From positions 1 to 40,853 of the forward strand of contig JACQPN010000006.1 in the NCBI GenBank assembly GCA_016207515.1: a stretch of DNA of 40,853 nucleotides, in the 5' to 3' direction. Every line of letters starts with the position of its first letter. The first letter of the stretch is position 1. This DNA comes from Euryarchaeota archaeon (GTDB taxonomy: Archaea; Thermoplasmatota; SW-10-69-26; JACQPN01). Shown one piece after another: positions 1 to 40,853 of the stretch. The notes below the pieces were generated by a model. It did no database searches, had not been told where the DNA came from, and was given only the letters and a program-made list of their open reading frames with translations. A program made the position numbers and the translations under genes.

Positions 1-50
1 AGTCGCGCCAACACGTTGGGATCATCGAACACGGGCTTCACCAGGACCAC
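1..50 (-). CDS. Possible 5' end of a gene running off the left edge
   Basis: On the minus strand a GTG at 50 opens a frame without stops to the window edge, reading MVLVKPVFDDPNVLAR. A TATA-like CTAAAA (plus 75-80) is centred about 27 bases upstream, the leaderless geometry seen at several other genes here. Only 16 codons are visible, so no family can be assigned. It would be divergent from the gene at 174. Confidence 0.35.
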   Translation of the reverse strand, partial: MVLVKPVFDDPNVLAR

Positions 51-74
51 CGGTCGGGGGTCAGGGTCGACGGG

Positions 75-80
75 TTTTAG
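75..80 (-). promoter_or_regulatory. TATA-like box for the left-edge gene
   Basis: CTAAAA on the minus strand, centred 27 bases from the GTG at 50. It is supported only by spacing and composition. Confidence 0.3.
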
Positions 81-141
81 CCCGTTTGCCCGGGTCGTTT
101 TTGGAGTTACAAAAGGGGCCGGTTTAGGAAGTTACAGCACA

Positions 142-149
142 ACTTAAGG
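142..149 (+). promoter_or_regulatory. TATA-like box of the surface-protein operon
   Basis: ACTTAAGG is centred about 28 bases before the GTG at 174. This predicts a leaderless transcript and favours GTG 174 over the in-frame ATG at 201. Confidence 0.45.
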
Positions 150-173
150 CTGTCCATAATCCCTCAAATACCC

Positions 174-734
174 GTGCCAAGACGCTACAATCTGGTCAGT
201 ATGAAGTGGGGACGTTCTGCGGTCTTTGCCAGCATAGCGATAATCGGGGGGGTCTACGCGATCGCCATCGCGCCCGCCTTTGTCGGTTTCCCGGAAGAGC
301 TAGACGCGGTCATCGGCACGACTCAATTCGAGAACGTGCCGGGAGGCGACTCCATCTCGTCGGGTGCTCTTGGCATGACCTTCTCGCATTCTATCATCGG
401 ATTCGGCGCGCTCGTCCCCGGGGAATCCTCGGCCGCGGTCGAACTTGAAGTCACGAACTCGGGGGCGCTCCCGTTCACGCTCTCCGTCTCCGCGACGGAC
501 ATGACCGACGCGGCGAGCGGTGCCTCCATCCCGGCGTCCAAGATAAGTTACGCAACGAGCGCTTCCGGCCCGGGACAAAGCCTCGCCGAGGAACAGAAGA
601 TCCCGGGTCTTTCGCTCTTGCCGGGCGAGTCCGCTTCGATATTCATCCGGCTCAAAGCCCCATACGGCGGCTCCCAGTGGCTTCCCGCGGGCGATTACCA
701 GGGTTCCATCACGATCACGGCAAAGGGGGTCTGA
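174..734 (+). CDS. Secreted beta-sandwich protein, first gene of surface operon
   Basis: A 186-residue protein with an N-terminal signal sequence or signal anchor (hydrophobic stretch about residues 15-37), followed by one predominantly beta domain (about 63-183). This domain aligns with the C-terminal domain of the next gene. Shared landmarks are VSATDM, ASIPA followed by [KR]I-x-Y, an LLPG turn and a final LPAG-x-Y-x-GSI strand. The alternating Gly/Ser/Thr strands resemble small subunits such as camelysin/TasA or WxL-type domains, but no diagnostic motif of those families is visible and there is no sorting signal or Cys. The GTG start is chosen because the TATA spacing makes it leaderless; ATG 201 is the alternative. 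The stop lies 2 bases before the next ATG, so co-translation is likely. The exported location is well supported; a structural role in the envelope or a fibre is inference. Confidence 0.8.
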   Translation: MPRRYNLVSMKWGRSAVFASIAIIGGVYAIAIAPAFVGFPEELDAVIGTTQFENVPGGDSISSGALGMTFSHSIIGFGALVPGESSAAVELEVTNSGALPFTLSVSATDMTDAASGASIPASKISYATSASGPGQSLAEEQKIPGLSLLPGESASIFIRLKAPYGGSQWLPAGDYQGSITITAKGV

Positions 735-736
735 AG

Positions 737-1609
737 ATGAACGAAGACGACAAGCGGAACGTCCGGTTCTTGGTCGTCCTCTTCATGCCCCTGCTCTTCG
801 CCTCGACCGCGTGGGCGGATCAAGTCCACAGCCAAGCGAGTGTGAAGAACAAGGGGCCTCACGTCGTCGGCATCGACTTCGCAGATGCCGATGATGACGA
901 GGGCACCCCTGGAATACAGATAAGCCCAGTGCCGGGTGGGAGTCGCACGTTCTCCCTCATGGCGCATGCGCAAGACGACAACGGGTGGCAGGACATCTCA
1001 GGCATGAGCCTGAAGTTCAAGCGCCCCGACGGGTCGCAGGTGGGAGGCGACGTCTCCGGCGCCGACCGCGGCCACCAAGGGCGCTCCCGCGACTTCGCGG
1101 CCTCGTTCACGCTCCAACACTACGACCCACCGGGAACTTACGAACTCGAAGCGGAGGTCTCGGACGGAGCTGGCGACAAGGAGAGCCTCATCGTCGTCGT
1201 CACCGTCCAGCAGCTACTCGCTTTCAGCCTCGATGCAAGCTCCATCAGTTTCACGGCCGGTAGCCTCGACCCGGGTTCCTCGACCCACTCGGGACCCTCG
1301 ACCGTCGGCATCATAAACAAGGGCAACGTGAAGATTGACTTGCAGGTCTCGGCCACGGACATGGCCGCCCAAGGGTTTGACGCCTCCATCCCGGCCGGTA
1401 GGATCAAGTACAGTAATGCAGCCGACATGGCGGGCGAGGTAGGGCTCGCAAGCGCACCATCGACCGACGCGTCGTTCGACCTTCTGCCAGGTTCGGGCGC
1501 CGTGCGCTCCGCGTACTTCGACATACACGTGCCGACCGGCGACGAGCAGTTCGTCCCGGCCGCCACCTACACTGGCTCGATCAGCATCGGAGCGGTGGTG
1601 AGCCAATGA
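737..1609 (+). CDS. Secreted two-domain beta-sandwich protein
   Basis: A 290-residue exported protein with a signal peptide (about 1-27, cleavage after AWA). Domain A (about 30-158) begins with V-K-N-x-GP and carries DDNGWQDISG followed by a PDG turn, and ends in a tyrosine-rich strand. Domain B (about 160-287) is homologous to the previous gene's domain (VSATDM, ASIPA, LLPG). Domain A recurs in the convergent gene at 3077-4561 (VANSGP, DTNGRRDIS, DDG), linking the two transcription units functionally. The ATG at 737 is preceded by GGGGGT and lies just after the previous stop, so an upstream in-frame extension overlapping that gene is rejected. It overlaps the next gene by ATGA. No known enzyme motif is visible; an envelope or appendage subunit is the likely role. 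Confidence 0.8.
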   Translation: MNEDDKRNVRFLVVLFMPLLFASTAWADQVHSQASVKNKGPHVVGIDFADADDDEGTPGIQISPVPGGSRTFSLMAHAQDDNGWQDISGMSLKFKRPDGSQVGGDVSGADRGHQGRSRDFAASFTLQHYDPPGTYELEAEVSDGAGDKESLIVVVTVQQLLAFSLDASSISFTAGSLDPGSSTHSGPSTVGIINKGNVKIDLQVSATDMAAQGFDASIPAGRIKYSNAADMAGEVGLASAPSTDASFDLLPGSGAVRSAYFDIHVPTGDEQFVPAATYTGSISIGAVVSQ

Positions 1610-2940
1610 AGTCCGCCACGATCATGACCCAACTCGCTTTGGCGCTCGTGACCATGCTCGCCGCGACCTCGTTGGCGGCGGCGCAGACCAACAACGCAAC
1701 GAACAGCACGGGCAATGGCAGCGGTTTCGGCGTGACGCCCGTGGAGTTGGAGTTCACCGACCCCGCGCTTCTACGTGGCCAGGCCTACGAGGGCCAGTTC
1801 CGGTTGAACAACCAGTTCGACGAGACGCTCACGATCACGACTGAACCACAGGGTGTGATGGCCTCGTGGATCTCCGTGAATCCGGCCAATCCGTTCACGA
1901 TTTCACCCGGCACGGCGAGGATCCTGAAAGTCACGCTCACCGTCCCGGCGGACGCGGCGAACGGCGACTATGCTGGCGCCGTGCGCATCCACGCCCAAAG
2001 CGGCGGCTCCCCGGCCGGTTCCGGCGCGAGCGTCAACATGGAACTCGTCCCCGCGATCACGGCCAAGGTCGGCGGCGTCGAGACCTTGAGGTTCTCCCTT
2101 GAAGCCGCGAAGATAGCGGATGCCGAGGCGGACAAGCCGTTGAGCGTCATCGTGGACGTGATCAACACGGGAAACGTCCGCGCGGCGCCCAGTTTCGACG
2201 TGCAAGTCTACGATGAGAACGGTGATTCCGTCCTCGTCGAGACCATCCAAGGTTCGAGTGTGCCGGCTAGCGGGCACGCGACGCAAGCGCCCCGCACCGT
2301 CAAAGGCCTCCCCGTGGGCGAGTACGAAGCCACGGTCGCGCTCTCCGAAAACGGCGACCTCGCTCCCTTCCGTGGGCTCCTCTTCAAAGTGGTCCCGGCG
2401 GGCACGCTGTCGCTTTCAGAGGGCAAACAAGGCTCCTTCGTGTCGCTCGATGCGGACAGGGCCGTGAAGCCGAACGGACTCGCGAAACTCTCCGCCGCGT
2501 TCAAGAACACGGGTGCCAAGGACATCATCAACGCCAAGCTCAACGCGGAGATCTCGCTCGATGGCGAACGCATCGCGGTCATCACGTCCGACCCCGTGTT
2601 CGTCCCTGCGGGCGAAGAGATGGAGATCCCGATGTACTGGACCGCGGGCGAAGCCGGGACCTACAAGGTCACCGGTTGGGTCACGTTCGACGGATTGAAG
2701 AGTGTTTCCAAGGACGTGGAGATCCTCGTAAGCTCCACCGCGTCAGGCTCGACGGACGGCTCGGGCTCGAAGTCGAACACCATGACCGGCGGTTCGAACG
2801 ATTCGACGGGTTCGAAGGCCAGCGATGATTCAGGAAAGAGCAGTGATCAAGGCGCTCGCACGCCGGGCCTCGGCTTGCTCGAGGCGTTGAGCGTCGCGGC
2901 TGTCGCCGGGATCGCATTCGGCCGCAGATCCAGGAAGTAG
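1606..2940 (+). CDS. Surface protein with Ig-like domains and PGF-CTERM-like sorting signal
   Basis: A 444-residue exported protein: signal peptide (1-26, ending LAAAQ), an N-terminal domain (about 42-130) with GVTPVELEF, RG-x-x-YEGQF and GDYAGA strands, then two or three more Ig-like segments (INTGNV, KNTGAKDI). A Ser/Gly/Asp/Thr-rich linker (about 375-415) leads to a C-terminal tripartite signal: RTPGLGLLEA, hydrophobic helix, tail GRRSRK. That matches PGF-CTERM-type archaeosortase substrates with Leu for Phe. The N-terminal domain resembles the chaperone-like DUF916/NEW3 proteins that bacteria pair with WxL subunits, so this may be the anchor for the two preceding proteins; that pairing is an analogy, not a demonstrated homology. 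It overlaps the upstream stop (ATGA) and is the last gene of the operon. Confidence 0.85.
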   Translation: MKSATIMTQLALALVTMLAATSLAAAQTNNATNSTGNGSGFGVTPVELEFTDPALLRGQAYEGQFRLNNQFDETLTITTEPQGVMASWISVNPANPFTISPGTARILKVTLTVPADAANGDYAGAVRIHAQSGGSPAGSGASVNMELVPAITAKVGGVETLRFSLEAAKIADAEADKPLSVIVDVINTGNVRAAPSFDVQVYDENGDSVLVETIQGSSVPASGHATQAPRTVKGLPVGEYEATVALSENGDLAPFRGLLFKVVPAGTLSLSEGKQGSFVSLDADRAVKPNGLAKLSAAFKNTGAKDIINAKLNAEISLDGERIAVITSDPVFVPAGEEMEIPMYWTAGEAGTYKVTGWVTFDGLKSVSKDVEILVSSTASGSTDGSGSKSNTMTGGSNDSTGSKASDDSGKSSDQGARTPGLGLLEALSVAAVAGIAFGRRSRK

Positions 2941-2957
2941 GCGCCGCCTTCAAATCG

Positions 2958-2973
2958 CCCGAGGTCCTTCGGG
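2958..2973. terminator. Weak hairpin between convergent genes
   Basis: CCCGAG/TTCGGG forms a 6-pair stem (one G-T wobble) with a 4-base loop, 17 bases after the stop at 2940. The pyrimidine-rich stretch from 3051 to 3100 would serve as the T-rich part for the plus strand. Confidence 0.3.
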
Positions 2974-3047
2974 TGCATTTGCCGCAGGACGCCCACGTGC
3001 AGGAATTGGACGCCATTAGCGACAGTGGCCGGCGAGCAAACCACGCC

Positions 3048-3090
3048 GGTCTAGTTTCTCTTCTACTTCCGCAGGTCTAGTTTCTCCTCT
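3048..3090. repeat. 17-base imperfect direct repeat at the convergent gene end
   Basis: GGTCTAGTTTCTCTTCT (3048-3064) recurs with one mismatch at 3074-3090. The second copy contains the stop codon and last codons of the minus-strand gene, so the 3' end appears to have been duplicated. Confidence 0.6.
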
Positions 3091-4561
3091 GCTTCTTCTT
3101 TGCATGCATCATTGCGGATCCCGCGACGAGCGCGATTGGAAGGGCCTGGGTCGGCGCATCCGCTTCGTTCGAGGACTCTGATGCGGCGACGGCATCGACC
3201 ACCGGGGTGGCAGGCGGTTCCACCTCCACGTCCAAGTTGTCGCGTTCCGTCGCGGATCTAAGGCCTGTCGCCGTCCCATCAAGGGCGATAAGGATCGTGC
3301 CCGGCTCAACGGCCGGTGCCGTTATCGGCGCGCTCGGCGTCGAACTCATGCCAAAGGGAAGTGGCAATGGGTTCGGGGGGACCGGGTCAGAAGGTCTCTT
3401 GATCATGATGCTTGCGGTATCGATCGCGTTCCATGTGTCCTTCGCCGTGATGCGCAGGGTTTGCGGCGCATCCGCGTAGGGGACCCGCGTCCCATAGGAT
3501 TGAGTTCGTCCTGAGAAATCGAAGTCGTTGGAACCGGCGGCAAGGGCCACCGCCTCCTCGTTCGGAAGAAGTGCTACCGTGAACCGCGTTCCGTCGTCCG
3601 TCGTGGCCTCGACTGCGGAGATGTCGCGACGCCCGTTCGTGTCCGAGACTTGGAAAACGACCGTCGCGCCGCCGTCACGCGCAGAATCGACGACCCGCTT
3701 CGCTCCGATGCGGGGGCCGGAGTTGGCGACGCTTAACGATACCGACACCGAGTGCCCGGCCCCGATGATCGCGCTCCCGGGCTCATCGCTCGCCGTCGTC
3801 GATGAGGATGGCGCCGGTTCTACGCCCGTCTTTTCAGGCTCGATGGTCTCTTTCCCGCCAGTCAACGTCGGCGTGTCTGTGGCGTCCGCGTGTGACGTGC
3901 TGCCGGGGGAGCTAGTCTCCGTGAGGCCCGCAAGTGTCGTCGACGACGCTACGGCATCCGTGCCCGTCGAAGCGGGCGACGACGGACCGGTGGCGGCTGG
4001 TTGCGTTGCGGATGTGGTAGGTTCCTTGTTCGTGGCGCTCGACGCGTCGATCACGGTCGCGGACGGCGGCGCGTCGTCGCTTTGCTCCATGGTCGTCGGT
4101 CCGTGTCGTGTGCCATCGCTCGTCGTACCGGTCTCTTCGGCGCTGTCTGATCGGGTGACATCGGTTGACGGATCGGCAACCTTCTCAGCGGGCGAGTCCT
4201 CCAACGGACCGTCTAGAGAGACCCCAGCGGTGTCGGCGTTTTCTGTGGCTTCGCTCGTGGATGTCCCGTCGCGTCCAGCGTTCGCTCCGGTTCCATCCGT
4301 CGCTTGCGCATCGGTGCCCTCCCCGATGTCGGCCGGACGCTGGTCGTTGAAAACCTGGGGCGCCGGAGCCTCGATGGGTCGTTCGCCCATGAAGGACATC
4401 CTCGCGATGGCGGTCGCGGCGCTCGCCGTGCCGTCTACCATCGAATGCACCGTGGCCATCGCTTGGCCCACTATGGCCACCTCGCCGCTCCCGGGCATTG
4501 CCATGGCGGCGCCCACGAGGGCGGCGCCCATGAGCACGCCCACTACCACCGACAGCCTCAT
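3077..4561 (-). CDS. Cell-surface protein with long Ser/Thr/Asp-rich stalk
   Basis: A 494-residue protein with a signal peptide (1-21, ending AAMAM), a low-complexity Thr/Ser/Ala/Asp/Glu/Pro region (about 70-265) typical of a glycosylated stalk, and one globular domain (about 269-388). That domain matches domain A of the gene at 737: VANSGP, DTNGRRDIS, DDGTRF and a closing KDTWNA strand. The C-terminus is a short hydrophobic helix (about 473-485) plus KKKQRRN, a membrane anchor without a visible PGF motif. A minus-strand TATA element centred 27-28 bases upstream of the ATG supports a leaderless start and argues that this strand, not the long antisense frame, is coding. It converges with the three-gene operon; the shared domain suggests both belong to one surface structure. 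Confidence 0.8.
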   Translation of the reverse strand: MRLSVVVGVLMGAALVGAAMAMPGSGEVAIVGQAMATVHSMVDGTASAATAIARMSFMGERPIEAPAPQVFNDQRPADIGEGTDAQATDGTGANAGRDGTSTSEATENADTAGVSLDGPLEDSPAEKVADPSTDVTRSDSAEETGTTSDGTRHGPTTMEQSDDAPPSATVIDASSATNKEPTTSATQPAATGPSSPASTGTDAVASSTTLAGLTETSSPGSTSHADATDTPTLTGGKETIEPEKTGVEPAPSSSTTASDEPGSAIIGAGHSVSVSLSVANSGPRIGAKRVVDSARDGGATVVFQVSDTNGRRDISAVEATTDDGTRFTVALLPNEEAVALAAGSNDFDFSGRTQSYGTRVPYADAPQTLRITAKDTWNAIDTASIMIKRPSDPVPPNPLPLPFGMSSTPSAPITAPAVEPGTILIALDGTATGLRSATERDNLDVEVEPPATPVVDAVAASESSNEADAPTQALPIALVAGSAMMHAKKKQRRN

Positions 4562-4585
4562 TCGCAGTGCAGGCCGCGCAGGGGC

Positions 4586-4593
4586 TCATAAAG
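4586..4593 (-). promoter_or_regulatory. TATA-like box, leaderless
   Basis: The minus strand reads CTTTATGA here. Its centre is about 28 bases from the ATG at 4561. Confidence 0.45.
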
Positions 4594-4741
4594 AATCTCG
4601 GAATTTTCTATTCGAGAACGCTCCAAGACCAGAAAACCATGTCACGGTGTATCATGGTAAGAAGTCTGATTTCGCGGCGCGCACGGACCATCGGTGGGGA
4701 GTACCACGTCGTTCCGGTGCCGCCGCGCCGCTATGGGTCCG

Positions 4742-5575
4742 CTACTTCGCGATCCAGTGCGGAGCGCCCGCCAAGGTCGTCCGCTTGAGCTTCCCCGCTT
4801 TCTCGAACGATTCGAGCTCCTTTTCCATCTTCTCCTGCGGCACGCCGAAGACGCGCGACAACTCGATGAGCGGCGCCGCGCCGTGGTGTCTCACGTAACC
4901 GATGACATCCGTCGGTGTCGCCTTCTTGAGTTTGCCGCCGGAAAGCCAGTCGATCGCGCCTTCCACTTGCTCCGGGTCGAATGCGTGGTCGATGGTCACG
5001 ACCGTGCCGTGGCCGTCGGTGATCGCGATGTTGTAGAACCCGATGTGGACGTCGAACGCCTCCCCCTGCTTCTCGAACGCCGCCTGGCAGGCCTCCTCAT
5101 CCGCGTACGCCTTCTCGAACTTGGAAACGTCAAGGCCGGCCGCCTTCGCAGCTTCCGTGAAATACGCATCGTCTCGCGGCCAATCGCCCTCTACGACCGT
5201 GCGGCGAAGGATTTCGCGCACGAATCGAGCGCCCTTCGAGTCGCCTTGCTTGTACGCGGCCATGGCGGCCATCGTCGCGGGAAAGACGGTCTCCGGCATG
5301 ACGAGGCCATCATAGTCCGTCGGGATCGGGACGCCCATGATGTCGATCGCCTCCTTCGCCCACTCCGTCATGTCCTTCATCGAGTTGAGCTCGTAGTGCT
5401 TCTTGTACTCCGCCAGGTCGTTGTAGACGGCGAGCGTCATCGTCTTCACGTCGATCTGATTGCCATAGACAAGCTTCAGACGGTTCATCAGGGCCTCGTA
5501 GCCCCATGACCACCAGCAGGTGGGCGCGGTCGCGTGATAGACCTGGATCCGGTGTTCGTGGTCGTGATGCGTCAT
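4742..5575 (-). CDS. DsbA-family thioredoxin-fold protein with C-terminal winged helix
   Basis: A 277-residue, apparently cytosolic protein (no signal peptide). It starts with a histidine-rich MTHHDHEHR and then YHATAPTCWWSWGYEALM, the strand-active-site-helix pattern of DsbA/FrnE-like proteins. The active-site position reads C20-W-W-S23, a CXXS monothiol version rather than CXXC. The remainder of the fold follows (VMPETVFPA, FYNIAITDG, TIDHAFDPEQVE). Residues about 222-277 (VIGYVRHHGAAPL, LSRVFGVPQEKM, LKRTTLAGAPHW) look like a small winged helix. ATG 5575 is preferred over GTG 5587 because the TATA element at 5605-5612 predicts transcription starting near 5582. Family members include thiol oxidoreductases and GST-kappa-like isomerases; the substrate is unknown. 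The fusion suggests a redox- or ligand-responsive role, which is inference. Confidence 0.8.
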   Translation of the reverse strand: MTHHDHEHRIQVYHATAPTCWWSWGYEALMNRLKLVYGNQIDVKTMTLAVYNDLAEYKKHYELNSMKDMTEWAKEAIDIMGVPIPTDYDGLVMPETVFPATMAAMAAYKQGDSKGARFVREILRRTVVEGDWPRDDAYFTEAAKAAGLDVSKFEKAYADEEACQAAFEKQGEAFDVHIGFYNIAITDGHGTVVTIDHAFDPEQVEGAIDWLSGGKLKKATPTDVIGYVRHHGAAPLIELSRVFGVPQEKMEKELESFEKAGKLKRTTLAGAPHWIAK

Positions 5576-6093
5576 GAGAAACCCCACGTCGCGAGCGGGC
5601 CGACGCTATATCTGGTTTGGCTGAGGCCCAGGGAACCAGGCCCAGGCCTCCGGCACCCGACAAGGAAACACCCGAGGGTCGAAAGTCACGAAGCGGTCGG
5701 CGGACGAAACGCAGGCGATTCCCTGCGTCGGAAGGCCCCACTCTTGCACCGGTTCAAATGGGCGACGCGTCAAATACATAGTCGACAAGGAGCAACCCTG
5801 CGGTGGAAAGATAGCTGCCGTCGGGTCGTCGCTCCCCGACCGGTGGCGAAGACAACACCTCGGATCAGCGCAAGCCCCAATCGCCAAACCAGAAGCCAAG
5901 CAACGCTTGGCCCGCCACCGGCCCTCCCTCTTACAGGCGGAGGCAAGAAGGCACGGGAGGCCGGCCGTGAAGCGAACGAGCTTCCGGCAGACTGGGTGGA
6001 GGGGGACAAACCCCCTCCCCTTATTCCACGTAAGGTCGAATCGCGGTCCACACAAGTGGATGACTCTCGGTCCGCACCGTCACGTTCCCCGCA
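5576..6093. other. Gene-free 518-base interval with several perfect hairpins
   Basis: The only open frames here have arginine/proline-rich translations of non-coding character. Perfect inverted repeats are visible: 5709-5715/5722-5728 (7 pairs), 5895-5901/5905-5911 (7 pairs, 3-base loop) and 5998-6005/6011-6018 (8 pairs, loop ACAAA). It lies downstream of the AHSA1 gene and upstream of the DsbA-like gene, both minus strand. I checked by eye for tRNA, RNase P and SRP RNA signatures and found none. It may hold a terminator plus a structured RNA of unknown type. Confidence 0.35.
5605..5612 (-). promoter_or_regulatory. TATA-like box of the DsbA-like gene
   Basis: The minus strand reads AGATATAG. 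The predicted transcription start is near 5582, just before ATG 5575. Confidence 0.4.
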
Positions 6094-6522
6094 TCACTTC
6101 TTTAGCCGTCTCTTCGGTAGGCACGAAATGTTCTCGGCGATGTATTCTCTCCAAGGTTTCCAGTAGTGCTCGTGCCAACCCGCATCAAGTGCTTCATACT
6201 GGTCGTCCGGGACGTTCGCGTGCACGAGATCCAAGACGGCGCCGTTCATGTCCTTCGAGAACGATAGCACCAACAAGGAATCGGCGTCATCCTCTCGCCA
6301 GTCGGAGCCGCGCCATGACTGCACGATGAGCCGCTTGGCGACGACTGCCAGGTTAACGCCTTCGATGAAGCCGTCCCAAGCCGTGAACGGGGCGCCAAGC
6401 TTCATCGAGATCATCGCTCCACCGCCCGTCGCCGCGGAGTGTCTTTTCGGATCGAGGTAAGTGTCGAACAAGTCGTCGGGCGTCGTCGCGAACTTCACGC
6501 TCTGGATGATGGTCCTCGCCAT
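6094..6522 (-). CDS. SRPBCC / AHSA1 family protein
   Basis: A 142-residue soluble protein with the helix-grip fold signature of the AHSA1 (Hsp90 ATPase activator C-terminal-like) branch of SRPBCC: an initial strand ARTIIQSVKF, a helix (DDLFDTYLDPKRHSAATG), strands around FTAWDGFIEGVN and IVQSWRGSDW, and a final long helix with GWHEHYWKPWREYI. Length is normal for the family. These proteins bind hydrophobic ligands or act as co-chaperones; the ligand here is unknown. A TTAA element near 6561-6566 (minus strand) gives a short leader. It probably stands alone: the neighbours are separated by about 270 and 520 bases. Confidence 0.85.
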   Translation of the reverse strand: MARTIIQSVKFATTPDDLFDTYLDPKRHSAATGGGAMISMKLGAPFTAWDGFIEGVNLAVVAKRLIVQSWRGSDWREDDADSLLVLSFSKDMNGAVLDLVHANVPDDQYEALDAGWHEHYWKPWREYIAENISCLPKRRLKK

Positions 6523-6798
6523 AGGGTCGGCCTTCCAAGGAGGGACACGCGGCTCCCCGCTTAATCATGCCCTTTCGCCGTTCGAGCCGACCGGGTGAAA
6601 CGGGATAATCTTCTCCCGCCATCGAACAGCTGTCTGCCACGAGGGACGCGTCAGACCCACGGCCAAGACGCGTCTCGTGGCGGCACTCTCACAAGCGAGA
6701 TCCGCCACCTCTCCCGTGGACACCGATCCCACGTGGTGAGATGGGACGAACCCCCGGATCGTGGGACGGGTCCGCCCTGTCCCAGCACCGAGGGCGCG

Positions 6799-7635
6799 TC
6801 AGTGACGGCGATGGAGGATCTCCACCCCACTTCGCCGGCGCACGAGTCTCGCTTTGAGGTCGTAGCCGTAGGCGACCCCGGCCGCGAGCCCCGCAAGATG
6901 CGCGAGGTGGGCGATCTTGGTCCCGTCGCCTAGCCCGAAGATGTCGAGGACCGCGAAAATCGCCGTCATCGCGTAAAGCGGCATCGGGAATATGATGAAG
7001 ATGACGGTTAGGTTCGGGTAGAGGATGGTCACGGCACCGAGCACGCCCATCAAAGCGCCGCTGGCGCCGAGCACGGTTCCCGGGAACAGGAGAGACTGCG
7101 CGACGCCGGCCACGAGGCCGCACACGATGAAGAACCCGAGGAACCGCGCCGGCCCTATCTCCCGCTCCAGGTAGGGGCCGAAGAAGTAGAGGAAGAGCGA
7201 GTTGAAGAGGAGATGGAAGGGGTTGTACGGGTCGTGGGAGACGATCGACGTGAGAAGGGTCCACGGGGCGCTTTGGACCGTCCCGACGTTGAGGCCGAAA
7301 AGTGCCAGGACCACGCGCGGGTCCCCCGAGTAAAAGAGGACCGCCCACTCGGCCAGGTACACGACCACGAGTGTCAAAAGCAGTTTCTTGTTCATCGAAC
7401 CGCGCGTGAAGGTCCGTACGCGCGACGCGACCGACGGCCCGCGCGCGACGGGTGAGCGCCACTCGGGTTGGAAGAACTGTCCCGAAGACCTCGCGCTCTC
7501 CCGATATTGCGAGAGGGCCGCGCATTGGTGGCTCTCCGGCAATCGGTGGTTGACGCAGAACGCGCGGTTGCAGAACCTGCATTCGAAGGGCAGATACTCC
7601 TCACGGCCGCACAGATGGCAGCTTCCCGAGACCAT
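6799..7635 (-). CDS. Rhomboid intramembrane protease with N-terminal AN1 zinc finger
   Basis: A 278-residue protein. Residues 6-38 form a complete AN1-type zinc finger: C6, C9, C19, C22, C27, H30, H36, C38. A linker (about 45-80) precedes six hydrophobic segments. The rhomboid signature is intact: H141-x3-N145 (oxyanion side), G-A-S192-G with the catalytic serine, and H246 in the AHLAHLAGLAAG helix. It should cleave transmembrane substrates in the membrane; the cytosolic AN1 finger may recruit substrate or ubiquitin-like modifiers, which is inference. A symmetric TATA element lies 27 bases upstream, implying a leaderless mRNA from a promoter shared with the gene on the plus strand. Confidence 0.92.
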   Translation of the reverse strand: MVSGSCHLCGREEYLPFECRFCNRAFCVNHRLPESHQCAALSQYRESARSSGQFFQPEWRSPVARGPSVASRVRTFTRGSMNKKLLLTLVVVYLAEWAVLFYSGDPRVVLALFGLNVGTVQSAPWTLLTSIVSHDPYNPFHLLFNSLFLYFFGPYLEREIGPARFLGFFIVCGLVAGVAQSLLFPGTVLGASGALMGVLGAVTILYPNLTVIFIIFPMPLYAMTAIFAVLDIFGLGDGTKIAHLAHLAGLAAGVAYGYDLKARLVRRRSGVEILHRRH

Positions 7636-7656
7636 CGAGGCGGCGAACGCGCCATG

Positions 7657-7667
7657 CTATAAAATAG
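7657..7667. promoter_or_regulatory. Symmetric TATA element between divergent genes
   Basis: CTATAAAATAG reads CTATTTTATAG on the other strand, a good archaeal box A both ways. Its centre (7662) is 27 bases from the rhomboid ATG at 7635 and also 27 bases from an ATG at 7689 on the plus strand. TBP binding alone could therefore drive both directions. Confidence 0.6.
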
Positions 7668-7784
7668 GTTGTTCGCGCTGCACCGTCCATGGTACAGGGG
7701 CCTTTCTCCGGCGCGGAAGCGAGGGGCGGTAGGGAAGCCAGAAAACCCAACCCGCGGTCGCGACCGATCCTACCGTTTACTCCT

Positions 7785-8342
7785 ATGCCGATCGGCTCGG
7801 CCTTGAGCGCCGACCCGGCGGTCGCGACGATGATGGCGGCGGGCCGTCTCATCGCTGCCGCGCGTCTTCCGGCGAACACGGTCGTCGACCTCTCGTCACG
7901 CTACGGTCCTCGAGTCACCGCCACGGCCGCTGGGTCTCCCTGCGGAAAACTTGAGCCCGATCACTTCGTCGAGATCGTCGACTACGATCCCAGGCTCAAC
8001 AATCTCACGTTCATCGGACCCGCCCCTGCCGGAGATTTCGCGCCCCTCCACTGGCTGATCCATCGCGCGAAAAGGGAAGTGAACGCCGTCATCTCGGTGA
8101 GAGACGACGTCGTTGACGAGGCGCGAAGGAAAGGCGCGGATTTCACGGCGACGACGGGCCCGCCGGCGCGCGACTTTCTGGAACTCGCCATGCAAGTTCT
8201 CGCCGGGTTGAGGGCGTCGAACTACGTCGTCACCGAAGGGCACGGTATCGTCTGCGCAGGAAAGACGCACGACGAGGTCGCGAAGACGGTGGTGGGGCAC
8301 CGGGACATGGCGCAACGGTTCCTTGCCGGACGGACGAGTTGA
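7785..8342 (+). CDS. Class II aldolase/adducin-like protein lacking the HxH metal motif
   Basis: A 185-residue protein with the class II aldolase/adducin layout: N-terminal helix MMAAGRLIAAARLPANTVVDLSSRYG (where GN-x-S-x-R is usual), central strands (FVEIVDYDPRLNNLTFIGP), helix APLHWLIHRAKREVNAVISV and C-terminal EGHGIVCAG. Canonical enzymes carry an HxH zinc motif after NAV; here the sequence is ISVRDD, so two zinc ligands are missing while His153 of EGHG remains. It is probably not a standard metal-dependent aldolase. I chose ATG 7785 because GC-rich third positions begin there and family members start about there. The upstream in-frame ATG at 7689 matches the TATA spacing and may instead mark the transcript start, adding 32 low-GC3 codons or a 96-base leader. 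Confidence 0.7.
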   Translation: MPIGSALSADPAVATMMAAGRLIAAARLPANTVVDLSSRYGPRVTATAAGSPCGKLEPDHFVEIVDYDPRLNNLTFIGPAPAGDFAPLHWLIHRAKREVNAVISVRDDVVDEARRKGADFTATTGPPARDFLELAMQVLAGLRASNYVVTEGHGIVCAGKTHDEVAKTVVGHRDMAQRFLAGRTS

Positions 8343-8407
8343 AGGGTTTTCTCTTTCGCGTCCGCGCTCCATCATAGTGAACCCTCCGGTTGCACTTCAC
8401 GGCCGTT

Positions 8408-8524
8408 GGAGAACACTTGTTCAACAAACCATATCGGGGACCTCCGGTAAGCCGCGTTACGGGCTTTTCGTGGCTAAGCCTTCTCCAGATGGGGAGAACC
8501 AAGGTTCAACAAAGCCTATATATT
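8408..8524 (+). promoter_or_regulatory. Tandem operator-promoter repeats before the M14 peptidase
   Basis: Two copies of a roughly 27-base unit (8408-8434 and 8493-8519) are spaced 85 bases apart. Each holds a perfect dyad, GAACACTTGTTC (8411-8422) and GAACCAAGGTTC (8496-8507), followed by AACAAA and a TATA-like run. The second is followed by the best TATA box, CCTATATATT (8515-8524), predicting a start near 8546. The first has CATAT at 8430-8434. A dimeric regulator binding next to the TATA box is the likely reading. Confidence 0.55.
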
Positions 8525-8544
8525 GAGCACGGCAAGTCTGGTCA

Positions 8545-8568
8545 TCCCTTCTTAAAGGGAAATAGGAG
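8545..8568 (+). promoter_or_regulatory. 5' leader hairpin and ribosome binding site
   Basis: TCCCTT/AAGGGA (8545-8550/8555-8560) forms a 6-pair hairpin at the very start of the predicted transcript. The Shine-Dalgarno AGGAG (8564-8568) follows directly, 9 bases before ATG 8578. The hairpin could protect the 5' end or tune initiation. Confidence 0.45.
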
Positions 8569-8577
8569 TCGAGTCCG

Positions 8578-10899
8578 ATGAAAAAAGCCCGCGCCAAAAC
8601 CTTCGCGATCCTCGCTGTCTGCTTCATGGCACTCTCGGTCGTTCCGGCCGGAGCGCTTCCTACGCCAGGCCTGTCGGGCTCAGCCTCGCAGACCGTACTC
8701 GGGCGCGTCTTCCCGGAAGCCATGCAGACGAACGATTACATCTCGTACGACGAGGCGAGACAAGGCCTGGACATGCTCGCCGCGGCTCATAGCGACCTCA
8801 TGAAGGTCATCGAGGTCGGTCCCTCCGTCGGTTGGGTCAACGCGGCGACCGGACAAAAGGAGCCGAGCCAGGTCATAATGGTGGAGATGACGAACACCAA
8901 GTCGGCGATCGCCCGCGAGGACAAGATCGTCGTCCTCTACATGCTCTCGATCCACGGCAACGAGAAGGGCGGCCGCGAGGGGGGACTCCGGGTCATCGAA
9001 GACCTCGTGACGACGCAGGGGATCGTCGTCGCGAAGCCCGAACTCAAGAAGTACCTCGATTACATGATACTCCTCTTCCTTTTCCCGAACCCAGACGGTT
9101 GGACGCACGAGGAGGCCGAGTACCGGGCGAACTGCCCCGGTTACTTCCCCGTGCCGGCTCCGACCCCTGACGGGTGCATCGAGAGCCAGAACTTCGTCCG
9201 CGTCAACGGCAACGGCGTGGATCTCAACAGGCAAGGGCCGACCGTCGGATGGTCGCGCGGCCAAGGCTCGCACGCGTCCATGTCGCAGCCCGAGTCGCAG
9301 GCCTACTTCAATTACATCAAGGCGAACTACGACAAGATCGACTACGCCACGGACATCCACGGGATGTTGCAGCCGGCAGACGGCGACCAGAACGTGGTGA
9401 ACCAGAACGCGCAACCGCCGGATCCGATGGACGGGGCGCCGAACCCCGATGACTTCGTCCACACGGGCCCCGTGATGGAGAACGACGTGAGGTCGCGTGG
9501 CCATTTCGTCCTCACGATGCTTCCCGCCGGCCGGTTCACGCCGAGCGAGATGGTCGATATCACGTCGCTTGCGGAGCTCGTGAAGGAGCGCCTCAACGCC
9601 GACCCCGCCTTCACCGAGTGGAGCACGCTGCCGCAGTCCGGGGTCGCCTGGGGAGGCGAGTTCAACGAGTGGGGTACCGTCTGGGACACGATCGGTTACA
9701 CGGACAGCGGTTTCTCGTCCGACTTCTTCGCGCAGGACCAGGGCCTCAACGCGCCGGGTGTCGACTTCGAGCTCGCGTACAACCACGTCACGTTCGACAA
9801 CTACTACCCAGGCCTCGCTGCGCGCATCAACGCGTACCACGTCGAGGCCGTCCGCATAATCGTCTCCGCCTTCATGGACCAGGCGGCAAAGCAGATCAAG
9901 AACTCGATCGAGACCAACGGCAAGAGGACGGCCTATCTTGACAACCCGAAGGTCGTGACCAACGCCGACGATGGCAAGCCATTGGAGGGCTGGGCGAAGG
10001 AGAACCCGTTCGACGACACGTGGGACCTCGACCACATCGTCTTCCAAGCGACGCCGAACGACTACTTCGCGGACCTCAAGCCGTTCGTCGCCGACGGCGA
10101 CAGGCCCGGTGTGCTGATGCCGATCGTCGCACGGGAACTCGCGACGCCGGCGCTTTCGAACTACGACAACCTGATAGTCGCCGGAAGCGCCGCGGAGACG
10201 ATCAGCGGGAACGCCCAGGCGATCACCGCGCTCAAGGACTGGGTGTCGGCCGGCGGGAACCTCGTCGTCACCGATTCGGCGTTGACGCTTCTTGGCGAGA
10301 TGGGGATCGTGCCTTCGGCCTCCATCCACCAGAGCTTCTACTACGCCGGCTGCAGTAACCTGGTGCGCGAACACGCCTTGAACGTGGGAGTGCGGGGTCT
10401 TGCAAGGATGCTCTACGAGCCCGTGCCGCTCGGTTACACCATCTCCAGTAACTCCGCCCCGGGTTATTACTTCGACCTGGATGCGATGAAGGGTGCGGGA
10501 GCGGACATCGCCGGCTACGGCGGCGCGGGCCAAGGTTGCGTCGAGCGCGTGAACCAGACGAACCTCGGCATCGTGAAGCTGGGAAGCGGCAAGGTCACGT
10601 TCATCGGCGCGATGCTGCCGGACCCGTCGGAGGAGTTCTACCACCCGTACGGGCTCGACTCGTACGCGACTACCTATTCCGCGAACCAGATCCTCAGAAA
10701 CGCCTTGGGTTGGGAGCAGGTATACGCGCAGCCGCCGAAGGTCCTCGACGACCTTGGAAAGGAGGTCACGGCAGACCTCGGCGCAGGGCTCGACGCGCAG
10801 ACGACGGCTCCCTCCAGGACACCAGGCTTCGAGACGATGGCGCTCGTCCTGGCAGGGGCATTCGTTGCCCTCGCCGGACGCCGGAAGCGAAGCGCCTAG
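8578..10899 (+). CDS. Secreted M14 zinc carboxypeptidase with PGF-CTERM anchor
   Basis: A 773-residue exported metallopeptidase. The signal peptide is residues 1-26 (ending PAGA). The M14 domain (about 50-450) has the zinc ligands H126 and E129 (HGNE) and H261 (DIHGM), the substrate-binding DLNR at 215-218, and the likely catalytic Glu398 in VDFELAYNH. A second alpha/beta domain follows (about 480-720; NLIVAGSAAETISGNAQAI, GNLVVTDSALTLLGE), resembling glutamine-amidotransferase-like folds used as accessory domains. The end is a clear PGF-CTERM signal: SRTPGFETMA, hydrophobic helix, GRRKRSA. It should trim C-termini of extracellular peptides while anchored to the S-layer or lipid. It has its own promoter with two dyad sites, suggesting regulated expression. 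The neighbour is convergent. Confidence 0.95.
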   Translation: MKKARAKTFAILAVCFMALSVVPAGALPTPGLSGSASQTVLGRVFPEAMQTNDYISYDEARQGLDMLAAAHSDLMKVIEVGPSVGWVNAATGQKEPSQVIMVEMTNTKSAIAREDKIVVLYMLSIHGNEKGGREGGLRVIEDLVTTQGIVVAKPELKKYLDYMILLFLFPNPDGWTHEEAEYRANCPGYFPVPAPTPDGCIESQNFVRVNGNGVDLNRQGPTVGWSRGQGSHASMSQPESQAYFNYIKANYDKIDYATDIHGMLQPADGDQNVVNQNAQPPDPMDGAPNPDDFVHTGPVMENDVRSRGHFVLTMLPAGRFTPSEMVDITSLAELVKERLNADPAFTEWSTLPQSGVAWGGEFNEWGTVWDTIGYTDSGFSSDFFAQDQGLNAPGVDFELAYNHVTFDNYYPGLAARINAYHVEAVRIIVSAFMDQAAKQIKNSIETNGKRTAYLDNPKVVTNADDGKPLEGWAKENPFDDTWDLDHIVFQATPNDYFADLKPFVADGDRPGVLMPIVARELATPALSNYDNLIVAGSAAETISGNAQAITALKDWVSAGGNLVVTDSALTLLGEMGIVPSASIHQSFYYAGCSNLVREHALNVGVRGLARMLYEPVPLGYTISSNSAPGYYFDLDAMKGAGADIAGYGGAGQGCVERVNQTNLGIVKLGSGKVTFIGAMLPDPSEEFYHPYGLDSYATTYSANQILRNALGWEQVYAQPPKVLDDLGKEVTADLGAGLDAQTTAPSRTPGFETMALVLAGAFVALAGRRKRSA

Positions 10900-11037
10900 G
10901 CGCCTCTCGTCGCCCGTGTGGGCGCGGAACGCGTCGTTTCATCGCGGTGGGCGCTAGAAAGAGCCGTGCTCAAGGCGGATTGCGTGAACCGTGCCCCCTG
11001 ATATTGGGACTTTGACGCCTCTTCGACGGTGGACGCC

Positions 11038-11880
11038 TCATTCGCCGAGGGAGACCCACGCCTGTACCGACGACGGATCGGTCTCCAAGGCGGGAAGCTG
11101 CCCGTCAGCGCCTGTCACAAGCTTGAAGTTAGGCGAAAACGCGTGGCCAAGGACGTTGACGAGCGACAGGACGGGGATCGGCCACCCCGGCTGCGACCCT
11201 ACGTCGCCGGGAAGGTCTTCTGGTTTTCCGGCCGTGATGAGTGCCCGGTGCTTGCCGAAACGTTCGACCGACACCGGGATGACGAGCGGCACGACCTTCG
11301 CAAGCAGCACATCGAGTACGTCCGAGTGGGTCCACGGGCGTTCGCCCTCCTCGATCCCGTAGACGGTGGCGATCGGGGCGCGTAGCGCGGTGAGTGTGTC
11401 TTCGAGGGCATCATCCGGCAGGCCCCACCACGTGCCGGCGGCGTAGGAAGCCCTTCGTTTGAAGGTGTCAAGAGCTAGAAGGAGGAGACATGATAGCGTG
11501 TCCCGGATCGCCCCACGGGCCAACTCGACTTCCAGCGCTTCGACGCGTTCGGGGGCCTGGGCGCGAGGCTCCGGGCCTGTGGGCGGTCTCGGGCCGGGCT
11601 GTTCGTCGTCAAGTTCCCCGGCCGAACTCACGTCCGCGAAAGAATGGACCTCGCCCTCGATGACGGCGCCCGCCTCGACTAGTACGGGGCCTCGTGACGA
11701 GACATCGCCCTTGACGCGCGCGCCGCCCGAAACGACGACGCCGCGCAATCCCACGACGTCCCCGGAGCACACGGCACCTTCCCCGATTACGAGGACGCCC
11801 GAAGCCGAGATGCCTGCCGGCACTCGCGTACCCGGAGGGATCTGGAGGTCGCCGGCGAACCTAGTCAGTCTTCGCTGCAT
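11038..11880 (-). CDS. Bactofilin-like protein with unrecognised C-terminal domain
   Basis: A 280-residue protein. Residues about 10-90 show the short right-handed beta-helix repeats of bactofilin/polymer-forming cytoskeletal proteins: recurring V-x-G and GDV turns (SGVLVIGEGAVCSGDV, GVVVSGGARVKGDV, GPVLVEAGAVIEGEV). After a proline-rich linker (about 92-110), a helical-looking domain (about 112-275; DTLSCLLLLALDTFKRRA, LDVLLAKVVPLVIPVSVERF, ITAGKPEDLPGDV) is not one I recognise. No signal peptide. Bactofilins polymerise and often scaffold partners at membranes; that role here is inferred from the N-terminus only. GGAG sits just before ATG 11880, with a minus-strand TATA-like AAATAG near 11921-11927. 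It is divergent from the sensor kinase at 12043. Confidence 0.7.
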   Translation of the reverse strand: MQRRLTRFAGDLQIPPGTRVPAGISASGVLVIGEGAVCSGDVVGLRGVVVSGGARVKGDVSSRGPVLVEAGAVIEGEVHSFADVSSAGELDDEQPGPRPPTGPEPRAQAPERVEALEVELARGAIRDTLSCLLLLALDTFKRRASYAAGTWWGLPDDALEDTLTALRAPIATVYGIEEGERPWTHSDVLDVLLAKVVPLVIPVSVERFGKHRALITAGKPEDLPGDVGSQPGWPIPVLSLVNVLGHAFSPNFKLVTGADGQLPALETDPSSVQAWVSLGE

Positions 11881-11920
11881 GGGAGGAGTCTCCTTCTATG
11901 CACGATTCTTCGTCACTTCT

Positions 11921-11997
11921 CTATTTGGACTTGTCGAGGGGGGAGTCGCAACGGCGCAGCGTCGGGGCTCCTTCTCCTTGGAAGGCAGCCTAAATAG
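11921..11997. promoter_or_regulatory. Divergent promoters of the bactofilin-like gene and PAS kinase
   Basis: The minus strand CAAATAG (plus 11921-11927) fits a start near 11897 for the bactofilin-like gene. The plus strand CCTAAATAG (11989-11997) fits a start near 12020 for the kinase at 12043. Confidence 0.4.
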
Positions 11998-12042
11998 TTG
12001 TCGCATGTCGGTTAAGTACGGGGGGCAAGGAAGGACTCTCCC

Positions 12043-14961
12043 ATGGGCGGCCAAGATCCGGGCGCTCCAGCCGACGCGCCAGCTACGAGCCCGCAGATGG
12101 GGAAGGTGTTCTCCGCGGAGAAGCGCATCGCGGGCGTGCGGCTTGCGGTGATCGCGACCGGCACCATCCTCTACCCCATGGTTCTCGACAAGACGGGCAC
12201 TATCCCCTGGCTTGCGTATTCGCTGCTTGGCCTTGCCTGGGTGTATGGGACGTACGTCTACGTCGCGGAGCCGTATCGAAGCAACCCCGTGCTCCTATCC
12301 TCATACGTGTCGGTCGTCACGGACGCCTTCTTCACAATGCTCTGGCTCTACGCGACGGGCGGCTTCGAATCCCCGTTCTACATCGCCCTGTACCTTGCGG
12401 TCGTGGCGGTGGCTTTCCGGTTCGGGCCCAAGGAGACGATGTTCGCCGCGACCGCGTATGCGGCGGGCTACGTGGCTCTTCTCTGGCTCACCGGCGAGTT
12501 GGTAGCTCACGAAGGCGAGACGTTGACGCGGGTCACGTACATTTTTCTCGCAGGCCTCGTGGGCGGCGTCATCGCAAAGGAGATGCTCGTAGAGACGGGC
12601 GAAAAGCAGGAGGCGCGCCTCCTCGCCCAGGATCTTGACCGCCAGGTCAGGGAACGGAAGGAGGCCGAAAAGGAACTTCGTCGACAGAAAGACCAGTACG
12701 AGACGCTGCTCCAAGCGCAAAGCGACGCCGGCGAAGCGGTCGCCGTGGTCGACATCTTGACCCAGCGCGTCATCTACGCCAACGACGCGATCCTCCGCGT
12801 GCTCGGCTACACCAGGGACGAACTCCAAGGCACGCCCTTCACCGCGTTTGCGGCACCCGAAAGCATGGACATAGTGGTCTCTCTGGTAAAGGCGGCGATT
12901 GGGGGAAAACGCCTTGGTGAACGTTACGAGGTGGTCGTGCTGAGAAAGGACGGGAGACGAGTGACCGTGGAGGTGACGGCGAAACGCCTCGAAGGCCAAC
13001 CGGGCCTGAAGTTCATGATCGTTGGGCGCGACGTAACGGAAAGGAAGGCGCATGAGGTCGCCCTCGAACAGAGCGAACGCCGGTTCATGGCGCTTTCGAA
13101 CGCGGCCCTGGTCGGCGTCGTCATCCACGAGAACGGAAAGATCGTGGAGTGCAACGCGGAGTTCGCGAGGATGTACGGCTATTCGCGCGACGAGCTCTTG
13201 GGCAAAAACGGCCTCGACCTCATCGCCCCGGCCTCCGTCGAGGAGGTGAAACGGGGTCTAATGGACCTCCGTGGCGACACCTACCTAGTCACCGCCCTGC
13301 GAAAGGACGGTTCCACGTTCCTCATGGAAGGAGCCGCGCGCGATCTGACGTTCGAAGGACGACCCGCGAGTGTCGCGACGGTCCGCGACGTGACGGCGAG
13401 CAAACGGGCAGAGACCGAGATAAAGGAGACCGCATCGCTCTATTCGGCGACGCTCGAATCAACGGGCGACGCGATCGTCGTCATCGGCCGAGGGGGAAAG
13501 ATCAGAAGCTACAACCAGCGCTTCATTGAGATGTGGAAGATCCCCGAAAGCATGATGCGATCCGGCGACGACGCCAAGGCGATCGCGTCCGTTCTGGGCC
13601 AGCTTTCCGATCCCGAAGCCTTCGTCAAGAAAGTGGATGCCCTGTACGCCGACCCCGACGCCGAGAGCTTCGATGAAATCCGATTCCGCGACGGGCGCAT
13701 CGTCGAGCGCTATTCGCGCCCTCAAAGGGTATCGGGAAAGAGCGTGGGCCGCGTCTGGAGCTTCAGGGACGTGACAGAACGCAGGCAGGCGGAGGAAGCG
13801 CTCAGGAACAGCGAGGAAAAATACCGGCGGGTCGTGGACAGCATCCAAGACGGCTACTACGAGGTGGACCGTCATGGCACGATCATTCTTTTCAACGATT
13901 CCCTCGCCCGCCTCACGGGACTCGGAGCCGACGAGCTTTTCCACGCGAACTACGCGGATTTCATGGACAAGGCGGAGGCGTTCCGGGTCTTTCAGGCCTT
14001 CAACAGCGTCTGGCAGACGGGGGGCCCGATGGACAGCTTCCCTTTCACCCTGCGCCACAAACGCGGCGAGGAGACCCCCGTCGAGTGCTCGGTCTCACTC
14101 GTGGTCGACGACCACGGGCATAAGGCAGGCTTCCGGGGCATCCTTCGTAACGTCGCCGAGAGGCGGCGCGCCGACGAACTTGCCGAGCAGGCGAAGGAGC
14201 TTGAACGCCTCAAGGACATGAACGAGTTCAAGGCGCGTTTCCTCAACACGGCGGCCCACGAACTGAACACGCCGCTCACCCCGATAAAACTCCAGTTGCA
14301 CCTGCTTCGCACCGAGGCGAAGGGCACGCTCGCCCCCGGACAGGCCCGCGCCGTCGTCCTCCTGGAGCGCAACATCGACCGGCTAGGTCGGCTCGTCGGC
14401 GACCTCCTCGAGGCCTCGAGGCTCCAAGCGGGAAAGCTCGGCATCGAACACAAGCCAGTGGACGTGAACGTTGTGGCCCGGGAGGCGATTGAATCATTCA
14501 ACGAGCCCGCGCGAAGGGCAGGCGTGGAACTCGTGCTGCACGAAGGCCCCAAGGCGATCGTCCTCGGCGACGACAAACGCCTGACCCAGGTCCTCTACAA
14601 TCTCTTGAGCAATGCCGTGAAGTTCACGGAGGAAGGCGGCCGCATCGACATCGACACGGGCACCCACCGGGGCGCGGCGGTCGTTCGCGTGAGCGACACC
14701 GGCGTCGGCATCCCAAGACCCGACATGAAAAGGCTTTTCCAACCCTTCAGCCAAGTCCCCGATCCCGGAGGAAAGCCGCGCCCGGGCACGGGACTTGGCC
14801 TCTACGTCAGCAAAGGGATAGTTGAACTCCACGCCGGCCGCATCTGGTGCGAAAGCGCCGGAAGGGGACAAGGGGCAAGTTTTGCCTTCGAGATACCGCT
14901 CGCGAGCGAATCGAACCACACGCCTCCGTCGGCCGAGGGCACTACGACGGGCCAGGCATAG
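12043..14961 (+). CDS. Membrane sensor histidine kinase with four PAS domains
   Basis: A 972-residue hybrid-free kinase. Five to six membrane helices occupy about 28-182 and are followed by a charged coiled coil (about 185-220). Four PAS domains follow: about 220-335 (ends RDVTERK), 342-455, 462-582 ([12 protein letters not shown]) and 588-706. The HisKA helix pair carries the phospho-acceptor H739 in AAHELNTPLTP. The HATPase domain has an N-box LYNLLSNAVKF, G1 DTGVGI and G2 GTGLGL. All catalytic motifs are intact, so it should autophosphorylate. No receiver or output gene is adjacent; the partner is unknown, possibly one of the two orphan-like receivers in this window. The third PAS domain is nearly the same module as one in the kinase at 25627. 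Confidence 0.95.
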   Translation: MGGQDPGAPADAPATSPQMGKVFSAEKRIAGVRLAVIATGTILYPMVLDKTGTIPWLAYSLLGLAWVYGTYVYVAEPYRSNPVLLSSYVSVVTDAFFTMLWLYATGGFESPFYIALYLAVVAVAFRFGPKETMFAATAYAAGYVALLWLTGELVAHEGETLTRVTYIFLAGLVGGVIAKEMLVETGEKQEARLLAQDLDRQVRERKEAEKELRRQKDQYETLLQAQSDAGEAVAVVDILTQRVIYANDAILRVLGYTRDELQGTPFTAFAAPESMDIVVSLVKAAIGGKRLGERYEVVVLRKDGRRVTVEVTAKRLEGQPGLKFMIVGRDVTERKAHEVALEQSERRFMALSNAALVGVVIHENGKIVECNAEFARMYGYSRDELLGKNGLDLIAPASVEEVKRGLMDLRGDTYLVTALRKDGSTFLMEGAARDLTFEGRPASVATVRDVTASKRAETEIKETASLYSATLESTGDAIVVIGRGGKIRSYNQRFIEMWKIPESMMRSGDDAKAIASVLGQLSDPEAFVKKVDALYADPDAESFDEIRFRDGRIVERYSRPQRVSGKSVGRVWSFRDVTERRQAEEALRNSEEKYRRVVDSIQDGYYEVDRHGTIILFNDSLARLTGLGADELFHANYADFMDKAEAFRVFQAFNSVWQTGGPMDSFPFTLRHKRGEETPVECSVSLVVDDHGHKAGFRGILRNVAERRRADELAEQAKELERLKDMNEFKARFLNTAAHELNTPLTPIKLQLHLLRTEAKGTLAPGQARAVVLLERNIDRLGRLVGDLLEASRLQAGKLGIEHKPVDVNVVAREAIESFNEPARRAGVELVLHEGPKAIVLGDDKRLTQVLYNLLSNAVKFTEEGGRIDIDTGTHRGAAVVRVSDTGVGIPRPDMKRLFQPFSQVPDPGGKPRPGTGLGLYVSKGIVELHAGRIWCESAGRGQGASFAFEIPLASESNHTPPSAEGTTTGQA

Positions 14962-15010
14962 GAAAGAGGACGCGCGCCCCCCACGCCGCCACTTGACGGC
15001 AGGTCAAAAG

Positions 15011-15018
15011 ATTTTAAC
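15011..15018 (+). promoter_or_regulatory. TATA box of the MaoC-CitE operon
   Basis: ATTTTAAC is centred about 28 bases before the GTG at 15043, giving a leaderless transcript independent of the upstream kinase. Confidence 0.55.
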
Positions 15019-15042
15019 GCGACCAGAGGCCTTCCCGTCCAC

Positions 15043-15507
15043 GTGCCGGGCAGATCTTACGAGGACTTCCAGGTCGGCGAAGTGATCATGCACACCATGA
15101 AACGCACGATCACGGAGTCGGACAACACGCTCTTCTGCTCGCTCACGATGAACACGCAGCCCCTCCACATGGACGAGGAGTACGCGAAGAAAAGCGCGTT
15201 CGGGGCCCGGATCGTGAACGGGCTGCTCACGATGGCGCTATCCGTGGGGATCAGCGTCCGCGACCTCACCGAAGGCACGCTCATCGCGAACCTCGGCTAC
15301 GACCGCGTGGAGCACCCGAAGCCCGTCTTCCACGGCGACACCATCGGCGTCGAGACGAAGGTGCTCTCGAAGCGCCGCACCTCGCAGCCCGGGCGCGGCC
15401 TCGTGGAGTTAGCGCACACGGTGAAGAACCAGAACGGCGAGGTCGTCTGCAAGTACCAGCGCACGGTCCTCATCCAGGTGCGCGACCCGGAAGAGAGCGG
15501 TGCTTGA
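15043..15507 (+). CDS. MaoC-family acyl-CoA hydratase/dehydratase
   Basis: A 154-residue single hot-dog protein of normal length. It has the family opening YEDFQVGEV, then the hydratase-2 loop in the variant form MNTQPLHMDEEYA (residues 36-48). The catalytic His42 is kept, but the usual Asp of D-x-NP-x-H reads Asn37. GARIVNGLLTMAL and a VFHGDTI strand complete the fold. This MNT-x-PLH variant is, as far as I recall, the form that sits next to CitE-like lyases in actinobacterial leucine and itaconate gene sets. The likely reaction is hydration of an enoyl-CoA such as itaconyl- or mesaconyl-CoA; the substrate is inference. The GTG start is supported by the TATA spacing. The stop overlaps the next start (TGATG), so the two are co-translated. 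Confidence 0.9.
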   Translation: MPGRSYEDFQVGEVIMHTMKRTITESDNTLFCSLTMNTQPLHMDEEYAKKSAFGARIVNGLLTMALSVGISVRDLTEGTLIANLGYDRVEHPKPVFHGDTIGVETKVLSKRRTSQPGRGLVELAHTVKNQNGEVVCKYQRTVLIQVRDPEESGA

Positions 15508-16361
15508 TGGACCACCGACCCCTGCGCAGCGTACTTTTCACTCCCGCCACAAGGGCGGACCGGTGGTTGAAAGCGCTTGAAGGGCCGGCGGATGTCGCCG
15601 TCATCGACCTCGAAGACGCGGTCGCTCCTGCGGACAAAGAGACTGCCCGGCGCTCGGTAGCCGACGCGCTGAAATCGACGAGGGCCGGGAAGACGCTCCG
15701 GGGTGTTCGCATGAATTCGTGGACGAGCCGGTGGGCCAAGGACGACTTGGAGGCGATCGCTCCCCTTCGACCGGACCTAGTCGTCCTCCCGAAGGTCGAA
15801 TCCGGCGACGACGTGATCGGGGCCGACCTCCTCCTCACAGAACGCGGATGCGACGCGGAACTCCTTCTCATCATCGAGACGGCAAGGGGCGTCATGGCGG
15901 CCTCCGCGATCGCCTCCGCCTCACCTCGCGTACGCGCCGTGGCGTTCGGGGCGGAGGACTACGCGGCAAGTGTAGGCGCAAGGCGGACCGTCGACGGACT
16001 CGAAGTCCTCTATGCGCGTAGCCACGTCGTCGCCTCCGCAGCGGCCGCGGACGTGGACGCGATCGACCAGGTCTTCGTGGATTTCAAGGACGCCGCCGGG
16101 CTCGAACGCGACACACGTTTCGGCGCCCAATTGGGGTTCACGGGTAAACAGGTCATCCATCCCGACCAGGTCCCGACGGTGCACCGGGCGTTTCGGCCAT
16201 CGGCCGGCGAAGTGGCATGGGCGAAAAAGGTGCTGGACGCCGTACGCTCGGCGGGGACCGGCCAAGGCGGTGTCGTCGCCGTCGATGGCCGCATGATCGA
16301 CCCGCCGTTGATCCGCCAAGCCGAGCGCGTCATCGCATTATCTGTCTTAGACGCGCCTTGA
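15507..16361 (+). CDS. CitE-type CoA ester lyase
   Basis: A 284-residue HpcH/HpaI-CitE family lyase. Diagnostic sites are present: LRSVLFTPA (6-14), DLEDAVAP (34-41), the CoA/substrate arginine in VRMN (67-70), LPKVE, the Mg ligands Glu124 (IETARG) and Asp151 (FGAEDYA), and GKQVIHPDQV near the C-terminus. It cleaves a 3-hydroxy-3-methyl- or 2-methyl-3-hydroxyacyl-CoA, such as citramalyl-CoA or beta-methylmalyl-CoA, into an acyl-CoA and a keto acid; which one cannot be read from sequence. ATG 15507 shares its A with the MaoC stop. With the hydratase it makes a two-step hydrate-and-cleave unit. The carboxylase cluster on the opposite strand (18918-22449) is a plausible pathway partner. Confidence 0.92.
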   Translation: MDHRPLRSVLFTPATRADRWLKALEGPADVAVIDLEDAVAPADKETARRSVADALKSTRAGKTLRGVRMNSWTSRWAKDDLEAIAPLRPDLVVLPKVESGDDVIGADLLLTERGCDAELLLIIETARGVMAASAIASASPRVRAVAFGAEDYAASVGARRTVDGLEVLYARSHVVASAAAADVDAIDQVFVDFKDAAGLERDTRFGAQLGFTGKQVIHPDQVPTVHRAFRPSAGEVAWAKKVLDAVRSAGTGQGGVVAVDGRMIDPPLIRQAERVIALSVLDAP

Positions 16362-16540
16362 GATCGCCGGGCAGCAGTACGCCAGAAGCATGACATCACC
16401 ACACCGGACGCGGCCACCCACGGCCCTAGGCGCGCCCGTCGGATGCGCCGATTGATTCGCACGCATTCTAGAGGCTGCACCTGACCCCGGGACAGTGCTT
16501 CGACGCCCGTAGCAAGAACCCGCACCTCGGGAGAAAGCCG

Positions 16541-16548
16541 TATTTAAG
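16541..16548 (+). promoter_or_regulatory. TATA box of the kinase-regulator pair
   Basis: TATTTAAG predicts a start near 16571. The strong Shine-Dalgarno GGAGGGAG lies just before GTG 16593, so this operon is leadered, unlike its leaderless neighbours. Confidence 0.5.
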
Positions 16549-16592
16549 CCATTCCGTCAAACGGGATTAACCAATTCGGCGGAGGGAGAACC

Positions 16593-18410
16593 GTGAATCC
16601 CGTTCCCGCCCACGCTCCCGTTTCGATGCCTGACCGGGGGGAGTCACCGACGAATGTCAGCTCCCCCGGCAGATTGCAGGCGACGCTCAACGAGACCGTC
16701 GCGGGTTACATCTCGCCCGTCTCCCTCGGGCTTGGGATTCTCTACGCAGTGCTTGCAACCATCTACTTGACGACGCTCCCTCCGCCAATCAACGTCGGCG
16801 TAAGTCTGGCACACGCGACCGCCTCCGTCCTCCTTCTTGGACTGCACATCGCGGTGCGAGGCCGCACTGTACCCGGCGATCTCTCGCACATGATAGGTAC
16901 AGGTGTGGCGCTCGTCGCCACTGTCGTCGCGGCGGCGCTCGTCGTCCTCACGGGAAACGCCGTCCACAGCACGTCATTCACCATCATCGTGATCGGCGTC
17001 GGCGTGTTCTTCCTGTCGTGGCGCTGGCTCGCGGCCGCCGTCTTCGCCGCGGACTGCGCGTGGCTCGCGGTCGCCTCCTTGGGCGGCCCTTCCCCGTATT
17101 GGACGCAACTCGGGTTGTCCCTTTTCTCCGCCAACGTCCTCGCGTTCCTAGTCCACCTCGTCAGGATGCGCACGATCGGCGGCCTCGAGACGCTACGCTC
17201 CGTCGAGGCCGAGCAAAGCCGTAAGCTCGAACGCCAGACGGAGAAGCTTCGTGAGGCGCAACGCACGGCGCACATCGGGAGCTTCGAGTGGGACATCACC
17301 TCGGGTCGGGTCGTCTGGTCGGACGAGCTGTACCGCCTCTTCGGGATCGCCCCAGGGTCGATGGCAGTCACATACGACCAATGGCTTTCGATGCTTCGGC
17401 CGGAGGATCGGGACGAGGCCGGAGTCCTCGTCCGAAACGCGCTTGACAATGGAACGCCCTTCGAGTTCGACTACCAGGTGAGGCAGCCCGATGGCAGCAT
17501 GCGATGGATTCAAGGCCGCGCCCATGTCGTGGCCGACGCGTCCGGCAAGCCCGTGAAGCTCGTCGGGACCGCCCAGGACATCACGCGTCGCAAACTCGCC
17601 GAAGAGGAAGCCAACAGGCTCAACGCGGAACTCGAATCGCGCGTCGCGCAAAGGACGGCCGAACTGGAGGCCGCGAACAAGGAACTAGAGGCCTTCAGTT
17701 ACTCGGTGTCGCACGACCTAAGAGCACCCTTGATGACGGTGGACGGGTTCAGCCAGGCGCTTCTTGAAGACTACGGCGACAAGCTGGACGATGAAGGGAA
17801 GAAGACGATCCTACGAGTACGCGAGGCAACGAAGCGCATGGCCGAGCTCATAGAGGCGATACTCAAATTGTCGCGGCTAGGCCGAAGTGCCTTGAAGCCG
17901 CAGCGGGTGAACCTCTCGGTCCTTGCAAAGACCTACGCCGAGGAACTCCACAAGACGCAACCGACGCGCAAAGTCGAAGTCAAGGTCGAGCCCGGCGTCC
18001 ATGCCGAGGGCGATCCGCCGCTCCTACGCGTCGTCATGGAGAACCTCATCGGCAACGCATGGAAATTCACGTCGCGAAAGGAGAACGCCTTCATCGAGTT
18101 CGGCGCGATGAAGCGGCGCGACGGGACCGTCTACTTCGTGCGAGACGACGGCGCCGGGTTCGACCCAGAGTACGCGGCCAAGCTCTTCCTTCCCTTCGAG
18201 CGCCTTCACGCGGCGAAGGACTTCCCCGGCACCGGGATAGGCCTCGCCAGCGTCAAGCGCATCATCGACCGCCACGGCGGGCGCGTGTGGGCCGACGGTT
18301 ACCCGGGAAAGGGTGCCCAGTTCTACTTCACGATCGGCGCCAAGGAGGAAGGACGCGCGTCCGCGGACGTACAGCCCGCGATACGGGAGGGACGAGGGGT
18401 GAACACTTGA
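16593..18410 (+). CDS. Membrane histidine kinase with one PAS domain
   Basis: A 605-residue kinase with six membrane helices (about 38-190), a coiled-coil linker (about 200-222), a PAS_3-type domain (about 222-333; AHIGSFEWDITSG, WSDELYRLFG, GTAQDITRRK), a second coiled coil, and a phytochrome-type HisKA with H374 in SVSHDLRAPL. The HATPase shows ENLIGNAWKF, DDGAGFDP and GTGIGLASVKRI. This kinase class usually pairs with Rcp1-like receivers, and exactly such a gene overlaps its stop codon by TTGA. The membrane part has no obvious ligand motif. The GTG start is supported by a well-placed Shine-Dalgarno sequence. Confidence 0.95.
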   Translation: MNPVPAHAPVSMPDRGESPTNVSSPGRLQATLNETVAGYISPVSLGLGILYAVLATIYLTTLPPPINVGVSLAHATASVLLLGLHIAVRGRTVPGDLSHMIGTGVALVATVVAAALVVLTGNAVHSTSFTIIVIGVGVFFLSWRWLAAAVFAADCAWLAVASLGGPSPYWTQLGLSLFSANVLAFLVHLVRMRTIGGLETLRSVEAEQSRKLERQTEKLREAQRTAHIGSFEWDITSGRVVWSDELYRLFGIAPGSMAVTYDQWLSMLRPEDRDEAGVLVRNALDNGTPFEFDYQVRQPDGSMRWIQGRAHVVADASGKPVKLVGTAQDITRRKLAEEEANRLNAELESRVAQRTAELEAANKELEAFSYSVSHDLRAPLMTVDGFSQALLEDYGDKLDDEGKKTILRVREATKRMAELIEAILKLSRLGRSALKPQRVNLSVLAKTYAEELHKTQPTRKVEVKVEPGVHAEGDPPLLRVVMENLIGNAWKFTSRKENAFIEFGAMKRRDGTVYFVRDDGAGFDPEYAAKLFLPFERLHAAKDFPGTGIGLASVKRIIDRHGGRVWADGYPGKGAQFYFTIGAKEEGRASADVQPAIREGRGVNT

Positions 18411-18859
18411 CGGAACCAGTGATACTTCTAGTCGAAGACAACCCGGACCATGCAGACCTTACGCTCCGGGCGCTTAGGAAGAACAACATCGTGAACGACG
18501 TCGTCGTCGCCACGGACGGCGTCGAAGCCATCGATTACCTGTTCAGGACCGGAAAATACGAGAACAACGCGCGTTGGACGCTTCCACGGCTCGTCATCCT
18601 CGATCTGAAACTGCCGCGCCTAGGCGGCCTCGACGTCTTGAAGAAGCTTCGTTCGGACGAACGGACGAGGCTCCTTCCCGTCGTCATCCTCACCTCATCG
18701 AACGAGGAACGCGATCTCTTGGACGGTTACGGTCTCGGCGCCAACAGCTACGTGAGGAAGCCAATAAACTTCAACGATTTCGCAGAGGCCGTGCGCCAAC
18801 TCGGGCTGTACTGGTTGATCCTCAACGAGCCCGTCCCGAAGAGGACCACAGCCACCTAG
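18407..18859 (+). CDS. Rcp1-like single-domain response regulator
   Basis: A 150-residue stand-alone receiver. Acidic pocket E10-D11 (LLVEDNPDH), phospho-acceptor D66 (VILDLKLP), the switch Thr in VILTSS and the conserved Lys in VRKPIN are all present. The long insertion after helix 2 (YLFRTGKYENNARW) and the C-terminal QLGLYWLILNEP are typical of the Rcp1 family that partners phytochrome-type kinases. The TTG at 18407 is chosen because GAGGGGTGA lies about 5 bases upstream and it overlaps the kinase stop; GTG 18419 is the alternative. No output domain is present, so signal presumably passes by protein interaction. Confidence 0.92.
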   Translation: MTEPVILLVEDNPDHADLTLRALRKNNIVNDVVVATDGVEAIDYLFRTGKYENNARWTLPRLVILDLKLPRLGGLDVLKKLRSDERTRLLPVVILTSSNEERDLLDGYGLGANSYVRKPINFNDFAEAVRQLGLYWLILNEPVPKRTTAT

Positions 18860-18863
18860 ACCG

Positions 18864-18915
18864 CGGCCGCCCAAAGGACGGTAAGGCGCTCGGATACTGT
18901 GGTGGCGGGCGGCCG
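18864..18915. terminator. Hairpin between convergent operons
   Basis: CGGCCGCCC (18864-18872) pairs perfectly with GGGCGGCCG (18907-18915), leaving a 34-base loop. It fills the 58-base gap between the convergent response regulator and carboxyltransferase genes, so it may end transcription both ways. Confidence 0.45.
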
Positions 18916-18917
18916 GA

Positions 18918-20462
18918 CTAGATGACGGTCCCGTGCTTTTTCCCGGGCAACGGGTGGTCCTTGTGCCTCGCCGCCCTTAGTCTTTTGATGAGTTCGTCTC
19001 GTAGCTCCGACGGCGGCACCACGTGGTCCACGACGAGATCGTCTGCCATGACGTGGACGTCTATGTCGGCCTTGTAGGATTCACGTTTCTCCGCGATGAA
19101 CCGTTCTCGCTCCGCCGGGTCCTTGATCGCGTCGATGTGCCGCCTGTACACGGCGTTTATCGCGGCCTCCGCGCCCATGACGGCGATCTCGGCGCCCGGA
19201 AGCGCCAAGGTCGCTTCGGGTTCGAAGGCGGGTCCGCACATTGCGTAGATCCCGGCGCCGTAGGCTTTCCTCACGACGACACAGAACTTCGGCACCGTCG
19301 CGGTCGACGTCGCGTAGATGAATTTCTTGCCCCGCTTCAGGATGCCGGCCTTCTCCATCGCAAGGCCCACCATGAAACCCGGCGTGTCGCACAGGTAGAC
19401 GAGAGGCACGTTGAACGCGTCGCACTTGAGGATGAACTCGGCCGCCTTGTCCGACGATTCCGGGAAGATCGCCCCCGCCTTGTGCTTGCTGTTGTTCGCG
19501 ACGATACCGACCACGTGGCCGCCGAGGCGGGCGAAGGCCGTCACTAGCTCCGGAGCGTAGTCGGGCCCGAGTTCAAGAAGCGACCCCTCGTCGACGAGGG
19601 CCTCCAGAAGCTCGTGCATGTCGAAGGGGAGGTTCGGGTCCGTCGGTACCAGGTCGGCGATCTTTGACGTAGGTCGTGCGCTCGGCCGGGCATCATAATG
19701 CGGCGGGTCTTCCTCGTAACCGTCGGGAAGATACGATAGGAGGCGCCAGACGAGCCGCGCCGCGTCCTCCTCGTTCTCCGCGATGAGGTGGCAGCTGCCC
19801 GACTCGGTCGCATGGAGTTCGGGCCCCCCGAGTGTCTGGAGGTCGGTCTTCTCGCCCGTCACCATCTCGACCATGCGAGGGCTAGCGATGCACATCGCGC
19901 TCATCTTGCGCACCATTATCGTGAAATCGCAAAACACAGGCGTATAGGCCGCGCCGGCGACGCACGGCCCGTATAGCACCGCGATCTGGGGGATCGCGCC
20001 CGAAAGGAGCGAGTGGTAGTAGAAGTACTTCCCGATGCCCCTGAGGTTAGCAAAGAAGCCCGACTGGTCGGTGATCCGTGCGCCGCTCGAATCGACGAGG
20101 TAGAGGATCGGCTTCTTCGCCCGCAGAGCGCGTTCCTGGAGCCGCAGGAACTTCTCGACGCCCTTCTCCGCCATGCTCCCCGCTTTCACCGTGTAGTCGT
20201 TCGCCATCACGTAGACGCTTCGCCCGTCGAAGTCCCCGACACCGGTCACCATCCCGTCGGCCGGGAGGTCGGCGTTGCGGTTGTTCGCGAACAATCCGTC
20301 CTCGAAACTGAGACCACCCGGGAAGAATAGTTTCAACCTCTCCCGGACGAACAGTTTCCCCTCGTCTTTCAGCGCGGCCCTGTACTTCTCCGGCCCACCC
20401 TTCTTGAGCTTCGCCGCCTCCCCTTGTATGCTCGCTTCCCGGGCGCTTGCATCGTTTGCCAT
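18918..20462 (-). CDS. Acyl-CoA carboxylase carboxyltransferase subunit (PccB/MccB type)
   Basis: A 514-residue crotonase-fold carboxyltransferase of normal length with both halves. The N-terminal half has KLFVRERLKLFF, PILYLVDSSGARITDQ and GPCVAGAAYTPV. The C-terminal half has GIVANNSKHKAG, KAAEFILKCDAFNVPLVYL, DTPGFMVG, RKAYGAGIYAM and a final RHKDHPLPGKKHG. It transfers carboxyl from carboxybiotin to an acyl-CoA. The segment CDAFNVPLVYLCD resembles propionyl-CoA carboxylases, whereas GFMVG resembles methylcrotonyl-CoA carboxylases, so the substrate is ambiguous. It starts 4 bases after the biotin carrier stop in a biotin carboxylase, carrier, transferase operon and ends the transcript at the 18864-18915 hairpin. 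Confidence 0.95.
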   Translation of the reverse strand: MANDASAREASIQGEAAKLKKGGPEKYRAALKDEGKLFVRERLKLFFPGGLSFEDGLFANNRNADLPADGMVTGVGDFDGRSVYVMANDYTVKAGSMAEKGVEKFLRLQERALRAKKPILYLVDSSGARITDQSGFFANLRGIGKYFYYHSLLSGAIPQIAVLYGPCVAGAAYTPVFCDFTIMVRKMSAMCIASPRMVEMVTGEKTDLQTLGGPELHATESGSCHLIAENEEDAARLVWRLLSYLPDGYEEDPPHYDARPSARPTSKIADLVPTDPNLPFDMHELLEALVDEGSLLELGPDYAPELVTAFARLGGHVVGIVANNSKHKAGAIFPESSDKAAEFILKCDAFNVPLVYLCDTPGFMVGLAMEKAGILKRGKKFIYATSTATVPKFCVVVRKAYGAGIYAMCGPAFEPEATLALPGAEIAVMGAEAAINAVYRRHIDAIKDPAERERFIAEKRESYKADIDVHVMADDLVVDHVVPPSELRDELIKRLRAARHKDHPLPGKKHGTVI

Positions 20463-20466
20463 CTTC

Positions 20467-20955
20467 TCACCCTTCTATCTCGGCGAGCACCGTGTGCGAA
20501 TCCACCACGTCGCCCGCCTTCACTAGCAATCGTTTCAGCACACCGCCAGTCGGGGCCGTTACCTCGTTTTGCATCTTCATCGCCTCGAGTATCATAAGTA
20601 CATCCCCCTTGGCCACCTTCTCGCCTTCGGACGCTCTCACGGCGACGATGCGGCCCGGCATCGGGGGCCTTATCCTGGCTTTCCCCGTCTCCTCGACCTC
20701 GTGTTTTCCGGGAGCGCCGCGCGGCGAGAAGAAGGCGACCCTATAACCCACGGGGCGCCCGTCTATCAGGGCCTTCTCGGCGGCGACGAGCTCGACGTGG
20801 TGGCGCCGGCCCGAAAGCCCCACCGCGACGGAGCGCCCCGCCGCCTCGCAGGAGAGCTCGTACGTCTCTCCGCCGACCTCCACGCTCACCTTGTCCTCCA
20901 CGCGCAAAAGCCACAGTTCGTGGCGTTCCCCATCGATCTCAATTACGACGTGCAA
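20467..20955 (-). CDS. Biotin carboxyl carrier protein
   Basis: A 162-residue protein. The C-terminal biotinyl domain (about 92-161) has the biotin acceptor Lys127 in EAMKM, with PMPGRIVAV and GEKVAKGDVLMILE before it. Residues 1-90 form a beta-rich region (IEIDGERHELWLLR, GGETYELSCE) comparable to the middle domain that attaches the carrier to the carboxylase in fused alpha subunits. The TTG start directly follows the biotin carboxylase stop (TGATTG), with GGGAGG just upstream, so translation is coupled. In many bacteria the carboxylase and carrier are one polypeptide; here they are separate, as is common in archaea. Confidence 0.93.
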   Translation of the reverse strand: MHVVIEIDGERHELWLLRVEDKVSVEVGGETYELSCEAAGRSVAVGLSGRRHHVELVAAEKALIDGRPVGYRVAFFSPRGAPGKHEVEETGKARIRPPMPGRIVAVRASEGEKVAKGDVLMILEAMKMQNEVTAPTGGVLKRLLVKAGDVVDSHTVLAEIEG

Positions 20956-22449
20956 TCAGGGCGCCTCCCTGGAACGTCGCGGCGGAAGGGTGTGCGAGTG
21001 GTGCGCCGCGCCGAGCCCGCCTCGCCCCCCGACGGCCAATGCGGCGGCGATCAAGGCGGCCCGCTGCCTCGAGGAACCGACACGTTTCTCCTCCTCAAGC
21101 CGTGTTCTCTCGATTATCCCGCGCTCCTCGATGAAGCGCGTCGACAGGTCGCCTTTGAGGAAGGCCTCGTCGGCCAATATCACGCGGTGAAACCCGACGT
21201 TCGACGGAAGACCGGAGAGCGTGAAGGAGCCGAGTGCCGCCCGCATCCTCGCGGCCGCCTCGGGCCTCGTGGGACCCCAGGCGATGACTTTCGCGACCAG
21301 ACCGTCGTAGTGGCTTGGCACGTCAAGGCCTTCGACGATCGCGGAATCGATCCGAATCCCCGGCATGGAAGGCGCGCTGTACCGGGTCACGCGTCCGGGC
21401 GAAGGACGGAAGTCGTTGAGGGGATCCTCGGCGTTGATCCTGCATTCGATCGCGTGGCCGTCCGTCCTGATGTCGCGTTGATGGAGCGTCAGGGGTTCCC
21501 CGGCGGCGATGCGGATCTGCCACTTCACGATGTCGACCCCGGTCACCATCTCCGTCACCGGGTGCTCGACCTGGAGCCTCGTGTTCATCTCGTTGAAGTT
21601 GAACCGGCCGTTCGAGTAGAGGAATTCCATCGTGCCGGCGTTCGTGTAACCGCCGGCCTTGGCGAGTTTCACCGCGAGCTCTCCAAGGTCGCTCCTTTGT
21701 GCCTGGCCGAGCGCCGGACTCGGGGCCTCTTCGAGCAGTTTCTGGTGCCTGCGCTGGATGCTGCATTCGCGCTCGCCCAAGTGGATGAGGTGGCCTTTCT
21801 CGTCGCCAAGGACCTGCACCTCGATGTGGCGGGGCCTCTCCAGGAACTTCTCGATGAAGACGGAGCCGTTCCCGAAGGCTGCGGCCGCTTGGGAACTCGC
21901 GGCATCGAACATGGCGCCGATCTCCGATCCGTCCCGGACTATCCGCATGCCCATCCCGCCTCCGCCTGCTGCGGCCTTGAGGATCACCGGGTAACCGATC
22001 CTTGCCGCCACCCGTTCCGCCTCCGCAGGATCCGCGAGCGCGCCGTCGCTACCAGGCGCCACCGGGACGCCTTCGCGGATGGCCAGGGCCCGGGCCCTCA
22101 CCTTGTCTCCAAGGACCTCCATCGCCTCGGGCGAGGGGCCGATGAACTTGATCCCTGCCTTCCCGCATGCTCTGGCGAACATGGCGTTCTCCGAGAGAAA
22201 ACCGTATCCGGGGTGTATCGAATCACATCCGGTCCGCTCGGCCGCTTGTAGGATGAGGTCGATGCGGAGGTAACTTTCGGCCGGAGGGGCGGGCCCGAGG
22301 CGGACGGCGGATGTCGCAATCTTCACGTGCGGGGCACGTTCATCCGCGTCACTGTGGACGGCGATGGTCTCTATTCCCATCTCGGTGGCGGCCTTCATGA
22401 CGCGTAGCGCTATCTCGCCGCGGTTGGCCACCAGTATCCGTTCGAACAT
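20956..22449 (-). CDS. accC: Biotin carboxylase subunit of acyl-CoA carboxylase
   Basis: A 497-residue ATP-grasp biotin carboxylase: FERILVANRGEIALRV at the start, HPGYGFLSENA (79-89), glycine loop AGGGGMGM (161-168), ECSIQRRHQK (228-237) and NEMNTRLQVEHPVTE (286-300) with the catalytic Glu/Arg set. It carboxylates biotin on the adjacent carrier using ATP and bicarbonate. The ATG at 22449 is chosen over an upstream in-frame start (22491) because the protein family begins at FERILV and a TATA box sits 29 bases upstream. About 45 extra C-terminal residues (SSRQRAALIAAALAVGG and on) are low complexity and unusual. It is first gene of a three-gene operon whose promoter lies 25-34 bases upstream, immediately after the 7-TM gene's stop. 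Confidence 0.95.
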   Translation of the reverse strand: MFERILVANRGEIALRVMKAATEMGIETIAVHSDADERAPHVKIATSAVRLGPAPPAESYLRIDLILQAAERTGCDSIHPGYGFLSENAMFARACGKAGIKFIGPSPEAMEVLGDKVRARALAIREGVPVAPGSDGALADPAEAERVAARIGYPVILKAAAGGGGMGMRIVRDGSEIGAMFDAASSQAAAAFGNGSVFIEKFLERPRHIEVQVLGDEKGHLIHLGERECSIQRRHQKLLEEAPSPALGQAQRSDLGELAVKLAKAGGYTNAGTMEFLYSNGRFNFNEMNTRLQVEHPVTEMVTGVDIVKWQIRIAAGEPLTLHQRDIRTDGHAIECRINAEDPLNDFRPSPGRVTRYSAPSMPGIRIDSAIVEGLDVPSHYDGLVAKVIAWGPTRPEAAARMRAALGSFTLSGLPSNVGFHRVILADEAFLKGDLSTRFIEERGIIERTRLEEEKRVGSSRQRAALIAAALAVGGRGGLGAAHHSHTLPPRRSREAP

Positions 22450-22473
22450 CACGCCATCCGCACTTCTTCGAAG

Positions 22474-22483
22474 GCATTTAAAC
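22474..22483 (-). promoter_or_regulatory. TATA box of the carboxylase operon
   Basis: The minus strand reads AGTTTAAATG, centred 29 bases from ATG 22449. It lies in the 38-base gap after the upstream 7-TM gene, so the carboxylase can be expressed separately. Confidence 0.5.
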
Positions 22484-22487
22484 TCAT

Positions 22488-23261
22488 TCAAGACGTGGGA
22501 GCGAGGCCGACGCTCCTACGAAGCCATCGAGGGGGCGAATACGCGAAAAGGCCGAGGAGTGCGGCAAGCATTCCGAACGCCCGGATGAGTATCTGTGCTG
22601 CGTCGCTTTGGAAGGCCCCTGGAAGCGGGATGAGCACGATGCTCAAGGTCAAGGCGATGATGCTCCATGAGGCGAACCGTATCCGGTGCCTCACCTCGGG
22701 GTCGGTGACGCGGCGGCCCAGAACAAGGTATGAAATCGAGGCGAGCGTCTGCGGGACTGCGAGGAACACCAGGATCATGAGGAGTAATGCGGGGTTCGAA
22801 GGGACGCTCGGGACGAACGCGGTCCGCCATGGTCCGACAGTGAAGCCGGTGGGTCTAGTGCTCACGATGTTATAGACGAGTACGAAGAAGTACATGCCGT
22901 ACAGGACGAGGATCGGGAGGAGAAGAGTCTTGGTCCCAGTGAAGACGTAAAGGAGGTAGTAGAGGAGGCAGGTGAGCGAGAAGCAGAGGAGCAGTAGGTT
23001 CACGAAGATGATCGTGGTGTAAAGGCTCAGGTCGACAAGCCCGTTCTCGGCGCCAAGGCCGAGAAGACCGTAGACGACCTTGTTCGCGCCGATGGCGATC
23101 CACCAGGTCGAAAAGAGCGTGGACGCGAGTTGATCGGTAGGCGCCACGCGCCGTTGCAAAAGCTTCCGGCCGACAAAGGCGTAAACGGATCCCTCAAGGA
23201 TGGTCAACAGGGCGCCGACGAGGACCAGGTCAGGCCACCCCGGCGGCGTGGAGAATGGCAA
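22488..23261 (-). CDS. Seven-transmembrane protein, second of a tandem pair
   Basis: A 257-residue integral membrane protein with seven predicted helices (about 11-31, 50-73, 79-107, 113-135, 158-180, 198-216, 227-243). I do not recognise the family. It is a paralog of the protein encoded just upstream. Shared features are DLSL before helix 3, LLYYLLYV[FY]TG at the helix 3 end, LL-x-PI-x-x-LY in helix 4 and an AY[SA]PP end to helix 7. Both lack visible enzymatic or receptor-ligand motifs; the organisation recalls 7-TM sensor regions of signalling proteins without an attached output. Start TTG 23261 overlaps the upstream gene by 32 bases. The short cytosolic tail (RWLRRSVGLAPTS) contrasts with the long tail of its partner. 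Confidence 0.75.
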   Translation of the reverse strand: MPFSTPPGWPDLVLVGALLTILEGSVYAFVGRKLLQRRVAPTDQLASTLFSTWWIAIGANKVVYGLLGLGAENGLVDLSLYTTIIFVNLLLLCFSLTCLLYYLLYVFTGTKTLLLPILVLYGMYFFVLVYNIVSTRPTGFTVGPWRTAFVPSVPSNPALLLMILVFLAVPQTLASISYLVLGRRVTDPEVRHRIRFASWSIIALTLSIVLIPLPGAFQSDAAQILIRAFGMLAALLGLFAYSPPRWLRRSVGLAPTS

Positions 23262-24180
23262 AGCACCTATCGCATGCCCGCGTCACGGGGCGTGCGCCGT
23301 CTTGCAGGATCCCGCTCGCCGACGACGCGCCCGCCAAGGACTGCGGTCGAAGGCCCGGGCGCTCCATCTGGATGGCCCGTTCGCCCGCGCCGCCGGTCGG
23401 GTCTTGCATCTCTCCTTGTCTACGCCCGGATGCCGGCGGGGCGTAGGCCACGTAGATCACGGAGGCGGCCGCCAGGCCGATGAGGCGGCTTACGACCTGC
23501 CACACGTCGCCGACGGTGAGACCGAAGGCCCACGGCGAAGTGCTTCCAGATATCCCGAAAGAGGATGCCATGAAAATCGCGCCGAACCATATCGCGATGC
23601 TGCCCGCGACCAGGAGGATGCGGCGCTTCTGTGCCTTCTCTCCGACCCGGAAGTAGAGGCTCAGGTAGGCGATGGCGCCCAGGGTCGGGGGGACGAGGAG
23701 CCCCAGGAGGACGGCGTAGAACACCGGGCCGCTTGTGATCTGGTGCGCGTAGAATACCCTGGTCTGCCACTTGGTGACCTCCACTCCGGCCGGGCCACTT
23801 GCGTCGACGTAGTAGACGAGCAGGGCGAAGTACAGGAAGTAGAGGCCGGCGATCGGGTAGAGGAGGTTCCGTCTTCCCGTGTAGACGTACAGGAGGTAGT
23901 ATAGGAGGCCCACGAACGCGATGCAAAGGGCTAGTAGCAGCATGTACGTGATGCTCAAGTGGAGGGATAGGTCACTCGAACCGAGGGCGCCGGCGACCGA
24001 AAGGACCGAGCCGGCCGCGGTGATGGCGCCCAGCCCCATCCACCATATGGCGAACGATCGCGAGGCGGAGCGCGCTTCGGCGGAGACGCTTCGTTCGTTC
24101 ACCCGCAGGCCGACCGACGCGTACACGATGGCGGTGACCAGCCCGAAGATCGCGTTCGCAAGCAGCGTTGTTTCAACCAA
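23230..24180 (-). CDS. Seven-transmembrane protein, first of a tandem pair
   Basis: A 316-residue protein with seven predicted membrane helices in residues about 8-250 and a hydrophilic C-terminal tail of about 65 residues (ASGRRQGEMQDPTGG, ending ACDRCFAILHAAGVA). Helix 3-4 carries LLYYLLYVYTGRRNLLYPI, almost repeated in the following gene, and helix 7 ends VAYAPP. The family is unknown to me. The start is TTG 24180; an ATG 12 bases upstream is in another frame. It lies 39 bases after the KaiC-like ATPase on the same strand, so a winged-helix/ATPase/7-TM/7-TM transcript is likely. The tail could bind the ATPase or another soluble partner; this is inference. Confidence 0.75.
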   Translation of the reverse strand: MVETTLLANAIFGLVTAIVYASVGLRVNERSVSAEARSASRSFAIWWMGLGAITAAGSVLSVAGALGSSDLSLHLSITYMLLLALCIAFVGLLYYLLYVYTGRRNLLYPIAGLYFLYFALLVYYVDASGPAGVEVTKWQTRVFYAHQITSGPVFYAVLLGLLVPPTLGAIAYLSLYFRVGEKAQKRRILLVAGSIAIWFGAIFMASSFGISGSTSPWAFGLTVGDVWQVVSRLIGLAAASVIYVAYAPPASGRRQGEMQDPTGGAGERAIQMERPGLRPQSLAGASSASGILQDGARPVTRACDRCFAILHAAGVA

Positions 24181-24219
24181 GGCTTCATTTCCCCCTGTTC
24201 CCTTGCGTTTTGTCCTGCA

Positions 24220-24993
24220 TCAGACCAGTTCCCGTGCGCGTTCGACGGCCGTCCGGCGACCGTAGCCGCCGATGATGTTCTCGACGCCGGCAAAGCCGGG
24301 TTCGACCACCGCTCCCCGTGATGTGAGTTTGAGCGATCGGAAGCGCCGGTCGTGGTCTCCGCCCCGGAACTTCATGACGCTTACGGCTTTTCTAAGCTCG
24401 CTTTCGAGTTCCACGTACCGGAGCACGATGACGTTGTCGACAAGGAATTCGAGACCATAAGCGCTTATGGTCACCGCCGGCCCCACGATCTGCGGGACCT
24501 CGTGGCTCACGATGGTCGTCACTTGCGTGAGCTTGAAGTGGTTGAGGAGGCCCGCGATGTTCGAGCGCAGCACCTGCGGCGGCCAACCGAGGAATTCGAA
24601 GTGGCTCAAGGAATCTATCACTAGCCGCGAGGCCCCGATGGCGGCCATCGCCTCGTCGAGGATCGTGGCCCCGGACTCCCCTTGGGCGACCAGTATCTCG
24701 GGTGTCGTGCATACGACTCGGACGCGCCCTTCGTCCTCCCACTTTCGAAGCGGCCACCCCTTCGCCGCGGCGTCCCTGTAGAGTTGTTGGGGGAGGTACT
24801 CGAAGGTGACGAACACCCCGTTCTCCCCGGCCATAACGCCGGCCGCGATGAACTGTAGCGCGAGCGTCGTCTTGCCGGTTCCGGGGCTTCCGGCAAGTAG
24901 CGTCGAGTCGCCTTGGACCAGCCCGCCACCGAGCATCTCGTCGAGGCCGGCGACCCCCGTCGATACGCGTGGCGCCTTGTCGAGGCTCAACAT
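24220..24993 (-). CDS. KaiC-like RecA-fold ATPase
   Basis: A 257-residue single-domain KaiC/RadA-type ATPase. It opens with VSTGVAGLDEMLGGGL, then Walker A GSPGTGKTT (35-43), TFEY with Glu65, and Walker B RLVIDS with Asp127. SHEVPQIVG and a KFRGGDHDRRFRSLKLT end follow. KaiC proteins usually have two adjacent catalytic glutamates; here the pair is Glu-Tyr, so hydrolysis may be slow. Archaeal KaiC-like proteins have been proposed as signalling hubs tied to sensors and regulators, matching the winged-helix gene that overlaps the ATPase start by 7 bases and the two 7-TM genes after it. A longer upstream in-frame extension to 25326 is antisense-like and rejected. Confidence 0.9.
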   Translation of the reverse strand: MLSLDKAPRVSTGVAGLDEMLGGGLVQGDSTLLAGSPGTGKTTLALQFIAAGVMAGENGVFVTFEYLPQQLYRDAAAKGWPLRKWEDEGRVRVVCTTPEILVAQGESGATILDEAMAAIGASRLVIDSLSHFEFLGWPPQVLRSNIAGLLNHFKLTQVTTIVSHEVPQIVGPAVTISAYGLEFLVDNVIVLRYVELESELRKAVSVMKFRGGDHDRRFRSLKLTSRGAVVEPGFAGVENIIGGYGRRTAVERARELV

Positions 24994-25307
24994 GGTTCGG
25001 GCTCCGAGTCCCCACGCCGGGCGCGCCGGGCGATCAAGCGCTCCACCTCGTCGTTGCGGTGGCGGTCGTAAACGAGGACTTTGCGTCCGCCCGCGTCGCG
25101 AAGGCGCACGATGCCGAGGCGCACGTGCTCGGCGATCTCCTTTCGAAGCGTCTCCTGTGGGATGCCAAGCCGCAACGCGAGCCCTTCGAGGGTCTCGATT
25201 ATCCCCGGGTTGCGGTGGAAAAAGACCAGGACTTGGATCTTTGTATCGGAATCCGCCCACGCGGCGAGGAGCGCTTCCGTCTCCTCGTCCTCGCTTGTTG
25301 CCGCCAT
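24987..25307 (-). CDS. Small winged-helix protein coupled to the KaiC-like ATPase
   Basis: A 106-residue soluble protein. Acidic N-terminal helix (EDEETEALLAAWADSD), then a winged helix: QVLVFFHRNPGIIETLEGLALRLGIPQETLRKEIAEHVRLGIVRL across helices 1-3, and a wing GRKVLVYDRHR. The last 25 residues are basic (RLIARRARRG). The arrangement (resistance of H2-turn-H3 to a particular family) suggests a MarR/ArsR-like or STAND-type partner domain rather than a known regulator. ATG 25307 was chosen; GTG 25343 would add 12 residues. Its stop overlaps the ATPase start, so the two are made together and probably form a complex or regulate this operon. Confidence 0.75.
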   Translation of the reverse strand: MAATSEDEETEALLAAWADSDTKIQVLVFFHRNPGIIETLEGLALRLGIPQETLRKEIAEHVRLGIVRLRDAGGRKVLVYDRHRNDEVERLIARRARRGDSEPEPC

Positions 25308-25343
25308 GATCTTCGCAAGACTCCAACGTGGCACCGCCTCCAC

Positions 25344-25626
25344 GGGTTAGGGGAACGCGTACCGGCCGAACGTCGCGTGCGGGGTTGGCGCTCGGTGCCC
25401 TTCGATCGGTATGGTGCCGTGTCCGTCGAGGCTGAAACGCCGCTTATTAGTTTACGGAATAGACCATCGACCAACTGGCACCGAAATAATCGGCACTGCT
25501 CAACGTCGAATCTCAAGACTGTCCGGAGCCACGTTCGGAGTTAGCGCCCTGGGTTGACCCATTGTCCTCTTGGGCAATCATTAAATATCAACCGTGATAC
25601 TTACCTGTCGCTCGGATAGGTGTGGC
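25344..25626. other. Divergent promoter region, winged-helix/KaiC operon and giant kinase
   Basis: About 280 bases without a gene. An AT-rich element at 25442-25453 (minus strand TAAACTAATAAG) may drive the KaiC operon with a leader of roughly 80-110 bases. TTAAATAT at 25581-25588 fits the kinase. GC content drops visibly between these elements compared with the flanking genes. No tRNA or repeat was seen. Confidence 0.4.
25581..25588 (+). promoter_or_regulatory. TATA box of the giant kinase operon
   Basis: TTAAATAT predicts a start near 25611. That excludes the GTG at 25594 as first codon and points to TTG 25627, which has AGGTG 4 bases upstream. Confidence 0.5.
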
Positions 25627-28600
25627 TTGGGCAAGAACCCTAAACCCTCAGGTAAAAAAACCAGCACTACTCCCAGTGCGGCCAAGAGAAGCCACCGCGT
25701 CCCAAAGCGCGCGCCAGAACGGCCCCGCCCGTCACCTCTCGCGGCCCTTGCCGCCATGCGCCGGATAGCGTCGCATTTCGACGTCCGCCTAGACCTCGAC
25801 AGGCTCCTACTCGAGATCGCGAACGGCATCACGCAAGCCACCGATTTCGACGCCGCGATCATCAACCTCTACAACGCCCACGACGAGTTGGAGGTCCGGG
25901 CCTCTAAAGGCATCCCGCCGGGCGTCGCCCGCAAGCTCACGCGCGAGCACATCCCAAGGAAACGCATCGAGACGCTTCTAAGGAAAGCCGAACCGATCTC
26001 ACAATCGTACTTCATCTCGCACTCTTCGCGGCCGTGGGGAAAGTACCCGGACAGTTGGACCTACGCCCCGAAGATGAAGATGATAAAAGGCCCATCAGCC
26101 TGGCACCCCGACGACGCGCTCATTGTCCCGCTAGGCATTACGGGCCGGGGCACGATCGGTTTCATCTCCGTCGACAAACCGCGCTCGGGCCGGATACCAG
26201 ACCGCGAGGAGGTGGCGCTCCTCGAACTCTTCGCCGCCCAAGCGGCCATCGCCGTCGAGAACTCGTCGCTCTACCACCAGATCGAGCGCGCCAACGACAA
26301 ACTCGTCCATGGACGAAACGTCCTGAAGGACCTCTACGAGGAGGCGGAGCGCAAGGCCCAGGAACTTGTGACCCTCACCAGGATCGGCCAGGTGCTCGCC
26401 TCGAGCCTGAACACGGACGTGCTGCTCGAGACCATCTACAGGCAGATGGGTCTCCTCATGGACACTTCCAACATGTACATCGCGATCTACGACGAGAAGA
26501 GGAAATGGCTTGAGTTCCCCCTATACTACGAAGCGGGCAAGCGCATAAGGCGCGAGGGACGCCCGCTCCAAAAAGGGCTGACCGAGCACATCATCTTCAC
26601 GAGGAAGCCCCTTCTAATCCGCCACGACTTCGAGAAGGCCACGAAGAGGCTCGGCATCCGTTACTTCAGGACGCCGGCGAAGTCGTACATAGGCGTCCCG
26701 ATGATGACGGAAGGCCGGGTCCTCGGCGTCATCGCGATAAACAATTTCAAGGACGAGGATGCCTACGACGAAGGCCACGTGGAACTGGTATCGACCTTCG
26801 CGAGCCAGGCCGCAGTGGCCTTAAGAAACGCCGAACTCTACGCGGAGATAGTCGAATCGAGGAACAACTACGCGACCGTAGTGGAGACGGCGTCGCGCGC
26901 GGGTCAGGGCATCGCCATCCTCCACGACGAGGCGAAGGGCGAAGGCACGTACGGATTCGCCAACGACGAATTCTGCCGCATCACGGGCTACACGCGGCAA
27001 GAACTCATGGGGATGACCTACAAGGATCTCGTCGCCCCCGAGGAGATTGCCCGCGTCCGAGCGATTTACGACCGTCGCAAGCGCGGCGAGCCCGTCCCCC
27101 TCACGTACGAGACGATGCTTCTGTCGAAAGACGGTCGAAGAGTCCCCGTCGAGATCTCGGCCACGGTGACGCGCCGCGACGACGGGGTGGCCACCGTCGC
27201 GTTCGTCCACGACATCACCGACCGCAAGAGGGCCGAGGAGAACCTGCGCGAGACCGCGGATTCCCTGGCCGAGGCACAGAACATCGCGCATCTTGGGAAT
27301 TGGGACTGGGACCTAGGAAGCGGAGAGGTCACTTGGTCGGATGAGATGTACCGCATCTACGGTTACGGGGCCGAGCGTTTCCCCGTGACGTTCGAACGCG
27401 CGATGGAACGGGTCGTGCCCGAGGACGCGAAGACCGTCTCGCAACTGTTGGCGCGCGACATAGCGGCCTTCCGGCCTCCCGAGACCAACTTTGCCGGTGC
27501 AGAGTACCGGATCCTTCTTCCAAGCGGTGAACAGCGCGTCCTGTACGGCACGGCCAAGGCGACAGGTAGCGAGAACGGAAAACCAGTCCGCCTCGTCGGG
27601 ACCGTGCAGGACGTGACCGAGCACAGGAAAGCGGAGGACGAGTTGAGGCGCACCGTCTCGCTCGTCCAGGCGACCCTCGAATCGACGGCCGATGGGATAC
27701 TCGTCGTCGACCAGGCGGGGAAGATCGTCGGGTTCAACAGGCGTTTCGTGGAGATGTGGCGCATCCCCGCCGAGATCGTCGCCTCCCGCGACGACCAACG
27801 CGCCCTCGGGTTCGTCCTTGACCAACTGGAAAGCCCCGAGGAGTTCGTGAAGAAGGTGAAGGAACTATACGCCGCCCCAGAAGCCGAGAGCTTCGATGTG
27901 CTGCGTTTCCTTGACGGACGCATCTTCGAGCGCTACTCGCTCCCGCAACGCGTCGAGGGAAAGAGCGCCGGCCGTGTCTGGAGCTTCAGGGACGTGACAA
28001 AGCGGAAACGGGCCGAAGAGGCGCTCCGGGCCTCCGAGGAGAAACTGCGCTCGATCGTCGACAGTGTCCCCGACATAATCATGACCGTCGACCGCACGGG
28101 AAACCTCCTTTACACCAACAGGCCCATCGCACCGGTCGGCGCAAACGCCGTAGGTGCCCGCGTACAGTCGCTCCTGCGGCCGAGCGCCGGTCCAGTGCTC
28201 GAATCCGTCCTCAAGGAGGTGTTCGAAGAAGAGGAGACCGTGCACTTCGAGCTCGAAGGTGCCGACGAGCATGGTGCCACGATCTGGTACGACAGCAGGA
28301 TGGGCCCGATAAGCATCGGGGGCAAGGTGGATTCCGCCATCCTCGTGTGCCTCGATGTCACGAAGCGCAAACTCGCCGAAGCCGAGATCATGGCACTCTC
28401 GAACCTCAACCGCGAGATCGTGGAGAACGCGCCCGTCGGGATCCTTTACATGGACACCGAGGGCCGGATAACTTTCGAGAACCAGAGCCTCCTTGGGATC
28501 ATGGGCCACCAGGGAGACCGCCCGCCGCTCAATTGGCATGAACGCATCAGCGAGCTTCCCCCCGTGAAGGCGGTGCCGAAGCTTCGCGCGATGCTCCTCG

Positions 28601-30444
28601 AGCTACTCGAGGGGCGTCCCTTCTGGGACTTCGAGACGGAATACACGTCCCTCTACGGCAAGCAGTTGACGATGTCGGTGTCCGGTGTGCCGCTTCGCGC
28701 CTCCGACGGCGCCCTGAAAGGAGCGCTTCTCCTCGTCTCCGACGTGACGGATCGGGTGCGCCTCCAACGTGAACTCGAATCGCATGCGAGGGAACTGGAG
28801 GCCCGCGTCGAGGAAAGGACCAAGGCGCTCGTGGCCTCGAACCGTCACCTCGCGGAGGCCAAGGCCAACCTCGAGACGATCTACAATGCGACGATCGACG
28901 GTTTCCTCTTCGTCGACAAGAACATGGACCTAGTGTCGGCCAACCAACGATTCTGCGACATCTTCGACTTCAGGCTCGACGAGCTTCTTTCCGGCGACAA
29001 GACGACGGTCCGGCAGGTGGCGAGGTCGAGGTACAAGGATCCCAGGATATTCGACGACGATCTCCGCGTCTACGATCACCCCGAGGTCGTCCTCGACAAC
29101 GAGATCGAGCTAGAAAGGCCGGTGCCCCGCTGGGTCCATCAGCACAGCGAGGCCATCTACGACGATCAAGGGGGCTATCTCGGCCGCGTCTGGACGTACA
29201 GGGACATCACAGCCCAGAAAAAGCTCGCGGAGGAGGTGCGCGACCGGTCGGAACTCCTCGCGACCATAACCGAGAACACGGCCGACGTCGTGATGGCCCT
29301 CGATGGCGCCGGGGTGATACAGTTCTGCAACCGGAAATACGGCGAGCTTTTCGGATGGCCCGCCTCCGAGATCGTCGGAAAGCCGTTCTGGGAACTCTTC
29401 GCCACGACCGGAACGGGCCCGCCGTTGCAAGACCAGTCGATGGAGAACTGGAAAAGCCTTCTCCGAGGAGGGCGACTTCCTCCTCGCGACATCTCTATCC
29501 CGACGCGCGACGGCGGACACCGGGAGATGATCGTGAACGCGGCGCCCATCATGGAGGGCGGGAAACTGTCGCGGCTCGTGGTGACGCTCACCGATATCAC
29601 CGAAAGAAAACGTCTAGAAGAGGAACTGAAGCGTTACACGACCCACTTGGAGCTCGAAGTGGAACGGCGGACCCTCGAACTAGTGCAATCCGCGAAGATG
29701 GCGGCCCTGGGCCAACTCGTCGCCGGTGTCGCCCACGAGATAAACAACCCTCTCGCGTTCGTGAAGAGCAACACCCAGAACGTCCGCGAGGTCCTCCACG
29801 ATCTCACGGAGAGCGCGTTCCTTCGCGCCGTCGACGAAGGGCGGGTCCCGCCCGAGGCGGTGCGGGAGTTCCGCTCGTCGCCGGAGTACGCGTTCATCAA
29901 GAAGGACCTCGAACGGTTGATGGAGCAGAACCTGAAAGGCCTCGACAGGATATCACAGATCGTGTTCAACCTGAAGCATTTCGCGAGCCCCCAACAAGGA
30001 CGGCGCGAACCCGTCGACATCAACCTCCTCCTCAAGGACACGATAACGATCTTCCACCCGCAGTTCAGGGGCCGCATCGAGCTTGTCGAGGAGCTCGGGG
30101 ACATCCCGAAGGCGGTAGTCGATTCGGGCCAGGTGAACCAGGTCTTCATGAACGTGCTCGTCAACGCCGCGCAGGCCATACCGGGCAAGGGCACGATAAC
30201 GGTGAGGACGCGCGGCACCGCCGACGCCGTGGAGGTGTCGATAACGGACACGGGGACCGGCATCGCCCCGGAGAACCGCAAACGCATCTTCGACCCGTTC
30301 TTCACCACCAAGCAACGTGGGAACACCGGGCTCGGGCTTTCCATCTGCTACCAGATAATCAAGGAGCACGGCGGGGACATCCTCGTCGAGTCAGAGTTGG
30401 GAAAAGGGACGACTTTCATCATCAGATTGCCCGTGAGGACGTGA
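25627..30444 (+). CDS. Giant soluble histidine kinase, GAF2-PAS7-HisKA-HATPase
   Basis: About 1605 residues with no membrane helix. After a basic N-terminus come two GAF domains (about 45-215 and 247-405), then seven PAS-type domains (about 409-537, 538-674, 678-800, 802-918, 922-1045, 1080-1198, 1204-1331), several ending in D-[VI]-T-x-[RK]-[KR]. A coiled coil ([18 protein letters not shown]) separates PAS5 and PAS6. The kinase core is NtrB-like: H1370 in [13 protein letters not shown]-box [20 protein letters not shown] and [13 protein letters not shown]. It would integrate many cytosolic signals (small molecules, redox or light; no cofactor residues identified). Four bases separate it from a response regulator, which overlaps a Bat-type regulator. 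The TTG start follows from promoter position; GTG 25594 would add 11 residues. Confidence 0.93.
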
Positions 30445-30448
30445 AACC

Positions 30449-30871
30449 ATGAACCAGAGGACGACAAGAGGCGGGGCGCAGAAGGTGTACGAGATACTGT
30501 TGGTCGACGACGAGCCGGAGGTCCTCGACGCCTTGGCGATGACGCTGAAGCGGGCCAAGAACTTCCAGTGCAACATCAAGTCGTTCTCCGACCCTCTTGA
30601 GGCGAAAAGGGAGCTCGAAGCCCGGCCCTTCGACATGGTCCTCGCCGATTACCGCATGCCGAACATGACGGGCGTCGAGCTCCTGAAACACGTCCACGAG
30701 AAGTACCCGACGACCGTGCGGGCCCTCATCACCGGATACACGGACGTCGAGATCGCCATGGAGGCGATGGACCAGGCGAAGATCCACTATTACGTGCAGA
30801 AACCGTGGAACAACGACGAGCTGCGGCTCACGGTGTACGAGGCGTTGTCCGGAAAGGCAGGAGGCTCGTGA
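30449..30871 (+). CDS. Response regulator receiver protein
   Basis: A 140-residue stand-alone receiver. Acidic pair D20-D21 (LLVDDEPEV), phospho-acceptor D67 in LADYRMPNMTG, switch residue Thr in ALITGYTD and Lys118 in VQKPWNNDELR. The KPW-x-x-x-EL end resembles receivers of the HoxA/RpfG group. No output domain. It lies 4 bases after the giant kinase and overlaps the start of the next gene (TGATGA), so kinase, receiver and regulator are probably made as a set. It is the natural phosphate acceptor for the giant kinase. Confidence 0.92.
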   Translation: MNQRTTRGGAQKVYEILLVDDEPEVLDALAMTLKRAKNFQCNIKSFSDPLEAKRELEARPFDMVLADYRMPNMTGVELLKHVHEKYPTTVRALITGYTDVEIAMEAMDQAKIHYYVQKPWNNDELRLTVYEALSGKAGGS

Positions 30872-32352
30872 TGAGCCTCGCGGAGGTCGTCTTCGAGGCG
30901 GAGAAACGCGACTACGCGATGTGCCGCTTCACCGCGGAGCACCCGGACGTCCGGGCGATCTTCAGGCCCATAAAGTGGGGTCGCGAGGAGAACCGCATAC
31001 GGGGTGTCTTGACCATCGTCGGGGCGACCGAGGTGACGAACTCGCTTGTCAAAGAACTCAAGGAGGCGGGCCAGTACGAGCATTTCGAGATCATGTCCAT
31101 AGCCCCTTATGCGATCGTCCTTTCGCTTGAGGCACAGACCACTGGCGCCGGCCACAGTGGCGTGGAACTTGCCGCCCTCACGTTTTCCGCCCTCGGCTCC
31201 GAGACGATCCTCGAGCCCATCATCTTCGACAAAGGGAAGGCCCGGGTGACCGGGCTCTGCCCCCAGGTCGGCGACACGAAGGAAGCGCTCCTTCGCCTCC
31301 AGGAGCTCCAGAAGGTGCAGGAGTGGACGCAGTTCCGGGTCATCCGCGTCGGTACGTTCGATCCCGTGGGCTTTGGCGAGAAGCTCCGACCGGTCCTGGA
31401 CGCCGATCAGGAGGAATTGATGATGCTCGCGATCTCGATGGGTTACTACGAGGTCCCGAAGCGCTGCAACCTCGAGGACATCGCAGGCCGCGTCGGGCTT
31501 TCGGTCTCGCCTGTGCACAAGAAACTCAAGGAGATCGAGCACACGCTCATCAACTCCTATCTCGACCCCGCCTACAAGGTCGTGAAGCGGCGCCGCAGGA
31601 CGTCCTTGGGGGCGAAATCCCCCGGCGCCGCGCTCATGCGCGAGATAATCCTACGCCTCCGGCTCACGGATTTCGCGCCCGCCGGTTTCACCAAACGTTA
31701 TCGTGAATCGCGCCTTATCTACCAGATCCTCGAGGAGGATACGGCCGAGAAGCGCTCGACGGGGCTCTTCGTCTTCGTCGCCGCACAGTTGTTGTTCGAC
31801 GAGTTCCTGAAGTCGATGGAACGCGGCGCCGACACGATCTCCGTGGAGACCTTGGGCCGCGACGCCGACCACCTATCGCTACGCGTGAGGCAGAAGATCT
31901 TGCAGGAAGGGATCCGGACAGGCCCAATGGTGCTTCATGAACTCGTCCGCCGCTTCGGTCGCGACTCGTACGTGAAGCCCATCATCATCGAGGACGGGGA
32001 ACTGCTCGTCCGCATGGTCACGACGAGGAAGGTCTCATCTGACGATATCCTTCGCGGCCTCACGGAGCTTCAAGGGGCCGGCGGCATCGTGGATTTCGAC
32101 CTGTTGAACGTGAAGGACGTGACGGCCGACACGGCAATCGCAAGCATCCCGCAGCAGGAGAAGATCACCCCGCGGCAGGAGGAGGTCTTGAAGATCGCCC
32201 ACGCCATGGGCTACTACAGGACCCCGAGGGAGTGCACTCTAGAGGACATCGCGCACACGCTCGGCATCAGCACCAACGCGGTGCACAAGAACCTCACGGC
32301 CGCGGAGCAGAAGATCGCGTGCGGGTACTTCGCGGGCACCTCGCGGAGTTGA
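30871..32352 (+). CDS. Internally duplicated Bat-type (HTH_10) regulator
   Basis: A 493-residue protein with two bacterio-opsin-activator-type HTH domains: about 178-232 (MGYYEVPKRCNLEDIAGRVG) and 432-487 (MGYYRTPRECTLEDIAHTLG). Each follows a sensory half. The first half (1-175) has PIIFDKGKARVTGL, while the second (250-430) has PIIIEDGELLVRMV and LRGLTELQGAGG, echoing LLRLQELQKVQ of the first. So the gene looks like two ancestral units fused. Haloarchaeal Bat proteins have one such HTH. ATG 30871 follows AGGAGG by 7 bases and overlaps the receiver stop. It likely binds DNA as a pseudo-dimer and is the output of the upstream kinase-receiver pair; targets unknown. A run of hairpins starts at its stop codon. 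Confidence 0.88.
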   Translation: MSLAEVVFEAEKRDYAMCRFTAEHPDVRAIFRPIKWGREENRIRGVLTIVGATEVTNSLVKELKEAGQYEHFEIMSIAPYAIVLSLEAQTTGAGHSGVELAALTFSALGSETILEPIIFDKGKARVTGLCPQVGDTKEALLRLQELQKVQEWTQFRVIRVGTFDPVGFGEKLRPVLDADQEELMMLAISMGYYEVPKRCNLEDIAGRVGLSVSPVHKKLKEIEHTLINSYLDPAYKVVKRRRRTSLGAKSPGAALMREIILRLRLTDFAPAGFTKRYRESRLIYQILEEDTAEKRSTGLFVFVAAQLLFDEFLKSMERGADTISVETLGRDADHLSLRVRQKILQEGIRTGPMVLHELVRRFGRDSYVKPIIIEDGELLVRMVTTRKVSSDDILRGLTELQGAGGIVDFDLLNVKDVTADTAIASIPQQEKITPRQEEVLKIAHAMGYYRTPRECTLEDIAHTLGISTNAVHKNLTAAEQKIACGYFAGTSRS

Positions 32353-32449
32353 AACTCCGCTTGCCTCCGACCGGGGAGCGTGGAGACTACCGGTCGGTGG
32401 CTTCGCGCAGCTGATGCTGCGCTCGTCCCAGCTAGGCCTCGGCCGGGAC
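32343..32449 (+). other. Run of hairpins after the Bat-type gene
   Basis: Four consecutive inverted repeats: GCGGAGTT/AACTCCGC (32343-32350/32353-32360, around the stop codon), CCGACCGG/CCGGTCGG (32367-32374/32390-32397), GCGCAGC/GCTGCGC (32405-32411/32416-32422) and GTCCC/GGGAC (32425-32429/32445-32449). No T-run follows, so this is not a classical archaeal terminator; a structured 3' element or separate small RNA is possible. Confidence 0.45.
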
Positions 32450-32655
32450 ACTTGGGGACTTCCGGCCTTCGGCTTCGCGGGCACGTCCCGGAGCTGGTCT
32501 CCGCGTCGATACACGCCCTGTGCGCGCGACGGCATGTCCCCGGCGTCCTCGCCCGCACGGTGGGATCACCCCGCGCGCTAGGATCGCCCATGCGCGCGTC
32601 CTAGGCGTCTTCGAAAAGTAACATCTCCAGCTCTTCCCACTCGTCGTCGGTCACC
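32353..32655. other. 303-base intergenic region
   Basis: Besides the hairpins above, it contains more GC-rich inverted segments up to about 32500 and no credible open frame. No clear TATA box was found in front of the gene at 32656; TCGAAAAGTA at 32611-32620 is the most AT-rich candidate. Confidence 0.3.
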
Positions 32656-33795
32656 ATGAAACCGACCATCCAAAGATCAGAATCGAAGGCAAGGAGGAAA
32701 GCCCCCGCACGGGGATCGCCCCGGCCGGGCCGGGTTGGAGCGGCGGGTGTCCTGTCGCTTTTGTTCCTTGGGCCGATGGGACTGGCGCTAGCCCTTCCCA
32801 GCGGCCCGGTGGTCTTCGTCTACGAAGACGGCGAGTACACGTTCACCGCCCCGCTGACGGTCCCCGCCGGGACCACGGTGGAGTTTCGTAACGCCATCGT
32901 CCACCTCGACGGCCCGGAACGCAATTGCACCGGCCACATCGCCGTGGCCGGCCACTGCATAAGCGACATCGAGGTCGAAGGCGGCACGCTACGCATCATC
33001 GGGAGCCGGATCGACCGGACGCTCGGCGATCGGGAGCTCATGATAGGAGCCGTGGGCGGAGTGCTCGAGATCCGTGAGAGCAGCCTGTCGCGCGTCGAGA
33101 CGGTCTACGTCGAAGGCGGAAGGCCCGACGGGGCCGTTTCCGTGATTTCCGACAGTGCATTCAGCGGCACGGGTTTCGCCGTCCAGGCCTACTACGGAGC
33201 ACCCCTTGTCGTCGAACGCAACGTCTTCACGGGTTTTTCACGCGCCGTCAACGTGTTCATGGCCTCGCCGCAGATCCGAGACAACCACATCCGCGCCTCG
33301 TCTTACGCCGGCATCTTCATCGCCGCCCAGACGGACAAGGCCATCCCGAACATGCCTTTGATCGAGGGAAACACGATAGAGGACTCGTTCTTCGGCATCG
33401 TGAACCTCAACGGGTTCCCCAACGTGATCCGGGAAAACACCTTGAGAAACAACACCGTAGGCGCCGCCATCGGCATACCGCCGCCACAGTTCGGCGTGAA
33501 GCGGCCCGGGCCCGTCTTCGAGCGTAACACGTTGGAGGGCAACCACATCGCGTTACGCACCTACGACGTGAGCACCGTGTTCGGCGACCCGGCCATCAGT
33601 TGGGAAGTACACGACAACGACTTCCTCTCATCGCGATGCATCGACATCGACGCGAGCGCCCGCATAGCATACCACGTCGACGCGACCTCGAACTACTGGG
33701 GTTCGCCGCAAGGACCGCAGCGGCACGGCGAGGGGTGCGAAGCGGTGGTCGGCGACGTCGATGTGGACCCGTGGCGGAGCGAGAGGGCGACGTAG
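32656..33795 (+). CDS. Secreted parallel beta-helix (NosD/pectate-lyase-like) protein
   Basis: A 379-residue protein. A basic N-terminus (about 1-28) precedes one hydrophobic helix (about 29-47, ending LALALPSG), a twin-Arg-free signal peptide or anchor. Residues about 75-365 form right-handed beta-helix repeats: VERNVFTGFSRAVNVF, IRDNHIRASSYAGIFI, IEGNTIEDSFFGIVNL, IRENTLRNNTVGAAI and FERNTLEGNHIALRTY. The end has the NosD-like SNYWGSPQGP and DPW. Such proteins act as polysaccharide lyases, adhesins or periplasmic helpers; no catalytic set is obvious, so the role is open. Cys residues (NCTGH, GHCIS, SSRCID, GEGC) could form disulfides outside the cell. It stands before a membrane-bound regulator, 163 bases apart. 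Confidence 0.85.
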   Translation: MKPTIQRSESKARRKAPARGSPRPGRVGAAGVLSLLFLGPMGLALALPSGPVVFVYEDGEYTFTAPLTVPAGTTVEFRNAIVHLDGPERNCTGHIAVAGHCISDIEVEGGTLRIIGSRIDRTLGDRELMIGAVGGVLEIRESSLSRVETVYVEGGRPDGAVSVISDSAFSGTGFAVQAYYGAPLVVERNVFTGFSRAVNVFMASPQIRDNHIRASSYAGIFIAAQTDKAIPNMPLIEGNTIEDSFFGIVNLNGFPNVIRENTLRNNTVGAAIGIPPPQFGVKRPGPVFERNTLEGNHIALRTYDVSTVFGDPAISWEVHDNDFLSSRCIDIDASARIAYHVDATSNYWGSPQGPQRHGEGCEAVVGDVDVDPWRSERAT

Positions 33796-33958
33796 GGAAG
33801 TGGTCCACACGAGCGGCGTGGATACGGCGGCCGCTGGGATGCGTTTCGGGTCCCACCCGCCGTTCCAACCCCTGCACCCACGTTGCAGGGCACTCAATGT
33901 CCTAGGGTCTCACGAAAAACCAGATAACCCCCGAACGTCGCCTATTGCCAGAGGCCGG

Positions 33959-35050
33959 ATGTCGCTTTCCCGCGTTTTCATCGTGGTTTCTGTGACCCTG
34001 GCGGTCTTGGCTCTTCCGGCCGCGGGGGTGCTCGGTCCTGGGGACGGCGTAAAGGTCGGCCCCGGGGAGGCGGATTCGGTGGCCGCAAGCGCGGCGTTCC
34101 ACGGATTCCGCTTGGAGCGACAGATCGCCTTGCCGGCGCCTTTGCCGGCGGACGCACGCGTCGACACGCAGCGTCTCCTGGAAGGGACCTGGTCGCCGGT
34201 CGTCGACGCGGAATACACCGCGACGGGGCTCCAATCGTTTGCCCGGCGGGCCGTAGGCGAGTCGTACGCATCAGGCCTCGACGAGGCCATGACGGTCGCC
34301 GGGATCGTTCCGCGTATCGGCGTGCCGCGGGAATCACCGGTGGAGCTCGTGTTCCTCATCGACGATCTCCGCGTTTCCGGCGACGCGGCAGACGCGGACG
34401 AAGCGACCTCGGCCAAAGGCGACGATTCCCCGCGGTTGCGGGAAGAAGACCCCGTCGAACGGGCCGTTCCCGGCCGCGCACCGAGGACGGCCGACGCCGG
34501 CCCGTCGATGGAACCGGTGAAGGACCACCCGTCCGGTATCCGGGAGGCGATCACCCCCCGCCCGGGCCCCGAGCCTGAAGGCGCAGGCCCCGCGCTCATC
34601 GTCGCCGGCACCTTGACCTCGATCTTAGCGCTGATCCTCGCCCGGCGCATGATCGACCGGCGCCGGCTTCTCACGGTCTCGAGCCGCAACCGTGTCCTCG
34701 AAGTCGTCACGAAGCGCCGCGGCGCGCCCATTTCGGCCATCGCCCGCGAGACGCGCCTTGCGGCGAGTACGGCGGAGTACCACGTCCGGATCCTCATGGA
34801 CTTCGGGCTTGTCGTCCGCACACGCCTTCGCGGACGTGCCATCTACTTTCCTGCGGGCCTCGAGCCCGCGTCACGGGCGCGACTTGCCCTGGAGGCCAAC
34901 GAGCGCACGAAGGCCATCCTGCGGCTACTCGAGCGCGCTCCCGAGGCCACGGTCCGGGACGTTGCGGCGCAAGTCGGCGTGAGCCGAACGGCCGCGCATT
35001 GGCACATGGTCCGTATCCGGGAGGCGAAGGCCCTTCACATGGCCACTTGA
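33959..35050 (+). CDS. Membrane-anchored regulator with tandem winged helices
   Basis: A 363-residue protein: signal sequence or first membrane helix (4-26; VFIVVSVTLAVLALPAAG), an extracytoplasmic segment of about 200 residues ending in an acidic/proline-rich linker (SPRLREEDPVE, GPEPEGAG), a second membrane helix (about 222-240; ALIVAGTLTSILALILA), then two winged helices in the cytosol: about 252-305 (RGAPISAIARETRLAASTA, VVRTRLRGRAIYF) and 312-360 (PEATVRDVAAQVGVSRTAA). This is the layout of an archaeal one-component membrane regulator: an outside domain sensing a surface signal and inside DNA-binding domains. Start ATG 33959 is preferred over an upstream frame because the signal sequence begins there. 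The ligand domain shows no known fold to me. Confidence 0.82.
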   Translation: MSLSRVFIVVSVTLAVLALPAAGVLGPGDGVKVGPGEADSVAASAAFHGFRLERQIALPAPLPADARVDTQRLLEGTWSPVVDAEYTATGLQSFARRAVGESYASGLDEAMTVAGIVPRIGVPRESPVELVFLIDDLRVSGDAADADEATSAKGDDSPRLREEDPVERAVPGRAPRTADAGPSMEPVKDHPSGIREAITPRPGPEPEGAGPALIVAGTLTSILALILARRMIDRRRLLTVSSRNRVLEVVTKRRGAPISAIARETRLAASTAEYHVRILMDFGLVVRTRLRGRAIYFPAGLEPASRARLALEANERTKAILRLLERAPEATVRDVAAQVGVSRTAAHWHMVRIREAKALHMAT

Positions 35051-35195
35051 CGATGGCGAGGATGGCTGGGCGGGCGACCACGCGACGCTCCACCCTCCGT
35101 GGCGGTTGAGATTGCCGGTCGAGGTGATCCTGGTAGCCCGTAGGATACCGAAAACTCCTTTGCCTGCAACCGACGTGTTGCATCAAGTTGGGAGC

Positions 35196-35465
35196 ATGGG
35201 AGAACCATTGCGCACGCTGACGCCCGATGCCTTCGAGGCGATGTTGGCCAAGGCCGAGGAGCGTGCGAACGCTGCGGCCGCCACCGTGGCGGCTCGGACG
35301 AAGCGCATCGAAGAACTCCGGCAAACTAACGCGGGGATGCGTGCCGATGAGATCCGTCTCAAGGCCAGCGAGTCGGTCCGAGAGATCGCCGAACGTGACG
35401 CGGCACCGCAGAAATCGACCGAAATCGACAAGTTCGGTTTCGTCGTCCGCGTGATGAAGCGGTGA
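35196..35465 (+). CDS. Small helical protein, unknown function
   Basis: An 89-residue protein. After MGEPLRTLTPDAFEAMLAK comes one long charged, alanine-rich helix (ERANAAAATVAARTKRIEE, then DEIRLKASESVREIAERD) likely to form a coiled coil, and a short VVRVMKR end. No signal peptide or domain match. Codon third positions are GC-rich as in neighbours. Competing minus-strand frames look arginine-rich and non-coding. The start follows GGGAGC. It lies in a gene-poor stretch before ksgA. Confidence 0.5.
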   Translation: MGEPLRTLTPDAFEAMLAKAEERANAAAATVAARTKRIEELRQTNAGMRADEIRLKASESVREIAERDAAPQKSTEIDKFGFVVRVMKR

Positions 35466-35649
35466 AGACAAGGACCCTTTTGCGCCCGTGGCCCACGGTG
35501 CCGTGAACGGCCTGTCATTCTCCTTGGAACCGCGCTTGGTCCGATCGGATCGGAAGATCCCTGCCGGCCCACGCCGGCAAGCCCTTGCCTTCACGTTTCG
35601 ACGCTTGTCCCAATCCCGTTAAGTGGTCTCCCGCCGGTTTCCTGGATGC

Positions 35650-35949
35650 ATGACCGAGAAGCGTAGGGATGGGACTCTCGCGACCCCGGCGCATGATATG
35701 CGCTCGGAGGACGCGTTCGAATTCGTATTGGAGGATACCGTGAGACGGCCAGAGCCGCCGCCAGTCGCCCCGGGGGGCGATCTGTCGCAAGACGACCAGG
35801 GTTTCAAGCGGCGCCTCGTCGAAGCCGAGCTCAAGGCCGAGAGGGCAAGGACCATCGCGCAGAAGGTCGCCGAGGACCTTGCCGACCTCGAGCCCAATAC
35901 AGGCGCCGACAGGCGCGAGCGACTGGGCCTTCACGCAGGCGGAGCCTGA
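35650..35949 (+). CDS. Small helical hypothetical protein upstream of ksgA
   Basis: A 99-residue, highly charged protein: MTEKRRDGTLATPAHD, helix (SEDAFEFVLEDTVRR), a proline hinge (PEPPPVAPGG) and a long helix (FKRRLVEAELKAERARTIA, KVAEDLADLE). The family is unknown. A GTTAAG element at 35618-35623 is centred about 29 bases before ATG 35650, matching leaderless genes here, and codon bias supports coding. The minus-strand alternative covering the same bases has no promoter and a poor composition. Confidence 0.5.
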   Translation: MTEKRRDGTLATPAHDMRSEDAFEFVLEDTVRRPEPPPVAPGGDLSQDDQGFKRRLVEAELKAERARTIAQKVAEDLADLEPNTGADRRERLGLHAGGA

Positions 35950-36086
35950 AGGGGCCCGAGCCGCTCCGGGGAGGACGGCCCACGGGGTGTCGCTGGCATT
36001 GGGTCCCCGCCGGCCGGCGGCTCCTTCCTGGAAGCGCGGTCTCGGGCCCATGGCGCTTGATTCCGGCGGCGAACCCAATCCCGACC

Positions 36087-36095
36087 CTTTTTAAC
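36087..36095 (+). promoter_or_regulatory. TATA box of ksgA
   Basis: CTTTTTAAC is centred 27 bases before the GTG at 36118, which decides that start over TTG 36112. Confidence 0.6.
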
Positions 36096-36117
36096 GGGAA
36101 CCTTCCATGATTTGCCC

Positions 36118-36918
36118 GTGCCCATAAGGCGAAAAGACGGCACCATCCGGCCGAAACTAGGCCAACATTTCCTGAAAGACCCGCGTGTCGCCGCGCGCCA
36201 CGTGGGCTACGCGAGCGTTGGCCCAGGAGACGCCGTCCTCGAGATCGGGCCGGGGCCGGGGATCCTGACTTTTGCCCTCGCCGAGGCCGCCAAACACGTG
36301 TACGCAGTGGAGATCGACCGCGAATTGGCCGACCGGCTGGAGGCGAAAGGCCTACCCGCCAATGTGGAGGTGATCCGAGGCGACGCTTTGAAGGTGACGC
36401 TGCCGCGTGTCGACAAGGTGGTCGCGAACCTCCCGTACAAGATCTCCTCGGCCATCACGTTCCGACTCCTCAAGCACGGCTTCAAGATCGCCGCACTCAT
36501 GTATCAGAAGGAGTTCGCCGACCGATTGGTCGGAAAGCCCGGCACCGACGACTATTCGCGCCTTTCCGTGAACGTCGCATACCGTGCAGATTGCAAGGTC
36601 ATGGAGACGGTCCCCCCCGGCGCCTTTGACCCGCCTCCACGCGTGCACTCGGCCATCGTCACGCTTTCGCCCCGTCCCGCTCCGTTCAAAGTGATCGACG
36701 ACGACCTCTTCGAGGACGTGGTCCGTCTGGCCTTCGGCAGCCGCCGCAAGACGCTGCGCAATGCGCTCTTGGGGCGAAGCGAATCGTTGGGGTTCACGAA
36801 GACAAGGTTGGCGGAGATAATCCCCGCGAGCGCCGAGTACGAGCGTCGCGGCGAAGTGCTGACGCCCGCGGAGTTCGCAGCGGTCGCCAATCGCATAGCA
36901 CAGGGGAGGGCAGGTTGA
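36118..36918 (+). CDS. ksgA: 16S rRNA dimethyladenosine transferase KsgA/Dim1
   Basis: A 266-residue SAM-dependent enzyme that dimethylates two adjacent adenines in the 3' helix of 16S rRNA late in small-subunit assembly. Signatures are the N-terminal KLGQHFLKDPRVA, SAM loop EIGPGPG (42-48), acidic EIDRELADRL, catalytic NLPY (104-107), and the C-terminal FDPPPRVHSAIV with the helical FGSRRKTLRNAL. Length is normal for archaeal members. It is leaderless with a GTG start. The following HemK2-like gene is 7 bases away, the usual archaeal order. Confidence 0.96.
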   Translation: MPIRRKDGTIRPKLGQHFLKDPRVAARHVGYASVGPGDAVLEIGPGPGILTFALAEAAKHVYAVEIDRELADRLEAKGLPANVEVIRGDALKVTLPRVDKVVANLPYKISSAITFRLLKHGFKIAALMYQKEFADRLVGKPGTDDYSRLSVNVAYRADCKVMETVPPGAFDPPPRVHSAIVTLSPRPAPFKVIDDDLFEDVVRLAFGSRRKTLRNALLGRSESLGFTKTRLAEIIPASAEYERRGEVLTPAEFAAVANRIAQGRAG

Positions 36919-36925
36919 GCATGGC

Positions 36926-37714
36926 TTGCGGGTGGTGGTCAGATTGACGCCCCCAGGAGCGCCCGGAAAGCAGTCGAGGCGCGCCACGATCGATTACTAT
37001 GGTATCGCGTTGGAGATCCACCCTGAGGTGTACGAACCGGCCGAGGACACGGAAGCCATGCTGGAAGCGCTGCGTGTGAGGCCGGGACAACGCGTACTTG
37101 ACATCGGGACGGGAACGGGAGTACTCGCGATCCAGGCAGCCCGTGCGGGAGGCCGCGTCGTGGCCACCGACGTGAACCCATACGCCGTGGCACTCGCCCG
37201 GCTCAATGCCGCTCGAAACGGCGTGGCCATTGATGTCGTGCGCGCCAGCCTTTTCCAGCCCTTCAGGGGGCGTTTCGACGTAGTACTCTTCAACCCGCCT
37301 TACCTCCCGGTCGATCCGGGGGACCGGATCCGCGGTTGGCTGAACCTTGCTCTCGACGGCGGCGAGACGGGGGATGCGGTCATCGAGCCGTTCCTAAGGG
37401 ACCTCGCCGGCCACCTGGAGCCGCACCACGGGAAGGCGTTCATGCTCGTCTCGAGCTTCACAGGCGGAGGCATCGAGCAGCAGGAAGGAAACGCACAATC
37501 AAGGGGTTTCAGGGTCGTGGAGGTCGCATCGCGTCGCCTGCCGTACGAGAGGTTGGCGGTGCTCGAATTGCTCCCAAGGACCGAGGAGACCGTCGAGTTC
37601 AAGATCGAGGAGCCGGCGCGGGAGGCGAAGGAGCCCCTGTTTTTCAGGCCGGCCTTCAAGATGGCGGAGCCGCGAGCCGGCAAAGAGGTCGACCGTGATT
37701 CAAAGCTCGTTTGA
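36926..37714 (+). CDS. HemK2/PrmC-like protein glutamine methyltransferase
   Basis: About 262 residues. Class I methyltransferase with the HemK2 opening EVYEPAEDTEAM, SAM loop DIGTGTG (59-65), TDVNPYAVALARLNAARN and catalytic NPPY (123-126). Family members methylate the GGQ glutamine of release factor aRF1, usually with Trm112. A C-terminal extension of about 45 residues after the usual end (VEFKIEEPAREAKEPLFF and on) is atypical for archaeal proteins of about 200 residues. Several starts are possible: TTG 36926, GTG 36932 and 36935, or TTG 36944. All lie close behind the ksgA stop, implying one transcript. Confidence 0.9.
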   Translation: MRVVVRLTPPGAPGKQSRRATIDYYGIALEIHPEVYEPAEDTEAMLEALRVRPGQRVLDIGTGTGVLAIQAARAGGRVVATDVNPYAVALARLNAARNGVAIDVVRASLFQPFRGRFDVVLFNPPYLPVDPGDRIRGWLNLALDGGETGDAVIEPFLRDLAGHLEPHHGKAFMLVSSFTGGGIEQQEGNAQSRGFRVVEVASRRLPYERLAVLELLPRTEETVEFKIEEPAREAKEPLFFRPAFKMAEPRAGKEVDRDSKLV

Positions 37715-37954
37715 TCAGACCTGGAAGCTGCGGAAACCGAGCGTCGCCTTGACCTGTGAACGCCGAATGGTCCAGAATCCATCCTAAAGTGTCTTTTGGC
37801 CAAACGCTAAAGAGAAGCGGTCGGGAAAAACCGGCGGTGTGCCCTTGCACTCTTCCGATCGCACTTTACCAGATGATAGTCGGCCAGGGTTGTGCAATAG
37901 TTGGATGTAGTACCTTTCACAGAGCGCGTCCAACGGATTTCTTCTGGTGATTGA

Positions 37955-39676
37955 TTGGCACTCAAGAGAATAGTCGTGGTCGGTATTGCGATGATATTGG
38001 TCGGCACAAACGTGGCCTTGGCCGATAACGTGGTGAACGATATTGCCGCCAACGGCGGGGACACAGTCGACGTCGGCGAGACCACGTCGATAGGATTCAA
38101 GATAGTAGCGACGGCGACGCAGCAAGGCGACACCCAGCAGGGTTGCAATGCGGCCGACGGGACGCCCGCGGCCGTGACGATACACTACCCGGAGCACGTG
38201 AGCGCGGTGCCCGACGTTCTCACATTCACCAGATGTAACGCCTTCCAGGACGTGATCTTCTCCGGCGATACCGCGGGCGACTACGAGATCAGCGCGACCG
38301 CGGACGATGCAGGGTCCGGCACGTACGCTTCGCACCAGGCCACCTTCATCCTCCACGTCGGTGAGGGCGGCTCCGGTGCCGATACGACGGCACCGCAGAT
38401 CTCGATTTCCGGTGACATGGAAGCCGAGGCATCCGGCCCCGACGGAGCCACGGTCGACTACTCGATCTCGGCCGAGGACGATAGTGGGGGGGCGGTCGAG
38501 CTGTCCTGCCAGCCGCCTTCCGGTGCGACGTTCCCGCTCGGCGTCACCCTCGTCCACTGTGTGGCGACGGACACTTCGGGAAACAGCGCCGAAGCGACCT
38601 TCTCGGTCACGGTCAGCGACACCACCGCGCCCGCCATCGACGCCCATGACGACGTTTACGCCGAGGCCACGGGTCCCGGCGGAGCGATCGTGGATTACGG
38701 CTATCCAGCGTGGCATGACGCGGTAGACGGCGATGGAGTGGCGTCTTGCGTTCCCGCAAGCGGCGAGACCTACGCTCTTGGCCGCACGGAAGTCACGTGT
38801 AGCGCTAGTGATGCGGCCGGAAACTCGGCCGCGTCCTTCTTTGACGTGTGGGTGGTCGACACCACGCCCCCGGCCATCGAAGGGCACGACGACATCGTGG
38901 TCGAGGCGACGGGCCCCGATGGCGCGGCGGTCGATTACTTGGCCCCCGCCAGCCACGATCTGGTGGACGGCGACGGGGTGGCGACTTGCGACCCGGCGGC
39001 CGGCTCGATGTTCGCGCTTGGGGATTCGTCCGTGGATTGTGTTGCCGCTGACGCGGCCGGCAATTCTGCGTCGAGCGGGTTCACGGTCTCGGTCGTCGAC
39101 ACGACGCCACCGGTTTTGAGCCTCCCGGCCGACTTCCTTGAGGCCGCGGATGGTTATCCGGACGGCACGGTATCGTACGAAGCCTCGGCCTGGGACCTCG
39201 TTGACGGCGCCGTCGCGGTGGTATGCGATCCCGCCTCCGGCTCGCTCTTCGCTTACGGCACGACCACGGTCACGTGTAGCGCCACCGACTCCCGCGGCAA
39301 CAGCGCCTCGGGGAGCTTCGATGTGACCGTCTACGTGTCGTGGTGCGGGTTCCAACCGCCTCTTGCCAACGGCCGATCGGTGTTCAAGCTCGGAAGCATC
39401 ATCCCGGTGAAGTTCTGCCTCACGGCGGAAAGCGCTGGGATCACGGACCTGGTCGCCCACATCTATGTCAAGAAGCTGAGTAACAGCGCATCCGGAACGG
39501 AAATTGCGGCCGGTTCCACGTCCGCCGCAGACGTTGGCAACACGTTCCGCTACAGCGCCGACGGGGCCCAATACATCTTCAACTTGGGCACGAAGACGCT
39601 CTCGAGAGGCATGTGGCAGATCCGGGTGGACCTTGGTGACGGAGTTTGGCATACGACCAACGTGTCGCTGAAGTAG
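37955..39676 (+). CDS. Secreted HYR-repeat protein with C-terminal PxKF-like domain
   Basis: A 573-residue exported protein: signal peptide (1-23, ending NVALA), an N-terminal beta domain (about 24-135) with two Cys, then four HYR-type Ig repeats (about 145-222, 225-308, 309-390, 391-470). Each starts with DTTAP/DTTPP and contains a buried Cys pair (such as SCVPASGETY and VTCSASD) and a GNSA end. The C-terminal domain (about 480-573) reads PLANGRSVFKLGSIIPVKF, characteristic of the PxKF domain found after HYR repeats. Function is adhesion or surface structure, by analogy. No sorting signal is visible. The TTG start has GGTGA 4 bases upstream; a long antisense frame is rejected because the signal and repeats are on this strand. 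A neighbour with the same architecture follows. Confidence 0.88.
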   Translation: MALKRIVVVGIAMILVGTNVALADNVVNDIAANGGDTVDVGETTSIGFKIVATATQQGDTQQGCNAADGTPAAVTIHYPEHVSAVPDVLTFTRCNAFQDVIFSGDTAGDYEISATADDAGSGTYASHQATFILHVGEGGSGADTTAPQISISGDMEAEASGPDGATVDYSISAEDDSGGAVELSCQPPSGATFPLGVTLVHCVATDTSGNSAEATFSVTVSDTTAPAIDAHDDVYAEATGPGGAIVDYGYPAWHDAVDGDGVASCVPASGETYALGRTEVTCSASDAAGNSAASFFDVWVVDTTPPAIEGHDDIVVEATGPDGAAVDYLAPASHDLVDGDGVATCDPAAGSMFALGDSSVDCVAADAAGNSASSGFTVSVVDTTPPVLSLPADFLEAADGYPDGTVSYEASAWDLVDGAVAVVCDPASGSLFAYGTTTVTCSATDSRGNSASGSFDVTVYVSWCGFQPPLANGRSVFKLGSIIPVKFCLTAESAGITDLVAHIYVKKLSNSASGTEIAAGSTSAADVGNTFRYSADGAQYIFNLGTKTLSRGMWQIRVDLGDGVWHTTNVSLK

Positions 39677-39938
39677 GCCCTTCCACGGCCGACACAGGGC
39701 GCGCTCCCAGCGGGGCCGCCCGGCCGTCGGCGCGGGCTTCCCGTCGCGGCGATTCCCCGAGCGGGAGGCTCGATCGGCCACGCCCCGCCCGGCCGTCGTC
39801 AACTGGGCTCGGACGAAGGCCAGTAACCTTGTGTATACGGGGAAGTCCTCGCTGTGTCCGACCAGTTATAGATGACTTTCACCAAACGCTTATAAGTGGC
39901 CGTCGCCGAGCCTTGCTTCACTGGAACGGAGGAAAATC
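39677..39938. other. Intergenic region with repeat, hairpin and promoter
   Basis: CCGCCCGGCCGTCG occurs twice (39716-39729 and 39785-39798). CGAGC/GCTCG (39758-39762/39768-39772) forms a hairpin that could end the upstream transcript. CTTATAAG (39889-39896) is the TATA box of the next gene, and GGAGG (39928-39932) its ribosome site. Confidence 0.5.
39889..39896 (+). promoter_or_regulatory. TATA box of the second HYR gene
   Basis: CTTATAAG predicts a start near 39919, with a 19-base leader carrying GGAGG 6 bases before TTG 39939. The motif CCAAACGCT at 39882-39890 also occurs at 37800-37808 before the first HYR gene. Confidence 0.55.
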
Positions 39939-40853
39939 TTGAAACATCAGGGTAACCCCCGCAAGGGGGACGGTCGAAGCCATCTGTGGCTCACGATGGC
40001 CGTAGCCGGCGCCTTGGTGCTGTCCGTCATCCCCGCGGCCTCTGCGGCGGACAACACGCCGCCAGTGTTGTCGATCCCCGCGGACATTACCGTTTACGTT
40101 GGGACCGATCCGGGCGTTGTCCTCTCCTGGTCCGCGTCAGCCGTTGACGACCAGGACGGCTCCGTTCCGGTTGCGTGCTCGCCATCAAGCGGCTCGTTTT
40201 TCCCTGTCGGCGACCACGTGATCTTCTGCTTTGCCTCGGACAGCAACCTCAACACCGCCATCGGCAGCTTCATGGCGTTCGTCCTAGGCGGGTCGCCGCC
40301 GCTGGCGCAGCCTCCGGTGATTCTCGTGCCCCCTGACCTGCGTATCACGGTCGCCAACGGGGTGACCGGTACGGTGGTGGCGTACGAGGTGGCCGCCGTC
40401 GATGAAGTGGACGGCACCATGGCGGCCGTTTGCCAACCGGCCTCAGGGTCTTTTTTCGTCGTGGGGACCACGTTGGTGAGGTGCCAGGCGACGAACAGCC
40501 GGAACCTTACCGGCTTCGGGTCGTTCAACGTGACCATCGACGAGGCCGCGCCACCTGGAGGTGGCGGCTCGGGCGGCTCGGGAAGCACTTCGGACAATGT
40601 TCCGCCTTTTCTCACGATCCCGGCAGACATGACGTTCAGGGCGGCCGGCGGCGGGGCGGTCGTCTATTTCGGAAGCACGGCCGTGGACGATAAGGACGGG
40701 GACGTGACCGTGGACTGTTCCCCCGCAAGCGGGAGCTTCTTCCCTCTTGGCGTGACCAGCGTTGTCTGCCAGGCCGTTGATTCGAACGGTAACATCGCGA
40801 TCGGTGCTTTCAGCATCACGATCCTCGACCCGCCCTTCCCGCCCCCACCGCCG
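39939..40853 (+). CDS. Secreted HYR-repeat protein, 3' end beyond the window
   Basis: 305 codons are open to the window edge. The signal peptide is about residues 1-33 (LWLTMAVAGALVLSV, ending AASA). Three HYR-like repeats follow (about 35-113, 118-200, 217-297). Each has a Val-Asp-x-x-DG core and Cys pair (VACSPSSGSFF, AVCQPASGSFF, VDCSPASGSFF). A Gly/Ser linker (GGGGSGGSGSTS) separates repeats 2 and 3, and a proline run begins at the edge. It is similar in design to the preceding gene but distinct in repeat sequence, so probably a paralog rather than a recent copy. TTG 39939 is chosen for its spacing to GGAGG and because the signal peptide starts there. Confidence 0.85.
   Translation, partial: MKHQGNPRKGDGRSHLWLTMAVAGALVLSVIPAASAADNTPPVLSIPADITVYVGTDPGVVLSWSASAVDDQDGSVPVACSPSSGSFFPVGDHVIFCFASDSNLNTAIGSFMAFVLGGSPPLAQPPVILVPPDLRITVANGVTGTVVAYEVAAVDEVDGTMAAVCQPASGSFFVVGTTLVRCQATNSRNLTGFGSFNVTIDEAAPPGGGGSGGSGSTSDNVPPFLTIPADMTFRAAGGGAVVYFGSTAVDDKDGDVTVDCSPASGSFFPLGVTSVVCQAVDSNGNIAIGAFSITILDPPFPPPPP

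Follow-up and report, generated by a model that had tools for sequence, protein, structure and literature searches.

WxL gene clusters of Bacillota, made up of a small WxL, a large WxL and a WxLIP protein (PF13731, PF06030 and PF11797), are thought to sit on peptidoglycan. To our knowledge, archaea have no bacterial peptidoglycan for such a system to bind. In these clusters, the WxL domain is believed to be kept stable and in place by the PGBD of the WxLIP protein, which inserts a strand of a beta-hairpin, and the N-terminal sequence of WxLIP carries the motif NQIDKxxxYFDLK (PMC10599100). WxL domains have been reported as exclusively bacterial (PMC9772566). Here we describe an archaeal locus for which a first-pass annotation had proposed a sortase-anchored surface operon with the logic of the bacterial WxL gene sets. 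It encodes what is probably a remote relative of WxLIP, beside secreted proteins that have a domain in common.

The window (the whole stretch of DNA analysed) comprises bases 1 to 40,853 of contig C6, in a genome of 2.67 Mb that is 98% complete; the genes lie at the contig edge, and the sequence 5' of position 1 is outside view. Four reading frames, P1 to P4, are present (Table 1). The best start of P1 is the ATG at 201 and not the GTG at 174, from which the frame is also open. Two nucleotides separate the stop of P1 from the start of P2, and P2 and P3 overlap in the sequence ATGA; these junctions are operon-like and the operon is real. A simple scan found no terminator between the convergent P3 and P4, and a short direct repeat, ggtctagtttctc, lies at 3045-3090, at the convergent 3' ends of these two genes. 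The window also encodes an exported protein similar to M14 zinc carboxypeptidases, whose TPGF tail is clearly of the archaeosortase type (8578-10899, plus strand), a bactofilin-like polymer-forming domain, its match just under the Pfam cut-off, fused to an uncharacterised C-terminal part (11038-11880, minus strand), and two exported HYR-repeat-like proteins (37955-39676 and 39939-40853, both plus strand), the first of which ends in a PxKF domain (NF038114, E 4e-14).

Table 1. Genes of the locus in the window, and a related locus in another genome (G212).
Feature	Position	Strand	Description
P1	201..734	+	177 aa, exported, "small"; signal/TM segment and domain B only
P2	737..1609	+	290 aa, exported, "large"; domain A at about 38-157, domain B at about 160-290
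P3	1606..2940	+	444 aa, exported, putative holder; three Ig-like domains, Ser/Gly/Asp-rich linker, PGF-CTERM-like tail
P4	3077..4561	-	494 aa, convergent; signal segment, stalk, probable domain A, hydrophobic C-terminus and basic tail
G212 locus	L095 (G212:C30:64000-83999) 484-16616	-	seven tandem exported B proteins of 589-857 aa, then a short P3-domain-1 + TM protein

P1 and the C-terminal half of P2 have domain B in common (37% identity over 126 columns, BLASTP E 5e-14), so that the sharing first suspected from the short motifs VSATDM, ASIPA and LLPG in two exported proteins is well beyond chance. The companion suggestion, that P4 carries domain A of P2 (DDNGWQDIS in one, DTNGRRDIS in the other), is weak when P4 is taken alone: BLASTP gave no match between P4 and domain A of P2, and the domain A HMM scored P4 at 9.4 bits, a value that one in 2000 shuffled versions of P4 also attained. 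However, in a genome of another family (G076) a P4-like convergent gene directly after a P3 relative (L032 11619-12242, minus strand) encodes a signal peptide, a domain A (30 bits with the same HMM; E 3.8e-7 in the genome search) and a C-terminal membrane stretch. Because a convergent, C-terminally anchored domain-A protein holds the same place there, domain A in P4 is credible, and P4 probably shares it with P2. The stalk of P4 is about 196 residues long and rich in Thr, Ala, Ser, Asp, Gly and Pro, and the hydrophobic part at its C-terminus is short.

Both the GVTPVELEF domain and the PGF-CTERM-like end that had been noted in P3 were seen there. Its C-terminal tail, TPGLGLLEALSVAAVAGIAFGRRSRK, consists of TPGL, a hydrophobic stretch and RRSRK; this apparently tripartite tail resembles the PGL and PGP tails of other proteins of the same genome, and is absent among TIGR04126 matches. 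By inspection, each of the seven full-length P3 relatives has a hydrophobic stretch and then basic residues at its C-terminus, in line with the C-terminal transmembrane helix of WxLIP, the relative in G076:C36 having a plain membrane helix instead of a PGF-type tail. In keeping with its archaeal origin, the genome encodes archaeosortase A (TIGR04125, 138.9 bits against a cut-off of 75); the exosortase family PF09721 gave no match, and the archaeosortase was recovered by TIGR04125 instead. Furthermore, at least a dozen proteins of the genome, a minimum count, carry PGF, PGL or PGP tails (TPGF, VPGL, IPGP), including forms like those of P3 and of its relative in the genome G002. The search for an archaeosortase that the first-pass annotation had called for was thus positive, but its term "sortase-anchored" has to be dropped, since archaeosortase A belongs to a different enzyme family and an anchor is seen in P3, perhaps in P4 as well, but not in P1 or P2. 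Given the PGF-CTERM-like tail of P3 and the presence of archaeosortase A, the anchoring of P3, as judged from sequence, is probably of the archaeosortase type and not by sortase.

Against Pfam, P3 gave weak and mixed matches to the Ig-like families FixG_C, fn3_5, NPCBM_assoc and WxLIP_PGBD (0.046, domain 1), the first three outscoring WxLIP_PGBD on domain 1, and one P3 relative matched WxLIP_HBD in domain 2 at 7e-5. The Pfam gathering scores of PF06030 and PF11797 were not reached (14.2 against 27.3 bits for P3, 23.2 against 28.9 bits for the best relative), and the sequence NQIDKxxxYFDLK is missing from the P3 family, where the pattern is GxGVxPxxL...LLRGGxxE. By sequence motif and by Pfam threshold, P3 falls outside WxLIP. 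The P3 family was also aligned by hhalign with a WxLIP family of nine bacterial proteins, taken from plasmid records in which they are annotated as WxLIP and gathered with a generic DUF916 query sequence. This alignment had a probability of 96.9% and an E of 1.4e-10 over 223 columns, and was colinear, PGBD then HBD. After removal of signal peptides and tails, the mature parts of the two families scored 64; column shuffling gave at most 19 in 40 trials, reversing the profile gave 20, and control pairs of Ig-like families gave 24-26. Domain 1 of P3 matched PGBD and not HBD, domain 2 matched HBD and not PGBD, and domain 3 matched HBD weakly; single-sequence NEW3-like controls could match one of the WxLIP domains about as well as a single P3 row does, but none spanned both. 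The AlphaFold model of P3, built on a shallow alignment, is of middling confidence (mean pLDDT 67), and Foldseek placed the WxLIP structures 9i25 and 9i1y (E 3e-7) behind many unrelated, generic Ig-like chains, so that the fold comparison does not discriminate. Together, the profile comparisons make P3 a probable distant relative of WxLIP to which one more Ig-like domain has been added.

We searched about 390 genomes of the phylum with P2/P1 and P3 profiles. Seven full-length P3 relatives were found in five genomes of five families (G000, G002, G216, and two each in G076 and G171), and a P2-like gene with domains A and B adjoins the P3 relative in all seven loci. The order is P1-P2-P3 in G000 and in G002, where the P1 orthologue (L031 7607-8137, plus strand) lies beside orthologues of P2 and P3; it is P3-P2-P2 in G076:C17, and P2-P3 in G076:C36, in G216 and in both G171 loci. 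The divergent P2 relatives of G216 and G171 align with the P2 family of the window through both domains (222 columns, E 1.3e-6), and a lone P2 paralogue, 53% identical, lies elsewhere in the genome of the window (C12). An eighth locus, in a sixth family (G212), has seven tandem domain-B genes followed by the gene of a P3-like anchored protein of 184 residues, made of a signal peptide, a domain like P3 domain 1 and a TM helix. P3 domain 1 scored 28.2 bits in this locus (shuffles at most 5.6) and domain B 20.6-26.9 bits (shuffles at most 10.3); the B proteins have an N-terminal domain-B-like segment and C-terminal passengers of several hundred residues, and the locus is possibly a minimal form of the module. 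A B-domain gene is therefore linked to a P3-type gene in 8 of 8 loci from six families, and domain B was present in 0 of 41 background loci around other NEW3-like matches of the phylum. Because the linkage recurs against this background, the pairing of P3 with domain B is specific; the lack of co-occurrence outside the window that was to count against the first-pass annotation did not occur.

The module is patchy and rare (about 5-6 of the 390 genomes). A wider search in the class of G216 and G076 gave no further module, viral contigs (four scans), phages and plasmids gave no relatives, and a scan of genome contigs gave nothing with P3 alone and only the G076 genome with the P2 alignment. In G216 (L092 7749-9877) and G171 (L094 4411-6363) two further genes, alike in both genomes, come after the P2-P3 pair, one for a membrane-anchored BNR-like beta-propeller and one for a small protein of about 205 residues that is secreted; together with the pair they form a larger conserved cluster. 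The G171 contigs C206 and C209 have more P2-like fragments at both contig edges, which suggests a larger multi-copy array split by assembly. A further P2-like gene (6949-8226 of L144, G099:C78:26000-34290) is on a contig that stops before any P3; its chromosomal position corresponds to that in G216, with an RFC-like gene and a small HTH gene ahead of it.

Starting from what is directly observed, that is, gene order, domain sharing, co-occurrence, archaeosortase A and the profile similarity of P3 domains 1 and 2 to WxLIP, we propose that P3 is an archaeosortase-anchored, WxLIP-like holder, that the B-domain subunits are held by it non-covalently and that domain A of P2 is displayed, a proposal to which we would give an even chance. 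After export of P3, archaeosortase A would process its PGF-like tail and fix it to the membrane. We infer that domain 1 of P3, an Ig domain resembling DUF916, takes hold of domain B in the secreted proteins P1 and P2 and stabilises it, probably through an added beta-strand, so that both proteins would be kept on the surface without anchors of their own and domain A of P2 would face outward. P4, stalked, separately anchored and with its own domain A, would be a likely partner or an alternative display form. What accompanies domain B differs between the proteins: nothing in P1, domain A in P2 and a long passenger in those of G212. A P3-type domain 1 is always paired with domain B, even in the two-part locus of G212, and this fits, by analogy, a WxL-like mode of holding.

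It could be argued that P1 to P3 are ordinary Ig-like proteins of a generic surface scaffold, co-transcribed, with a likeness to WxLIP that reflects only the common NEW3/Ig-like fold. The AlphaFold model of P2, from an alignment that was likewise shallow (5 and 3 rows for the two models, with the relatives from the genome search left out), has a mean pLDDT of 76, with 83-93 through much of the domain cores, and folds into two beta-sandwich domains; its best Foldseek matches are RbmA biofilm scaffolds, just as those of P3 are assorted Ig-like chains. As part of the same explanation, P2 might be an RbmA-like linker of matrix or S-layer, which we regard as unlikely in equal degree. The several Ig-like Pfam families matched by single domains of P3, and the controls that match one WxLIP domain, agree with a generic scaffold, but the colinear match of P3 to both WxLIP domains is well above the control family pairs, and linkage in every one of the eight loci, set against none in the background, also speaks against this explanation. 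We judge a generic scaffold unlikely, while giving it serious weight.

A second alternative to the WxLIP-like holder is an extracellular filament, of the TasA/camelysin type or an archaeal bundling pilus or thread, of which P1 and P2 would be the subunits. Donor-strand exchange would join their B domains, and P3 would serve as a chaperone or as the base in the membrane. Proteins with domain B do occur in multiple copies, with conserved N- and C-terminal strands, and archaeal donor-strand filaments are known (PMC9715654). The donor-strand pilins CfaE/CfaB and Csu are among the top Foldseek matches of the P2 model, but these, like its other fold matches, have low TM-scores (0.3-0.4 for the pilins) and are generic, common to many Ig-like proteins. 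Very weak NCBIfam matches of SipW type were obtained in relatives (BsaA 0.11 in P2 relatives, TapA 0.014 in a P3 relative), yet none of the matches to the TasA, camelysin or pilin families was significant, no SipW-type peptidase was seen among the immediate neighbours, and the long passengers of the G212 B proteins are unlike filament subunits. A filament is in our judgement distinctly unlikely. Two other matches were set aside: that of P1 to the 541-residue "Fusion Protein" chain 9mnh (phmmer E 0.003), absent with the family profile, was taken as chance, and that to the RbmA-like CPR pilus protein PamR (E 0.1) was too weak, a literature search for it giving no paper.

The identity of domain B bears on how close the locus is to a WxL cluster. 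No W-x-L motif is present in P1, P2 or P3, the WxL profile PF13731 matches nothing in the genome at E up to 10, and domain B matches nothing in Pfam. In profile comparison with 14 small WxL proteins, domain B scored 26.1, colinear over the whole domain, against a maximum of 20.2 in 100 shuffles; on the same scale, unrelated Ig-like control pairs reach 24-26 and large against small WxL scores 147. The identification of domain B as WxL was withdrawn, since the controls scored alike, and the first-pass expectation of a WxL or camelysin domain finds neither a family match nor more than a borderline profile score. A true archaeal WxL cluster, in which domain B would be a WxL homologue that has lost its Trp-x-Leu motifs, has the probable relationship of P3 to WxLIP and the colinear profile match in its favour, but is made highly doubtful by those control scores and by the missing motif and profile matches.

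Among known systems, the archaeosortase A/PGF-CTERM proteins resemble P3 in the apparently tripartite design of its tail and in the archaeosortase A of the genome, although the P3 motif is PGL rather than PGF and the TIGR04126 model is not reached. RbmA, a tandem FnIII biofilm scaffold, resembles P2 in having two tandem beta-sandwich domains and no anchor, but TM-scores are near 0.3, the domain arrangement is another one, and RbmA has no P3-type anchored partner gene. In TasA/TapA and archaeal bundling pili or threads, secreted beta-sandwich subunits are encoded with a helper or anchor protein, as here; the helper differs, however, and there is no sequence family match. As for the WxL clusters of Bacillota, these likewise have an anchored protein with at least two Ig-like domains beside small and large secreted proteins, and in the P1-P2-P3 set, too, the small and large proteins have their C-terminal domain in common. 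P3, unlike WxLIP, has a third Ig-like domain and a PGF-like archaeosortase signal and lacks the NQIDKxxxYFDLK strand, and P1 and P2 lack the WxL motif and PF13731 match. The resemblance originally claimed therefore survives for the small subunit, the large subunit, the single anchored partner and the colinearity of P3 with WxLIP, and not for domain B; the adjacency of small, large and WxLIP genes is present as layout only, and the P1-P3 set would work like a WxL cluster without being a demonstrated member. We regard it as quite improbable that P3 is a true WxLIP and domain B a WxL domain that has diverged strongly; the locus would then be a WxL/WxLIP module of archaea in which archaeosortase anchoring replaces the binding to peptidoglycan. 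Should domain B turn out to be WxL, the WxL system would be extended to archaea. A related holder-plus-subunit set in archaea, which are without a peptidoglycan wall, would set the core of such systems, in which a shared subunit domain is gripped by an anchored Ig-like holder, apart from the part that belongs to peptidoglycan. It would also open a first route to the function of a class of archaeal surface genes that have no annotation.
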